From positions 26,110-90,109 of the forward strand of contig JAESPQ010000052.1 of assembly GCA_016765535.1 (NCBI GenBank): DNA of 64,000 nt, given 5' to 3'. Below are positions 1-64,000 of this stretch, piece by piece. Each line of letters opens with the position of its first letter. Position 1 is the first letter of the stretch. The notes beneath the pieces were generated by a model. It was not told where the DNA came from and did not search any database. It worked only from the letters and a program-made list of their open reading frames with translations. The translations under genes were made by a program, and so were the position numbers. Origin of the DNA: Alteromonadaceae bacterium (GTDB lineage Bacteria > Pseudomonadota > Gammaproteobacteria > Enterobacterales > Alteromonadaceae).

Positions 1-105
1 GAGCAACAATTACTAAAGAACTAACATTCAATTAATCTGCTATTTTTAGTAGATAATTATAAACACACAACGAATAGACGACCAGTCTAATATAGAGCGA
101 ATAAT

Positions 106-1263
106 ATGAATAACTTTGAATTATATAACCCTACTCGACTTTGCTTTGGTAAAGGACAAATAGCTAATTTAAATACCTTAGTACCCGCTGACGCCAAAGT
201 ACTTATTTTATTTGGTGGTGGCAGCATTAAACGAAATGGCACTTTAGATGAAGTGACTACAGCACTAGGCAACAGAGAAATTAGCTACTTTGATGGTATT
301 GAACCTAATCCTAGTTACGAAACGATGATGAATGCCGTCAAAAAAATAAAAGATGAAAACATTACCTTTTTACTCGCTGTTGGTGGCGGTTCGGTTATTG
401 ACGGTACTAAATTTGTTGCTGCCGCAGCCAAGTTTGATGGAGAACCTTGGGACATTTTATTGAAAATGGGTGCAAATATTAATGCTGCTTTACCTTTTGG
501 CACTGTATTAACACTACCCGCAACAGGATCAGAAATGAATAGCGGCAGTGTTATTACTAAAAAAGATGAAAATGCAAAATTATTTTTTGGTAACCCATTA
601 GTATACCCACTGTTTTCAATTTTAGATCCCACTAAAACCTATTCTTTACCCGAAAAACAAATAGCCAACGGCGTTGTTGATGCTTTTATTCACACTATTG
701 AACAATACTTAACCTACCCAGTTAATGCTGCCGTACAAGACAGATTTGCCGAAGGGTTATTATTAACGTTAATTGAACAAGGACCACGCGCTTTAATTGA
801 AAAAGAAAATTATGATGTTCGAGCTAACATTATGTTTACCGCAACAATGGCGCTTAATGGCCTAATTGGTGTGGGCGTGCCACAAGATTGGTCTACCCAC
901 ATGATCGGCCATGAACTGACCGCATTACATGGTATTGATCATGCGCAAACACTTGCCATTATTCTTCCTAGCGTATTACGCGAAAAAGAAACACAAAAGC
1001 GTGACAAGTTGGCGCAATATGCTGAACGAGTTTGGGGGATTATTGAGGGTGACAACGCCACTAAAGCAGCACAGGCAATTACTAAAACCGAAGAGTTTTT
1101 TCATACTATGGGCATTAAAACACAACTTGCTGATTATGATCTTGGTAAAGATGATATTGCACAAATCATTAAACAATTAGCCGCCCATGGGCGTACCACT
1201 TTAGGTGAACATCAAGATATTGATTTAGCCACTAGCGAACGTATTTTACAGAGAAGTTTATAA
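106..1263 (+). CDS. Iron-containing alcohol dehydrogenase (YqhD-like)
   Basis: 385 aa; GGGSxxDGTK, LPATGSEMN and HxxxHELTALHGIDHAQ motifs. Confidence 0.9.
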   Translation: MNNFELYNPTRLCFGKGQIANLNTLVPADAKVLILFGGGSIKRNGTLDEVTTALGNREISYFDGIEPNPSYETMMNAVKKIKDENITFLLAVGGGSVIDGTKFVAAAAKFDGEPWDILLKMGANINAALPFGTVLTLPATGSEMNSGSVITKKDENAKLFFGNPLVYPLFSILDPTKTYSLPEKQIANGVVDAFIHTIEQYLTYPVNAAVQDRFAEGLLLTLIEQGPRALIEKENYDVRANIMFTATMALNGLIGVGVPQDWSTHMIGHELTALHGIDHAQTLAIILPSVLREKETQKRDKLAQYAERVWGIIEGDNATKAAQAITKTEEFFHTMGIKTQLADYDLGKDDIAQIIKQLAAHGRTTLGEHQDIDLATSERILQRSL

Positions 1264-1275
1264 GGAAACACCAAA

Positions 1276-2337
1276 ATGACAAAATCGACGACACCAGCAG
1301 AGACACAACAAATGAATAGACAATGGCAGCTTGCCTCAAGACCAAATGGTTTACCCACAGACGATAATTTTATATTTAAAACAGTAGCTAAACCTATACC
1401 TAAAGCTGGTGAAATATTATTACGCACGGTGTATATGTCACTAGACCCTTATATGCGTGGCCGTATGAATGACGCCGAATCTTATGCTGAACCAGTAGCG
1501 ATTAATGAAGTAATGGTAGCGGGAGCCGTTTGCCAAGTTGAAAAAAGCAATAACGAAAATTACCGAGTAGGTGATTGGGTGGTTGCATTTAGCGGCTGGC
1601 AAGACTATGCAATTTCTGATGGAGTTGATTTATTAAAAATTCCCGCACAATTACCGAGTTTTTCTTATGCTTTAGGTGTGTTGGGTATGCCCGGGCTAAC
1701 TGCCTACATGGGCTTACTCGATATTGGCCAACCTAAAGCAGGAGAAACCTTAGTAGTTGCGGCAGCCACAGGTGCGGTGGGTAGTTTAGTTGGTCAAATA
1801 GGTAAAATTAAAGGCTGTAAAGTGATTGGTATTGCGGGTGGCAAAGAAAAATGCCAATACGCTATCAATGAACTAGGCTTTGATGACTGTATTGATCATA
1901 AAGCCAGTGATTTTACCCAGCGTTTAACCGCTGCTTGCGATAAGGGTATTGATATTTATTTTGAAAATGTCGGCGGTAAAGTATTTGATGCGGTAATGCC
2001 ATTATTAAACAGCTGTGCCCGCATTCCTTTGTGTGGATTAATCTCACAATACAATGCCACTGAACTGCCAGAGGGGCCTGATCGTTTATCCTTATTAATG
2101 GGTACTTTGCTCATTAAGCGTGTAAAAATGCAAGGATTTATCGTATTTGACGACTATGGTCATCGCTATAACGAGTTTGCAGAGCAGATGAGTGCTTGGT
2201 TAATGGCAGGAAAAATCAAATATAAAGAAGACATGATTGCAGGTTTAGAAAATGCCCCACAAGCTTTTATTGGTTTATTGCAAGGTAAAAACTTTGGCAA
2301 AGTTGTGGTACGTGTAGCAGATGACAATAGTAAATAG
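1276..2337 (+). CDS. NADP-dependent oxidoreductase, MDR family (CurA-like)
   Basis: 353 aa; SLDPYMRGRM, AATGAVGSLVGQIGKIKGC and YFENVGG motifs. Confidence 0.9.
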   Translation: MTKSTTPAETQQMNRQWQLASRPNGLPTDDNFIFKTVAKPIPKAGEILLRTVYMSLDPYMRGRMNDAESYAEPVAINEVMVAGAVCQVEKSNNENYRVGDWVVAFSGWQDYAISDGVDLLKIPAQLPSFSYALGVLGMPGLTAYMGLLDIGQPKAGETLVVAAATGAVGSLVGQIGKIKGCKVIGIAGGKEKCQYAINELGFDDCIDHKASDFTQRLTAACDKGIDIYFENVGGKVFDAVMPLLNSCARIPLCGLISQYNATELPEGPDRLSLLMGTLLIKRVKMQGFIVFDDYGHRYNEFAEQMSAWLMAGKIKYKEDMIAGLENAPQAFIGLLQGKNFGKVVVRVADDNSK

Positions 2338-2362
2338 ATCCTGAAATAAGTTCGGGATGACG
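2334..2362. repeat. Short dispersed palindrome-type repeat (GATCCTGAAATAAGTTCGGGATGAC)
   Basis: Intergenic; same pattern type as the GTCATGCTGA...TTCAGCATGAC repeat at 3258-3290. Confidence 0.5.
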
Positions 2363-2430
2363 AACTTTATTTAATTACCAAATTAAATTTTAACATTATG
2401 AAATATTATAACTAACAGATAGGAAACAAA

Positions 2431-3108
2431 ATGAAAATATTATTAGTATTAACATCACACGACAAACTCGGTGACACAGACATGAAAACGGGTTTTTGGT
2501 TAGAAGAATTTGCCGCGCCTTATTACGAGTTTAAAGATGCTGGGGCAACCATCACCTTAGCTTCACCTAAAGGCGGGCAACCACCATTAGATCCTAAAAG
2601 TGACGAAGCTGATTTTCAAACCGATGCCACTCGTCGTTTTGAACAAGACCCAGAAGCACAACAAGCACTTGCTAATACAACAAAGCTAGCTGATATTAAC
2701 GGTGACGATTATGATGCTGTATTTTATCCTGGTGGCCATGGTCCTTTATGGGATTTAGCCGAAGATAAAAATTCTATTGCACTCATTGAAAATCAATATA
2801 AAGCAGGTAAACCTGTTGGTTTGGTGTGTCATGCCGTTGCTGCATTACAGAAAACTAAAGACGAAACAGGTAATGCTTTAGTTAACAATAAACGGGTAAC
2901 AGGTTTTAGCAATAGTGAAGAAGACGCCGTACAATTAACCAATATAGTGCCATTTTTAGTGGAAGATGATTTAAAAGCACAAGGGGCTAACTATCAAAAA
3001 GGTGACGATTGGACAAGTTACATTGAAGTAGATGGCAATTTGATCACAGGACAAAATCCTGCCTCATCAGCCGCCGTTGCTCAGGCCATGTTAGTACAGC
3101 TTAAATAA
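2431..3108 (+). CDS. DJ-1/PfpI family (type 1 glutamine amidotransferase-like) protein
   Basis: 225 aa; FYPGGHGPLWDL and VGLVCHAVAAL nucleophile elbow. Confidence 0.9.
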   Translation: MKILLVLTSHDKLGDTDMKTGFWLEEFAAPYYEFKDAGATITLASPKGGQPPLDPKSDEADFQTDATRRFEQDPEAQQALANTTKLADINGDDYDAVFYPGGHGPLWDLAEDKNSIALIENQYKAGKPVGLVCHAVAALQKTKDETGNALVNNKRVTGFSNSEEDAVQLTNIVPFLVEDDLKAQGANYQKGDDWTSYIEVDGNLITGQNPASSAAVAQAMLVQLK

Positions 3109-3257
3109 ACATAAATCACAATTAACTAGATACCCAAACCACCTAAAGATTCAGGATCCAGCTAGAATTAAGAAACACTTTAGGTAAGATATAAAATGTG
3201 GACATAAATAATGATTTTTCATGTCCATGCAGATAACTCAGGTATTTATTGTAGTAT

Positions 3258-3290
3258 TGTCATGCTGATACTGAAACAAGTTCAGCATGA
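3258..3290. repeat. Intergenic inverted repeat GTCATGCTGATACTGAAACAAGTTCAGCATGAC
   Basis: Self-complementary arms GTCATGCTGA / TTCAGCATGAC between convergent genes; could act as a bidirectional terminator. Confidence 0.55.
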
Positions 3291-3309
3291 CTTTTTCAGC
3301 ATCAGCAAA

Positions 3310-4131
3310 TTAAAAATGTACAATAGCACCCGCAAATGCACCAGAGAATTCTAAATTAGTATACAAATTATCAATATTATCTAATTCTAATTTCACGTCG
3401 CGATAGCCAAGTGTTAAGTTCACATCAACCGCTAAGTTGTCCACTAACTCATAACTAATACCCGCTTGATAATCATATAATGTCTGTCCTTTAAATGATA
3501 AAAAATTACCATTGGCAAAAACATTGAAGTCTGTTGTTGGTATACCAAAAATAAATGCCGCATAAAACATTGGAACATAAGAAGAAGCACGTAACGTCGC
3601 ATTAGAGCTTACCGGTGGTGTGGTTGCGGTGGTTGCATCAACAGCAATTTTAACATCAATCTTACGTGCAGTTAACCCAAAATCAAAGGTTAACAAATCA
3701 TTATCAAACACTTCATAGTAGGCGGTATAATCAATATAACGGGTATTAAATACCGTATTAGCACTTGATGGTGGAAAAGTTGTACCCGCAAAATTAAAAT
3801 CTGTGCTTAACGTGGTAGCACCTTTAGTGTCTAACGTAGTTGACGATATTTTTAAGTTAGGTAAAAAAGGTAATGGATGTTCAAGTGCAATAAAAAAGCT
3901 ACCTTGCTGTTTATTTGCTAGGTTAAAATCAATTTGTTGATCTCTTTCCCCAAATAGACCTGTCGCGTTGCTATCCCAAACTTGCCCCCCCAAATACAAG
4001 CCGATAGCATCAGCATGGGCTACATTCATCATGGCGGTAGAGGTAACAACTGTTATTGCAACAGCGGTTAATGTTTTTTTAATCGGTCGTGCTAGCTTTT
4101 GAAATTGAATACGTTGAAATTGAGTGCGCAT
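3310..4131 (-). CDS. Outer-membrane beta-barrel protein (TIGR04219-like)
   Basis: Signal peptide, alternating beta pattern, terminal aromatic (VHF*). The ORF track starts at 4161, but MRTQFQRIQF at 4131 fits a signal peptide better. Confidence 0.7.
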   Translation of the reverse strand: MRTQFQRIQFQKLARPIKKTLTAVAITVVTSTAMMNVAHADAIGLYLGGQVWDSNATGLFGERDQQIDFNLANKQQGSFFIALEHPLPFLPNLKISSTTLDTKGATTLSTDFNFAGTTFPPSSANTVFNTRYIDYTAYYEVFDNDLLTFDFGLTARKIDVKIAVDATTATTPPVSSNATLRASSYVPMFYAAFIFGIPTTDFNVFANGNFLSFKGQTLYDYQAGISYELVDNLAVDVNLTLGYRDVKLELDNIDNLYTNLEFSGAFAGAIVHF

Positions 4132-4138
4132 AAAAATT

Positions 4139-5131
4139 TTATCCTTTACTAAGTAATTCATTTAAATCAATAATGCCCGCATTCGCGCGCGAAATATAAT
4201 TAGCCATAACCAATGAATGATTGGCAACAAAGCCAAAACCACTACCATTTAATATCATCGGACTCCATACGGTTTGTTGGCTAGACTCTAATTCTTTAAT
4301 TATTTGTTGTAAGCTCACTTTGGCGTTTTTCTTAGCAAGCACACCATCAAAATCAATTTCTATTGCTTTTAATAAATGCAACAACGCCCATGCTGCACCA
4401 CGCGCTTCATAAAATTCATCGTCTATTTTCCACCAACTTGTTTTTAACATCACATGTGAGGCAGTTGCAGTAGATTGCTGAGCACCACTATCACCCGCTA
4501 AATCAGTATTGCTTTGATCATGACCAACGCTAGCACTTAAACGCTGAGAATAACTGCCCAAGCGTTTTTCAACTTGTTGTAACCATGCACGTAAATTGTC
4601 AGCGCGGGTATAAAATTGTGCTTTTTGACTTTTAGGATCTGTCAACTCTTTACGATATTGATACAGCGCTTGTACGCCTTTTTTATATTCACTTTCAGCG
4701 CTAGGAAACGCCCAACGTGTACTGTCAATATTAAAACGTGGTTGTGCTTCTTTTAACTGTTGATTGACCAAAGACTGTGATTGCGAACGACTAAAACCTT
4801 GCCGCATAGCAAGCGCCATATCACGTACCATTTCTAATACGCCAAATTCCCATGCAGGAATATCATCTAAAAAGGCTCCTGGCGGCATAGCATCGTTAGA
4901 TAAATAACCACCGGGCTTATTCCATAATTTTTCAGTCACACGAATTAACGCAGTGGTGGTAGTGTAACCAATAACGGGAGCTACACCATCAGCTTTGGCA
5001 TCAGCCGTCACCATCGCTTTAATGTTCATTCTGTCTGGCTCAAAACTCCAATAAACACCTAAAAAATAAAAACTAAGAACCACTATCGCAATGATTATAG
5101 ATACTGATTTTATTGAAAATTTAATGCTCAT
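4139..5131 (-). CDS. DUF2333 family protein
   Basis: 330 aa; single N-terminal TM and conserved composition around PPGAFLDDIPAWEFGVLEMVRD. Confidence 0.8.
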   Translation of the reverse strand: MSIKFSIKSVSIIIAIVVLSFYFLGVYWSFEPDRMNIKAMVTADAKADGVAPVIGYTTTTALIRVTEKLWNKPGGYLSNDAMPPGAFLDDIPAWEFGVLEMVRDMALAMRQGFSRSQSQSLVNQQLKEAQPRFNIDSTRWAFPSAESEYKKGVQALYQYRKELTDPKSQKAQFYTRADNLRAWLQQVEKRLGSYSQRLSASVGHDQSNTDLAGDSGAQQSTATASHVMLKTSWWKIDDEFYEARGAAWALLHLLKAIEIDFDGVLAKKNAKVSLQQIIKELESSQQTVWSPMILNGSGFGFVANHSLVMANYISRANAGIIDLNELLSKG

Positions 5132-5173
5132 TTTTCTTCCTACTGATGAGAGTGTTTCACTTTATTAAAAATA

Positions 5174-5677
5174 TTATTTATTAATGCGTTTTCTTTTAAT
5201 ACTAAATACAGGCATCTTAACGATTACATTTTTATGATTAGCAAAATGAAAATTTAGCTCAGTCATTTGACCATCTTTAAGACCATTTTTTAAACCGAAT
5301 ATCATTAAATGTAAACCGTAAGGTTGTAACAAAACCTTAGCATTGGCTTTAATGCTTATTGCGTCAAGTCGCTCCATTTTCATCATGCCATTTTTCATAG
5401 TATGAGCATGAATTTCGATACGAGGGCTAAAATCACTACTAATTGAGATTAATTTTATTGTTTTATCGCTATGATTAATTAACGTCATATAAGCTGATGA
5501 AACGTGGTTACCGGGCAAGGTTTCACGGATATAGGCATTTTTTATCGCTATGTATTGCTTGGCTATTGCTTGTCCATTGATTTTCTGAGCATTAATTTTC
5601 TGAGCATCGCTGTTGGCACTGAAAAATGACAAAAACAGCAGTAAAACACTCGCAATATTTTTATTATTACTGTTCAT
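5174..5677 (-). CDS. PCu(A)C-type copper chaperone
   Basis: Signal peptide; IRETLPGNHVSSAYMTLINHSDK and EIHAHTMKNGMMKMERL with the Met/His pattern. Confidence 0.85.
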   Translation of the reverse strand: MNSNNKNIASVLLLFLSFFSANSDAQKINAQKINGQAIAKQYIAIKNAYIRETLPGNHVSSAYMTLINHSDKTIKLISISSDFSPRIEIHAHTMKNGMMKMERLDAISIKANAKVLLQPYGLHLMIFGLKNGLKDGQMTELNFHFANHKNVIVKMPVFSIKRKRINK

Positions 5678-5747
5678 TTAAATTTATACACCTGTACATC
5701 CGTTTAAAAATCATCATAATAATAGCAATTCAACAACATTATTCCTA

Positions 5748-6503
5748 ATGAAAGCAGAGAAAATGAGTAACTTAATTTTAACAGCTGAACAAAATGGTCT
5801 ATTCACCATAACATTAAATCGCTTTGATAAAAAAAATGCTTTAAATGATGCTATGTATCAACAACTTTGCCAACACTTTGAATATGCTGCTTTTACTGAC
5901 AACATTCATTGTGTCTTGATCCAAGGCGATGAAAATTGCTTTTGTGCAGGTAACGACCTTGACGATTTTATTAAAGCAGACGAAAATTCAGATCTGGCTG
6001 CCTTTAAATTCATCAAAATATTAGGAACGTTTAATAAGCCTCTTGTAGCCGCTGTAGCGGGTGCTGCAGTAGGTATTGGCACAACTATGTTGTTACATTG
6101 CGATATGGTCTTTGCTGCCACAAACAGTAAATTTAAACTACCTTTTACTCAATTAGGATTATGCCCTGAGGCTGCATCAAGTTATTTATTACCTTTACGC
6201 ATTGGTGCCAACCGCGCTTTTGAATTAATGATATTAGGCGATACTTTTTCAGCTGAACAAGCTTTTACTTATGGTTTAGTAAATAAAGTTTGTTCGCCTG
6301 AAGAGCTGCTTGCTAGCGCACAACAAAGTGCCATCCGCATTGCTCAACTACCTAGTGATGCAGTAATAACAGGACGAAGATTAATTCGTCAAGCAAGCCA
6401 AGCACAAATAGCACAAGTGATGAATGATGAAGCAAACGAATTTTTCCGTTTAGTTAAGGGTAAAGAATGCAAAAATATTATTGCAAAATTTTTTAAACGA
6501 TAA
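5748..6503 (+). CDS. Enoyl-CoA hydratase/isomerase family protein
   Basis: 251 aa; FCAGNDLDDF and crotonase fold motifs. Start may be the internal ATG (MSNLILTAEQ). Confidence 0.88.
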   Translation: MKAEKMSNLILTAEQNGLFTITLNRFDKKNALNDAMYQQLCQHFEYAAFTDNIHCVLIQGDENCFCAGNDLDDFIKADENSDLAAFKFIKILGTFNKPLVAAVAGAAVGIGTTMLLHCDMVFAATNSKFKLPFTQLGLCPEAASSYLLPLRIGANRAFELMILGDTFSAEQAFTYGLVNKVCSPEELLASAQQSAIRIAQLPSDAVITGRRLIRQASQAQIAQVMNDEANEFFRLVKGKECKNIIAKFFKR

Positions 6504-6713
6504 AAAATAAGCAAGCAAACAATCCCTCACAAACACAACCGTTTTAATAATATATTTACAAATAATTCATCAAAGCCATTGACATAATATGTCGATGGCT
6601 TTATTTTATGGTCTCATTTATTAAAAATACAGTGCTAACTATAAAAATAATAACTATTTGTCGAGACAACCTACAACTCAAACTGAACTTATAGATATAA
6701 ATATAAAAAATAG

Positions 6714-7457
6714 TTGCTACTACATATGGAGATCACCGTAATGACACTTTCAGCAAACCCGATACAAGCTTGTATCGACACACTCGTATCGCCTGCTACT
6801 GCCTTTGCCACTATCAAAGAAAAAAAATCTTGGTCGTGGTTGCCATTTATTTTAGTGGTTGGCGCAACATTTTCACTATTTATGTATTTTTACCAAACAG
6901 TTGATTTTAATTGGATGATCGAACAAATGGCTGATGGTATGGCCGCTAGTGGTAAAAGTGAAGAGCAAGCAAAAGCATTTCAAGACAATATGACCCACAG
7001 CATGATGCAATGGAGTACCATTATCGGCGGTACTGTTGGCATAATAGTGATTAATTTACTGATGGCACTTTATTATTATTTAGCCACAAAAGTTGCTGCA
7101 AAAAATGATTATAAATTTACCGATTGGTACGGTTTTACTTGGTGGGTTTCATTACCAATTGTAGTTTCGGCCTTACTTTCTGCCTTGGTAATATTTTTTG
7201 CTGACAATGGTCAGATTTCACTGCACGATTTGCAACCCACTAGCTTAAATGGCTTACTATTCGGTCTTGATCAATCGAGCCATTGGTTTGCTTTTTTAGA
7301 AGGTATTAACCTTTTTAGTTTTTGGACGTTAGCAATTGCCACCATCGGCTTAAAAGCATGGTTAAACATAACCACTAATAAAGCCCTTTCGATTAGTGCT
7401 ACCCCCTTTATAGTTATTTATGGCAGTTGGGCGCTTTATATCGCCTTTTTAGCCTAA
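6714..7457 (+). CDS. Yip1 family membrane protein
   Basis: Multiple TMs and Yip1-like composition. Real start probably MTLSANPIQACID at 6741. Confidence 0.75.
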   Translation: MLLHMEITVMTLSANPIQACIDTLVSPATAFATIKEKKSWSWLPFILVVGATFSLFMYFYQTVDFNWMIEQMADGMAASGKSEEQAKAFQDNMTHSMMQWSTIIGGTVGIIVINLLMALYYYLATKVAAKNDYKFTDWYGFTWWVSLPIVVSALLSALVIFFADNGQISLHDLQPTSLNGLLFGLDQSSHWFAFLEGINLFSFWTLAIATIGLKAWLNITTNKALSISATPFIVIYGSWALYIAFLA

Positions 7458-7499
7458 ATTAAATTTATACACTAAGGAATTCTTTAAGGTGTTAATTCT

Positions 7500-8693
7500 A
7501 TGAAAAAAACATTAATTATTATTGCGGTGATCATAAGCCTTGTTGCTTTAGCCTATTTTAAAAAAACAGGACAATCACACGCAATAGAAGTTAAAGTGCA
7601 GCAAATAAAGGCTGAGAAGATCAAACGCTCTATTTTAGCTTCAGGTACCTTAGTGTATGTACAGCAAGTACAATTACGCTCAGAAGTTATTGGCCAAGTA
7701 AACGAATTATTAATAGCTGAAGGCGATAAAGTACATAAAGGGCAAATATTAATGCGTTTAGATCCCCGTACTTTTAAAGCGGATGTAAAACAACAACAAG
7801 CGTTTGTGCGCTTGCAAAGTATTGCTATTGAACGTCAAGAAAAGCAACTTGAAAACTTAAAATCACAATGGCAACGTAAGCGCGATTTATATCAACGAAA
7901 AATTTTAGATCAAGACGCTTTCGAATCGATTGAAAATCAATATGCACTCGCCAAAATAGATTTACGCTCACGCCAAGAATCTTTACTACAAGCACAAGCA
8001 ACATTAGACAAAGCGAAGGAGCGTTTAGATAAAACAGTATTTCGCTCTCCTATTGACGGCATAGCCACTTCAGTTGATATAAAGCAAGGCGAAACAGCTA
8101 TTAGCGGTACTACTAATATTTCAGGCTCTAACTTAATCACCCTTGCCGACCCTTCGTCTATTTTAATTGAAGTACAAGTAGATGAAGCCGATATTGCTGA
8201 TATTCGAGTAAATCAACAAGCCGATATTTTTGCAGTAGCCTTTCCTGATGAAGCATTAAAAGGCACAGTACAAAGCATCGCAACCACCGCTAAACGCGCC
8301 CAAGGTCGCCAAGGATTAAGTTTTAAAGTTAAAATATTACTTGCTGATAATAACAGTATTGCGGTACGTCCAGGCATGAGTTGTCGCGCCGAAATATATA
8401 CCAAGAGCAAAGACAAAGCATTAGCCGTACCAAGTGAAGCAGTAATTTTCGCTAAAAATGAGAATAGCAAAAAAGACTTAAATTCAAACGATAAAAAAAA
8501 TAACGATCATGTTTTTATTATGATTAATAATAAAGCTGTTAAGCGTAATGTTCAGTTAGGTATATCTAATGATCGATTACAAGAAATTATCTTAGGTGTA
8601 AAAGCAGGTGATAAAGTGATTATTGGTCCTGCCAGAGCGTTAACTAAACTCAAAAATGGTCAAGCAGTTAAAGTGAGTAAAAAAGAGATTTAG
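7500..8693 (+). CDS. Periplasmic adaptor subunit, MacA-like (HlyD/MFP family)
   Basis: N-terminal TM, lipoyl/hairpin region, FRSPIDGIATSVDIKQGE. Confidence 0.88.
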   Translation: MKKTLIIIAVIISLVALAYFKKTGQSHAIEVKVQQIKAEKIKRSILASGTLVYVQQVQLRSEVIGQVNELLIAEGDKVHKGQILMRLDPRTFKADVKQQQAFVRLQSIAIERQEKQLENLKSQWQRKRDLYQRKILDQDAFESIENQYALAKIDLRSRQESLLQAQATLDKAKERLDKTVFRSPIDGIATSVDIKQGETAISGTTNISGSNLITLADPSSILIEVQVDEADIADIRVNQQADIFAVAFPDEALKGTVQSIATTAKRAQGRQGLSFKVKILLADNNSIAVRPGMSCRAEIYTKSKDKALAVPSEAVIFAKNENSKKDLNSNDKKNNDHVFIMINNKAVKRNVQLGISNDRLQEIILGVKAGDKVIIGPARALTKLKNGQAVKVSKKEI

Positions 8694-8695
8694 TA

Positions 8696-9451
8696 ATGAC
8701 TACAGCACACAAAACTAGCTCAATAGCTGCAAAGCCAATTATTGAGCTTAATAACATTGCCAAGCGCTATCAAATGGGTGGCGAAGAGTTTTATGCACTT
8801 AATGATTTTAGCCTTAATATTCAATTAAATGATTATCTTGCTATCATTGGTCCTTCCGGTTCGGGCAAATCAACGCTAATGAATATTTTAGGCTGCCTAG
8901 ATTATCCCACCACGGGCGAATATTATTTACGCGAAAATGATATTGCTCATTTAGACGAGTCAGCGCTAGCTCGTATTCGAAATTTAGAAATAGGTTTTAT
9001 TTTTCAAAGTTTTAATTTATTACCTCGCGCAAGTGCTTTGCAAAATGTTATGCAGCCTTTAATTTATCGTGGCATGCATTTAAAAGAACGCAAAAAAAAA
9101 GCCACCACAGCCCTGACGCGTGTTGGCTTGCAAAGTCGTTTAAATCATTTACCTAATCAACTTTCTGGCGGACAAAGACAACGTGTTGCCATTGCTAGAG
9201 CATTAGTAACCGAACCTGCCATCTTATTAGCTGATGAACCTACAGGTAATTTAGACTCCACCACAACGGCTGAGATCATGGTATTGTTTGATCAACTCCA
9301 TCATGATGGTCAAACAGTCATTATTGTCACCCATGAACAAGACATTGCCAACCGTTGTCATCGTGTTATACGTTTAAAAGATGGTCGTTTAGTCGCTGAT
9401 ACTGTTAACGATAGCAATAACAACCGAAAAATCAAGGATACTTATGTCTAG
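8696..9451 (+). CDS. ABC transporter ATP-binding protein, MacB/LolD type
   Basis: Walker [10 protein letters not shown], signature LSGGQRQR, Walker [13 protein letters not shown]. Confidence 0.95.
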
Positions 9452-10679
9452 CGTCGCGTTTAAAATAATAGAAAGTACCCGTAGCGCTGCTCAATCTGTT
9501 TTTGCCCATCGTTTTCGTAGTTTTTTAACCACCTTAGGCATCATTATTGGTGTTGCCTCTGTTATCGCCGTGGTGTCAGTAGTACAAGGATTAAGTAGTA
9601 GTATTACGGCCCAATTTGATGGTATGGGAACCAATGTTGTCACCATTAACGCATTTACCCCATTAAAAGAGCGCTTACAAGGCAAAAACTCAAAATTAAC
9701 TTATCGGGATTTTTTAGAAATAAAGTATAAAGTTAAAGGTATTAGCCATATAACTCCAACCGTTGCCGCGACAGGCCCTAATGGAGTAGTGCAATACAAG
9801 GGCGAATCTGCGGTAACTCGCGTGATCGGTACAGGATCAAGCTATCAAGCACTTTATGGTGTATTTCCTGAGCAAGGACGATTTTTTAATTTAAGTGATG
9901 ATAAAAGCCGTCGTCGTGTCGCCGTATTGGGCAACTCTATTATTGATAAACTAGAGTTAAAAGGCGAGGTGGTCGGTCAATATATTATGATCGGTGGAGA
10001 ATGGTTCAAGGTGATAGGTGTGTTAGAAAAACGAGGTAAATTGTTTGGTTTTGATCAAGATGATTTTGTCTTGTTACCCTACACCACGACCCAAGCACTA
10101 CTTGGTGGAGCTGAAGAACCTAGCATCAGTATTTCTCTACAAGTTAATGATGCCGCTGAACTTGAGGGTATTAAACAACATATTAAAAATTTATTACGCC
10201 GTCATCATAATTTATCAAAAGATCATGGTGATGATTTTAAAATAAACACCGCAGAACAAATGTTAGAAACTGTGGAAAAAATAACTTCAAATACCACTAT
10301 GGTACTCAGTGGCGTTGTTGGTATTTCATTATTAGTGGGCGGTATTGGTATTATGAATATCATGCTGGTATCAGTTACTGAACGTACTCGTGAAATTGGT
10401 ATTCAAAAAGCTTTAGGCGCAACCCGTGTCGATATTTTATTACAGTTTTTAATTGAAGCCGTTTTCTTATGTTTACTAGGTGGTTTAGTCGGATTAGGTT
10501 TAGGGTACGGCGCAGGCGCTTTAGTGAGTAGTTTAATCAATTTACCTGCCGCACAAGTACCATTATGGGCAGTGGTATTGTCGTTTGGCTTTAGTGCGGG
10601 TGTTGGTTTGATTTTTGGTATTATTCCTGCAGCCAAAGCCGCTAATTTAGACCCTATTGATGCGCTGCGTTATGAATAA
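9444..10679 (+). CDS. ABC transporter permease, MacB/FtsX-like
   Basis: TM topology, TLGIIIGVASVIAVVSVVQG, ERTREIGIQKALGAT, overlaps the ATPase gene. Confidence 0.93.
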   Translation: MSSVAFKIIESTRSAAQSVFAHRFRSFLTTLGIIIGVASVIAVVSVVQGLSSSITAQFDGMGTNVVTINAFTPLKERLQGKNSKLTYRDFLEIKYKVKGISHITPTVAATGPNGVVQYKGESAVTRVIGTGSSYQALYGVFPEQGRFFNLSDDKSRRRVAVLGNSIIDKLELKGEVVGQYIMIGGEWFKVIGVLEKRGKLFGFDQDDFVLLPYTTTQALLGGAEEPSISISLQVNDAAELEGIKQHIKNLLRRHHNLSKDHGDDFKINTAEQMLETVEKITSNTTMVLSGVVGISLLVGGIGIMNIMLVSVTERTREIGIQKALGATRVDILLQFLIEAVFLCLLGGLVGLGLGYGAGALVSSLINLPAAQVPLWAVVLSFGFSAGVGLIFGIIPAAKAANLDPIDALRYE

Positions 10680-10696
10680 TAGTTCAGCTTTAACGG

Positions 10697-11443
10697 CTAA
10701 CAGCGCGCTAATTTAAAATGAGTTTCTTGATTTGAATATCGTTTACCCGTTTCTTTACAAGGCAACATAAAGCGAATTGAATACCGAAATTTATTACCGC
10801 TAATAGTAGGGTAGTAATTTTTGGATTTATCAACTCGAATACGTAATAACAGTACGCCTTCGCCACTATCTTGATAAAAACCACTGTCGGTAACAATATT
10901 TTCAAAAGTGGCGCGTAGACGTAAAAACTTAAGTATTAAACATAAACTTTTTTCTACCGTTGATAATAACTCTAACCAATGCTTAATTTCTTTTTGAGTA
11001 ATTTCTTCTGGTAAATTTAACCAATAACTTAATTGGGGCAAATCAAATAAACAGCTACCGCCTTGAATAGCAAAACGTTGTTTTATACAGGCAAGTAATT
11101 TGTCCTCTTTTAATTGCCACCAAGTTTGTTGATTAGGTTTTAACAACGCTAACAATTCAATAGCCAGTGCTAAATTTTGTTGTACGGTGTCGTTATCTAC
11201 GTCAGGCGATTTTGACCATAAAATGAGATTTTGTTCGAGGCGTTCTAATTCTTTGATCAAGTCCCCACGAATATCATTACGCTCTAAGGTATCAACTATA
11301 GTAAATAAAGCCGTAAAAAAAACTTGATGGTTAAGGGTTATATCTTGCGTCGCACAATGACGCACTTGTTTAAAGAGTTGCTCTAGCTTAAGAAAATTAC
11401 GAATAGTTTCATTGAGCGGATGCTCATATAAAATAGTAGTCAT
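10697..11443 (-). CDS. zapD: Cell division protein ZapD
   Basis: 248 aa; YEHPLNETIRNFLKLEQLF; adjacent to coaE. Confidence 0.93.
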   Translation of the reverse strand: MTTILYEHPLNETIRNFLKLEQLFKQVRHCATQDITLNHQVFFTALFTIVDTLERNDIRGDLIKELERLEQNLILWSKSPDVDNDTVQQNLALAIELLALLKPNQQTWWQLKEDKLLACIKQRFAIQGGSCLFDLPQLSYWLNLPEEITQKEIKHWLELLSTVEKSLCLILKFLRLRATFENIVTDSGFYQDSGEGVLLLRIRVDKSKNYYPTISGNKFRYSIRFMLPCKETGKRYSNQETHFKLARC

Positions 11444-11559
11444 TTCAAGCCAGATTATTGAGGTAGTGAATGTCGATCTTTTAATACTACCGATAGAGTT
11501 TTGAAAAGGCTATCTTTTAATGAAAAATTTAACAATTAATTACTTTATTAACTAAATAA

Positions 11560-12183
11560 CTAACCGTAGTGCTTGCTTAACTGCAAATAGTATTGATGTA
11601 AGTATTCAATTTGGCTTTGAAGATTGGCTGTATCGGCAACGGTATTATCAATAACATCATCCGCAGCCGCTAAGCGTTGTTGGCGAGAAATTTGGCTATT
11701 AAGTATATTTTGCACTTGCGCTTGATTATTATTATCTCGCGCCATGGTGCGACTAAGTTGTTGTTGCTCGGTAACATCAACAACCAAGGTACGATTTACA
11801 TATTGCGTTAACTTATTCTCAATAAGTAATGGTGCCACCAATAAACAATACGCACTTTTTGTCGCTTGTAATTGTTTTAACAGTTCAATACGGATCAACG
11901 GGTGTAATAAGTTATCTAGCCATTGTTTAGCTTGTGGGTCTGAAAAAATTTTACTACGTAATTTAGCGCGATCTAAACTGCCATCATTTAATAAGTGATC
12001 ATCACCAAAATACTCCGCAATTTTTATTAACGCGGTCGTCTTAGGTTCAACAACTTGACGAGCTACAATATCAGCGTCAATTAATTCAACCCCTAACGTT
12101 GCAAATATATTTGCAACAGTGGTTTTTCCTGAGCCAATACCACCCGTTAAGCCAACAATAAATTTAGACATAATAAAAATCAA
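11560..12183 (-). CDS. coaE: Dephospho-CoA kinase
   Basis: GLTGGIGSGKTTVANIFATLGVELIDADIVAR. Confidence 0.95.
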   Translation of the reverse strand: MIFIMSKFIVGLTGGIGSGKTTVANIFATLGVELIDADIVARQVVEPKTTALIKIAEYFGDDHLLNDGSLDRAKLRSKIFSDPQAKQWLDNLLHPLIRIELLKQLQATKSAYCLLVAPLLIENKLTQYVNRTLVVDVTEQQQLSRTMARDNNNQAQVQNILNSQISRQQRLAAADDVIDNTVADTANLQSQIEYLHQYYLQLSKHYG

Positions 12184-12186
12184 TCG

Positions 12187-13110
12187 TTACAGTAAGTTTA
12201 AATACCAAGCCCAAATACTATCGCCCCACAATAGCGTTAACCAACCCGCTACCGCAAGATAAGGCCCAAAGGGAATAGCCTGTTCGCGTTGATGATTTTT
12301 AAATACCATTAAGCTAATACCGACCACAGCGCCAACAACCGAGGCCATTAAAATTAAAATAGCTAACAATTTCCAGCCAGCCCAAGCACCTAAAAGTGCT
12401 AATAATTTAAAATCACCAAAGCCCATGCCTTCTTTGCCCGTTAATAATTTAAATAGCCAAAACACGCTATATAAACTTAAATAACCCACTACCGCACCTA
12501 TAACCGCTTCATTTAATGGCACAATTAAACCATTAATATTAATCAATAAGCCTAACCATAAAAAGGGCAAGGTAATTTGATCAGGCAATAACATGTGATC
12601 ATAGTCAATTAACGTTAAACAAATAAGCGCATAGCTAAGTAATAACACCCAAAAGGTTGTTATAGTGACACCAAAATGCTGCGCCACTAAAAAGCCAACA
12701 AAAGCGGTAAGCGCTTCAACTAACGGATAACGAATTGAAATAGCATTTTTACACTGGCTACATTTAGCACGTAAAAAAAACCAGCTAATAACGGGGATAT
12801 TTTCATAAAAACGAATTTTATGTCCACAATTAGGGCAAGTTGAATCAGGTTTAGAAAGGGTTAAAACCGGCGCTTGTATCTGGTCTTGTTGTTGAGTGTT
12901 GCTATCTACGCCTAAACTGGTATCTTTTAATTCATCTGCTAAAAACTCACGACAATCTCGTCGCCAACCTTGCTCCATAATTACAGGTAAACGATAAATC
13001 ACAACATTTAAAAAACTACCAATAAGTAGAGAAAACACGACTACAAAGCTATAGAAAAAAGCAGAACTAGCGTAAAAATTTTCAATAAGGGGTGAAAGAA
13101 GATCAATCAA
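12187..13110 (-). CDS. pilD: Prepilin peptidase / N-methyltransferase
   Basis: CPNCGHKIRFYENIPVISW, GMGFGDFKLLALLGAW. Confidence 0.95.
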   Translation of the reverse strand: MIDLLSPLIENFYASSAFFYSFVVVFSLLIGSFLNVVIYRLPVIMEQGWRRDCREFLADELKDTSLGVDSNTQQQDQIQAPVLTLSKPDSTCPNCGHKIRFYENIPVISWFFLRAKCSQCKNAISIRYPLVEALTAFVGFLVAQHFGVTITTFWVLLLSYALICLTLIDYDHMLLPDQITLPFLWLGLLININGLIVPLNEAVIGAVVGYLSLYSVFWLFKLLTGKEGMGFGDFKLLALLGAWAGWKLLAILILMASVVGAVVGISLMVFKNHQREQAIPFGPYLAVAGWLTLLWGDSIWAWYLNLL

Positions 13111-13180
13111 TGTAAATACAACCTAGTATGTTTATATTTTGGGAAATGAATGTTTCCCTATTTTTGTTTGTGTCTTTTAT

Positions 13181-13308
13181 CGCGTGGGCATTTCGTACCT
13201 CATGCACCACCCTACTTACTAATACCATGTAACGTAAGCACAATTTTCACAAAATCCGGGGATAAATCCCCTCCTACAAGTATCGTAGGGTGGGCACTTT
13301 GCCCACCA
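13181..13308. repeat. Dispersed GCGTGGGCATTTCGT.../...GTAGGGTGGGCACTTTGCCCACC repeat, copy A (split by ~57 bp)
   Basis: Left half about 13181-13215, right half about 13274-13308; same family as 21143-21209, 24370-24433 and 24485-24555. Confidence 0.75.
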
Positions 13309-13325
13309 GTTTTATTATTGACTAT

Positions 13326-14570
13326 TTAAACAATTTTACCAATTTGGAATATAGGTAAATACATCGCAATAATTAACCCACCAATAACCACACCCAGTAC
13401 AGCCATCATCATCGGTTCTAGTAATGCGGTTAAACCATCAACAGCATCATCCACTTGTTGTTCGTATACGTTAGCTACTTTAGAAAGCATGTCATCTACC
13501 GCTCCAGACTCCTCACCAATAGCAACCATTTGAATAACCATATCAGGAAATATCTGACAATTACGCATCGCTAGGTTCATTTGCATGCCCGAAGACACCT
13601 CTGATTTTACTTCAAGTATTGCTTCTCGGTACACCGCATTACCCGAAGCACCTGCAGCAGAGTCAAGCGCATCTATTAAGGGGACACCTGCTGCAAAAGT
13701 GGTCGACAATGTTCGCGCATAACGAGCCACAGCGGCTTTATCTAATAAGGCACCAATAACAGGTATGCGTAAAACAGCACGATCAACCTTATCTCTAAAC
13801 TTCAAACTGTTACGATGAGCGCGTTTAAATAGCCAAATACCAGCAAAAATCCCCGCTAAGCCTAAATACCAATAAGCTTGCATAAACTCTGAAATACGGA
13901 TAACGAGTTGTGTAAAGGCGGGTAATTCAGCACCAAAGCTTGCAAAAATCTCTTGAAATACAGGTACCACAAAAATCAATAAAACCGAGGTAACAATTAA
14001 AGCAATAACTAAAACGGCAATGGGATAGGTCATCGCTTTTTTAATTTTTGACTTTAACGCTTCTCCCTTTTCTTTATAGGTAGCAATACGATCATATATT
14101 GTTTCTAAAGAACCTGATTGCTCACCAGAGCTGACCAAATCACAATACAAATCATCAAAATATAAAGGATGATCACGTAAACAGTCAGACAAAGGAATAC
14201 CTGACTTTAACCGATTGCCAATTTCAGATAACAGCTTGCGCATATTACCATTATCGTGACCATTACCGATCATTTCAACCGTTTGTACTAAAGGCACGCC
14301 AGCCCCTAGCATAGTTGATATTTGACGAGTGATCACCGCAATATCCATAGGGGTTATTTTTTTATCATTACTCATACCAAATAAGGGCTTAGGTTTTCTT
14401 TTAACCTTACTTGGCGTAATACCCTGCTTGCGTAATTGCGCTTTCAAGGCAAGGGCTGTTGATGCAGAAAGTTCACCGCCAACCTTTTTACCTTTGCGGT
14501 TTACTCCTTTCCAAATAAAAACGTCAAGAGCTTTGGGTTTAGGGATTTTTTTCGCGCTAGCAACTGCCAT
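13326..14570 (-). CDS. pilC: Type IV pilus inner-membrane platform protein PilC
   Basis: 414 aa T2SF domains; LEPMMMAVLGVVIGGLIIAMYLPIFQ. Confidence 0.95.
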   Translation of the reverse strand: MAVASAKKIPKPKALDVFIWKGVNRKGKKVGGELSASTALALKAQLRKQGITPSKVKRKPKPLFGMSNDKKITPMDIAVITRQISTMLGAGVPLVQTVEMIGNGHDNGNMRKLLSEIGNRLKSGIPLSDCLRDHPLYFDDLYCDLVSSGEQSGSLETIYDRIATYKEKGEALKSKIKKAMTYPIAVLVIALIVTSVLLIFVVPVFQEIFASFGAELPAFTQLVIRISEFMQAYWYLGLAGIFAGIWLFKRAHRNSLKFRDKVDRAVLRIPVIGALLDKAAVARYARTLSTTFAAGVPLIDALDSAAGASGNAVYREAILEVKSEVSSGMQMNLAMRNCQIFPDMVIQMVAIGEESGAVDDMLSKVANVYEQQVDDAVDGLTALLEPMMMAVLGVVIGGLIIAMYLPIFQIGKIV

Positions 14571-14681
14571 AATGTTTTACCTAAATTTTTGCTGAATTTT
14601 TGCTGAATTTTTTTATTTTAATTATATTTATTTGTGTTTTTTAACAATCAATAAATAACAATCACAAAACGGTTATCAACA

Positions 14682-16382
14682 CTAACTACTGGTTACACGA
14701 TTCACTTCTTCTAAAGAAGTCATACCCGACATTGCTTTTTTTAACCCAGATTGCCGTAAATTGTTATAACCTTCTTTTTGACATTGTGCGGCAATATCTA
14801 ATGAATTGCCACCTTCCATAATAATACTAGCCGTTTTTTCACTAATTCTAATAACTTCATAAATACCGACACGCCCTTTATAGCCTCCCGTACAATGTTC
14901 GCAACCCACTGCTTTATATAATTTAAGCTCTGCTATTTTGTCTTTAGCAAAGCCTTGCTTTAATAATTCTTCTTCAGGTAGCTTTTCTTCTTCACGGCAT
15001 TGAGTACATAAACGTCGTGCTAGGCGCTGTGCGATAATAACCGTCACTGAACTCGCAACATTATACGAGGGCACCCCCATATTCAGTAATCGAGTTAAGG
15101 TTTCTGCGGCCGAATTGGTATGTAATGTTGATAATACCAAATGGCCTGTTTGCGCGGCTTTTATCGCTATTTCAGCGGTTTCTAAATCTCGAATTTCACC
15201 GACCATAATAATATCAGGATCTTGTCGTAAAAATGAGCGTAACGCATTAGGAAAAGTAAGCCCCGCACGAATATTAATTTGTACTTGATTAATACCCGTT
15301 AAGTTAATTTCAACCGGATCTTCTGCTGTTGAAATATTACGTTCATTGGTATTTAAAATATTTAAACCTGTGTATAAAGAAACGGTTTTTCCTGATCCCG
15401 TGGGACCCGTCACTAAAATCATGCCTTGAGGTTTAGCTAAAGCCTCCATGTAAACCGCTTTTTGCTCTGGTTCATATCCCAGCATGTCAATACCTAGCAT
15501 TGCACTTGACGAGTCAAGTATCCGCATTACTATTTTTTCACCCCACAAAGTAGGCAGCGTACTAACACGAAAATCGATAGATTTTTTCTTTGACAAAGCC
15601 AGTTTTATACGGCCATCTTGCGGCACACGGCGCTCAGCAATATCAAGTTTAGACATAACTTTTAAACGTGCTGACATTCTGCTCGATAAAGAAACGGGAG
15701 GTGTGGCAACTTCAGTTAAAATACCATCGATACGAAAACGAATACGGTAAGTTTTTTCATAGGGTTCAAAATGTAAATCCGATGCACCTTTTTTAATCGC
15801 ATCTAATAAAATTTTATTAATATAAACAACTATCGGTGCATCTTCTTTTTCTAATTGTTCATATTTATCTTTTTGTTCATCTTGAACATCAATACCGGCG
15901 AGTTCTTCATTGTCTAAGTCGGTAAGATCAAGCGCATCACTTTCATCTTCAAGCACTTTGTCAATGCAAGTTTGTAAACTATGTTCATCTGCTAATAATA
16001 ACTCAGTAATGTAACCTGTGTTAAATTGAATTTCTTCCAGCGCATTCAAGTCAGTGGGATCTGACATTGCCACAAACAACACCTTACCGCGTAAAAATAA
16101 CGGCATAGCATGGTGTTTTATAATCAATTTTTCGTTACGAACACCCTCAGGAATAAGTGTGGTATCAAAGTCAGTTAGGCGAACTAACGGATAACCAAAA
16201 CTGATTGATAATATTTTTGCAATATCAAGCGCATTAAAATGCTTGTTTTCAACTAAATAACGAATGATGGGTTTTTTTTGTTGAATATAACCAGAGCTGA
16301 TTTCTTCAATCATCTCACTCGGGATCAGATCATGCTTTGATAATGCCGACAATAAACTGGATTGTTGATGTAGTCCCTTCAT
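14682..16382 (-). CDS. pilB: Type IV pilus assembly ATPase PilB
   Basis: [23 protein letters not shown], CxxC..CxxC zinc motif. Confidence 0.95.
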
Positions 16383-16602
16383 AGCACCTAGATAACTTAA
16401 CGCAGCTAAGTATATAACGAAGCACGTAATAAAAATAATAAACTATTATTAGTGTAACGTAGTTTTAACGATAATCCTAGAAAACTGCAGTAGATTTTAA
16501 CATCGTCAATTTTGAGCATAAAGCACTTATCTGATATGGTATTTTACCATCAAAATAACGATATCAACTTATGACAGGCAGAATAGAACAGGCAGATAAA
16601 AA

Positions 16603-16857
16603 TTAATAATGATATCGGCATTGAGCAATAATAATGGCATTATTAGTTACTTTATAGACAATTCTATGTTCTTTATTGATCCGTCTAGACCAGTACCCTG
16701 CCCAGTTATGTTTCAAAAGTTCAGGTTCGCCTAACCCTTCAAAAGGTTGACGTTTAATCTCCTTAATTAATAAATTCACACGTTTTAATGTTTTTTTATC
16801 CGTTGATTGCCAATATAAATAATCTCGCCAAGCATACTCTGCCCACGACAAAATCAC
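16603..16857 (-). CDS. yoeB: YoeB-family mRNA interferase toxin
   Basis: 84 aa; W..YLYWQ.TDKKTLKRVN.LIKEI.R.PFEGLG.PE.LK....GYWSRRI..EHRIVY. Confidence 0.93.
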   Translation of the reverse strand: MILSWAEYAWRDYLYWQSTDKKTLKRVNLLIKEIKRQPFEGLGEPELLKHNWAGYWSRRINKEHRIVYKVTNNAIIIAQCRYHY

Positions 16858-17108
16858 TCTTCAAGCAACTCATGAACAATCATTTTATTTGCTGATATTT
16901 CAGCTATCGCTTGATTCAAACGCTTCGCATTTTTAGGGCTAGACATAAGATAATATGTTTCTTCGTAAGCATTAAAATCTTCAACAGACATAACAATGGC
17001 AGGTTTACCATTTTGGCGAGTGATCATAACGGGTGAATGATCATTATTCACTTTGTCTAATGTACTCGCTAATTGACTTCTAAAAGAAGAATAGCTGATA
17101 GCTTGCAT
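16854..17108 (-). CDS. yefM: YefM-family antitoxin (Phd/YefM)
   Basis: 84 aa; SYSSFRSQLASTLDKVNNDHSPVMITRQNGKPAIVMS; 4-nt overlap with yoeB. Confidence 0.93.
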   Translation of the reverse strand: MQAISYSSFRSQLASTLDKVNNDHSPVMITRQNGKPAIVMSVEDFNAYEETYYLMSSPKNAKRLNQAIAEISANKMIVHELLEE

Positions 17109-17496
17109 AAATCATCGCCTTTTTGAGCGCTTGGTTGTACCTATTATTGTACTTACTATTTACTTTATTCGCAAATCAAAAATTTTATGCTTTTAACGAT
17201 AGGGATACTTAATGCGATAAAGTAATCAAGTTAGTTTGAGTATAAATTTATATTGGTTACTTTCGAGCAACTCAAATTACCGCAGGATAACATTTACCAA
17301 ATTAAATCCGCTGATATTAAAAAAGTATTTTCTAATTCAAACTTGTCTTTTATAGGGGGGTCATTGAATAAAACAGTAGTAATAATAATTGTATCAAACA
17401 ATAGCAAAAGACATGTGGTTGTTGCAATTGATTGATTTCTATTTACTTAAATATTGATAAGTAAAAAACTCTCTCAATGGTAAAATTAAGACAATA

Positions 17497-17520
17497 AAAA
17501 AGCTCCCTTAGGAGCTTTTT
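17497..17520 (-). terminator. Intrinsic terminator downstream of pilA
   Basis: AAAAAGCTCCCTTAGGAGCTTTTT hairpin just past the pilin stop on the minus strand. Confidence 0.8.
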
Positions 17521-17547
17521 AGATATTTAATATAATATTAAACAGTA

Positions 17548-18036
17548 TTAACAAAAACCTGCGGCTACACAACCACCAGATTTAGTCCAAACAGCTGTGC
17601 CATTGCCTACTGTTGCGGTCAATACATACGTTTGACCAGCAGTGAAACTACCTGCCGCTACAGGAGTAACAGTAACAGTGTATGGTCCGGTGATACCAGA
17701 GGTACCGCTAACATGAACTGAGGTAACCAAGCCAGATTCAGACCAACCAGTAACGTCAGGTATTGTTGAGCAATCAGCTGCCTCAGCAAGCATAGTAGCA
17801 GGAACAGTACTCGATACTAAACCGCCTGTACCTGTTTGAATACAAAGATCAACTGCTGTTTTTGCTGAAGTTGCCGCTAGTACAATCTCAGAATATTTTG
17901 CTTTATCAGCATAAGTTTTATACGCAGGTAAGGCTACTGCCGCTAAAATACCGATAATTGCGACTACAATCATCAATTCAATTAAGGTAAAACCTTTCGC
18001 GTTCTTCATTTCGTTAATTTTATTCATAGTTTGCAT
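17548..18036 (-). CDS. pilA: Type IV pilin major subunit (PilA)
   Basis: Prepilin leader ...[25 protein letters not shown]-terminal disulfide-loop Cys pair. Confidence 0.93.
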
Positions 18037-18417
18037 AATGTTATTTCCACATTTATTACGGGGGCTTGCTTTTAATATTGCAACAAAACAACTGAAATGT
18101 AAAATATTGTTTTTAGTTTTTTTTAGTTTTTAGACTAACAAATGAATGTGATCGCTATAGTGATAGTTAACTGTTTTAACTACTAATTTATTCGTAGTAT
18201 GTTTTTTGTCGTATGTATAATTAAGGTAGTCATTTAACTTAAACATGCAGAGTGAGACATACAGAGCGCTTATGCTAGTTAAACAAACACTAACCGACTA
18301 AACACTAACCTTTCACTTGCCACTAATTTCGTTTTATCCCGATTCGACAAATTCATTTTGTATTAATTCTTAACGAGGTATAATTGCATAATTAAGTCAC
18401 TTGAAACCTTCCCCTTT

Positions 18418-18462
18418 ATGATTTCTCACAAACTTTCCATTGCACCGATGCTCGATTGGACT
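18418..18462 (+). pseudogene. Partial copy of the dusA 5' end (MISHKLSIAPMLDWT then stop)
   Basis: 41/45 nt identical to the start of dusA at 20137-20181. Confidence 0.9.
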
Positions 18463-18575
18463 TACATGTGATTTATGTTACTGATAAATATAAATTATTT
18501 TTAATGGCTTTTATATAAGGGTACATTAAATCGCTAATCCTTCAAAAACTTCAATGCATAATTCACTATTTTTTA

Positions 18576-19703
18576 TTAACTATTATTTTCAGTTGGTAAT
18601 ACTTTTTTGCCTTCGCAAATATTTAACAAGTCAGGAAAAGCATAAACAGATGGACGCCGACCTGCCCCTTCTCGAAGAATAATAATTGGACCATCAGGCT
18701 GTTGTAACTGCCTTAATAGTCCATGCAAAGTAGACTTTCCAATTCCAGAACGTTTTGCAAAATCAGTTGCAATAAATATGGGCTTATCAAACAACGCATC
18801 AACTAGTTGTACAGTGTGTTGTGAATGAGTTAGATCACGAACTTGTACTTTAGTTTCTTCATACAGAGCTATAATTTTATGCAAGCGTCTTACATTTACT
18901 TTTGCTTGCTCTGTCACTCCATTTAAAAAAAATTTAATCCATTCAGTCCATTCTCCACGAGCAGAAATACCAGCTAAACGTTCATAATACTCTTCTCTAT
19001 TGCTTTCCAGATAACCCGATAAGTAAAACATGGGGCTTGATAAGCGTCCTTTAGCAAATAGAAATAGTGGAATTAATAATCGTCCGATACGCCCATTACC
19101 ATCTTTAAACGGATGTAATAATTCAAATTGAGCATGCACAATCGCAGTTTGAGCTAAAATATCAAAATCGTTTATGGATAAGTAATTTTGCCATGCTTCA
19201 AGATGGTCGTGAAGCTGTATTGGGGAAGGAGGCACAAAACTAGCTTCATCAATAGAGCATCCTGCTCTGCCAATCCAATTTTGATCGTTACGAAATTTTC
19301 CTGGAGTTTTGTTTTGCCCTCTAACACTATCCATCAAAATTTGATGTATTTGTAGAATTAAATTGAGACTTAATGGGCGACCATCTTTTAGATAGTCTTG
19401 TGTCACCATAAGTGCTTTCCGATAATTTAAAATCTCTTGTATATCTGCACTTTTAGTTTCATCAAATTCTTCACCCGCCTCTTTTTCTAAAACCTCTTCA
19501 ATAGTAGCCATTGTACCCTCAATTTTAGATGAAAGTACGGCTTCTTGGTTAGTGAGGGGAGATAACATTACTACAGGATTAACAATTCCTTGCAATAGGC
19601 CATTATATTCAGCTAAAGCAGCGTTTGCCTCCCCAACCATTGTAATCAATTCGGCATATTTTAAATTATTGAGAGGTAATATATCTGGATTATAGGGATT
19701 CAT
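18576..19703 (-). CDS. fic: Fic family protein (class II, self-inhibited, with C-terminal winged helix)
   Basis: HPFKDGNGRIGR active site; N-terminal SSKIEGT inhibitory motif; C-terminal wHTH (FAKRSGIGKSTLHGLLRQL). Confidence 0.92.
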   Translation of the reverse strand: MNPYNPDILPLNNLKYAELITMVGEANAALAEYNGLLQGIVNPVVMLSPLTNQEAVLSSKIEGTMATIEEVLEKEAGEEFDETKSADIQEILNYRKALMVTQDYLKDGRPLSLNLILQIHQILMDSVRGQNKTPGKFRNDQNWIGRAGCSIDEASFVPPSPIQLHDHLEAWQNYLSINDFDILAQTAIVHAQFELLHPFKDGNGRIGRLLIPLFLFAKGRLSSPMFYLSGYLESNREEYYERLAGISARGEWTEWIKFFLNGVTEQAKVNVRRLHKIIALYEETKVQVRDLTHSQHTVQLVDALFDKPIFIATDFAKRSGIGKSTLHGLLRQLQQPDGPIIILREGAGRRPSVYAFPDLLNICEGKKVLPTENNS

Positions 19704-19760
19704 TTGTCATGCCTATTTAAGTTTAAGTTAATTGTTATTTTTTGTATCATAGCAAGGTTT

Positions 19761-19950
19761 TTTGTGTATGACTAAACCGACAATAGTAAACACAAAGTTG
19801 TTTGTGTATTTTGCGTCATACACAAGATCGTTTGTGTATGGCAAAATCAACAATATTATACACAAAACTTTTTGTGTATTTTGCGTCATACGCAAGATTA
19901 TTTGTGTATGATTAAATTAATAATAGTAAGCACAAGTCAATTTATGTTGG
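19761..19950. promoter_or_regulatory. 70-bp-period repeat array of TTTGTGTAT / ATACACAAA half-sites upstream of fic
   Basis: TTTGTGTATG at 19761, 19831, 19901; TTTGTGTATTTTGCGTCATAC at 19801, 19871; degenerate TTTATGTTGG at 19941. Confidence 0.85.
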
Positions 19951-20136
19951 TAAATCACATGATGTGACTTTTTTAATATAATAAATTAATTTTTTATATT
20001 AAAAATTATCAGCCCAATCTCTAGCTGTTATTCTCTTTGTTTAATACGTCTTAACCCCGTATAATCCATCATTGTTTTAGGTGCTTTTTACAGTGACAAA
20101 ATTTAACTTTTATTTAAAGGTTTTCTATATAAACAT

Positions 20137-21108
20137 ATGATTTCTCACAAACTATCCGTTGCCCCCATGCTCGATTGGACTGATAAACATTGCCGTTATT
20201 TTTACCGCTTAATGTCAAAACATACGGTGCTGTATACCGAAATGGTAACAACGGGAGCGATATTATTTGGTAAAGGTGATTACCTTGGTTTTAATAAAGA
20301 AGAACACCCTTTAGTTTTACAATTAGGCGGTAGCGATCTACAAGCGTTAACAGAATGCGCAAAAATAGCAGAGCAACAAGGCTACGATGAAATAAATATT
20401 AATGTCGGTTGCCCGTCTGATAGAGTTCAAAATGGTCGTTTTGGCGCGTGCTTAATGGCTGAGCCTGAATTAGTGGCTGAATGCGTTAGTGCCATGCAAG
20501 CAGTAGTGAATATTCCTATTACCGTTAAATCTCGCATTGGCATTGATGATTTAGACAGTTATGAATTTTTACATCAATTTATTGAAACCGTTTCACAGGC
20601 TAATTGCCAACACTTTATTATTCATGCCCGCAAAGCATGGTTAACAGGTTTAAGCCCAAAACAAAACCGTGATGTGCCACCACTGGATTACTCTCGGGTG
20701 TATAAAATTAAACAAGAATTTCCACAGCTAAAAATTTCGATTAATGGTGGTATTAAATCGTTTACCCACGCAAGTGAACATTTGCAACATGTCGATGGTG
20801 TGATGATCGGTCGTGAAATTTATAATTCACCTTATATGTTAGCTGAGGCCGACCAACAAATTTATCAGCAAAACGACAAACGCATAATCTCTCGCACTGA
20901 GGTTGTCGAACAAATGAGTGATTATATTAATAACCATGTCGCTGACGGCGGTAAAGCATGGCATATATTACGACACATGCTTGGTTTGTGTAATGGTTTA
21001 GCGGGAGCGCGACAATTCCGTCGTCATTTAAGTGAATGCGCTAGCGCTGTAAATGCTGATGCTAAAGTTTTACAACAAGCATTTAGTTTTGTTGATATAA
21101 CAGAATAA
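20137..21108 (+). CDS. dusA: tRNA-dihydrouridine(20/20a) synthase DusA
   Basis: SVAPMLDWTDKHCRYFYRLMSKH, NVGCPSDRVQNGRFGACLM, HARKAWLTGLSPKQNR. Confidence 0.96.
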   Translation: MISHKLSVAPMLDWTDKHCRYFYRLMSKHTVLYTEMVTTGAILFGKGDYLGFNKEEHPLVLQLGGSDLQALTECAKIAEQQGYDEININVGCPSDRVQNGRFGACLMAEPELVAECVSAMQAVVNIPITVKSRIGIDDLDSYEFLHQFIETVSQANCQHFIIHARKAWLTGLSPKQNRDVPPLDYSRVYKIKQEFPQLKISINGGIKSFTHASEHLQHVDGVMIGREIYNSPYMLAEADQQIYQQNDKRIISRTEVVEQMSDYINNHVADGGKAWHILRHMLGLCNGLAGARQFRRHLSECASAVNADAKVLQQAFSFVDITE

Positions 21109-21142
21109 TAAATCCCCTCCTGCACATACAGTAATTCCTATC

Positions 21143-21209
21143 TCGCGTGGGCATTTCGTTCCTCATGCACCACCCTACAAGTAGCGTAGGGTGGGCACTT
21201 TGCCCACCA
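21143..21209. repeat. Dispersed GTGGGCA/TGCCCAC repeat, copy B
   Basis: GCGTGGGCATTTCGTTCCTCATGCACCACCCTAC...GTAGGGTGGGCACTTTGCCCACC. Confidence 0.8.
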
Positions 21210-21240
21210 ATCATCAAATAACACAATAACTATAAACACA

Positions 21241-22296
21241 TTAAAACGGCATCGGGTAACGTTTTAATACTTGTTCAATATCAGCTAATATCTCAGCATT
21301 TAATGGTTGCGTAAAAGCATTAATGTTCTCTTTTAATTGCGCCATCGTGGTGGCACCAATAATGGTAGAAGTAACTCCATTGATTTGATCACACCAAGCC
21401 AATGCTAATGTTACGGGTGAAATATTATGCTTTTTCGCCAATTTTACATAGGCAGCAACCGCTTGATGACTTTGCTCGGTGTCTCTAAATAAACCATTAC
21501 GTTGCATAAATGTCCAACGACTGCCTTGTGGACGCGCGCCCTTAGCATATTTACCCGTTAATAACCCTGTTGCTAATGGCGACCACGGTAAATAAGCAAT
21601 ATTTTCATGCACACAATTTTCAATTAAATAAGGCCAGTCTTTAGTGTGCAGTAGGCTAAATTCGTTTTGAATAGAGACCATACGCGGCAAATCGTGTTTT
21701 TCGCTAAGCCGTAAATATTGATTAATACCCCATGGTGTTTCATCAGACAAGCCACAGTGACGTATTTTACCCGCACGAATACATTGCGCTAAGCCTTGCA
21801 AAATATCTAACATTTGCTCACTTTGTTCATTTGCATCAGCTTGAGTAAAATTAATATTGTTGGGCCATTGATTACCAAAATGCGGCGAAGTGCGATTAGG
21901 CCAATGCAATTGATATAAATCGATATAATCGGTTTGCAAGCGTTTTAAAGAGGCTTCAACTGCTTGTATAACCGTAGCACCGCTCATCAGGCTATTGTCA
22001 CGAATATACGAAAAACCCGGCCCTGCAATTTTAGTGGCTAGCACTATATTTTTACGTTGCTGGGGGTTTGCCGCCAACCAATGACCAATAATACTTTCAG
22101 TTTTACCATAAGTATCTTCGCTCGGTGGTATTGCATACATTTCAGCCGTATCAATAAAATTAATACCTTGTGATAACGCATAATCTAATTGCGCATTGGC
22201 ATCACTTTGATTATTTTGTAATCCCCACGTCATGCTACCCAAGCACACTCGCGACACGGCTATATCGCTACACCCTAACGGTACTTTTTTCATCAA
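21241..22296 (-). CDS. Aldo/keto reductase (Tas-like)
   Basis: 351 aa; CLGSMTWG, FIDTAEMYAIPPSEDTYGKTESIIGHWL. Confidence 0.93.
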   Translation of the reverse strand: MMKKVPLGCSDIAVSRVCLGSMTWGLQNNQSDANAQLDYALSQGINFIDTAEMYAIPPSEDTYGKTESIIGHWLAANPQQRKNIVLATKIAGPGFSYIRDNSLMSGATVIQAVEASLKRLQTDYIDLYQLHWPNRTSPHFGNQWPNNINFTQADANEQSEQMLDILQGLAQCIRAGKIRHCGLSDETPWGINQYLRLSEKHDLPRMVSIQNEFSLLHTKDWPYLIENCVHENIAYLPWSPLATGLLTGKYAKGARPQGSRWTFMQRNGLFRDTEQSHQAVAAYVKLAKKHNISPVTLALAWCDQINGVTSTIIGATTMAQLKENINAFTQPLNAEILADIEQVLKRYPMPF

Positions 22297-22457
22297 AACT
22301 CCTTATTAGCTTATATTTTTTATTGCTTGGTTAAATTGACTAATTCGCATGGTTAATTTAACTAAATTTTAGTGTGACATATTATGTCTTATTGTTTTTG
22401 AATTTATTAAAAATAAAATTAACCATACAAATCAACAAATTAAAAAACATTATCTGA

Positions 22458-22474
22458 TTGGCACATCACTTGTA
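22458..22474 (+). promoter_or_regulatory. Candidate sigma-54 promoter of the psp-like operon
   Basis: TTGGCACATCACTTGTA against consensus TTGGCACGNNNNTTGCA; correct GG/G spacing with one -12 deviation (GT for GC). Confidence 0.6.
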
Positions 22475-22595
22475 TTAGTAAGAGCATGCAGTAAATAGTG
22501 ATTAAAGCATTTAACTAATTAATCACTATTTTAATTAACTATTATTTTAATTATCTAAGCAAATTAATCAAACAGAGAATCATAAGGAAATCGTC

Positions 22596-22898
22596 ATGAA
22601 AATATTTAATTTAAAAAGCAAAGCAATTATCGCCGTTACCACACTAGGTTTAGCATTAAGTATAAATAGCGCCAATGCTAACGAACAAACCACAAGTTAT
22701 GAAGAAGTGGTTGCCGCTTATATTAGCGCACAAGGGAAACAAATAATGACTGAATTAGCAATTAATTTAGAAAACAATATTGCCAACCAAATACAAAATT
22801 TTCGCAACAAACATAGTGAAGCCAGTAATTCACAAATAATAATTGAAAACATTGCAGTGAAAACAGCAACAAACAAAACAAGCATCACCGAAGATTAA
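22596..22898 (+). CDS. Hypothetical secreted protein, first gene of the psp-like operon
   Basis: 100 aa with signal peptide; RBS AAGGAA; co-directional with pspA. Confidence 0.6.
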   Translation: MKIFNLKSKAIIAVTTLGLALSINSANANEQTTSYEEVVAAYISAQGKQIMTELAINLENNIANQIQNFRNKHSEASNSQIIIENIAVKTATNKTSITED

Positions 22899-22943
22899 TG
22901 TTAAACAAACCAACAAACTTTACTTAAAAAAAGGATACCAATC

Positions 22944-23606
22944 ATGGGCATTTTTACTCGATTTACCGACATTGTAAACGCTAATCTAAATAACATGTTA
23001 GACAAAGCAGAAAACCCTGAAAAGATGATCAAAATGATCATTCAAGAAATGGAAGAAACACTCGTTGAGGTGAGATCTACCGCAGCACGTTCAATTGCAG
23101 AAAAGAAAACCATTTTACGAGAAGTTCGTTTACTTGAAGCTAGCATTGAGCAATGGCAACAAAAAGCAGAATTAGCCTTGAGTAAAAATCGTGAAGATTT
23201 AGCTCGAGCAGCACTCACTGAAAAACAAAACGCACAGGCTAAAATTAATGGTGTGCAAGAAGATTTACAACAATTAGACGAGAATTTAAACGCCATACAA
23301 GCAGACAGCCAACGCTTACAAACCAAGTTAAGCGAAGCCAAACGTAAACAAGAAGCATATACCCTGCGCCAACAATCAGCGCAGGTGCGTTTAAAAGTAA
23401 GAACTAAAGCACAGATTCATAATATTGATGATGCCATTGTTAAATTTGAACGCTATCAGCAAAAAATTGATCGTCTTGAAGCCGAAGTTGAGTCTTATGA
23501 ATTTACTGAAAATAAAGACTTAGCAAGCCAATTTAAAACGCTTGAACAAGATGAAAATATTGAACAAGAGCTAGCACAATTAAAAAAGCACGTAGCTAAT
23601 AGTTAA
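22944..23606 (+). CDS. pspA: Phage shock protein A
   Basis: MGIFTRFTDIVNANLNNMLDKAENPEKMIKMIIQEMEETLVEVRS. Confidence 0.96.
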   Translation: MGIFTRFTDIVNANLNNMLDKAENPEKMIKMIIQEMEETLVEVRSTAARSIAEKKTILREVRLLEASIEQWQQKAELALSKNREDLARAALTEKQNAQAKINGVQEDLQQLDENLNAIQADSQRLQTKLSEAKRKQEAYTLRQQSAQVRLKVRTKAQIHNIDDAIVKFERYQQKIDRLEAEVESYEFTENKDLASQFKTLEQDENIEQELAQLKKHVANS

Positions 23607-23633
23607 CTATAGAGAATAGAGAGAGAGAAAAAG

Positions 23634-23723
23634 ATGATGATATCAGCAATGATTTTATGTTTATTACCAGCGGTAACTGTATTTGTTGGCGCTGACATCA
23701 TCGCACTTTTTGAGTCTAAATAA
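23634..23723 (+). CDS. 29-aa small membrane protein between pspA and pspC
   Basis: MMISAMILCLLPAVTVFVGADIIALFESK*; purine-rich RBS; single hydrophobic helix; absent from ORF track because of length. Confidence 0.6.
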   Translation: MMISAMILCLLPAVTVFVGADIIALFESK

Positions 23724-23766
23724 TCACTTTTAAAGTGCTTAAAACAATAACACTTAAGGAATACTC

Positions 23767-24009
23767 ATGAATTACCAAAGAGAATATAATTATCGCGAAA
23801 ACCACTCAGCTGATAAAAAAGAACAAGGTTTGAGCAAAAATAAACGTTATAAAAAGCTCTCTGGAGTTTGTGCTGGTATTGCTAAACATTATTGTTTTCC
23901 GCGTTTAGGGGTAAGAATTGCCACGGTAAGTGTATTTTTATTATTTCCAATGGCGGTTGCTATTGCTTATTTACTCGCAACAATAATTTTACCTAATACA
24001 GAATATTAA
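23767..24009 (+). CDS. pspC: PspC domain protein
   Basis: KRYKKLSGVCAGIAKHYCFPRLGVRIATV..LL.P..VAIAYLLATIILP. Confidence 0.9.
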   Translation: MNYQREYNYRENHSADKKEQGLSKNKRYKKLSGVCAGIAKHYCFPRLGVRIATVSVFLLFPMAVAIAYLLATIILPNTEY

Positions 24010-24021
24010 GAGGTGTTTGTG

Positions 24022-24360
24022 ATGTCTTTTTTCAAATCTTTATTATTAGCAATATTTATAACCTTATTTTTAACCTACGTATTAGGTTCAAGCATGGTAG
24101 AAATGTTTGATATTAATATTTATATGGGTGACAGTTTGATTGAACCGCTAAAAGCGATCAGTATTTCTGCCCTAGTAATTTTACTACTTGTCTTAGTTGC
24201 CGTTGCTATAGTAATGAGTGTATTTGGTGGCATTATTTTTGTGAGTTTATTAGTACTAGGCTCTCTCGCTATGGTGGCCATTGGTGTATTTTGGCCTGTA
24301 TTATTAATTGCCCTAGTTATATGGTTATTCGCCCGCGACAAACAGCCTCAACAAGCTTAA
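24022..24360 (+). CDS. Small membrane protein, psp-operon associated
   Basis: About three hydrophobic segments; immediately downstream of pspC. Start MSFFKSLLLAI chosen over the 24013 ATG. Confidence 0.65.
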   Translation: MSFFKSLLLAIFITLFLTYVLGSSMVEMFDINIYMGDSLIEPLKAISISALVILLLVLVAVAIVMSVFGGIIFVSLLVLGSLAMVAIGVFWPVLLIALVIWLFARDKQPQQA

Positions 24361-24369
24361 TGCTTATAT

Positions 24370-24433
24370 CGCGTGGGCATTTCGTCCCTCATGCACACCC
24401 TACAAATAGCGTAGGGTGTAACTTTGCCCACCA
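24370..24433. repeat. Dispersed GTGGGCA/TGCCCAC repeat, copy C
   Basis: GCGTGGGCATTTCGTCCCTCATGCACACCCTACAAATAGCGTAGGGTGTAACTTTGCCCACC. Confidence 0.75.
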
Positions 24434-24484
24434 ACAATTAACTTATTTACTCGCGATAAATAACACCAACAAGCTTAATGCTTT

Positions 24485-24555
24485 TCGCGTGGGCATTTCG
24501 TTCCTCATGTACACCCTACTTTCATTCAACGTAGGGTGGGCAACTTTGCCCACCA
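24485..24555. repeat. Dispersed GTGGGCA/TGCCCAC repeat, copy D
   Basis: CGCGTGGGCATTTCGTTCCTCATGTACACCCTAC...GTAGGGTGGGCAACTTTGCCCACC. Confidence 0.75.
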
Positions 24556-24565
24556 GCAGCACAAT

Positions 24566-26980
24566 TTAACCGCCAAACAAACGCTCAAGCCACGAGCGTT
24601 TTTTATTTTTATTGGTTTTCTTATCTAATAGCTTATCACGTACTTTAGCGCATTTATCTTTTATCACCACGCCCACTTTAACGGCTGGATATTCAACAAC
24701 ATCACTGCATTTTGCCGTGACAGCATTCCCTGTTTTTTGCTCAAACAATATCATCGCCATATTATCTGGCATCACTAACGGTTTATCGATAACACCTAAT
24801 TTTTTCATAAAGTTGGCAAACAATACCAACGCGCCGCTACTACCCGTTAATTTACTCGGTTTATTATCATCTCGCCCAACCCAAGTCGTCACTAAATGCT
24901 TTGCATCATAACCAACAAACCAACTATCGCGTAATTTGTTGGTCGTGCCTGTTTTACCCGCTAAAGGATGATGAGGTAAGCGCCAACTAAGCGATCTTGC
25001 CGTACCCTGCTTCGCCACTTTGCGCAAAGCATAATTAAGTAAATAATTACCATTGCTTGATATGCGCTGTTCTTTAGTTGTTGGTGCTTGCCATAATAAT
25101 TCATCATCTCCCGTATAAATCGCACTAATAACATGTTGCTTTTGATAAAAACCTTGCCCTGCTATCGCCATATAAAGCTGATTAACTTCAACAGGCGAAA
25201 GGTTAATCGATCCTAATAATAGCGAAGGTCTTAATACTAAAGGGTGATCATAGCCTAATAAAGACAATGACTGTGCAACCTTATCTAACCCTAGCGACAA
25301 CCCTAAATTAACCGTTGGCACATTTAACGAATGCACTAGCGCATAAAGCAAACTCACTTGTCCGCGATATTTACCATCATAATTTTTGGGTTGCCAGAGG
25401 TGATTTGAATTATTGTTTATTTTTATCGGCTTATCTTGCAAAGGTGTGGCTAAATTGTAATCTTGATAACGCTCTAAAGCGGCTAAATAAACCGCAGGTT
25501 TTACCAAAGATCCTATCGGACGTTTAGCCTTTAACGCACGATTAAAGCCAGCATAATTAACTTCTCGACCGCCAACCAACGCTTGAATTTCACCGCTCTC
25601 AATATCAGTCACTAGCATTGCCACTTCTAAACGACTCACTTGGTGTTTTTTCTCAAGTAAAGGTAATTGCTGTTGTACTGTTTGCTCAAGCAAATGCTGA
25701 CTACGTATATCAAAGCCCGTAAAAACACGTAATCCTGAGGGTACTTTAAACTCCGCTACTAAATTTTTTAAATGTTGTTTTAATTCTTGTTTTACCAACT
25801 GCATATAAGCAGGATAAACTTTTTTATGCATACGGCGCTGAGCACGAATAGACAAACTAGCGTCTAACGCTTGTTCAAACTCAATGCGATTTATAAAGTG
25901 TTGCTCAAACATTAATCGCAATACTAAATCACGACGATTTCGAGCGCGCTCAGCATGACGCCACGGATCGTAATAACTTGGCCCTTTAATTTGAGCAATT
26001 AATAAGGCAATTTGTGCATTGCTCAGTTGTTCAAGTTTTTTACCAAAATAAAACTTGCTCGCCAAACCAAAACCATAAATACCTTTCGCAGCATTTTGGC
26101 CTAAATACACTTCATTAATATAAGCTTCAAGTAATTGATCTTTACTGTATCTATGTTCAATGATCAGCGCCATAAATGCTTCATTAATTTTACGACTTAG
26201 AGTACGGCTGCGGGTTAAAAACATATTTTTAACCAATTGCTGTGTTAACGTGCTACCACCTTGCACCGTGCGCCCGGCACTAATATTTGCCATTAACGCC
26301 CGCAAAATACCTAACGGCGCAATGCCAACATGGTAATAAAAGTTTCTATCTTCTACCAGTAACAAAGTATCGATAATTTTTTCTGGCACTTGTTCTAACG
26401 AGACTAAAATACGATCTTCTTTATTGCTCGGCACAATGCGATCAAGCAATATCGGTTCTAATTGCACCTGCTTTACAGAAAAATCATCAGCAAATAATTG
26501 GCTAATTTGATTGTTACTTATAACAATAGACAACTTAGTGGCTTTTTCTGCCCCTAAACCAAAGTCAAAAGCACGTCGATAAATCGTAATTTTCTGGTGA
26601 TTATTTTGTGAGTTTAGTGAATATTCACCCGCTTGTTTTACTTGTACAACTTTTTTATAACCTGATAAGTTGAGTGTTTTTATCAGCCGCTTTACATTAA
26701 TTTTTTGCTGGTTTTGTAAAGTAAATACTTTACCATAAACTTGCACAGGCACTTGCCAACGAGCGCCTTCAAAGGTGTTTTTTACCTTGCCGTCAAGGTA
26801 AATAAAGTAAATAACTAAACCCAGTACTAGCGCCAAAGATAGCTTTAAAGTAACTGACCATAGCCAAGCAAAGAATAATTTTGAACGACTGTCAGCAGAG
26901 ACAGCAAAAGATGGTTTTTCATGAACAGGTGAAGTTTTTTTAGACGGCATAAACTCAGCTAAAATAAGGCAGTAAATCAA
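24566..26980 (-). CDS. mrcB: Penicillin-binding protein 1B
   Basis: ILLVEDRNFYYHVGI...QGGSTLTQQLVKN; KPIGSLVKPAVYLAAL; KTGTTN. Confidence 0.95.
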   Translation of the reverse strand: MIYCLILAEFMPSKKTSPVHEKPSFAVSADSRSKLFFAWLWSVTLKLSLALVLGLVIYFIYLDGKVKNTFEGARWQVPVQVYGKVFTLQNQQKINVKRLIKTLNLSGYKKVVQVKQAGEYSLNSQNNHQKITIYRRAFDFGLGAEKATKLSIVISNNQISQLFADDFSVKQVQLEPILLDRIVPSNKEDRILVSLEQVPEKIIDTLLLVEDRNFYYHVGIAPLGILRALMANISAGRTVQGGSTLTQQLVKNMFLTRSRTLSRKINEAFMALIIEHRYSKDQLLEAYINEVYLGQNAAKGIYGFGLASKFYFGKKLEQLSNAQIALLIAQIKGPSYYDPWRHAERARNRRDLVLRLMFEQHFINRIEFEQALDASLSIRAQRRMHKKVYPAYMQLVKQELKQHLKNLVAEFKVPSGLRVFTGFDIRSQHLLEQTVQQQLPLLEKKHQVSRLEVAMLVTDIESGEIQALVGGREVNYAGFNRALKAKRPIGSLVKPAVYLAALERYQDYNLATPLQDKPIKINNNSNHLWQPKNYDGKYRGQVSLLYALVHSLNVPTVNLGLSLGLDKVAQSLSLLGYDHPLVLRPSLLLGSINLSPVEVNQLYMAIAGQGFYQKQHVISAIYTGDDELLWQAPTTKEQRISSNGNYLLNYALRKVAKQGTARSLSWRLPHHPLAGKTGTTNKLRDSWFVGYDAKHLVTTWVGRDDNKPSKLTGSSGALVLFANFMKKLGVIDKPLVMPDNMAMILFEQKTGNAVTAKCSDVVEYPAVKVGVVIKDKCAKVRDKLLDKKTNKNKKRSWLERLFGG

Positions 26981-27028
26981 CTGCGCTTATCATAAAACAA
27001 GCGCGGTTAATTCCCTATTAATTTTTAA

Positions 27029-27097
27029 TGAATCACTCTTTTATATGACGCTTAGTTTTATTGGTCGCCTTAGCATTAACGGGGTCATCAGGCCAAT
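27029..27097 (-). pseudogene. Severed 3' end of the resident hrpB
   Basis: Minus strand reads HYWPDDPVNAKATNKTKRHIKE*, the WPDDP-type HrpB C-terminus, lying next to mrcB. Confidence 0.85.
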
Positions 27098-27124
27098 AAT
27101 GAATCGTAATAATTACCTGAACCT

Positions 27125-27262
27125 TGTTGACACTCACTATAAACCGATGAAATAAATGATAAAAATGTACTTTTTATTAAATCAATGTTGACACAATAAA
27201 AACATCACAACCGTTGACACTTTTTACATTATCGTTGACACCACAACAAGGCAGTGTTGACA
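27125..27262 (+). repeat. Left-end array of five GTTGACA(C) motifs
   Basis: TGTTGACAC 27125 and 27186; GTTGACAC 27213; GTTGACAC 27234 (last base C at 27241); TGTTGACA 27255. Confidence 0.85.
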
Positions 27263-27325
27263 TTAAATAATCTCAATGAACTTTACATCTTCTCTATCTC
27301 AAATAAAAGGTTATCATCTTGCTGT

Positions 27326-29833
27326 TTAAGTATTTCGACTTTTTCTGGAGCTACCTGCTTGTTCAGAAAATGGATCAATAGGCCATCTATGGCGGGGATA
27401 TTTAGCTCGCATGTCTTTTGCCACTTCAACATATGATCCTCCCCAAAAATTGGCTAAATCGCTTGTTATTTGTATTGGTCTTCGGGCTGGTGATAACAGT
27501 TCAAAGCGTAATGCAATACTATTACCTGCTAACATTGGAGATTTAAGTTCACCAAACAATTCCTGCAATACTACTGATACTGTTGGTCCTGTATTTTTGT
27601 CGTAAATGATAGAAACTTTTTTATTACTAGGTGTTATATAAATTTTAGGTGCTTCTTTCTCAAGTACTTTTTTTTCTTCATATGTTAATAATGATGATAA
27701 TAGTGGGAATATTTTTACCCGTTTTAATTCCGATATTTTTTTAATATTGGAAACATACGGTAGTAACCAATTTTCAGAAGTATTCATGATTAAAGCCTCT
27801 GATAATATTGGAAAGCTTTCAACCTTACCACCAAGCCATAACACCCTTTTCATCCAATCATCACACTCTTGAGTCCAGCTTAATATGTTTCTAGCATCTG
27901 TGTTTATAAGAGATTTAATACAATCTAAGATGAATTCGGCTGGTACATCATTACTTCTTGTTTCTTCAATGATTAAACTGCCATATTTTTTCAATACCCT
28001 TGCGTATACACGGCTATTGTTTGGTGCTAGCTCATATTCTATTTTTTCTGAGATTTCATGAGAAAACTTTTCAGCTAAAATATGTTTATTAAAAGTAATA
28101 GCGCTAAAAACGCGTCCTTCCTTTTTTTGAGCATCGCAATCATTAACGACTAAATACTCATCATTAATAAGAGGATCAGCTTCTGTAAGGAAGACTCCCT
28201 TACCATTTGCTAGTTGATATTTATTGCTGTTAGCTGAGCGTCTTTTAGCTAACCTTTCAGGAAATGCTAGAAGCAACAAATATGCTGCGATATCTGAAAC
28301 ACCTGAAATATCTACTTTGCTTTTTTTATGTTTTATAAATGACTGTAGTGTACGAACATCTTTAACTACCGTCTTAAGTGTATTTCTATTTACATATGCT
28401 TTATTAATATTACCAGTATCGCTCTCAATAAGAACGTGTAATCTCATCAAAAAATCAGCACTTTCACTACCTTGTAATATATCTCTTTCTGATAAAAGAG
28501 CAGCAATATTACAAGCAACTTCACGCTCTTGGTTGCCATTCGCTGCCAACATCATTTTTGCTAATCTGGGGTGAATAGGGAGAGTACTTGCTTGCTTACC
28601 AAGCGCTGTAATTTTCCCTGTTTTCTCAAGCATACCTATTTTAACTAGCAAATCTTGAGTTGAGTCATAATGAGCTTTTGGTGGTGGTGTTAACCAATTA
28701 ATTTCTTCATAATTCGAATGTCCAGCGCTTGCTAGCTCTATCACTGCATCAGCTAAATCTGCATTCAGAATTTCTTCTTCTTGATAGTCATTTAGCGATA
28801 AATGTTCGGATTCACTCCATAACCTTAAACATTTCCCCTCAGATAACCTACCTGCACGGCCTTTACGTTGTTCTGCTGATGCTTTTGATATATTAGTTGT
28901 CGTAAGCTTTGACATTCCACTTGATGGATTGAAAATGAGTTTCTTTTCCAGTCCTGAGTCAATGACACATGTAATACCTTCGATAGTTAAACTGGTTTCT
29001 GCGATATTAGTTGTGAAAATAACCTTTCTAACGCCTGATGGTGCTAATGCTATAGCTTTTTCCTGCTCTTCTAATGGCAATGAACCATGTAATGGCACCA
29101 GTTTAAGTTTATTGTGTTCAGAAAACATCGTTGCTGCATGTGAAATGCATCTTTTTATATCTGCAACACCAGGTAGAAAGACAAGAATATCGCCCTCATC
29201 TTCAATAACATTAAATATTGCCTTACAGACATTTGATGCCAATTGTTTTTTGTCGGTTTTCTTATGAAAAACGCTAACTGGATATGCTCTTCCTTTACAT
29301 AGCATAACAGGAGCATCACCGAGGTACTTTGATACTAAATTTGTATCTAATGTCGCGGACATCACCAAAATCCGAAGATCTTCTCGAATGACCTGTTGAA
29401 TTTCGAGAGATAACATAAGTGACAAATCAGTATTAATAGACCGCTCATGAAACTCGTCAAATATTAGAAGGCCAACACCTTCTAATTCAGGGTTTGATTG
29501 AAGTCGCCTTGTTAATACTCCTTCTGTTAGGATTTCAAGCCTTGTGGAAGCTGATATTTTTTTATCATTTTTTACTTGATAGCCAACAGTTTCACCAACC
29601 TTTTCACCGAGGCACTTAGCTAGGTAATTAGCAATTGACCTTGCTGCCATTCGTCTAGGTTCAAGCATAATGATTCGCTGACCATCCAGAAAGCTAGCTT
29701 TTAGTAACTCAAGCGGTACAACAGTAGATTTACCTGCGCCTGGCTCCGCCTGTAACACTACACTCTGGTTATCTTTTAACTCTCGTAATAAATCGTCTAG
29801 TATTTTATTAATTGGAAGATTAATTTTATGCAC
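27326..29833 (-). CDS. Second HrpB-like DEAH-box ATP-dependent helicase (island-borne)
   Basis: 835 aa; AEPGAGKST, DEFHERS, QRKGRAGRL; intact C-terminus KYPRHRWPIDP. Confidence 0.9.
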   Translation of the reverse strand: MHKINLPINKILDDLLRELKDNQSVVLQAEPGAGKSTVVPLELLKASFLDGQRIIMLEPRRMAARSIANYLAKCLGEKVGETVGYQVKNDKKISASTRLEILTEGVLTRRLQSNPELEGVGLLIFDEFHERSINTDLSLMLSLEIQQVIREDLRILVMSATLDTNLVSKYLGDAPVMLCKGRAYPVSVFHKKTDKKQLASNVCKAIFNVIEDEGDILVFLPGVADIKRCISHAATMFSEHNKLKLVPLHGSLPLEEQEKAIALAPSGVRKVIFTTNIAETSLTIEGITCVIDSGLEKKLIFNPSSGMSKLTTTNISKASAEQRKGRAGRLSEGKCLRLWSESEHLSLNDYQEEEILNADLADAVIELASAGHSNYEEINWLTPPPKAHYDSTQDLLVKIGMLEKTGKITALGKQASTLPIHPRLAKMMLAANGNQEREVACNIAALLSERDILQGSESADFLMRLHVLIESDTGNINKAYVNRNTLKTVVKDVRTLQSFIKHKKSKVDISGVSDIAAYLLLLAFPERLAKRRSANSNKYQLANGKGVFLTEADPLINDEYLVVNDCDAQKKEGRVFSAITFNKHILAEKFSHEISEKIEYELAPNNSRVYARVLKKYGSLIIEETRSNDVPAEFILDCIKSLINTDARNILSWTQECDDWMKRVLWLGGKVESFPILSEALIMNTSENWLLPYVSNIKKISELKRVKIFPLLSSLLTYEEKKVLEKEAPKIYITPSNKKVSIIYDKNTGPTVSVVLQELFGELKSPMLAGNSIALRFELLSPARRPIQITSDLANFWGGSYVEVAKDMRAKYPRHRWPIDPFSEQAGSSRKSRNT

Positions 29834-29871
29834 CTTGATTTTTTATAGACTGATTTAAAAACAGCACACTA

Positions 29872-30186
29872 TTAGCAGTCATTTCGCCACTTAGTGTCTT
29901 CAAATGTAGGCTTATCCAAACCCATTCTCTTCAAGTCACTCATTGTGTAATGAAGTGATTCAACATTTTTCTCTAAATTAGCAAACTGAAAAAAACCTTG
30001 CTTAGGTTGGAATTCAAATAATTGGATTTCAGATTCTGGATAAAAGTTGTCATTTCCAATCCAATTTCCAATTCTCTCTTTATGCTGTTTTACAGGAAAA
30101 AAACTTTCATGCTGATATCTATATTTAGATGAATCTTTAATTTTTGCATAATACATATGCGGACTGTACTCTAGCTCTTTGCTCAT
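29872..30186 (-). CDS. Hypothetical protein, immediately downstream of the TrlF-like gene
   Basis: 104 aa; 1-nt gap to upstream gene, so probably co-transcribed. Confidence 0.6.
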   Translation of the reverse strand: MSKELEYSPHMYYAKIKDSSKYRYQHESFFPVKQHKERIGNWIGNDNFYPESEIQLFEFQPKQGFFQFANLEKNVESLHYTMSDLKRMGLDKPTFEDTKWRNDC

Positions 30187-30187
30187 A

Positions 30188-33100
30188 TTAATCCTTGTTG
30201 TACTTTTGTTCGCGATTTTTAAAAGCTGGCATAGTCCCTTCTAGAACATTCACAATTTTCAGGTTGATATCCCTACTTTCAATAGCACCCGTAGTATAAG
30301 TAATACTGCTGTCATTTTTTCTATTAAAATCACAGTGAATAATTTGTTCCGCATCGCAAACTACAGCTAAATTAGGGTTATGAGTCACCATTATTATTTG
30401 ACGACTTTCTTTAGCCTTACAAAGTACAGGAACTAACAAGCTAACAATAGTTTCGTTATCTAAGTTTTCTTCCGGCTGATCTAAAATTATTGGCATACTG
30501 CCCTTATCAACCAATAGATAGAAGATCAACAGTAGCGCTCCCCTTTGACCAGGAGATAATTGTTCAATATGAGCGTCTTGAAATAACAAGGTATAACGGG
30601 GGGTTAAAAAACTTAAGCTATAAATTAAATCATAAACTTCATATGGTTCTTTATTTTTTCGCATAATAGATTTTATGCTTGCTGTATCATTTGATGTACC
30701 ATGCAGTTTCAATAACAAGTCTGATGTAAAACCCTCAACACCTTCTTTTGTATTAATATCATTAATATCCATAAGACTTACAATTAGGTTGAAACTTTCT
30801 TCTTCTCCTCTAAATTCACCAGAACTTTGCTTAATAAGTTCAAATAATTGACTACTAAAATACCCAGGCGTACATTTCATTTCAGATTTGAATTTCAGTT
30901 TATACTCATTTCTAATCAAACTATTATTTTGAATTAATTCTTGAACAGGACTAAATAACAACTCTCTCGATGCCCTTTGTTCGTCCAAAATATCAAATAT
31001 TTCTAAAGTAAGCTTTCTTCTTTCTTCAAATTGCTCTGCTATTTTTGCAGGTATTTTATCAAGTTGTTCAAGCCTTGCCTTTAACCCTAGCAACGATTCC
31101 GGCTCATCTTTATTGCCGTTAGCGTTAGAAACTTTTGTTTCCCACGCAAGAATATCTTCAAGATATTGTTGATGAATCTGCTGCGGTGCATTCAATTGGG
31201 TACTTAACTTGGATTGTTTTTCCTTTAAAGCTAATATTTGCTCACCAAGCTTTGATTGCTCATTCTGTAAATTAAGTTTTTGCTCAGTGGAAGCATTTTC
31301 AATTTCTTTAAGTTTGTCATAAGAAACTGTTAACTGTGCTAAATTATTGGGACTTAACCCGATAGTCTTTGCGTCAGTCTCAGCAATATTTTCGAATTCA
31401 GTGAAATTTCGTTTAAGTAAACTCAAGTGTTCACGTAAGTTATTACATGCTTTCAGCTTCAAAGAAAATGATGTGATTAAATCATTATTCTTAGTTTGTG
31501 CATGTACAGCCGCCTTAAGCTTTTCAGCAAGTTCAGTTAATTTGGTTGTAAACGATTTTTGTTCTATAGAGAGTTCTTCAGTAGGTTTTAAAACTTCGAC
31601 AGGTTTTGTATTTTTGATTTCATCAATAACATGAAGTTTACGAGTAACTTTCTGTAATATTGAGCTGCGGATCTCTGGCTCTTGTTGGGCTTCATTCTCA
31701 GTTATTTCTTTATTCAATTTAGATAAACTTGTTCTCACATGGGTTAGTTTTTCTCTAACTGAGTTTTCTTGAATATCAATTAACTGATCAAAATTTAACG
31801 CTCCTAGTCTGATACTTTCATCAGCATGAGAGAAAATAACCGATCTCAGTTCTGTCTCAAAAGCATTACTCTTGCCAGATACATGAGCATTACAAAGCTC
31901 TTCAAAATGTCCTTGTGGTATGTATTTTACTAACTCAACTGATTCACCTTCTGGATTTAATGCAAGATTTTTTGGAATTTTAGTAGAGTCAGCCCATAAT
32001 AGTTCAGCATCAAAATGCTTAGCTGGTTCACCATTGCGTCCTCTAAATCGATCTTTTTTGAGAAAAGAGAAATGGTGACTTTGTTTTGAGTTTCCTAATA
32101 ATGCAATTATATCGGCTAAAGCACTTTTGCCACTGCCTTTGTTGCCAATGATTGCTACCAAATCAGAGTTTAGTACAATAGATGTTTCATCTAACCACTT
32201 CCCTATATCAGGCTTAGTTTCAGCATTTTTAAATATTTTTATTGCTTCTATAAATTGACTTTTATTGGTTTCATATACTTCAAGCTTACTAGGTTTTGCT
32301 CCTATGCAAGATCGCTTGGCAGGCTCTTTTATTGCTTGCTTTAATCCTAAGAATGTTGGATCTGCTTTAATCCAAGTGATTTTACCAGAAGGGTAATCCC
32401 CATAACCTCGTTTATCATTATCGCCTGACACACCTACAAATTGATGCGCATCACTTCCAGAAACAGCTAGCCGTGGTATATTTTTTAATGTCTCTTGAAA
32501 AGAATCAATCCATTTTATATTTTTATCTGTTTTAACTCCTGCAAAGGCTTCCCATGATTCTTGTTTTCGAGTTTCAAAAATTGGCGAGGTTTTAAAAAGT
32601 CCAAGTGTGTATGAATAATGTGCATTTCGAGCTATATCAGTTAAACCGTCATAAGTATCGAAAGGCATAAATCCAATAGCTTGATCATTAGGAACTTTTT
32701 TAATAGCATCCTTATAACTATCACAATTCAATTCAGCCATAACTGATCCAGCATACAAGGCATATTCATCAAAATCATTAACCTTACTGATGTCTAATGA
32801 ATGATGGCTTAACTTATCTGTAGCAACAGTTCTTGCAAACTGTATTAATGCATCATCGGATAAGTTTTTAGGGTCCTGACCAGGAAATTCGATTTTAAGG
32901 TTTGATTTAAAATCACGTAGATCTTGATCTTTGATCTCATCAGAAAAAATCACATGAGCATTCAAACGACCTTTCATTGGAGCCATTAATCGCAATTCAA
33001 TACCTGGAAAAACAGTCTTTTTCAATTTAGGGGCATCTGCTTGCTTGAGCCTATTCTTTAGAGCAAACCAACCACCAAAGGTCCAGTAGTCCATTAATGC

Positions 33101-33277
33101 GAATACTGCTGGCTTAGCATTATTTAAAGCATTTATCATTTCATCTACTAGTGGATAGTTTGATGGTGCTAACGGATCTCCTTTAAACTTTTGTCCATTC
33201 CAATGAAATGAAGCTGGTGTATGAATGTGAAGATCCCACTGTCTCCATTCAGACCCTTTAGGGTAATTACTGCTCAT
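30188..33277 (-). CDS. TrlF family protein: N-terminal PHP phosphoesterase-like domain plus ABC/SMC-like ATPase
   Basis: WDLHIHTPASFHW; Walker A GNKGSGKSAL; LSPGQRGALLLIFYLL, PIILDQPEENLDNE. Confidence 0.85.
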   Translation of the reverse strand: MSSNYPKGSEWRQWDLHIHTPASFHWNGQKFKGDPLAPSNYPLVDEMINALNNAKPAVFALMDYWTFGGWFALKNRLKQADAPKLKKTVFPGIELRLMAPMKGRLNAHVIFSDEIKDQDLRDFKSNLKIEFPGQDPKNLSDDALIQFARTVATDKLSHHSLDISKVNDFDEYALYAGSVMAELNCDSYKDAIKKVPNDQAIGFMPFDTYDGLTDIARNAHYSYTLGLFKTSPIFETRKQESWEAFAGVKTDKNIKWIDSFQETLKNIPRLAVSGSDAHQFVGVSGDNDKRGYGDYPSGKITWIKADPTFLGLKQAIKEPAKRSCIGAKPSKLEVYETNKSQFIEAIKIFKNAETKPDIGKWLDETSIVLNSDLVAIIGNKGSGKSALADIIALLGNSKQSHHFSFLKKDRFRGRNGEPAKHFDAELLWADSTKIPKNLALNPEGESVELVKYIPQGHFEELCNAHVSGKSNAFETELRSVIFSHADESIRLGALNFDQLIDIQENSVREKLTHVRTSLSKLNKEITENEAQQEPEIRSSILQKVTRKLHVIDEIKNTKPVEVLKPTEELSIEQKSFTTKLTELAEKLKAAVHAQTKNNDLITSFSLKLKACNNLREHLSLLKRNFTEFENIAETDAKTIGLSPNNLAQLTVSYDKLKEIENASTEQKLNLQNEQSKLGEQILALKEKQSKLSTQLNAPQQIHQQYLEDILAWETKVSNANGNKDEPESLLGLKARLEQLDKIPAKIAEQFEERRKLTLEIFDILDEQRASRELLFSPVQELIQNNSLIRNEYKLKFKSEMKCTPGYFSSQLFELIKQSSGEFRGEEESFNLIVSLMDINDINTKEGVEGFTSDLLLKLHGTSNDTASIKSIMRKNKEPYEVYDLIYSLSFLTPRYTLLFQDAHIEQLSPGQRGALLLIFYLLVDKGSMPIILDQPEENLDNETIVSLLVPVLCKAKESRQIIMVTHNPNLAVVCDAEQIIHCDFNRKNDSSITYTTGAIESRDINLKIVNVLEGTMPAFKNREQKYNKD

Positions 33278-33299
33278 ATCTACTTAATCCTTTAATTTA

Positions 33300-35816
33300 T
33301 TATTCATACAAATACTTCTGACACCCAATAAAAGCATTGCTAATGATCGGTATCGAACCTAGTGTTTCAGCCGCATCGCTGATTGAGCCATACTTCAATT
33401 CCAACAATGATTTCATGTTGGTACGTGACAGTTGCGATACACCGTCTTTAATATAATGACTTAGAATGAAGTCGATAAACTCAAGCTGTTTATCATCAGT
33501 GAAAGTGTCGTGAATCGATGTACTAGCTCTCGTGACTCGTTCTTTACGCGACATAGCTTTGGAGGCGTAAGCAACAAAGGCCAATACGTCATAAACATCG
33601 CTATCTTTGGCATCAATGAGCGCTTTCATGTCCTCAAGTTTTTCGCTGTCGTAACCTAGATCATTAAGATTATGTAGTAATGTTTCTCGCGTTGTTGGGT
33701 CACTCCAAATAGCCCTAAGCTGTTCTTCGTTTTCAAAAAACTGCGGTAAATCATCAAACAGGTTTTGTAAGAATTCTTGAATCGGGATTGGTTTTCCTTC
33801 CGCGCTCCAGAACATTACTGATGAGATATGCTGGATTTGACGCGACTTACCATCGCTGAGTTTTATAATTACCTTTTCTTTGCAAGTGCATGGCAAGTTG
33901 CCGCAAACATCACATGGCTCCGGCTCACATATACAGGGGTTATTATCACATTTTAGGCAATTAGGGACTGGGCATGTGCATGGGCTGTCGCCACATTTTT
34001 CACAAGGCGGCTCAGGACAACAGCATGGGTTGAAGCCACACGTTTCACAAGGCTCTTTTGGACAACTGCATGGGTCATCATCACACACACTACAATGTTC
34101 TGGAGGGAGAGGTTCACCATCCCATTCTGGGTCAGAAAAGTTATAATGTGCTTTTACAAAATCATAGATAGTGAAATAGTCTTTACCGTCATATATCCGT
34201 GTACCACGACCGATAATTTGCTTAAATTCAATCATGTTATTACATTGGCGCATTAACACGATGTTTCTAACGTTACGGGCATCAACACCCGTCGATAATT
34301 TACGTGATGTCGTCAATATAGTAGGTATGGTTTTTTCGTTATCTTGGAATATCTTTAGATCTGTTTCACCCGCTTTACCATCATTAGCCGTTACGCGAAC
34401 ACAGTAATCAGTATTCGTGGTCCAGCCTTTTCTAACCGCATAAGTATTGATGTAATCACGAACAAAGCCTGCGTGTGCTTGAGTTGCGCAAAACACGATG
34501 GTTTTTTGTTGAGGATTCATCCTGTCCATCCAATACTCAACGCGTTTTTCTTCGCGCTTATCAATGGTTATTATGCGGTTAAAGTCGCCTTCTTTATAGA
34601 CTTTACCGGGTTCAGGATCGCCTTTAACCACAACACCATCGCCTGGAGTGTAGATATATTCATCCATGGTGCCAACGATAGGTAATACTTTAAATGGTGT
34701 TAAAAAACCATCATTAATGCCTTCTTTTAAGGTATAGCTATAAACCGGATCACCAAAATACTTGTAGGTATCGGCATTATCTTTACGCTTAGGTGTTGCT
34801 GTTAAACCTAGCTGTACCGCAGGAGAGAAGTATTCTAATACCGCTCTCCAACTGCTTTCATCTTTAGCTCCGCCTCGGTGACACTCATCAATCATAATGA
34901 AATCAAAAAAGTCTGCGGGATAATCACCAAAGTAAGGTGCATCGTCACCATTTTCATCTTTACCCGACATAAATGTTTGGAAAATAGTAAAGAACACGCT
35001 GCCGTTTTTAGGTACTCGACCTTTCTTTTTAATTTCACTTGGGTCGATACGAACAATGGCATCTTCATCAAAGGGAGAGAATGAGTTAAAGGCTTGGTCT
35101 GCCAATATGTTCCTGTCGGCTAAGAATAAAATACGCGGTCTACGTTTAGCTTGTCCGGGGGTTTTTCGTGCGCTTAAACTCCAACGGCTATGAAATAACT
35201 TCCAAGCGAGCTGAAAACCAATAAAGGTTTTACCTGTACCTGTTGCCAGTGTTAGTAAAACAGTCTGCTCGCCTTTTGCGATGGCTTCTAAAGCATTATT
35301 GATGGCATTTTCTTGATAGTAACGAGCGTTCCAACTGCCACCTTTGGTTTCATAAGGCACATCAGCAAAGCGTTGTCGCCAACCTGTAGCAAAGTCGGGT
35401 TCTTGTGCATCAAAAGTTAAAGCCCATAACTCTTGTGGTGACATAAACTTATCAACCAAACTAGCTTCGCCTGTTTTCATGTCTATCTGATAAATTTCAT
35501 GACCATTTGTTGCATAAGCGATGCGGCACTGTAATCTAGTAGCATAATCTTTAGCTTGGCGAACACCCTCGGTATAACTTAATTCTTCTTTTTTGGCCTC
35601 AACAGCGGCAAGCTTTTTACCTTGATAAACTAAAACATAATCACTGGTAACACTATCACCGCGTTTGCCGCCTGTAAGAATTCGACCAGGGCAAATGACC
35701 TCACGACGAATAAAGCTATTCTCTAATTTACTCCAGCCAACGCTGTGTAGCTTGGGATCAATTAAATCTGCTCGTGTATCAGCTTCGTTTTTATATCCTT
35801 TATTACTTGAGGCCAC
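33300..35816 (-). CDS. hsdR: Type I restriction endonuclease subunit R (EcoEI-like) with Cys-rich repeats
   Basis: Helicase motifs TGTGKT, DECHRGG, TATPKR; EcoEI_R_C-like tail; five CxxCxxxPCxC repeats. Confidence 0.92.
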   Translation of the reverse strand: MASSNKGYKNEADTRADLIDPKLHSVGWSKLENSFIRREVICPGRILTGGKRGDSVTSDYVLVYQGKKLAAVEAKKEELSYTEGVRQAKDYATRLQCRIAYATNGHEIYQIDMKTGEASLVDKFMSPQELWALTFDAQEPDFATGWRQRFADVPYETKGGSWNARYYQENAINNALEAIAKGEQTVLLTLATGTGKTFIGFQLAWKLFHSRWSLSARKTPGQAKRRPRILFLADRNILADQAFNSFSPFDEDAIVRIDPSEIKKKGRVPKNGSVFFTIFQTFMSGKDENGDDAPYFGDYPADFFDFIMIDECHRGGAKDESSWRAVLEYFSPAVQLGLTATPKRKDNADTYKYFGDPVYSYTLKEGINDGFLTPFKVLPIVGTMDEYIYTPGDGVVVKGDPEPGKVYKEGDFNRIITIDKREEKRVEYWMDRMNPQQKTIVFCATQAHAGFVRDYINTYAVRKGWTTNTDYCVRVTANDGKAGETDLKIFQDNEKTIPTILTTSRKLSTGVDARNVRNIVLMRQCNNMIEFKQIIGRGTRIYDGKDYFTIYDFVKAHYNFSDPEWDGEPLPPEHCSVCDDDPCSCPKEPCETCGFNPCCCPEPPCEKCGDSPCTCPVPNCLKCDNNPCICEPEPCDVCGNLPCTCKEKVIIKLSDGKSRQIQHISSVMFWSAEGKPIPIQEFLQNLFDDLPQFFENEEQLRAIWSDPTTRETLLHNLNDLGYDSEKLEDMKALIDAKDSDVYDVLAFVAYASKAMSRKERVTRASTSIHDTFTDDKQLEFIDFILSHYIKDGVSQLSRTNMKSLLELKYGSISDAAETLGSIPIISNAFIGCQKYLYE

Positions 35817-35834
35817 TAATAATTTCCTTATTTA

Positions 35835-37058
35835 TTATGCGAGTTCACCGTTAAAGGCTTTTTGTAAGATAGATTGTTTTAGCTCATCTAGAGCTTGTAT
35901 TTTCTTTATATAAACATTTTGAAGCTCAATACTTTTAGATTCGATACCAGCTAACTCATCCAGGAACTCATTTTGTTTTTTTATGGTATCAGGGTAAGTA
36001 ATTATAAAATTTTGTAGTTGAACTTTAGTTATAGCTTCACGAGTCGCACCTGAACCACCAACTTCAAGTAAAATATTTTTGTAATATATTGATGTGAGGA
36101 GAAAACATAAAAAACGAGGGGAAATAATATCTTTATTCACTCTAATAATCGATACATGCTGATTCACTCTTGCTGGTAAATATTCACTAGGGACAACGCA
36201 ACACCTTGCTACCGATGCTCCTGTTATATTCAGAAGAACATCATCTTTCTCTATTGTTACATTATTTAATTTTGCAGCCTGATCATCATCAATTAATGCT
36301 AAATTTTTTTCTTTAAATCTTCTATCATGAACATTCATACTACGAATTAATGACATACCCTGTTCTTTGTATGCAGCTTTACCACCTCTTGGAGTAGCGC
36401 CACTACCGATTTTTGATGTTATTTCTTGAAGGCTACTTTCAGCCCAACCTTCTTGACTATGACTAAAAATTCCTTGTAAATAACTTTCAAATAACGCCTT
36501 CGCATTTACTAAGTTCTGTTTAGCATTAAATTTCGCTTTTTCAATATCAGCAAAGGTTTGCACTAGTTTGACTACAATTGATTTTTGGATTTCAGGTGAA
36601 GGTGTTGGAACTTTAATCTCTTTTAGTACTTTAACTGATGCCATATTTTTAATAGCTACACCTTGAGATAATGCTTTAATTTGCTCTTGAAAATTCCGAC
36701 TTTCCATCCAAAATTTTAAAAAAGTAGGAAGTAATTTATCCTTTGGGGTAATTTTCAATAAAGCTTGGTTAATAACCCCCCTAGGTATTCCTGCTGGTAC
36801 TATCGCGATTTTTCCCATGGTTCCAGAACAACTCATGATTAAGTCATCTGGAAATAGCTCAAAGCGTCTCATTTCATCAAATTTATTTTGGTCTACAAAA
36901 TAGCGAATACTTGAAAATTGGTCATTTATCGCATGTTGCTGCTCGTAAACTGCATACCCTTCATCTTTAAAGATTGATTTTTTTAGGCTACCTCCAAAAG
37001 GCCCCCTAACAAAATTACAAACTTCACCAAACCTTTTTTGTGGCCAGTTCTTAATCAT
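35835..37058 (-). CDS. hsdS: Type I R-M specificity subunit S
   Basis: 407 aa; two target-recognition domains; 4-nt overlap with hsdM. Confidence 0.92.
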   Translation of the reverse strand: MIKNWPQKRFGEVCNFVRGPFGGSLKKSIFKDEGYAVYEQQHAINDQFSSIRYFVDQNKFDEMRRFELFPDDLIMSCSGTMGKIAIVPAGIPRGVINQALLKITPKDKLLPTFLKFWMESRNFQEQIKALSQGVAIKNMASVKVLKEIKVPTPSPEIQKSIVVKLVQTFADIEKAKFNAKQNLVNAKALFESYLQGIFSHSQEGWAESSLQEITSKIGSGATPRGGKAAYKEQGMSLIRSMNVHDRRFKEKNLALIDDDQAAKLNNVTIEKDDVLLNITGASVARCCVVPSEYLPARVNQHVSIIRVNKDIISPRFLCFLLTSIYYKNILLEVGGSGATREAITKVQLQNFIITYPDTIKKQNEFLDELAGIESKSIELQNVYIKKIQALDELKQSILQKAFNGELA

Positions 37059-38518
37059 AAAAGACCCTTAATGCTCTCTAGAATATTTTTACTTTCTTCA
37101 TCAAGGTTTATGATTTCAGCTATAATCACAGTTGGATCACGTAATGGCATTTCCTCTTCAACATTAGGATTTTTAACGCTTAAATCAAATGAGGCATCCA
37201 GACTGTCAACTTTAACAGCCCAAGATTTACCTGAATCAGCAAATGATTTTTGCAGCTCAACGAACTCTTTTAGATCTTTATCATTAAGCGGAGTAGTTTT
37301 ACCCATTTTGCGACCTGGATCTAATTCATAAAACCAAGTGTTTTGAGTAGATGAACCTTTTTCAAAAAATAAAACTACCGTTTTAACACCTGCACCAATG
37401 AATGTACCAGCAGGACAGTCAAGTACTGTATGTAAATTACAGTTTTCTAATAACTCTTTACGCAAGGCAACAGCAGCTTTTTCCGTATTAGATAAAAAAG
37501 TATTTTTGATAACAATAGCAGCACGGCCACCCGGTTTAAGTGATTTAATAAAGTGCTGTAAGAATAGAAAAGCCGTTTCACCTGTTTTGATGGTAAAGTT
37601 TTGCTGTATTTCTTTACGCTCCTTTCCTCCGAACGGTGGATTTGCAAGAATAATGCTATATTTATCAGATGGTTGCATGTCTGACAAATCTTGAGCTAAC
37701 GTATTGGTGTGAATTACGTTAGGTGCTTCAATACCGTGTAAGATCATATTCATGATTGCAATTACATAAGCGAGGGACTTTTTCTCTTTCGCGTAAAAAG
37801 TATCTTCTTGTAATATTTTCAGTTCATTAGGTGATACTGGCTTTTTATCTGCACCACCTTTCCGCAAATAATCAAAGGCTTCACACAAGAAGCCAGCAGA
37901 GCCTGCTGCTCCGTCATAGATAGTTTCACCTATCTTTGGCTGTATAACGTCGATCATGGCTCGTATGAGTGGTCGTGGGGTATAGTACTCACCACCATTA
38001 CGGCCAGCGTTACCCATATTCTTAATTTTTGATTCATAAAGATGAGAAAGTTCATGCTTTTCAGTTTGTGAACGAAAACTTAGTTCATCCACTTTTTCTA
38101 GACAATCTCTCAGTGAATAACCACTTTGGATCTTGTTTTTTATCTCACCAAAAATTTCACCAATTTTGTATTCAATGGTGTTTGGGCTTTCAGCTCTTTG
38201 CTTGAACCCTTTTAAATACGGGAATAATTCGGTATCGACATAATCCATTAAGTCATCACCCGTTAGGGCATTGTTGTGATCAAACTCGCCTTTCGCGTCT
38301 TTAGGTGCAGCCCACTTTGTCCAGCGATGTTCTTGGTCGATTATATATTTGTATTCTTTACCTAGAAGCTCAGCGTTAAGTGACTTCTCATGCTCTAGAT
38401 CATCAAGGTATTTTAGGAATAACATCCACGATGTTTGTTCGGTGTAATCTAACTCGCTGCTACAACCAGCATCTTTATGGAGAGTATCGTCGATGTTCTT
38501 AAACGTTTGTTCAAACAT
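37055..38518 (-). CDS. hsdM: Type I R-M methyltransferase subunit M
   Basis: GEYYTPRPLIRAMID, DGAAGSAGFL, NPPFGG. Confidence 0.95.
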   Translation of the reverse strand: MFEQTFKNIDDTLHKDAGCSSELDYTEQTSWMLFLKYLDDLEHEKSLNAELLGKEYKYIIDQEHRWTKWAAPKDAKGEFDHNNALTGDDLMDYVDTELFPYLKGFKQRAESPNTIEYKIGEIFGEIKNKIQSGYSLRDCLEKVDELSFRSQTEKHELSHLYESKIKNMGNAGRNGGEYYTPRPLIRAMIDVIQPKIGETIYDGAAGSAGFLCEAFDYLRKGGADKKPVSPNELKILQEDTFYAKEKKSLAYVIAIMNMILHGIEAPNVIHTNTLAQDLSDMQPSDKYSIILANPPFGGKERKEIQQNFTIKTGETAFLFLQHFIKSLKPGGRAAIVIKNTFLSNTEKAAVALRKELLENCNLHTVLDCPAGTFIGAGVKTVVLFFEKGSSTQNTWFYELDPGRKMGKTTPLNDKDLKEFVELQKSFADSGKSWAVKVDSLDASFDLSVKNPNVEEEMPLRDPTVIIAEIINLDEESKNILESIKGLL

Positions 38519-38572
38519 TATTATTTAGTCCTTTATAGGCTTTCGCCTATATAAATTATTTCTATTCTTTAT

Positions 38573-39127
38573 TTAGCTGTTTCGTTCTAACGCTTTATTT
38601 AACGTTGGTCTGCTTACATCGAAATGCCGAGCTACTTCGGCTTTTGTCATCTCAGGATCAAGCAACATGGCTTTTGCCTTTTTAACATCATTATTTGTTA
38701 GCTTTTCTTTTCTACCGCCTTTTCGCCCTCTGGCCCTTGCTGACGCTAGTCCGGCCTTTGTTCTTTCACTTATAAGTTGACGTTCAAATTGTGCTACAGA
38801 AGCGATTATGTGGAATGCAAGCACTCCAACTGCGGAAGTGGTATCGATACTTTCATTAAGAGAAATGAAATGCACTCCCTGTGATTTGAATCCATCCAGT
38901 AACTCAATTAGGTCTTTTAAACTGCGACCTAATCGATCTAACCTTTGCACAACAACAATATCATCTTTACGTAATGCATCAAGCATACGCTCTAGTTGTG
39001 GGCGATTCTTTGATTTACCACTGCATTTTTCAATATATAACTTTTCACATTCAGCGGCATTCAACGCATCAAGCTGAGCATCTTCATTTTGTTCTTCCGT
39101 ACTTACTCTGGCGTAGCCTATTTTCAT
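38573..39127 (-). CDS. Serine recombinase (resolvase/invertase family)
   Basis: MKIGYARVSTEEQNEDAQLDAL; VQRLDRLGRSLKDL; C-terminal HTH. Confidence 0.95.
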   Translation of the reverse strand: MKIGYARVSTEEQNEDAQLDALNAAECEKLYIEKCSGKSKNRPQLERMLDALRKDDIVVVQRLDRLGRSLKDLIELLDGFKSQGVHFISLNESIDTTSAVGVLAFHIIASVAQFERQLISERTKAGLASARARGRKGGRKEKLTNNDVKKAKAMLLDPEMTKAEVARHFDVSRPTLNKALERNS

Positions 39128-39135
39128 TTTAATAC

Positions 39136-39261
39136 CGTAAAGAAAAGGGTGCGGATATTTACGTAGATTACTTTACGGGTTGTTTTACGGATTAACAAGG
39201 GAAATCGAGTGAAATTTTGTAATAGTGATAGCGTAAATTATACGGTCGTTTGATTTACGCC
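39136..39261. promoter_or_regulatory. Candidate recombination/operator region with multiple TTTACG/CGTAAA motifs
   Basis: CCGTAAAG 39136, TTTACG 39158, CTTTACGGG 39171, TTTTACGG 39183, GCGTAAAT 39231, ATTTACGCC 39253. Confidence 0.5.
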
Positions 39262-39369
39262 ACTTGAATAAAGTTGGGTGTATATAATACTATTTAAAGC
39301 ATGGCTCGATATCTACTACAGCCATGAAGGATATTTCCTCCTTGTTATAAAACTAATATTAATATCTAT

Positions 39370-39603
39370 TTACTTATGACGTGTAAGTACGATCTTTTCA
39401 CCGTAAACAGATACAGAATAGTTACCATTACCAAACGCCTTGTTACAGAAGTTTCTAATATAATTAGCCTCTGTCTGTTCCATGCTTTGTTTTGTTATTG
39501 ATATTAATGCTCCTTGAACCTCTACTGTCTCACCAACACGTATAGAGTGAAAAGCAGACCAATCGTTCCTATTCCCCTTCTTCTTTGCCTTAACTATTCT
39601 CAC
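39370..39603 (-). CDS. Hypothetical protein
   Basis: 77 aa, plausible coding composition (RVGETVEVQGALISITKQ...). Confidence 0.5.
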   Translation of the reverse strand: MRIVKAKKKGNRNDWSAFHSIRVGETVEVQGALISITKQSMEQTEANYIRNFCNKAFGNGNYSVSVYGEKIVLTRHK

Positions 39604-39683
39604 AATTGAATCCTCAATAAATTAAACAAATTTATGTAAAGTAATGCGTCATATTTATATGGTTACTGATTTAGAAAAGGTTC

Positions 39684-39932
39684 TTAATTAGTAAATCCTT
39701 TCTTAGAAAGTATCGCTAGTCCCTCTATGGGATCTACATTCAAAGCCTCACAATATTGTACGTATTCGTAAACATTTAATTTTCGTTGGGCTGTTTCAAT
39801 CTTACTAATAAATTGGAACGGCTCATCAATTATTAATGCGAGTTGACGCACAGTGAGACCTTGATTTTGTCTTTCTGTCTTAAGCCAATTTATTAGTTCT
39901 TGGTATTTTTCTGTGTTTATTGATTTTATCAT
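39684..39932 (-). CDS. XRE-family HTH transcriptional regulator
   Basis: LKTERQNQGLTVRQLALIIDEPFQFISKIETAQRKLNVYEYVQYCEAL. Confidence 0.85.
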   Translation of the reverse strand: MIKSINTEKYQELINWLKTERQNQGLTVRQLALIIDEPFQFISKIETAQRKLNVYEYVQYCEALNVDPIEGLAILSKKGFTN

Positions 39933-39979
39933 TGTCCCCATTCTAGCGACATGCTACATTGTCACCAAAATAGGGACAA
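39932..39979. promoter_or_regulatory. Inverted repeat TTGTCCC-N34-GGGACAA in the divergent promoter region
   Basis: Arms at 39932-39938 and 39973-39979 between the xre gene and the divergent operon. Confidence 0.5.
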
Positions 39980-40039
39980 AATATAATAGATGAAGTATAT
40001 ATTTTATAGTTAAATAAATACGGTGGATAGAGGTAAAAT

Positions 40040-40387
40040 ATGGAAAGAATTTATTTAGATGATGCAGTTTTGATATCTGTATTAGACAGCATAAGTGGTG
40101 AAAAACAATGTAATGCTAAATTTCTTGCAGGCAAAGTTATTCATGACAAAATGAATCGATTTCGGGTTGGAAAATCACTAATAACAGTAGAGCTTGAATT
40201 ATGTGGCGAAGATGTTTTTTTAACTAAAGACGGAGATTTATTTGAAACTGATAATTCTCCTTGCATTACGGAAGTATCATGCGCTGAATTTTTGCTAATG
40301 AGAATAAACTCTTTCAAATTAACTCAAATTTTGGCTATGCGCCAAAATACAAACAAAGCAAAGCTGATTTCTGCTTTTGATGATTAG
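40040..40387 (+). CDS. Hypothetical protein (paralogue of 40396-40734)
   Basis: 115 aa; operon position; shared LxDAxxxSxxD and EFxxMR...ILxMRQ patterns. Confidence 0.65.
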   Translation: MERIYLDDAVLISVLDSISGEKQCNAKFLAGKVIHDKMNRFRVGKSLITVELELCGEDVFLTKDGDLFETDNSPCITEVSCAEFLLMRINSFKLTQILAMRQNTNKAKLISAFDD

Positions 40388-40395
40388 CATGCATT

Positions 40396-40734
40396 ATGAA
40401 AACATTTTTAAAAGACGCAGCAATTGTATCAATTTTTGATTTTCAAAAAGATGAAAAAAAATTACTAGGCAGGATTATTTTTGGCATAGTTATCAAAGAT
40501 GAAACAAAAAGGTATTTACCTGAATTTCGAGTTATTACTTCAACAATTAAATCACAAAAAAACTTTGAATTTATTACAAAAAGTGGAAACTGTTATGTGA
40601 TCAATGATGCACCTGGTCAATTAGATATAACGTTTGTTGAATTTGTCGTCATGCGACATCGCTTATCTTCACCATCTGAAATTTTAGAAATGCGACAAAC
40701 ATTAAAATTAACTGATGATCGCACTATACATTGA
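40396..40734 (+). CDS. Hypothetical protein (paralogue of 40040-40387)
   Basis: 112 aa; see neighbouring paralogue. Confidence 0.65.
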   Translation: MKTFLKDAAIVSIFDFQKDEKKLLGRIIFGIVIKDETKRYLPEFRVITSTIKSQKNFEFITKSGNCYVINDAPGQLDITFVEFVVMRHRLSSPSEILEMRQTLKLTDDRTIH

Positions 40735-41153
40735 GTGATGATGAAATGAAAATTAATAATCAAAAAGCGCAAATAACTTCAATAGATCATCTCAATAAAA
40801 GTTTTGAAGTCAAAAAGTTCGAATTTCAATTAGATTTTACATTAACTTTAAATAGTGAGAATGATGCTGATGTACTGCCGATGCCAAGTGGAAAACTTGG
40901 AAATTATCTAGAGGTTGGCGATCTTATTGAATTCAAAATGAAACAACAAAGTTATGAAATGTTTAATTTGAGTTGTGAATTTTTAAGGCTTTCGAAATTT
41001 AAACGCGATCTGATTTCAGTATTAAGACGATTAGATAATGATAATCATCCTTTGAAACGATGTGTTTTGTTGAATGAAAAAGGTTTTGTTTTGCTTTCAG
41101 CTAAAAAGAACGCTGATAAAGTCCGTTTGATAACTGAAACTACACGAAATTAA
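40731..41153 (+). CDS. Hypothetical protein
   Basis: 140 aa; overlaps upstream gene by 4 nt. ATG at 40746 (MKINNQKAQ) also possible. Confidence 0.6.
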   Translation: MSDDEMKINNQKAQITSIDHLNKSFEVKKFEFQLDFTLTLNSENDADVLPMPSGKLGNYLEVGDLIEFKMKQQSYEMFNLSCEFLRLSKFKRDLISVLRRLDNDNHPLKRCVLLNEKGFVLLSAKKNADKVRLITETTRN

Positions 41154-41164
41154 TTGGAATAATC

Positions 41165-41769
41165 ATGAAAAACTTTGAAGACAAAGTAGTTAAAGTTATT
41201 TCTAAACTTGCATGTGATGCCTGTGGTGAACAAGCACACCAGAAGATTATGAATTTCATGAGTTTATTAGTATCAACCACAAGTGCGGCTACGGCTCAAT
41301 CCATGGTGACGGTAACCAATTCAACATCGATTTATGTCAGGAATGTTTTGCTGACATGTGTGGGAGTAGTTTAACCATTAGCATGCAAGATGATGTTAAT
41401 CCTATGTTTGTTAATATTTTAGAGAACCCAATCGACACTAATACAGATGCAATAGTTAGAAAAAGGATTCCTGAAAATAATAAGTCAAAGTTTAAACATA
41501 ATAGTGATTCACGAATTGATGTAAAAGATGTTTTGTTAGCAAATAAAATAATAAATAAAGATGAGTTAGCTGTTGCGTTAAAACGTCTCGACAAACTTTG
41601 GGATGCTGAGCATCTTTCATCAGTCAGAAGTGAGCTTTATCAGCTAGTTGACTTGATTTTTTCTTTCGAAGGCAAAAGTTGGGATTCATATATTAACGAA
41701 GTAGATGTTGCATCTGGTGACTTCATGGTGGAGCGTGAAGATATTATTGAACAAGAAGGTGAAGCGTAA
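41165..41769 (+). pseudogene. Frameshifted Cys-containing (zinc-ribbon-like) protein gene
   Basis: Frame 1 reads MKNFEDKVVKVISKLACDACGEQAH; from ~41242 another frame continues EDYEFHEFISINHKCGYGSIHGDGNQFNIDLCQECFADMCGSSLTISMQDD... to 41769. Confidence 0.75.
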
Positions 41770-42326
41770 GCGATCAATTTAGGGCGTATTCCATCTCAGC
41801 CTAAACCCTCTAAAGTAATGCCATTATTTACTCATCGAGAAAAGCAATGGCAAATATCAATAGAACACCTGAGCAATTGCAACAAATCTTCAAGCAGCAT
41901 GCACAATAAGAATATTTGCAAGGTTCAAGGTCTTTTTAGCAACAAAACACTCATAAAATTTACCTTTGCTAAAGGCAGTTTAGAGCCTTGAGTTCAAATG
42001 GTGAATGCAACGCTATCCTTATTGCAATACAAACTCAAACATAATGCTCAGTCACAGATAGATAAGGAAATGACTTGTCATTGTAAAGCGAACCTTAGCA
42101 CTAACTTTTTTGTTATATATTTTCTAATGAACTTATTGTGTCGTGTTACGGTGAAGTCATAGTAATAGGCCGAAAACAACCTGATTTACACCTAATTTAT
42201 TGATATTACTGGTGGTAGTGATAAGCTCTGTTTTGGATATTACTGATAACTCTACATGATAGATTGTTATATGGATAATTACACCCAGCGACTACCGTAA
42301 CACTTTAATCTGATATTTAGGTAATT

Positions 42327-42761
42327 ATGAATAATTCTATAGCACGACAAATAGCTGGGCTTTTAAACGCTGAAAATCAACTTGTGGTTGGTTATACGGA
42401 AGAGAAGGTGCTATCTGCATCGGATAATTATGTTTATGAAGCAGTTGATGGTGTAATTAAAGCATTCATCGAGTGTAAAAAAGTACAGTGGTATCAATAC
42501 GAAGTATGCCACTTAACGGTAGCACCAGATTTTAGAGGGCAAGGGTTAGGTGAAGTCGTAATAAATAAAGCTTTATCTTATGCTGCATCTTTGGGTGCTA
42601 GGATTGTTCAATGTACTATTCGTGATGATAACGGAGCAAGTAAAGGACTTTTTGCTAAGTGTAGCTTTGCACAAACCTCTACCTTTTATTATCCAAATAG
42701 CGGTAATAATGTCGGTGTTTGGCAAAAGGTGGTTAGTGTAGCCACCTATCAAGCAAATTAA
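42327..42761 (+). CDS. GNAT family N-acetyltransferase
   Basis: CHLTVAPDFRGQGLGEVVINKALSYAASLGARIVQCTIRDDNGASKGLFAKCSF. Confidence 0.92.
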   Translation: MNNSIARQIAGLLNAENQLVVGYTEEKVLSASDNYVYEAVDGVIKAFIECKKVQWYQYEVCHLTVAPDFRGQGLGEVVINKALSYAASLGARIVQCTIRDDNGASKGLFAKCSFAQTSTFYYPNSGNNVGVWQKVVSVATYQAN

Positions 42762-42870
42762 TCAGGACTTAATGCAGCAGGCTGTTTCGCCTTGCTCAAG
42801 TTTAACCTATGATATTTAGCCCATCATTTGGGCGTTGTGAAGGAAAATCTAAATATGGAAATTTCTGCTA

Positions 42871-44133
42871 ATGGATAAAAAAGTAAAAGGTGCTTGGTTA
42901 ATTCACCATACTAATAAATTACAAAATATAACCAATCAAGGAAGCTATCAAAATACTTTTGTTGCAGGTAAAGCTGGGATTCTCTTGTCAGCAATTTCAG
43001 AAACAAATCAAAGTGTCCTTACAAATGAAAAGTTACATGTACTAGCTAATGCATCAAATATAAATACTGCTTTTGAACTTCCCAAGCTAATTGATGTTTT
43101 AAAAGATCAGGAATTGGTTGATGTAACTAACTCAGGTATTGGTGTTCTTGGTGTGACAACATCTTCCGCTCTCCAGCATACATCCAATATTTTCGAATCT
43201 CTTGAGCCAGAAAACTTAGAAGTTGCAGCTATTGAACTAGCTGAGATAGCTTCAATTAAGCCTGTTAGCAGTTCAGAGATATCAGAAAAATTATCTGATG
43301 AACATAAAATGGATAAAAATGAAGTAACCCAGTTATTTCATGATTCTGAAAATATAGGTTTTGTAGATGCCGAATATATTAGCAAAAATGAGAAGTTGCT
43401 ATTTAATGGTAACCTCTTTCGTCGTGATTCGGCAGTTAAAACGAAAGCAGTTTTAGATTCCCTTACTGTTGCAGAACAGGCTTCATTAACTGAGTTAACC
43501 CAACGATTGAAGAAAAATGCTTGTGTAGCATATTCTGATGCGCTTCGCATACTAGGAGATAATCTTTTTAAAAAAGTAAACTCCATCGGTTTTTTTGATA
43601 TAAATGTGGTTAGTAATAGTCAAGAAGAAGTTGGATTCTTAACGCTACCGTCAGCATTTTCAAAATATAGTAACTCTATGGTTGAAGATGCATTTGATTT
43701 GGCCAAGGCATTTGTCGCTTCATTAACTTATGGGATGACTAAAAGCACATATGCTCGTGGTCAAATTAGCATGATTGATCGACTATTAGCGGCCCTGATT
43801 GATGGTCGAGAAGTCGGCCCTGTAAGTGCGATTGGTCAAGATTACAAAATGCTTGAACTGAAAGGTGTAGTATCCATCAGGCACGGAGAAAAAGGTGGGC
43901 GAACCGGGCCATTAATGAGATTGTTAAAAAAGGAAGTTGGTGAACTTGCACTTCAAGCAATCAGGGAAGGAGATGTTAGTGAGCAATCTATTCAATCTTT
44001 ACCCGGTGCCGCTATCACTAAATTTAGAGGGCCAGAGGCTAATCGAGAGATAATTCGACGCGAACAAATACAAAAAAGTCCATTTGAAACCAATGATATG
44101 ATTAGTGCGTTAAGAACAGGAGGCCGATTCTAA
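42871..44133 (+). CDS. Hypothetical 420-aa protein, first gene of a two-gene operon
   Basis: Long ORF with good codon usage; helical, winged-helix-like segments; 1-nt overlap with next gene. Confidence 0.7.
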   Translation: MDKKVKGAWLIHHTNKLQNITNQGSYQNTFVAGKAGILLSAISETNQSVLTNEKLHVLANASNINTAFELPKLIDVLKDQELVDVTNSGIGVLGVTTSSALQHTSNIFESLEPENLEVAAIELAEIASIKPVSSSEISEKLSDEHKMDKNEVTQLFHDSENIGFVDAEYISKNEKLLFNGNLFRRDSAVKTKAVLDSLTVAEQASLTELTQRLKKNACVAYSDALRILGDNLFKKVNSIGFFDINVVSNSQEEVGFLTLPSAFSKYSNSMVEDAFDLAKAFVASLTYGMTKSTYARGQISMIDRLLAALIDGREVGPVSAIGQDYKMLELKGVVSIRHGEKGGRTGPLMRLLKKEVGELALQAIREGDVSEQSIQSLPGAAITKFRGPEANREIIRREQIQKSPFETNDMISALRTGGRF

Positions 44134-45182
44134 TGGTAAAAAAACTATCCAAGGGCTTTGAAATGGAAGAGCAACTTAGAAACTACTTTATTCAATCCGG
44201 CTATTTCGTTGTTCGTGGAGTACCGTTTGTATATGAAGGTTTTGATGTTACTGACATCGATTTATGGTTATATAGCCGAGAGTCCTCACTCACTAGAAAT
44301 ATAACGATTGTAGATATAAAAAATAAAAAAACACCTCAAACAATTGAGAGAATTTTTTGGGCAAAAGGATTGGCCAAAGCAGTTAGTGCCAATAATGTTA
44401 TCGTAGCTACGACTGATAGAAGAAAAGAAGTTAAGAAGTTTGGTTTAGATTTAGATGTATTAGTTTTAGATGGGGTATTTCTTTCAAAGCTAGCAAAATC
44501 TGAAGGTTTTTTAGCGCAAAGATTGTCTGATGAGGAATTCTTTGATGAGATTGATAGCTATTCTTTAGGTAAAATTGATGGGGATTGGAAAGGACAAATT
44601 GTTAAGTGCAAGAGTTTGTTAGCAAAAGAGATTGATTTTGATGCATGTAATCAGTGGCTTGATTCTTCTAGATTTTTTGCAGAGCAAATATTGACCAAAC
44701 CTAGTCAGCTTAATGTTGCCCTTAGGTGCTTTTACTATTCACTGATGTTATTTTCAATTGGCGTTGATTACATACTTAAAGAATTATCGTTTTTGGAGCC
44801 TGAAGAAAGAGTTAGCAAGCTTGTCGAAGGGTTCACTTATGGCGCTAAAGGCTTCGAGGGAATAACTAAAATGCTATCGCTTTCTTTGTCTTTAGTAGAA
44901 CAGTTTGCGCCAGAGGGAAAAGCACTTTCATCTCAAGTTCGCACAAAAGTCATGTCCGATTTTGAATCACTGCCAACCAATATTATTGGAGAATATTTTG
45001 CAAAAGCCGATGTTGGAAAAACTATTTTCACTTCAGCTAAAGAACTTGAAAGCTTGGCAATGAACCGTTCGTTTAGAAACCATTCAGATTCTTCTTTTGA
45101 GTTACGAGGTCTCATTGGTTGTCTTCTAGATTGCTGGGAAATTAATCGAAAGGAATTTAGAACGGCCATAGATGCCTCATAA
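44133..45182 (+). CDS. Hypothetical protein with PD-(D/E)XK nuclease-like N-terminus
   Basis: FVYEGFDVTDIDLWLYSR...ITIVDIKNKKTPQTIERIFWAKGLAKAVSANNVIVATTD resembles the D...(D/E)xK core. Confidence 0.65.
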   Translation: MVKKLSKGFEMEEQLRNYFIQSGYFVVRGVPFVYEGFDVTDIDLWLYSRESSLTRNITIVDIKNKKTPQTIERIFWAKGLAKAVSANNVIVATTDRRKEVKKFGLDLDVLVLDGVFLSKLAKSEGFLAQRLSDEEFFDEIDSYSLGKIDGDWKGQIVKCKSLLAKEIDFDACNQWLDSSRFFAEQILTKPSQLNVALRCFYYSLMLFSIGVDYILKELSFLEPEERVSKLVEGFTYGAKGFEGITKMLSLSLSLVEQFAPEGKALSSQVRTKVMSDFESLPTNIIGEYFAKADVGKTIFTSAKELESLAMNRSFRNHSDSSFELRGLIGCLLDCWEINRKEFRTAIDAS

Positions 45183-45373
45183 CAATTGACCTAAAAGGAG
45201 AAGTTACAGTTTTCTCGCGCTCCGAGCATTAGTGTTAATTTGCACCCAAAAGTGATCTACTTGATGTCATGTTTTGCATCGAAATTTGATCCTGTTTAAA
45301 GTGATTAATGACATTAGAATTAGCGTTTTCAAGCTCATCTAGTGGATCATATATTGGTGCAATTTAACATGTC

Positions 45374-45490
45374 TGTCCAAAATGTGGTTATGGGCTTGTA
45401 AAACTGCTTGCAAAAAATGGTCGAAATGCAGGTTCTGAATTTTTAGCTTGTAGTAATTTTCCGAAATGCCGCTTTGCTAAAAGTAAATAA
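45374..45490 (+). pseudogene. Fragment encoding a topoisomerase-type C4 zinc finger
   Basis: CPKCGYGLVKLLAKNGRNAGSEFLACSNFPKCRFAKSK*; in-frame stop (TAA) at 45365, just upstream. Confidence 0.75.
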
Positions 45491-45518
45491 CAAGTACAAC
45501 TCATCTTGCGCATTAAAC

Positions 45519-45560
45519 AACTGTCTAAGCAAACAGATTGAGTCTGTATTAAAGACAGTT
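45519..45560. repeat. Imperfect two-tier palindrome (hairpin)
   Basis: AACTGTCT-AAGCAA-ACAGA-TTGAG-TCTGT-ATTAA-AGACAGTT. Confidence 0.65.
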
Positions 45561-45624
45561 AATCACCAAAGCGGTCATTAAACAGATAACGAAAAAAATT
45601 TGAAGTTTTTTTTAATACCAACAC

Positions 45625-46374
45625 TTAACGGTATTCTCTCAATACCATCATTGTTTTAAAGGTAATAATTAAATCACTTTCTGAAATGTCACATTTTTGG
45701 CAAATATCATCTAAGTCAGAATTTTCGTTTGATGATGTACCTTTCAATAAATATTCTATTATTTCATGCTTTCCAGTTAAAATATCGGCTTTAGGTGCGG
45801 ATAGACAGTTAAATTCTTTATTGTTCTTAATATTACAATTATTCGCATAATATTTAGTCATACTTGCTGGCACATGGCCTAGGAGCTTTGACAAATTCGC
45901 ATAATCACTTCCACTAGAAAAACTTTCTTTAAAAGCTTGGACTGTATAAAACGCTCTCAACGAGTTGATAGAAATTGGTAAAGAAGTGCTATTACTTGCT
46001 GTTTTGAATGTTTTGGTCACAACTTGTCTCGATATGCTAGATGCAGGTTTGTTTTTTTGGTTCTTACTTTTTCTCGATTGAAATACAAAAACATCTTTAG
46101 GATATTTATCTTTTAACTTTCTAAGTGTCTCCATGCATTCATCATTTACAATAATGCTTATTTTATTATGAGTTGATGATCTCAATTTCTCAACAGTTAT
46201 TGAGCTAGATTTAAAGTCTACATCTGAAAATTTTAAATTCAATATTTCACTAGTTCTTAACCCTGTATTAATGATAATTGTAAAAAAATCTACCGTTTGT
46301 GAACTACCTGCTTCCATTAAAGCAGATTTAAAATTCTGAAAATCTTTAAACGTTAATTCTTTTTTATCTTTCAC
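45625..46374 (-). CDS. Tyrosine recombinase-like protein, catalytic domain only
   Basis: 249 aa; INTGLRTSEILNLKFSDVDF, INSLRAFYT, LLGHVPASMTKYYANN. Confidence 0.75.
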   Translation of the reverse strand: MKDKKELTFKDFQNFKSALMEAGSSQTVDFFTIIINTGLRTSEILNLKFSDVDFKSSSITVEKLRSSTHNKISIIVNDECMETLRKLKDKYPKDVFVFQSRKSKNQKNKPASSISRQVVTKTFKTASNSTSLPISINSLRAFYTVQAFKESFSSGSDYANLSKLLGHVPASMTKYYANNCNIKNNKEFNCLSAPKADILTGKHEIIEYLLKGTSSNENSDLDDICQKCDISESDLIITFKTMMVLREYR

Positions 46375-46560
46375 TATTATCTCCTAACACAAGAGTAACT
46401 TGTCAAAATGTATATCATGACAAGTTTAACTGGCATTAATATAAACACAAGATAAAATTGGTATTTATTTTTACATATTAAGCTATGAAAGTTAAATTTT
46501 GATGTTGTTAGGTATGTGGAGGGCAGTCAATTCTATTAAGATCTAAAGTCAGGTATAACA

Positions 46561-46720
46561 ACACTTCAAATATTAGAAATCACCTTTAATCTGGGTGTGA
46601 TGATCGAAAATCAGTCTAACTACACTTCAAGTATTATAAATCAGCTTTAATTCTGGTATAGCGATCAAAAATAAGGTAAATATCTGCCGAAAAATTATAA
46701 GTCAACTTAAAATATATTAC
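46561..46720. repeat. Degenerate ~61-bp direct repeats (two clear copies, one weaker)
   Basis: ACACTTCAAATATTAGAAATCACCTTTAATCTGGG (46561) / ACACTTCAAGTATTATAAATCAGCTTTAATTCTGG (46622). Confidence 0.65.
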
Positions 46721-47082
46721 TGGCAAAAAATAACAATGTGCCTAACATAAAACCGCAATGAATTATTACCCATAAATAGTGAATTTATATTTATTGTACT
46801 TATGTGTATAATCTTAAAGGAATTGGTAATTACATTGTTTTTCAATCAGTTATAAGTCTTGGTTTGTTTGCGTTAGCACTATAAATCACTTTTATTTATT
46901 TCTATATTTTACATCAACTTATAAGCAATCACAGTTTAAGCTCACTGACATCGTTATATTAAACACGATACCGCTCTTTTACTGGGTCGCTATGTTAATT
47001 TTATTGCTTTCAAATTTATTTTATTGATAATAGCAAAAATAGAGTGATGAATACTTATTCACAGCCATGATCAGCCTATTTA

Positions 47083-47505
47083 TCAAATAGGAGAGTTTTT
47101 CATATTTATTACTTTTCCAGATTCATACTTTTCGACTAACTTTTCAAGCTCACGAATTCTTGCAACTAACTTTAAATTATCTTGCATCAAGGTATAAAGT
47201 AGAGATTCTGCCTTATCCTTATCATCTGTAGCTTTTTTTACTTTTTTCTGTGTCCGCTGTAGCTCTGTTGCTGCTGATGTACTACTAAGTGCATGTTCTC
47301 TTTTATAGTCATTAATTTCACCAACCAAACGGCTTTGCCATAGCCTAGTTTTTTTTAAATAACCTTTATCAAAGCCTGCTTCAACACTAACTGTTGAACA
47401 CGAAATCTCCGATTTTTCAATAACCTTTATTAAACCATTGCCAACTTTAAGCCTTTCAAATGCATTTATACACTTTTCTAAACCATCACCTTGTTGATTG
47501 TTCAT
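47083..47505 (-). CDS. Small protein at the end of the recombinase operon (Tn554 TnpC-like / GMT small-component candidate)
   Basis: 140 aa; N-terminal HTH-like then coiled coil; 4-nt overlap with upstream recombinase. Confidence 0.6.
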   Translation of the reverse strand: MNNQQGDGLEKCINAFERLKVGNGLIKVIEKSEISCSTVSVEAGFDKGYLKKTRLWQSRLVGEINDYKREHALSSTSAATELQRTQKKVKKATDDKDKAESLLYTLMQDNLKLVARIRELEKLVEKYESGKVINMKNSPI

Positions 47506-49568
47506 GCTGGTTCCTCATCTTTGCTTTTCATTGAGTATTTTTTATATTTAACTAACGCATCGTAGTCAATTATTGTTATTTGATACTCTGCTGAATCTTT
47601 TGCATATTCTGCTAGCTCCTCTTTTATTCGATCAATTGCTTTATCAACTTTATTCGGGTTAATAATTCCTCCTTTACAACCTAAACACGATGTAAAATCC
47701 CCTAGCATTTCATCTTCGCATGCACCAACTTTTATACACCCTCCCAACAGTGTATCCCGATATGAAAGCTCTCCTTTTGCAACACGCTTTTCTGTTTCTT
47801 TTCGCACTTCTTGTATTAATATTTCATTATCTTTAAGCTGCTCTTTTTGACGTTCGATATACCTACCAGTTTTGCCATAAATATGATTATCAGCCCCTAG
47901 GACATCTATTAATATTTGATTTGCAACATTACCAGGAATGCCAAGCTGGTACTCAAAAATCATATGATCATCCGGTAATATATATTCACCTTTTTCCTTG
48001 TCAAAATATCCAAAGATCGTTTTTATTTGTTCAAAATTACGTCGATAATATCTCGCCATTTCAAGACTTAAATGCTTAAATTGTGCTTTTAATGTTGGTA
48101 GCGATACAAAACCACTATTACTTGCGTAAAAAGCTAAAGAACGACGAAACTGATGTGAAGCCAAAGGCCACGAATTACCAACTTGAAACTTTTTATCTGA
48201 AAGGAAATCACGATCTTCATCACTAGCACGTAAATCAATTAAATCTATACCCGTAATAGTTAATAAGCTTAACCAGTGAGGTGAATGTTTACTTGTATTA
48301 AAGTTGGTTACCTCAGGTTTACCATCCATTAAAGTACGCAGCTCAGAAGTGCTGACGAGTAGGGGTATAGTTTCATAGGCAACATTATAAAACCCTGCCA
48401 TTCCTCTCGCTATGCGTTGTAATATTTTAATTGCTTTCAGAACACACTTTGGGGCATACCAAGAGGCACTTTCCTTATACCCTGTAAATTTTGTTGTCGT
48501 TGAAAGTAATTCAACTGCTAGAGCTTCATCAACAATTTTGCCCTTTTCATCTACCGTTGCTTCGGTGATAGTCTCTGTATACACGCATTCGTATGGAAGT
48601 CGATTAACCTCCTGATGTCTCATCCCGGTATATAAATGAATAACCTGCTTGGCAATGAATTGAATTTTACTCAAAGCTAAAGTGAGGTTGTTTTTTTTGG
48701 TAACTTTATAATTGTCCTTTAATAATTTAGACAATCCATGGCTCACAATTGCCTGAGACATAGTTTCTCGGTAATACTTTCTTCCCCCAACAGCCAATCC
48801 TTTTTGCCGACCATGCGACACGCCATAATATCGGTCCTTAAACTTGGGAAGCATTTCCTCAAGTCCATCAGAATTCTCATAGATGAAATCTATATCGTTT
48901 TCCAAATTATTCATGAGCGACATATAAATTCTTTGAGGAATAATAACCGTTTGTTGTGAGTCAGTTTCGTTTAAATCAACATCTTCCCTGTTTACCACAG
49001 TAAAACCTATAATTTTTTCGCCCAGAAAATTAAAGTCGTTAATAATGGCAGACATACGTTTATTAAAAGTTATGCCTTTTTTATTTCTTACAAAAGCAGC
49101 TAAGAATGGTTTATTTGTGAAAAGGTGTTTTAACGTTAAATTACCATGGGTTGTCAATTCTAAATCTAGACAAAAACGTGCTGCTTGGCGCAATACTGTA
49201 AAATAACTAAACATTACACTCGAACTACGTGTGCCCGTATATCCAGATTCACAAAAATACATCATGCAAAATAAAAGATATTTGAGTTCTATTATTATTG
49301 CTCTTTCAGCAGCAGGGTTCTTTCCTAAAAGTAATTTTGAAAAATGCCACTTTGTTAATTTCGTGGCAGATAATCGATAAGGGTTATAATCCCAAGTATC
49401 TTCTTTAAAAATAGCAGTAGACATCCCCTCTAAATCTCTACAAAGCACAAAATCATCCGGAACTTCTATTTTATTTCCTTCAGAGTAATTAAATACATCA
49501 GGTATCGTTCCATATTCAACCAAGTCTTCATCAAAAGAATGATTATATGCTTTTATCTCTTCATTCAT
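47502..49568 (-). CDS. Large tyrosine recombinase-like protein, third of trio
   Basis: HLYTGMRHQEVNRLP, ASHQFRRSLAFYAS, FKHLSLEMARYYRRN. Start at 49568 gives an ATGA overlap; track start is 49613. Confidence 0.85.
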   Translation of the reverse strand: MNEEIKAYNHSFDEDLVEYGTIPDVFNYSEGNKIEVPDDFVLCRDLEGMSTAIFKEDTWDYNPYRLSATKLTKWHFSKLLLGKNPAAERAIIIELKYLLFCMMYFCESGYTGTRSSSVMFSYFTVLRQAARFCLDLELTTHGNLTLKHLFTNKPFLAAFVRNKKGITFNKRMSAIINDFNFLGEKIIGFTVVNREDVDLNETDSQQTVIIPQRIYMSLMNNLENDIDFIYENSDGLEEMLPKFKDRYYGVSHGRQKGLAVGGRKYYRETMSQAIVSHGLSKLLKDNYKVTKKNNLTLALSKIQFIAKQVIHLYTGMRHQEVNRLPYECVYTETITEATVDEKGKIVDEALAVELLSTTTKFTGYKESASWYAPKCVLKAIKILQRIARGMAGFYNVAYETIPLLVSTSELRTLMDGKPEVTNFNTSKHSPHWLSLLTITGIDLIDLRASDEDRDFLSDKKFQVGNSWPLASHQFRRSLAFYASNSGFVSLPTLKAQFKHLSLEMARYYRRNFEQIKTIFGYFDKEKGEYILPDDHMIFEYQLGIPGNVANQILIDVLGADNHIYGKTGRYIERQKEQLKDNEILIQEVRKETEKRVAKGELSYRDTLLGGCIKVGACEDEMLGDFTSCLGCKGGIINPNKVDKAIDRIKEELAEYAKDSAEYQITIIDYDALVKYKKYSMKSKDEEPA

Positions 49569-51508
49569 AAAACTACCCCCATATCTTCGTACAATGACAA
49601 ACGTTTTTCCCAAAAAACGGTTAAGATACCTAGTTCTAAAACTCTCTTTTCCATTTTTTCTACCAACTTCAATAATTCATCACTTTTAGCTTTCATGCTA
49701 TCGAGAATAAAACGTATGCGAATTGAAAGCTCTTTAAACAAACTGTCCGCTTGACTGAAATCAATAGCAAACTTACGAACTTCAGTAAGTACGTAAAGCA
49801 GGCTCAATAGTTTATGAATATCTTCCTCATCAGCATGACAAGTGTAGTTTTCGCAATACAAACAGCCATATTGAGTCTTACAATTTGGCTCAATAGGTAC
49901 TTTATCTTGAACGGGTGAGGGGTTATCATCGTCTTCACAATGACCAACAGGAATTGATTTGTCATTATCATTATCTACAAACTTTATTTTAATTTGTTTT
50001 CGTGATTTATGCATTGCTTGCCAATATAATTCTAATTCTTTAATTTGCCTATCTGGTGTAGTCTCCATGTAATCACGAGAATTAGTCTCAATAGAATGTC
50101 CAAGTAAACTTGCAGCTATTTCCTGATCTTCTCTTAACTCATTCAATAACAAATTTTTATATTTACGTGCGGCTCTTGCAGGAATATTTTTTATATTTTT
50201 ATTAACATATTTTCCTTCTTTAAGCCGCTTAATAAACCTATTACAATCACTACGCCTTAGTTGGGTATAGGTGTCATTATATTTTCCTGAGTCACCTTTT
50301 TTAGAACAAATGAAAAAAAGATACTTCTGTTCTACTCCATTTAAAACCCAATCCCTGAGTTCAAGATACTCTTTAAATAAGCTATACCCATATTGGTCAC
50401 CTAGTGAGTAAACAACTGTTTTACCACCAGCACGAAACTTAACCGCACGATAATCATTTTTAAATAAGTCTTTATCTGCCCTGTATCCCTCATCAAATTG
50501 AAGTTGACGTATTTCACTAGGGTATATACCTGTCAAAATAATGAATAGCTGCATATATGCTTGCATAGCAAGTGTTGCATACTTCATACGTTGCTCATGC
50601 CTTGAATCTATATTTACTTCTTCTAATTTACCCAGAGCATTTTTAACAGCACGACTTGCACACGATATAGACATGGTGGCTTTAGATGAAAGTTGATACT
50701 CTTTAATCGTAGAGATTCTTCCATCCACAGCGTTATAAATTGGTCCGCAAGATGATGAATAAGGCGTGTTTTTATTTCGACCATTAGACGGAAAAACATA
50801 CGTTTCATAATCAGGCATTTTAAGCTTAAATGGAAAAGTATTACTTGATATAACAAATTCTTTAAATTGTTTAGCAATGGCTAAAGCTGTTTTCACCATA
50901 TAGCTAACTTGATTATCTTTCGGTGGCTTTGATGGAATACGTTTGGCTTTTATTTTAGTAATCCCAACATAAATTTGGCTAGTTTTTCCTGCACCAAAAT
51001 AAATATCAAACATTTTTTCCATTGATAATTGTAAGCTATTACAAGTTTCAGGTTTTACTTTTCCACCACTTACTTTAATTTGATGTTTTAATTCACTTAC
51101 ATATCCAACGTATGCTTTTCTTGCTGAGTCCATTGAATCAAATAAATTTTCATAACTATTACCATCACACCAATTTATTATTTTTTTAAACTGATTAATG
51201 TCATATAGGATGGTCGAGTGCTCTCTGCAACCGATAAAAAAATGATCATACAAATTACGTAAGAATTCACACCTAGACTTCTTGAGTGATTTAAGCTCCA
51301 CAAAGTAAGGTCGCTTAGCCTGAGATGTATTAGAATAAACTTGTTCACGCTTCGAAAATGCCAAAGAGCCAATATCATAAGGGTTTACACGAACAGAACT
51401 ATCTAGCTGAACCCTTGCATTCTCAGGGTAAAGTAGCTCTTGATCTAGCTCTGCTGGAGTTAGAATAAATGTCTCCCTTAAAATCATGTTTTCTTCATGT
51501 GGATACAC
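49565..51508 (-). CDS. Tyrosine recombinase-like protein, second of trio, with substituted catalytic residues
   Basis: ILTGIYPSEIRQLQ (Arg to Tyr), PARAARKYKNLL (His to Arg), LLGHSIETNSRDYMETTP. Confidence 0.8.
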   Translation of the reverse strand: MYPHEENMILRETFILTPAELDQELLYPENARVQLDSSVRVNPYDIGSLAFSKREQVYSNTSQAKRPYFVELKSLKKSRCEFLRNLYDHFFIGCREHSTILYDINQFKKIINWCDGNSYENLFDSMDSARKAYVGYVSELKHQIKVSGGKVKPETCNSLQLSMEKMFDIYFGAGKTSQIYVGITKIKAKRIPSKPPKDNQVSYMVKTALAIAKQFKEFVISSNTFPFKLKMPDYETYVFPSNGRNKNTPYSSSCGPIYNAVDGRISTIKEYQLSSKATMSISCASRAVKNALGKLEEVNIDSRHEQRMKYATLAMQAYMQLFIILTGIYPSEIRQLQFDEGYRADKDLFKNDYRAVKFRAGGKTVVYSLGDQYGYSLFKEYLELRDWVLNGVEQKYLFFICSKKGDSGKYNDTYTQLRRSDCNRFIKRLKEGKYVNKNIKNIPARAARKYKNLLLNELREDQEIAASLLGHSIETNSRDYMETTPDRQIKELELYWQAMHKSRKQIKIKFVDNDNDKSIPVGHCEDDDNPSPVQDKVPIEPNCKTQYGCLYCENYTCHADEEDIHKLLSLLYVLTEVRKFAIDFSQADSLFKELSIRIRFILDSMKAKSDELLKLVEKMEKRVLELGILTVFWEKRLSLYEDMGVVL

Positions 51509-53003
51509 TTTGTTTTTTCTCCGTATTTATTCTCTTTAAATCATTCTCATAGCCTTTGAAAATATGAGATTCATATAATTCTTGAGCACGCTTTTTATCA
51601 TTGATATTTTCAAACAGCTTTAGATAGTTTTCAGTAATGCTTGAACGACTATGGTGCATTCTTTTTTGTACTTTTCTAATGATTTCTGAGTGACTAATTA
51701 TCTTGCCATTCTTGTCTTCATATTTTTTTACGAGATGAAGATAGTATACGAATGCAAATGTTGCTCTAAGCCAATGAAATGTAATGTCCTTCGGGAATTT
51801 TTTTGAAGTAAATGTTAAAAGTTTTTCAGTAAAAAGCCTAGTTCGCTGTCCTTTAGGTCTTGACCGTACACGCACAAAACGAGGATCATCTTTTGCCATA
51901 TAATGACAATTATTTTCCGTTGATAAGAATAGATAAACATCATTATCATGCATTTTTTCTAAATCTGGGAATTCATCAGCAAACTTTTGCTGAAATTCTT
52001 TACGCCTAGCCTTGGCAGTTCTGCTTTTCGAATAAACAATAAGATCATCAGCTAACTCCTTTTCAACAAACAACTTTTGAGGTTTATCATATTTAGTATC
52101 GGCCCCATTTTTAGAACTTACTCTAAGTTCATAAGTATTGTCTGATAATAAAAATTTAGGTTCAAAAAATGCTAGGTGCTTCATTCTTAATGTGAAGATA
52201 GTTTGCTTACGTGCCCCTGTATAAAGAGCGAATAAGCTAAAAAGGCGCTCATCAACACTGAATTCGTCTTTACTAATTTCTCTTAAAAACTCATCTCTTT
52301 GAGTCAGTGTCAGTGGCCTTAAATCTTCACCTTCATCTCTAACATATCCAACCTCAACAGGGATAGGTTCATGACTAACAGGCTTAGTTTGACCACGTTT
52401 TGTAACTTTTTTTGAACCTCTCCCGGTAGCTGTTTCAAAGGATATTCTAATATCTTTCACTGTATCAACACGATCAATATCGATATAAGAGTCACTTTGC
52501 TCAGATAGCCATTTAATAAAATAATAGACGGCTGAAGTCTTCATGTTTAGGGTTTCTGGACCAATCTCCACTTCCGATGATAAATAGGCATAATATTTAT
52601 ATGTCGGTCTATGGCTGGGCCTCCTGCCAGAAAAGTCGTCAAATTCAATTTCTTTATCTTCACAAAATAATTTGTAATCCAACAGTTTCGAAGCTTTATC
52701 TCGGATAAGATCTGTTGCCTCAGCTAATTTGGTCGAATTGATTGCCATCTCAAAGAGATATGTATTTGCTTCATGCCATGGTTTTCCATCATGATTCAAT
52801 AAAAAAGGGAAATTGTAGACACTATCATCAGGAGCAATTCTTTTGTCTTCAGGGATGACATGGTATTTATATGATCGGACATTATGCTCAACATAATGTT
52901 CATAAGAATTATTAGTTTCACCAGTAGTAGTTATGAAAGCTGTAGCATCAAAAATACGTGGTATGTTAATTAAGCGGATATCTTTACGAGGGTCTCTTTT
53001 CAT
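51495..53003 (-). CDS. Tyrosine recombinase-like protein, first of trio
   Basis: ALYTGARKQTIFTLRMKHL, FHWLRATFAFVYY, MHHSRSSITENYLKL. Confidence 0.85.
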   Translation of the reverse strand: MKRDPRKDIRLINIPRIFDATAFITTTGETNNSYEHYVEHNVRSYKYHVIPEDKRIAPDDSVYNFPFLLNHDGKPWHEANTYLFEMAINSTKLAEATDLIRDKASKLLDYKLFCEDKEIEFDDFSGRRPSHRPTYKYYAYLSSEVEIGPETLNMKTSAVYYFIKWLSEQSDSYIDIDRVDTVKDIRISFETATGRGSKKVTKRGQTKPVSHEPIPVEVGYVRDEGEDLRPLTLTQRDEFLREISKDEFSVDERLFSLFALYTGARKQTIFTLRMKHLAFFEPKFLLSDNTYELRVSSKNGADTKYDKPQKLFVEKELADDLIVYSKSRTAKARRKEFQQKFADEFPDLEKMHDNDVYLFLSTENNCHYMAKDDPRFVRVRSRPKGQRTRLFTEKLLTFTSKKFPKDITFHWLRATFAFVYYLHLVKKYEDKNGKIISHSEIIRKVQKRMHHSRSSITENYLKLFENINDKKRAQELYESHIFKGYENDLKRINTEKKQSVST

Positions 53004-53027
53004 AATGACAGATAATAATAAACTGAT

Positions 53028-53065
53028 GTGTCAACGATACATTGATACACCTACCCGTGTCAACA
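53028..53065 (-). repeat. Right-end copies of the GTGTCAAC motif (inverse of left-end GTTGACAC)
   Basis: GTGTCAAC at 53028-53035 and GTGTCAACA at 53057-53065. Confidence 0.8.
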
Positions 53066-55672
53066 GCCAAACGTACACCTTAGCTTAGGATAATGCGATT
53101 TCATCTCTTTTTTTACCTCAGCATAACTGCCTTGCCAAAATTGCGCTAAGTTTTGAGTTACTTGAATAGGGCGACCTGCAGGTGATAATAATTCTAATAA
53201 TAGCGAAATGCCTTTGCCTATTTGCACCTCGCCAACTTGCGGCGTTATTGCCAAACCATAAACCTCTTGCATGGGCAGTGACACTTTAGGTGATAGTTGT
53301 TCATGATGATAAGTTATCGGACAGCGTCGTCCAGTTGGGCCAAGATAATATTCAGGTGCTAATTTAGCTAATAGTTGCTGCTGATTATAATCAAGCAAGG
53401 AGAGTATACAGTTCGATAAATTAATTTTATCTAATTGTGCTTTATTTTTTACTTCGCCGACAAAAGGCGCAAACCAAGTCGTTAAATTCGCTAATAAAAA
53501 ATCCTCAGATAAAAGGGGGAAATCTGCATCGCTAACAAAGGTATTTAGCCATTGCCAACGTGTTTTTAGCGCTAGATCTTTTGCTTGCCAATTAAGCCAT
53601 GCCAAGCCCTTTTTCTGTACTAATTCACACCACATACTGGCAATTTTTTCAGTGGATAATTGTTTATTACCGATCTTTTTATTACTGAGTTTTTCAGTGC
53701 CAAGCTTTTCATTATGAGAAGTTTGCGATAATAACAAGGCAAATAACTTAGTTTGTTTACGCGCGCTAATTTTGCCATTGCTTTCATTATAAGTAAGTGA
53801 GTCTTTAGTTGTTATTTGCTTACTAAAAATAGTTTCTAACTGTATTTGCTCAATCGATGCTGCTAAACGTACCGTTAATGTATGATTGCGAGTTTGTTGT
53901 AAGTCAGCAACAACAATTAAAGCTTGCCCTGCTAAACTGTCCCCCTCAGCCAAGCACACGCCTTTGCCATTAGCACATAAATAATCATGCCCTTGTGTTT
54001 GCTTATTGGTTGCTCTGAGTTTTGCCACACGTTCAGGATAAGCAAGTGCCAATAACATGCCGATATTGTCAACAGGTAATAGTTTAGCTTGTTTAACAAA
54101 ATGAATATTGGCTTGACGAGCTAAACGCTGCGCTTGCTGATAAATACGAGTATGATTTTGAGGGTTATCTAGTAATACCGTTAAGCGCTGTCTTATATCA
54201 CTATTTTGACCGTTCCCTTTATGAACAGAGTCTTTATGAGCAGTACCTTTTTGCTGAGAGCCTTGCTGACGACTAAAAATATCACGTTCTGCTAACATTG
54301 CCGCTAAAATACAGGCAAGACTTGTGTACTGCTTAGTTAATAATGGCTTTGCAATCATCATCGCTAGCGAATTGGCTCGTAAAATCATTTGCGCAAAACG
54401 TGGATGACAACTTAGCTTTGCTACTTGCTTACCATGCACAGTCAATTTTAGTTTGTTATTAACAATATCTAAACGCTGTAATTCTTGCCATGCTTGATTT
54501 TCTTTATTGTTATTGGGCAACTCAAGCAATGGTAAATCGACTAATTGACTAACCCCCCAACGCGCACTTTCAATTAGCAGGGGTAATAAATCGGTTTGCT
54601 GAATTTCACTAATTGCCTGTCCTTGACGGCGTTCAAAGTCCTCTTTAGCATATAAACGAATACATGTCCCCGCCATTAATCGCCCAGCACGACCTGCACG
54701 TTGAATAGCAGAGGCTTTAGATATTTGCTGCTGCACTAACTTATTAGTGAGGCTTGCACTATCATAAACGGCACGTTTTTCAAAACCGCAATCAATGACA
54801 CAATTAATACCGTCAATGGTTAATGAGGTTTCGGCAATATTGGTACTGAGCACTAATCTGTGCCTGCCACTTGGGCTTGGCGCTATGACTTGCTGCTGTG
54901 CTTTTAGCGATAAATCTCCATATAAACAATGCAAATCAACATTATCAGGCAAAATACCAGCAGAAGCTAAACGCTCAGCTAAAAAACGAATATCAGCAAT
55001 ACCAGCAAGAAACACCAAGATAGAGCCTTGCTGTTGCCGAGCTTGTGTTGTGATCACCTTTAACGCATGTTCACGCCAGCGTTGCGTATTAATAGGCGGA
55101 TCATAACTAATTTCAATTGGATAACTACGCCCTGCACTTTTCAATAACACTGCATCGGGGAGTTTTTTAGCTAAAAATTCATTGTCTAACGTTGCCGACA
55201 TTAACAATATTTTTAAATCGTCACGCAAACCAAGCTGAATATCGCGCGCCAGTGCAAAGGCTAAATCACCTTGCATACTTCGCTCATGAAACTCATCAAA
55301 AATGACTAAAGCACAACCATCAAGTTCAGCATCGTTTTGCATTATTTTAGTTAAAATGCCCTCGGTGATCACCTCTAATTGTGTTTTACTACTCACTTTA
55401 GTTTCATCACGTAAGCGATAACCAACACGCTCACCAACTTGCTCCCCCAATTGACTCGCCAAATATAAAGCAATATTTTTAACAGCGACACGGCGCGGTT
55501 GTAACAAGTAAATTTTTTGCCCCGAAAACTGAGGCAACGCTAATAACCAAAGCGGTAGGCAAGTTGATTTACCTGCCCCCGGAGGAGCGGATAATACTAA
55601 GGTATTTTTAGTGGTTAACGCGCTAATAAACTCAGTTTTTATGGCTTCAATAGGTAATTTTGCTGTATTCAT
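53060..55672 (-). CDS. hrpB: Resident HrpB helicase, 3' end replaced by island sequence
   Basis: APPGAGKST, DEFHERS, AIQRAGRAGRL; ends ...EMKSHYPKLRCTFGC* instead of YPKHxWPDDP... Confidence 0.92.
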   Translation of the reverse strand: MNTAKLPIEAIKTEFISALTTKNTLVLSAPPGAGKSTCLPLWLLALPQFSGQKIYLLQPRRVAVKNIALYLASQLGEQVGERVGYRLRDETKVSSKTQLEVITEGILTKIMQNDAELDGCALVIFDEFHERSMQGDLAFALARDIQLGLRDDLKILLMSATLDNEFLAKKLPDAVLLKSAGRSYPIEISYDPPINTQRWREHALKVITTQARQQQGSILVFLAGIADIRFLAERLASAGILPDNVDLHCLYGDLSLKAQQQVIAPSPSGRHRLVLSTNIAETSLTIDGINCVIDCGFEKRAVYDSASLTNKLVQQQISKASAIQRAGRAGRLMAGTCIRLYAKEDFERRQGQAISEIQQTDLLPLLIESARWGVSQLVDLPLLELPNNNKENQAWQELQRLDIVNNKLKLTVHGKQVAKLSCHPRFAQMILRANSLAMMIAKPLLTKQYTSLACILAAMLAERDIFSRQQGSQQKGTAHKDSVHKGNGQNSDIRQRLTVLLDNPQNHTRIYQQAQRLARQANIHFVKQAKLLPVDNIGMLLALAYPERVAKLRATNKQTQGHDYLCANGKGVCLAEGDSLAGQALIVVADLQQTRNHTLTVRLAASIEQIQLETIFSKQITTKDSLTYNESNGKISARKQTKLFALLLSQTSHNEKLGTEKLSNKKIGNKQLSTEKIASMWCELVQKKGLAWLNWQAKDLALKTRWQWLNTFVSDADFPLLSEDFLLANLTTWFAPFVGEVKNKAQLDKINLSNCILSLLDYNQQQLLAKLAPEYYLGPTGRRCPITYHHEQLSPKVSLPMQEVYGLAITPQVGEVQIGKGISLLLELLSPAGRPIQVTQNLAQFWQGSYAEVKKEMKSHYPKLRCTFGC

Positions 55673-55779
55673 GTGAGTTAAGATTCTAGAATATCGTTTT
55701 TAGGCAAGCGAATAATTGCTTGATCATACTATAAATTCCCTGTTAACGTGCTAATTCATCTCTCTATAATAAGCATTGC

Positions 55780-57168
55780 ATGGAAAACATTAATCAAATT
55801 CTAACCCACGTTGTCGCCTTTATGTGGGGCTTACCCTTAGTAATATTACTCGTGGGCGGCGGTTTGTTTTTTGTTTTTCATTCAGGATTTAAACCTTATT
55901 TATACCTCAAACATGCTTTAGATATTACACTAGGAAAAGTAGATGAAGATCATCAAAACCAGCCAAGTCCAACGCAAGTACAAGGTGATGTTTCTCATTT
56001 TCAAGCACTAATGCTGGCGCTTTCTGGCACGCTTGGTTTAGGCAATATTTCAGGCGTTGCCGTTGCTATTACATTAGGTGGTGCAGGGGCAATTTTTTGG
56101 ATGTGGATAACGGCATTGGTAGGCGTTGCCACTAAATTTTATACTGCTAGTTTAGCGGTTAAGTACCGAGGTTTAGACCGAAATGGACACCTTCAAGGTG
56201 GCCCTATGTATGTTATTCGTGAAGGTTTAGGTAAAAAGTGGCTACCACTTGCCTGGTTATTTTGTATTGGCGCAATGTTTGGCGCGCTACCGATATTTCA
56301 AATAAATCAATTAGTGCAAGTACTACGCGATTTTATTGCTATTCCCCACGGTTTAGCGACTAAAACAGAGCATTTTACCTTCGATTTATTTGCAGGCTTA
56401 GCATTATTTACCTTAATCACCGCCATTGTGCTAGGTAAATTATCGCGTATTGCCGCAGTAACCAGCCGACTTGTACCGCTTATGGTCGGTTTATATCTAC
56501 TAATGACGGCTTATGTATTACTTACTAATGCAGAGCATATTCCCAGTTCATTTTTACTGATTTTTACTAGTGCCTTTAATGGTAATTCTGTCACAGGAGG
56601 CCTTGTTGGTACTATAATTTTAATTGGCGTACAACGCGGGGCGTTTTCTAATGAAGCAGGCATAGGCACCGAATCTTTAGCACATGGTGCCGCCAAAACT
56701 AACGAGCCTATTCGCGAAGGTTTAGTGGCAACACTTGGCCCTATTGTTGATACCTTGATTGTATGTACCTGTACAGCACTGGCTATTTTAGTAACAGGGG
56801 TTTTAGATACTGAACTCAAAGGGGTTAGCTTAACCGCGCAAGCTTTTGAACAAAGCATTCCTGTTGTTGGTGGTTACTTACTTACCTTAGTCGTGTTCTT
56901 TTTAAGTACCAGTACGGTACTCACTTTTTGGTATTATGGCGGCAAATGTGCGCATTTTTTATTCGGCACAACCTTTGAAAAATTTTATGTCTGGTTTTAT
57001 TTATCTTTAATTATCGTTGGCGCGGTTACCTCATTTAGTATTGTCATTAATGTGATCGACATTATGTATGCAACCATGGCAATACCAACAATGATCTCAA
57101 CCTTGTTGTTAGCACCAAAAGTAAAACAAGCGGCTAACAAGTATTTTGCACGTTTGGCCGTTAAATAA
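55780..57168 (+). CDS. Sodium:alanine symporter (AGCS) family protein
   Basis: GTLGLGNISGVAVAITLGGAGAIFWMW; GVQRGAFSNEAGIGTESLAHGAAKT. Confidence 0.95.
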   Translation: MENINQILTHVVAFMWGLPLVILLVGGGLFFVFHSGFKPYLYLKHALDITLGKVDEDHQNQPSPTQVQGDVSHFQALMLALSGTLGLGNISGVAVAITLGGAGAIFWMWITALVGVATKFYTASLAVKYRGLDRNGHLQGGPMYVIREGLGKKWLPLAWLFCIGAMFGALPIFQINQLVQVLRDFIAIPHGLATKTEHFTFDLFAGLALFTLITAIVLGKLSRIAAVTSRLVPLMVGLYLLMTAYVLLTNAEHIPSSFLLIFTSAFNGNSVTGGLVGTIILIGVQRGAFSNEAGIGTESLAHGAAKTNEPIREGLVATLGPIVDTLIVCTCTALAILVTGVLDTELKGVSLTAQAFEQSIPVVGGYLLTLVVFFLSTSTVLTFWYYGGKCAHFLFGTTFEKFYVWFYLSLIIVGAVTSFSIVINVIDIMYATMAIPTMISTLLLAPKVKQAANKYFARLAVK

Positions 57169-57190
57169 TACAAAGAAACAGATATTCGCA

Positions 57191-57254
57191 ATGTAGGTTG
57201 TCATGAGCGTAGCGAAGCACAACATTTAGATGTCGCAGCAAGCTACGACCTACA
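57191..57254. repeat. REP-like palindromic element
   Basis: ATGTAGGT...ACCTACAT 8-bp terminal arms around GCGTAGCGAAGCACAACATTTAGATGTCGCAGCAAGCTACG. Confidence 0.65.
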
Positions 57255-57271
57255 TTAGCAGGAGAAGCTTT

Positions 57272-57832
57272 ATGAAACGCTTATTTTTCGCCTTAGATAT
57301 TACCAATAATGACAAACAACTCCTTACCCATTGGCGTGACAAGGCATTAAATCTTCCTTTTAAAACCATTACGACAGAGAATTTTCATATTACCTTGGCA
57401 TTTTTAGGCAATACCAGTAGCGTGCAGCAACAACAATTAACCGACAGCGCAAACAAATTTTCACAGCAAATATCACCGATCACCTCACCGATTTTACAGC
57501 TTAACCATGTAGGTTTATTTAAAAAACCCAAGGTGATGTATTTAGGTTTACAAACTTGTCCTGACTGGCTAAATGATCTTGCTAACAATTTAAGTCAAGC
57601 TGCAATAAAAATAGGTTTGTTACAAGAGAAACGGGCTTATTGCCCGCATTTAAGTATTTATCGTAAAGCTCACGCGATGGATGATGGCTCTCTTAATATA
57701 GGAATGAGTGATATAGAGATGAGTGATAAAAAAATCATCATTAAAATTAACAGTTTTAGTTTATATCGATCAGTTTCTAGCGAACAAGGCGTTATTTATA
57801 CACCAATAACTACGTGGAAATTAACGACCTAA
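57272..57832 (+). CDS. thpR: RNA 2',3'-cyclic phosphodiesterase (2H family)
   Basis: FHITLAFLG and HLSIYRKA HxT/S motifs; RBS AGGAG before MKRLFFALDI. Confidence 0.9.
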   Translation: MKRLFFALDITNNDKQLLTHWRDKALNLPFKTITTENFHITLAFLGNTSSVQQQQLTDSANKFSQQISPITSPILQLNHVGLFKKPKVMYLGLQTCPDWLNDLANNLSQAAIKIGLLQEKRAYCPHLSIYRKAHAMDDGSLNIGMSDIEMSDKKIIIKINSFSLYRSVSSEQGVIYTPITTWKLTT

Positions 57833-57833
57833 A

Positions 57834-58262
57834 TCATTTTAAATGGGACTGACTTTTATCTCTGTTTTCCATGGCTTGTAAACCCCGTAAAATTCCACAA
57901 TGATCAATAACATCTTCATTTTGACATTGTTGTTGTAAATGATTTAGCTGCGTTTTTAGTTCAATTAACTCATGTAAACGCATATCAACATGCTTAATAT
58001 GATCCTCTAATAAATTATTTACATCACTGCAATCGGCTGGTGGTTTGTCCATTAACATTAATAAACTGCGAATTTCATCATGACTCATCGCTAAACTTCG
58101 GCAATTACGAATAAAATTAAGTCTGTATTTATGTTTTTGATTATAAAGACGATAATTATTTACACCACGTTCAGGTATAGGTAAAAGTCCTAATTTTTCA
58201 TAATAACGAATCGTTTCTGTTGTGCATTTAGTTACTTTAGCTAATTCACCTATTTTCATCAC
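57834..58262 (-). CDS. MerR-family regulator, Cd(II)/Pb(II)-responsive type (CadR-like)
   Basis: MKIGELAKVTKCTTETIRYYEKLGLLP; C-terminal Cys residues. Confidence 0.9.
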   Translation of the reverse strand: MMKIGELAKVTKCTTETIRYYEKLGLLPIPERGVNNYRLYNQKHKYRLNFIRNCRSLAMSHDEIRSLLMLMDKPPADCSDVNNLLEDHIKHVDMRLHELIELKTQLNHLQQQCQNEDVIDHCGILRGLQAMENRDKSQSHLK

Positions 58263-58298
58263 TTTTCACTTATTTTGCATTTAATTTAGTCTATTCAC

Positions 58299-58329
58299 TT
58301 GACCTTAAAGTTACTACAAGGTGTTTAAT
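58299..58329 (+). promoter_or_regulatory. MerR-type promoter/operator of the P-type ATPase gene
   Basis: TTGACC-19 bp-TTTAAT with dyad ACCTTAAAGTTACTACAAGGT in the long spacer. Confidence 0.8.
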
Positions 58330-58370
58330 AGTGCAATAAGGTTAAGTGATAAATAAAAGGTGACATCGTT

Positions 58371-60596
58371 ATGAATAAAACAATGAACAAACAAACTCAA
58401 GCGAATAATGAAACATCTTGCTGTGGCTCTTGTTCAAGTATGCCACTTGCCAATAGAAAAACTGTGGAAAAACCAATAGTTCCGCCATTGAAAGCCAATA
58501 AAAATACTCAAACGACAAAACTGCGCATTCAACAAATGGATTGTCCTACTGAAGAAGGCCTTATTCGTAAAAAATTTCAACAAAACCCGCAAGTGCTCGA
58601 TTTACAATTCAACCTCATGCAACGTTCTTTAACCGTTAACCATAAAAAAGATGCTTTGCCTAATATTATTAAAGCGATAAGTGATCTTGGTTTTACTGCC
58701 GAAGTTATTAATGGTGAAAATGACAATAAAACAATTTCAGCACCCAAAATATCTTGGTGGCCATTAATTGCAGCGGGAATACTTGCTCTGTCTTCAGAAG
58801 CGGTTAACTGGTTTAATGGTGCTAACTGGCTATCGGCAATTTTTGCTATTTTTGCCATCGCCATTAGTGGCACCAGTACCTATAAAAAAGGCTGGTTAGC
58901 CATTAGTACCGGTAATTTAAATATAAATGCCTTAATGAGTGTTGCGGTAACTGGTGCGCTGTTTATTGGACAGTGGCCTGAAGCGGCTATGGTAATGGTG
59001 TTATTTACTATTTCAGAATTATTGGAAGCTAAATCACTTGATCGCGCGCGCAATGCTATTACTGGATTATTACAACTTACCCCTGAAACCGTTAATGTGC
59101 AGCAAAGTAATGGAGAATGGCTAAAAACACCAGCAAAATCAACCATACTTGAAAGTATCGTCAGAGTTAGCCCTGGTGAACGGGTTGGTTTAGATGGCGA
59201 AATAATTTCTGGACGCTCAACCATAGATCAAGCACCGATCACGGGAGAAAGTTTACCTATAGAGAAAACGGTGGGAGATAAAGTCTTTGCTGGCACTATT
59301 AATCAATCAGGATCATTCGAATATAAGGTGACTGCCACCGCAAACAACACCACCGTTGCTCGTATCATTCACGCGGTCGAGCAAGCACAAGGCTCAAAAG
59401 CACCAACCCAGCGTTTTGTCGATAAATTTGCTCAAATTTATACACCGATAGTCTTTTTTATCGCCCTAGCAGTCGCCGTTATTATGCCATTATTTTATCA
59501 AGGCAGCTGGTTCGACTGGATTTATAAAGCATTAGTTATACTTGTTATCGCTTGCCCTTGTGCTTTGGTTATTTCTACTCCCGTAACCATAGTCAGTGGT
59601 TTAGCGGCTGCTGCACGTAAAGGTATTCTCATTAAAGGTGGAGTGTATTTAGAGCAAGGTAGAAACATTACTTGGTTAGCGTTAGACAAAACAGGCACCA
59701 TAACTTACGGCAAACCGAAACAAACCAATTTTATCGCTATAGATACTGCCCAAAGTGATCATTATCGACAACTAGCAGCAAGCCTCGCTGACCGTTCTGA
59801 TCACCCAGTATCACAAGCTATTGCCCAACAAGCTAAAACAGACAACATTACTTTACAAGAAGTAACAGAATTTGAGGCTTTAATCGGCACAGGAGTACAA
59901 GGCAAAATTAATGATAAAAGCTACTATTTAGGTAATCAACGTTTATTAAAAACATTAAATATTAAAAATGTGCCACTTGAACAACAAATTAAAAACTTAG
60001 AACAACAAGGTAAGACCGTGGTTATACTAACCGATAATAGCCAAGTACAGGCATTATTTGCGGTTGCAGACACCATTAAAGAACACAGTAAAAAAGCCAT
60101 TGCACAACTGCATAGCATGAATATAAAAACCATTATGTTAACAGGCGACAATCAATTTACGGCGCAAGCCATTGCCCAGCAAGCAGGCATTGATCAAGCC
60201 AAAGGCGAACAACTGCCCGCAGATAAGTTGAATGTAATAACCCAATTATCTGCACAAGGTACAGTGGCTATGGTGGGCGATGGCATTAATGATGCGCCAG
60301 CATTAGCACAAGCAGATATTGGTTTTGCCATGGGCGCAATGGGCACAGATACCGCCATTGAAACGGCTGATGTAGCACTAATGGACGATGATTTAACTAA
60401 AATTGCTAGTTTCATTAAACTCTCAAAAAGTACCCATCAATTATTGCTGCAAAATATAGTTTTTGCGCTGTGCATTAAGGTAGTTTTCTTTGCACTAACA
60501 CTCATGGGACTAGCAACAATGTGGATGGCTGTTTTTGCTGATGTGGGAACAAGTTTATTAGTGGTCGCTAACGGTTTGAGATTATTGAAGAAGTAG
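58371..60596 (+). CDS. Heavy metal translocating P-type ATPase (CadA/ZntA-like)
   Basis: IACPCALVISTP, LDKTGTITYGKP, MVGDGINDAPALAQAD. Confidence 0.95.
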   Translation: MNKTMNKQTQANNETSCCGSCSSMPLANRKTVEKPIVPPLKANKNTQTTKLRIQQMDCPTEEGLIRKKFQQNPQVLDLQFNLMQRSLTVNHKKDALPNIIKAISDLGFTAEVINGENDNKTISAPKISWWPLIAAGILALSSEAVNWFNGANWLSAIFAIFAIAISGTSTYKKGWLAISTGNLNINALMSVAVTGALFIGQWPEAAMVMVLFTISELLEAKSLDRARNAITGLLQLTPETVNVQQSNGEWLKTPAKSTILESIVRVSPGERVGLDGEIISGRSTIDQAPITGESLPIEKTVGDKVFAGTINQSGSFEYKVTATANNTTVARIIHAVEQAQGSKAPTQRFVDKFAQIYTPIVFFIALAVAVIMPLFYQGSWFDWIYKALVILVIACPCALVISTPVTIVSGLAAAARKGILIKGGVYLEQGRNITWLALDKTGTITYGKPKQTNFIAIDTAQSDHYRQLAASLADRSDHPVSQAIAQQAKTDNITLQEVTEFEALIGTGVQGKINDKSYYLGNQRLLKTLNIKNVPLEQQIKNLEQQGKTVVILTDNSQVQALFAVADTIKEHSKKAIAQLHSMNIKTIMLTGDNQFTAQAIAQQAGIDQAKGEQLPADKLNVITQLSAQGTVAMVGDGINDAPALAQADIGFAMGAMGTDTAIETADVALMDDDLTKIASFIKLSKSTHQLLLQNIVFALCIKVVFFALTLMGLATMWMAVFADVGTSLLVVANGLRLLKK

Positions 60597-60755
60597 GGTT
60601 TTAAAATAAAAACAATATAAAAACAATATAAAAAGCAGTCAAATGATAATATATTAATCTAAAAAACACTTGAAAAATTATTTTAATCTGCTTACTTGGC
60701 AAGTGTTTTTAAAATTGCTAAAACTATTGTCTCATCGTTAAAAAAGGACAGTAAA

Positions 60756-61175
60756 ATGGTATTTCATGCTCATGGTAATTATAATTTAAGCTTTGAAAAC
60801 AATATATTACATATAGATGCTCAAGGGCCTTTTAACGAAACTGTATTAGAGAATTTTCATCAAGATGCCTTAGCGATAATCGAAAAAAACAAAGCAAAAC
60901 AATGGGCAAGCTTAGTGACTTATCATGGTAATGGCATTTTTACACCCGATGCCGAAGACGCTTTAGTAAAGTTAATAAAAAATAGAGCACGTCATGGTAT
61001 GATCGCCAATGCTAGCGTGTTAAAAGAAAGTATTCATCCTGATTTGCAACAAACACAGTTAGCCCGCGTTTATCAAGCCGCCAAAATTCGTAGCCACTTT
61101 TTTAGTGAAGAAAACAGCGCTAAAAACTGGTTAAAGCAATATTTAAAAGAAAATTCTGTGTCAATAAAAAATTAG
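60756..61175 (+). CDS. Hypothetical protein (SpoIIAA/STAS-like)
   Basis: Start MVFHAHGNYNLSFENN preferred; track start 60696. Confidence 0.55.
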   Translation: MVFHAHGNYNLSFENNILHIDAQGPFNETVLENFHQDALAIIEKNKAKQWASLVTYHGNGIFTPDAEDALVKLIKNRARHGMIANASVLKESIHPDLQQTQLARVYQAAKIRSHFFSEENSAKNWLKQYLKENSVSIKN

Positions 61176-61265
61176 CGGCTTGGTATACCTAAACTTAAAT
61201 ATAAGAACACAAAGGTGAAATTTCCTTTGTGTTTATTCTATAAATAATATTTTTAGAGTTTAAAG

Positions 61266-62561
61266 CTATTTTTCGAGTAAATCTGCAATAGTTGCAATGC
61301 CTTGACAAGTTGCGCCTGCTGCCCACATGTTATTAGCATTACTGTGATAAAGTGACGCTAAATCAAAATGTAACCACCCTTGCCCATTATTAGGGACAAA
61401 GCGTGATAAAAATCCAGCGGCATTACTCGCACCACCAGCGCCACCACCCGGTTGTGGACGACTATTAGCCGTATCGGCAAAAGCAGACGGACATTTTTCT
61501 TGATGCCAAGTCGCTAACGGTAATTGCCACAATAATTCATTGTTGTTATCTGCCACTGCTTTGGCGTGAGCAGCCAAAGGTTGATCTAACGAAAATAACG
61601 CAATGTAATCACCACCAGTCGCACCAACCGCAGCGCCCGTTAGGGTAGCCGCATTAATAATACGTTTACTGCCCGTATCACTTGCTGCTAACAAACCATC
61701 AGCTAATACAATACGTCCTTCAGCATCAGTATTTGCTACTTCCATGGTAACACCATTTTTATACGTTAAAATATCACCTAATTTATAAGCCTCACCATTT
61801 ACTAAGTTTTCAGCACAACACAAAAACAGTTTAACTCGTTGTTGCAAACCATTTTTAATGGCTAATGCTAACGCGCCTGTAACAACCGCCGCTCCGCCCA
61901 TATCGCATTTCATGTCAAACATGCCAACACTACTTTTTAAGCTATAACCACCGCTGTCAAAAGTAATACCTTTACCGACTAAACTTGTCGTCACAGGCGC
62001 ATTTTGATCACCCGTTGGGTTATAATCAACAATCAGCATGCAAGGCTTATTTACACTAGCTTTACCGACATGATAAATACCCGTCCAGCCCTGTTGTTTT
62101 AAATCTTCACCAATAATTGTTTGAATAGTTACTTGTTGTGGTGCTTGCTCTTTTATAAAATTAGCGGCTAATTCAGCTAGTTTTTCAGGATAGAGCTGCG
62201 CAGGTGTTTGGTTAACTAAATCACGCGACCATGCGTAAACCGCTAATTTATTGTTAAGCTTAGTAACTTGTTCATCAGAACCCGTAAATTCTACTGCCGT
62301 TAACTTATTTACACAGGTAAAACCTAACGCAAAAGCCCACTGACTTGCTTCGTCCCAATTATCTCCACTTAAAACAGCTTGTTGAACTTTTAAACCTTCA
62401 ATTTTTCGTGCTGCTTGCTGAATTTTACGCAATGGATGTATTTCTTTTTCTTCAACAAAAATTTCAATATCGTTATTGATAAATTGAATAGTATTATCAG
62501 TTTGCCAATTATTTTTTGAGTTTGAAGTGCTAACTAAACGAATATGAGTAATTAATGTCAT
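61266..62561 (-). CDS. pepB: M17 leucyl aminopeptidase family protein (PepB-like)
   Basis: NTDAEGRIVLADGL, VGKGITFDSGGYSLKSSVGMFDMKCDMGGAA. Confidence 0.9.
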   Translation of the reverse strand: MTLITHIRLVSTSNSKNNWQTDNTIQFINNDIEIFVEEKEIHPLRKIQQAARKIEGLKVQQAVLSGDNWDEASQWAFALGFTCVNKLTAVEFTGSDEQVTKLNNKLAVYAWSRDLVNQTPAQLYPEKLAELAANFIKEQAPQQVTIQTIIGEDLKQQGWTGIYHVGKASVNKPCMLIVDYNPTGDQNAPVTTSLVGKGITFDSGGYSLKSSVGMFDMKCDMGGAAVVTGALALAIKNGLQQRVKLFLCCAENLVNGEAYKLGDILTYKNGVTMEVANTDAEGRIVLADGLLAASDTGSKRIINAATLTGAAVGATGGDYIALFSLDQPLAAHAKAVADNNNELLWQLPLATWHQEKCPSAFADTANSRPQPGGGAGGASNAAGFLSRFVPNNGQGWLHFDLASLYHSNANNMWAAGATCQGIATIADLLEK

Positions 62562-62642
62562 GTAATATCCTAAATTTTTATGAGGGAGGGATAAATAATT
62601 TACGTTATGATAACGCTAAATAAAAACGATAAATAGTCGGTA

Positions 62643-63362
62643 ATGATGGAACTATCTTTAAAACCTGCCACTTTAATTAAACGCTATAAACGCTTTCTTG
62701 CCGATGTGATCCTTGAAGATGGTACTAAAACCACTATGCATGTTGCTAATACAGGTGCGATGACAGGCTGCGCTGAATCGGGTGATACTATTTGGTATAG
62801 CACATCAAGCAATTCTAAGCGTAAATATCCTTTTAGTTGGGAGTTAACGCAAACCCAGTCTGATGATTTTATTTGTGTTAATACTCTTCGCGCCAACCAA
62901 CTTGTTGCCCAAGCACTAAAAAATAACGTTATTACAGAGTTAAGAGGATATGAAAAGATTATTCCTGAAAAAAAATATGGCAGAGAAAATAGTAAAATAG
63001 ACTTTTTTTTGAGTGATAATAGTAATGCACTAACCGATGCTTATGTGGAAGTAAAAAGCGTCACCTTACTTGATGAATCATCTAGTAGTGAACTCCCCAA
63101 CAATGGGCAAGGCTATTTTCCTGACACAGTGAGTACCAGAGGACAAAAACATTTACGAGAATTAATTGAAATGGTAGAACAAGGCAAGCGCGCAGTGTTG
63201 TTATTCGCTATTTTGCATTCAGGTATTCAATCAGTAAAAGCGGCAGCGCATATCGATAAAAAATACGCTGATTTATTAATTCTCGCTCAAGCCAAAGGCG
63301 TTGAAGTATTAACCTATAAAGCTAACATATCAACGCATAAAATAGTTCTACAATCGTTGTAA
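62643..63362 (+). CDS. sfsA: SfsA (sugar fermentation stimulation) family protein
   Basis: [54 protein letters not shown]. Confidence 0.95.
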
Positions 63363-63369
63363 TAAATGG

Positions 63370-63786
63370 TTATTCAATACAAACTTCTGTACTTCCAGCT
63401 AAATCAGCTTTTTTTTTCTCGTACATAGACTGGATCCAAACAAGCTGTTTTTTTAAGGTGTTCGCAGTAAAAGGTTTAACAATAAACCCCGTCACTTTCG
63501 CTTCGATTAACGATTTTATTTTCTTTTGATCATCTTCACATGACACCATCAATACAGGTAATTGTTTTAATTTTTCATTATAACGAACACGCTCAAGTAA
63601 CTGCTTACCATTAATATTAGGCATGTAATAATCAGTGATTAACAAATCATAATGCCCTTTTTTTAATTTATCTAATGCCTGAACACCATCCGCGGCTTCA
63701 TCAAGATCGTTATAACCAAGATCTCGCAGCATGTGCATCATTACATGGCGCATCGAAATCATGTCATCAACTACTAATATTTTCAT
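63370..63786 (-). CDS. CheY-like single-domain response regulator
   Basis: KILVVDDMISMRHVMMHMLRDLGY, LLITDYYMPNING, GFIVKPFT. Confidence 0.93.
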   Translation of the reverse strand: MKILVVDDMISMRHVMMHMLRDLGYNDLDEAADGVQALDKLKKGHYDLLITDYYMPNINGKQLLERVRYNEKLKQLPVLMVSCEDDQKKIKSLIEAKVTGFIVKPFTANTLKKQLVWIQSMYEKKKADLAGSTEVCIE

Positions 63787-64000
63787 GTTGGGGTAAATTC
63801 CCTTTAGCTGCTTAAGAATTATTTATACTATCTAATTTATTAATATAGATTATATTTTAAGCTGTAGCCAACATCCAGATCATAAAATTTTTAAAAAAAT
63901 CATAAATTTTATTGACTCGCACCTACAAAAGCTGCTAAAAGAACTTGCTTGTAGCAAAGGTCAATAATGATAATGAAGCACAAACAACATAACTCTTTGT

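Follow-up and report, generated by a model that had tools for sequence, protein, structure and literature searches.

The window analysed here, a stretch of 64,000 nucleotides from an Alteromonadaceae bacterium, contains two adjacent open reading frames on the forward strand. ORF A (42871–44133, +), the first gene of the pair, starts with ATG and encodes a predicted tandem winged-helix protein of 420 amino acids. ORF B (44133–45182, +) also possesses an ATG start and encodes a protein of 349 amino acids, for which a PD-(D/E)XK nuclease followed by a novel helical C-terminal domain was predicted. Both frames have one base in common at position 44133 and hence overlap by 1 nt, exactly as the original prediction had described them. 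Homologues with 28–88% identity occur in many genera with both frames open. Thus, A and B are real genes and not chance ORFs. The pair is present as a single copy in the genome from which the window originates. Its GC content of 0.363 corresponds to that of the window (0.361), and consequently there is no compositional sign of a recent import. Scanning for promoters and terminators around the pair revealed no more sites than were obtained in shuffles.

The surroundings of the pair combine defence genes with mobility genes. A type I restriction-modification operon encoding HsdR-like, HsdS and HsdM proteins (33300–38518, −) was detected with PADLOC. It is adjoined by the gene of a 1029-aa SMC/AAA_21-like ATPase (30188–33277, −) which PADLOC matches to part of Ppl and to mads_3 and which is possibly a further defence gene embedded in this operon. 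On the other side of the pair the tyrosine recombinase genes of the island are located (45625–53003, −), of which those at 45625–46374 and 51495–53003 were assigned by Pfam. Two long ORFs of 703 and 647 aa without a Pfam match (47502–51508, −) adjoin the tyrosine recombinase and, judged by position and size only, look like the remaining members of a three-recombinase set. Directly upstream of A a GNAT acetyltransferase gene (42327–42761, +) was found which is not conserved with the pair at other loci. Three small ORFs at 40040–41153 (+) belong to no confident family; by eye, the first two of them (115 and 112 aa) resemble diverged copies of one another.

The structure of protein B was predicted using AlphaFold2 (pLDDT 91.2, pTM 0.90). 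The model consists of a nuclease core with alpha-beta-beta-beta-alpha-beta topology (residues 7–112; 44151–44468, +; pLDDT about 89–97) and an all-helical C-terminal domain (residues 133–347; 44529–45173, +). In the core, helices comprise residues 7–21 and 67–83 and strands residues 24–34, 37–49, 55–63 and 88–93. A Foldseek search of the PDB matched the core to five solved PD-(D/E)XK enzymes, namely MspJI, Card1, EndoMS/NucS, AspBHI and BamHI. These matches cover the core only; several of them reached a probability of 1.00, at modest E-values with a best value of 0.006. For the helical C-terminal domain Foldseek revealed no match in the PDB or BFVD. When the BFVD was searched with B, mainly the nuclease core was matched and no viral protein with the C-terminal domain of B was retrieved.

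The core carries a putative catalytic motif T40-D41-I42-D43 (44250–44261, +) and a (D/E)-x-K motif D61-I-K63-N-K-K (44313–44330, +). The residues E12, T40-D41-x-D43, D61-x-K63-N-K-K and E72-R73-x-x-W76 are invariant in 17 aligned B homologues with 28–85% identity. D41 and D43 are conserved throughout the clade to which the window pair belongs (clade 1) as well as at the equivalent positions of a second, distant clade, and in both clades only D or E occupies position 61 and only K position 63. The acidic and lysine residues stay the same at 31 clade-1 loci, the sole exception being an E in place of D61 in the Streptomyces copy L020, a substitution compatible with the (D/E)XK motif. In clade 2 the elements D-x-D, (D/E)-x-K and RxxWxxG are kept in 9 out of 9 sequences. 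B displays two hallmarks of the PD-(D/E)XK superfamily, the predicted core fold and an acidic residue followed by (D/E)-x-K. The motifs DVTDIDLWLY, ITIVDIKNKK and VIVATTD on which a restriction-endonuclease-like protein had been proposed are all present in B, as is RTGPLMRLLKKEVGELALQAI at the C-terminus of A. The proposal agrees well with the modelled core and its conserved active-site residues, and the C-terminal domain, which had been called unknown, indeed has no relative in the PDB or BFVD. Predicted fold and conserved active site together provide strong evidence that B would be an active nuclease, DNA cleavage being what such a model and such residues predict.

Neither protein could be assigned to a known family, as had been anticipated for A, and no match to a known defence or regulatory family above the cut-off was found for either. 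No model of Pfam, NCBIfam, PADLOC or PHROGs scored above the cut-off for A or B, and none of the A and B proteins tested from the two clades was matched by PADLOC-DB 2.0.0. Sequence profiles searched against PDB chains yielded nothing for B and two weak HTH rows for A. The model Mrr_cat (PF04471) did not match the B protein of the window. One B homologue was matched by it over the whole core, with an E-value of 0.024 and 15.2 bits versus a gathering cut-off of 21. This likeness to Mrr-like enzymes is below the threshold; both B clades have in common a helix with RxxWxxG which follows (D/E)-x-K.

The core of B has the fold of MspJI and AspBHI (Foldseek probability 1.00 and 0.98, respectively), both of which are modification-dependent enzymes. 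The pair might accordingly be viewed as a two-part modification-dependent (type IV-like) restriction system in which B would cut and modified bases would be read by A or by the C-terminal domain of B. However, the match with the best E-value of 0.006 covers only the common nuclease core, and other PD-(D/E)XK enzymes follow close behind. Unlike MspJI and AspBHI, to which homology is undetectable at the sequence level, B possesses a helical C-terminal domain without relatives and a partner protein A, and no known modified-base reader domain was found in A or B. Inspection of the neighbourhoods revealed no methyltransferase that is constantly near the pair, which would suit a type IV-like enzyme. 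For the same reason a type II restriction-modification system with a missing methyltransferase was rejected. Some copies of the pair lie beside or inside restriction-modification operons, as reported for the two-gene type IV system TgvAB (PMC11411939). TgvAB and GrwAB (PMC11411939, PMC12137116) consist of two genes which are both needed, have no methyltransferase of their own and are located within or beside restriction-modification clusters. The A/B pair resembles them in being composed of two genes without an own methyltransferase, with some copies within or beside such clusters. In contrast, TgvAB and GrwAB are GmrSD-like DUF262/DUF1524 proteins, and neither domain was matched in A or B by Pfam. 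On balance, we regard a type IV-like system as rather unlikely.

The AlphaFold2 model of protein A is of low overall confidence (pLDDT 72.6, pTM 0.45). It contains four units, each built from three helices followed by a two-strand wing (H-H-H-E-E), in line with the repeated winged-helix segments noticed in the original prediction. Winged helix 1 comprises residues 24–94 (42940–43152, +; pLDDT about 77–93) and the acidic winged helix 2 residues 112–180 (43204–43410, +). These two units are confident. Winged helix 3 (residues 196–260; 43456–43650, +) was modelled with moderate confidence and the slightly basic winged helix 4 (residues 266–352; 43666–43926, +), which contains an invariant R296-G297 in the homologue alignment, with low to moderate confidence. 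The repetition of units typical for tandem winged-helix proteins is thus predicted for A, with moderate confidence only for units 3 and 4, and the relative placement of the four units is uncertain in the model. With Foldseek, A was matched best to RPC62, a tandem winged-helix subunit of RNA polymerase III (E = 1.8e-5), and to similar proteins with several wings. The uncertain arrangement of the wings keeps the TM-scores low (0.19). Only the fold is common to A and RPC62 or other tandem winged-helix proteins; A has no sequence relation to RPC62, is bacterial and is the partner of a nuclease. At the sequence level, DUF7339 (PF24028) matched one winged-helix-sized stretch of A, winged helix 1, below its cut-off (18.7 bits versus 27, E = 0.0019), and an unrelated NCBIfam model reached 20.4 bits versus a cut-off of 459.

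The median net charge of units 1–3 over the homologues is −2, −8 and −3, respectively, and that of unit 4 is +2. The third helices of units 1–3 exhibit median net charges of −1, −1 and 0. By net charge, A lacks the basic recognition helix or wing of DNA-binding winged-helix regulators. The idea that A is a DNA-binding regulator was therefore dropped as unsupported, units 1–3 being neutral to acidic. The mostly neutral or acidic winged helices do not support direct DNA recognition by A, whose role as a DNA sensor is hypothetical. Judged by the charge pattern, A is no less likely to be a protein-binding scaffold than to read DNA.

The original prediction had proposed genome neighbourhoods as a check for conserved pairing, and A and B homologues were indeed found to co-occur, with defence-like settings among the loci. 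A search led by B in 85,462 species genomes revealed 16 loci, and A was located directly upstream in all of them, including partial A genes at three loci. At L008 A is cut by the contig end, at L013 only the last 100 residues of A remain (7516–7974) and at L016 a stop interrupts A (6715–7977); at the two latter loci the B frame is open. These broken A genes represent either decay or B acting without A, and B may consequently sometimes persist without a full A. Conversely, in searches led by A in viral contigs and sampled genomes B adjoined A at every match, and searches with the profile of the second-clade A (A2) found only proteins followed by B. In 399 sampled genomes of the phylum A was present in six, and a full B in the same six. 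The pair is sparse overall (2 to 6 of about 400 sampled genomes). Matches H1–H4 and H6–H9 on Vibrio parahaemolyticus plasmids were left out of the loci analysed, as the remaining ones were sufficient. A tblastn search of phage records with A and B gave no match; proviruses of IMG/VR carry the pair.

Of 31 complete pairs, 25 show an overlap of 1 or 4 nt between A and B, and all spacings lie between −35 and +9 nt. Over the 31 loci the pairwise distances of A and B are correlated with r = 0.97, a value reached in none of 2000 permutations, and the nearest neighbours agree between both proteins in 17 loci. This correlation is inflated by shared ancestry, yet it indicates that the two genes are inherited together. 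The identities of A and B in three comparisons were 88/85, 53/50 and 38/32%, respectively.

The B search of the sampled genomes detected a weak B in a seventh genome (E = 4e-5), the first base of which is overlapped by a 439-aa ORF. This hit led to clade 2. Relatives of its B protein were found on plasmids of Komagataeibacter, Roseomonas, Burkholderia, Priestia (Bacillota), Streptomyces and Mycolicibacterium, and the Rubrobacter B as query led to plasmid relatives in Pseudarthrobacter and Streptomyces. All of these plasmid genes are immediately preceded by an ORF of about 390 to 450 aa. Profile-profile comparison linked the B proteins of both clades with a probability of 98.1% (E = 6.7e-14) and the A proteins collinearly over 333 columns with 94.7% (E = 6e-8). 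Since single-sequence comparison of the A proteins is weak (5%), the link between them rests on profile and position. A viral scan with the clade-2 A profile gave no match. When Sulfurimonas (Campylobacterota, L007) and Rubrobacter (Actinomycetota, L018–L019) are counted in, both clades together span at least four phyla. The pairing was found in both search directions, on plasmids and in the distant clade 2.

In P2-like proviruses (L038–L042) the pair is inserted between gpS and gpV in the direction opposite to the structural genes. In a sister phage, Yersinia phage vB_YenM_201.16, the site is empty and the two genes are about 70 bp apart; in another, vB_YenM_56.17, it is occupied by a retron reverse transcriptase and a regulator, and in an E. 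coli phage by a different gene. P2-like phages are known to harbour antiviral genes in small variable sites, although the one described previously (PMC9122126) is a different site, located between gpA and gpQ. In Photobacterium (L009, 1613–12439) the pair lies within a type I-F CAST between the tniQ-cas8/5-cas7-cas6 block and tnsC-tnsB. In Sulfurimonas it has hsdM-hsdS on one side and a DUF3732 ABC gene on the other, and hsdR follows at a greater distance. A Mu-like provirus (L035) carries it directly before a CAP12/PCTIR TIR effector gene. The pair adjoins ThiF-type E1 and multiubiquitin genes in Mycolicibacterium (L057) and an Mrr nuclease and an RNaseH-domain protein in Streptomyces (L059), and in Mesorhizobium (L021) N6 and Eco57I methylase genes are nearby. 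No defence neighbour was observed at L010, L012 and L016, where solitary copies are surrounded by housekeeping genes or lie on plasmids. When 69 neighbours were scanned with PADLOC, without background control, methylases, specificity subunits, LmuB, Cas I-F and candidate defence proteins were detected. In three separate settings (L007, 9120–16823; L061, 12017–14603; L063, 1–2053) the pair has ABC three-component (Lamassu II-like) genes nearby, a co-occurrence which may exceed chance.

Using the provirus copies as DNA queries, matches in E. coli were obtained. The pair is present in 22 of 5,426 complete E. coli genomes in two forms. The first is located at tRNA-Pro beside an integrase gene, an ABC three-component system (ABC-3C) and a relaxase gene; the second adjoins Hxs genes and, in NCTC9040, has ABC/DUF3732 genes close by. 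The encoded proteins are annotated as 'hypothetical protein' and are about 60% identical to those of the window; WP_023142848/WP_023142847 and WP_000377565/WP_000723546 are protein records of E. coli pairs. Both forms have a 2.76-kb block in common which contains only A and B, flanked by about 390 bp on the upstream and 65 bp on the downstream side; their surroundings otherwise differ, apart from a diverged relaxase gene further on. Between the two forms dN/dS amounts to 0.015 for A and 0.039 for B. From the shared block and these values we conclude that the module comprises just two genes which are mobilized together, both proteins being subject to strong purifying selection. A search of the E. 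coli cassette with Rfam found no known RNA.

Another possible explanation is a DNA-processing pair which serves the mobile elements themselves in transfer, target choice or replication rather than in defence. In this direction point the relaxase and integrase genes of the E. coli islands, the position between tniQ and tnsC of the Photobacterium CAST and the arrangement on the Roseomonas plasmid pOT10-2 (L053, 2661–4001), where the A gene and the end of the mobF relaxase gene have 20 nt in common and the pair may consequently be expressed with the transfer genes. However, P2-like and Mu-like phages, CAST, RepABC plasmids and tyrosine-recombinase islands represent unrelated mobility machineries, and at some spots such machinery is absent (L010). 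Thus, no single machinery can need the pair, and a service function is quite improbable.

The tight gene arrangement has to be considered also with respect to toxin-antitoxin or addiction modules. Here, A would be a large antitoxin or repressor which is made first, and B a nuclease toxin which attacks the host DNA upon loss of the element or stress. Type II toxin-antitoxin operons have a similar gene order and overlap, plasmids and islands commonly carry the pair, and binding of a protein would be in keeping with the acidic wings of A. However, modules of this kind usually consist of far smaller genes. A is conserved at least as well as B and is under stronger purifying selection, in which it differs from typical antitoxins, and the prophage moron sites and the CAST position fit defence cargo better. 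We consider a toxin-antitoxin module unlikely. It overlaps with a defence function, since partner-held abortive-infection nucleases look alike; indeed, the toxin-antitoxin, type IV-like and element-service explanations are all partly nested in defence.

The settings favour such a defence function. The P2-like moron site, the CAST, the type I restriction operon and the ABC-3C, TIR, E1, Mrr and methylase neighbours form a defence-like context. From context and conservation, A and B probably constitute a new two-gene nuclease system, still a candidate, against phages or other mobile DNA. Some sort of defence against mobile elements is quite likely. For the division of labour, A controlling B and B cutting upon infection, the balance is moderately favourable. 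In our model a so far unnamed mobile defence module would be formed by both proteins as obligate subunits. B would be a metal-dependent DNA endonuclease of the PD-(D/E)XK superfamily, DNA being its presumed substrate, and A a four-winged-helix scaffold co-translated with B which most likely binds B and keeps it inactive. After recognition of an invading phage or plasmid, A would release or direct B. Since no methyltransferase travels with the pair, self-protection would have to be achieved by the control through A or by recognition of something that is absent from the host genome, be it a modification, an intermediate of replication or a protein of the phage. In this respect the pair would resemble type IV or Hachiman-type 'sensor plus nuclease' systems and not classical restriction-modification. 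More doubtful is a so far unrecognised, phylum-crossing class of two-component immune nucleases in which A, resembling RPC62 more than a DNA reader, senses infection by protein contacts, for example with the transcription or replication machinery, and thereby unleashes B.

In Hachiman the PD-(D/E)XK nuclease HamA is held by the helicase partner HamB which senses the invader (PMC12278908). The two-gene logic of nuclease and partner is the same, and 8zue_A is a distant Foldseek row of B. In contrast, A contains no helicase or NTPase domain, and the PADLOC profiles of HamA and HamB match neither protein. PD-(D/E)XK nucleases are also contained in 13 validated E. coli systems of DefensePredictor (PMC13092281), which have these nucleases and the E. 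coli host range in common with the A/B pair. The main text of that publication names no winged-helix/nuclease pair; as the supplementary tables lie outside this comparison, the pair could be among the validated systems. A search of the open-access literature found no description of a two-gene defence system composed of a winged-helix protein and a nuclease. The PD-(D/E)XK superfamily and the sensor-effector logic are already known, and the candidate novelty is the A/B pair itself. If our interpretation is true, a widespread defence system has escaped notice, being sparse, often located outside classic islands and without a named domain. A itself is unusual as well, since control of a restriction-type enzyme by a four-winged-helix protein and without an NTPase would be of a new kind. 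The E. coli copies make the pair directly testable in K-12 with standard phages.

A further observation concerns the borders of the island in the window. It is flanked by two genes for HrpB-family helicases (27326–29833 and 53060–55672, both −), the products of which are 36% identical. The former adjoins a bifunctional penicillin-binding protein gene (24566–26980) and the latter directly adjoins the tyrosine recombinase gene at 51495–53003. The island may use the HrpB spot as a target or may have brought in the second HrpB copy.
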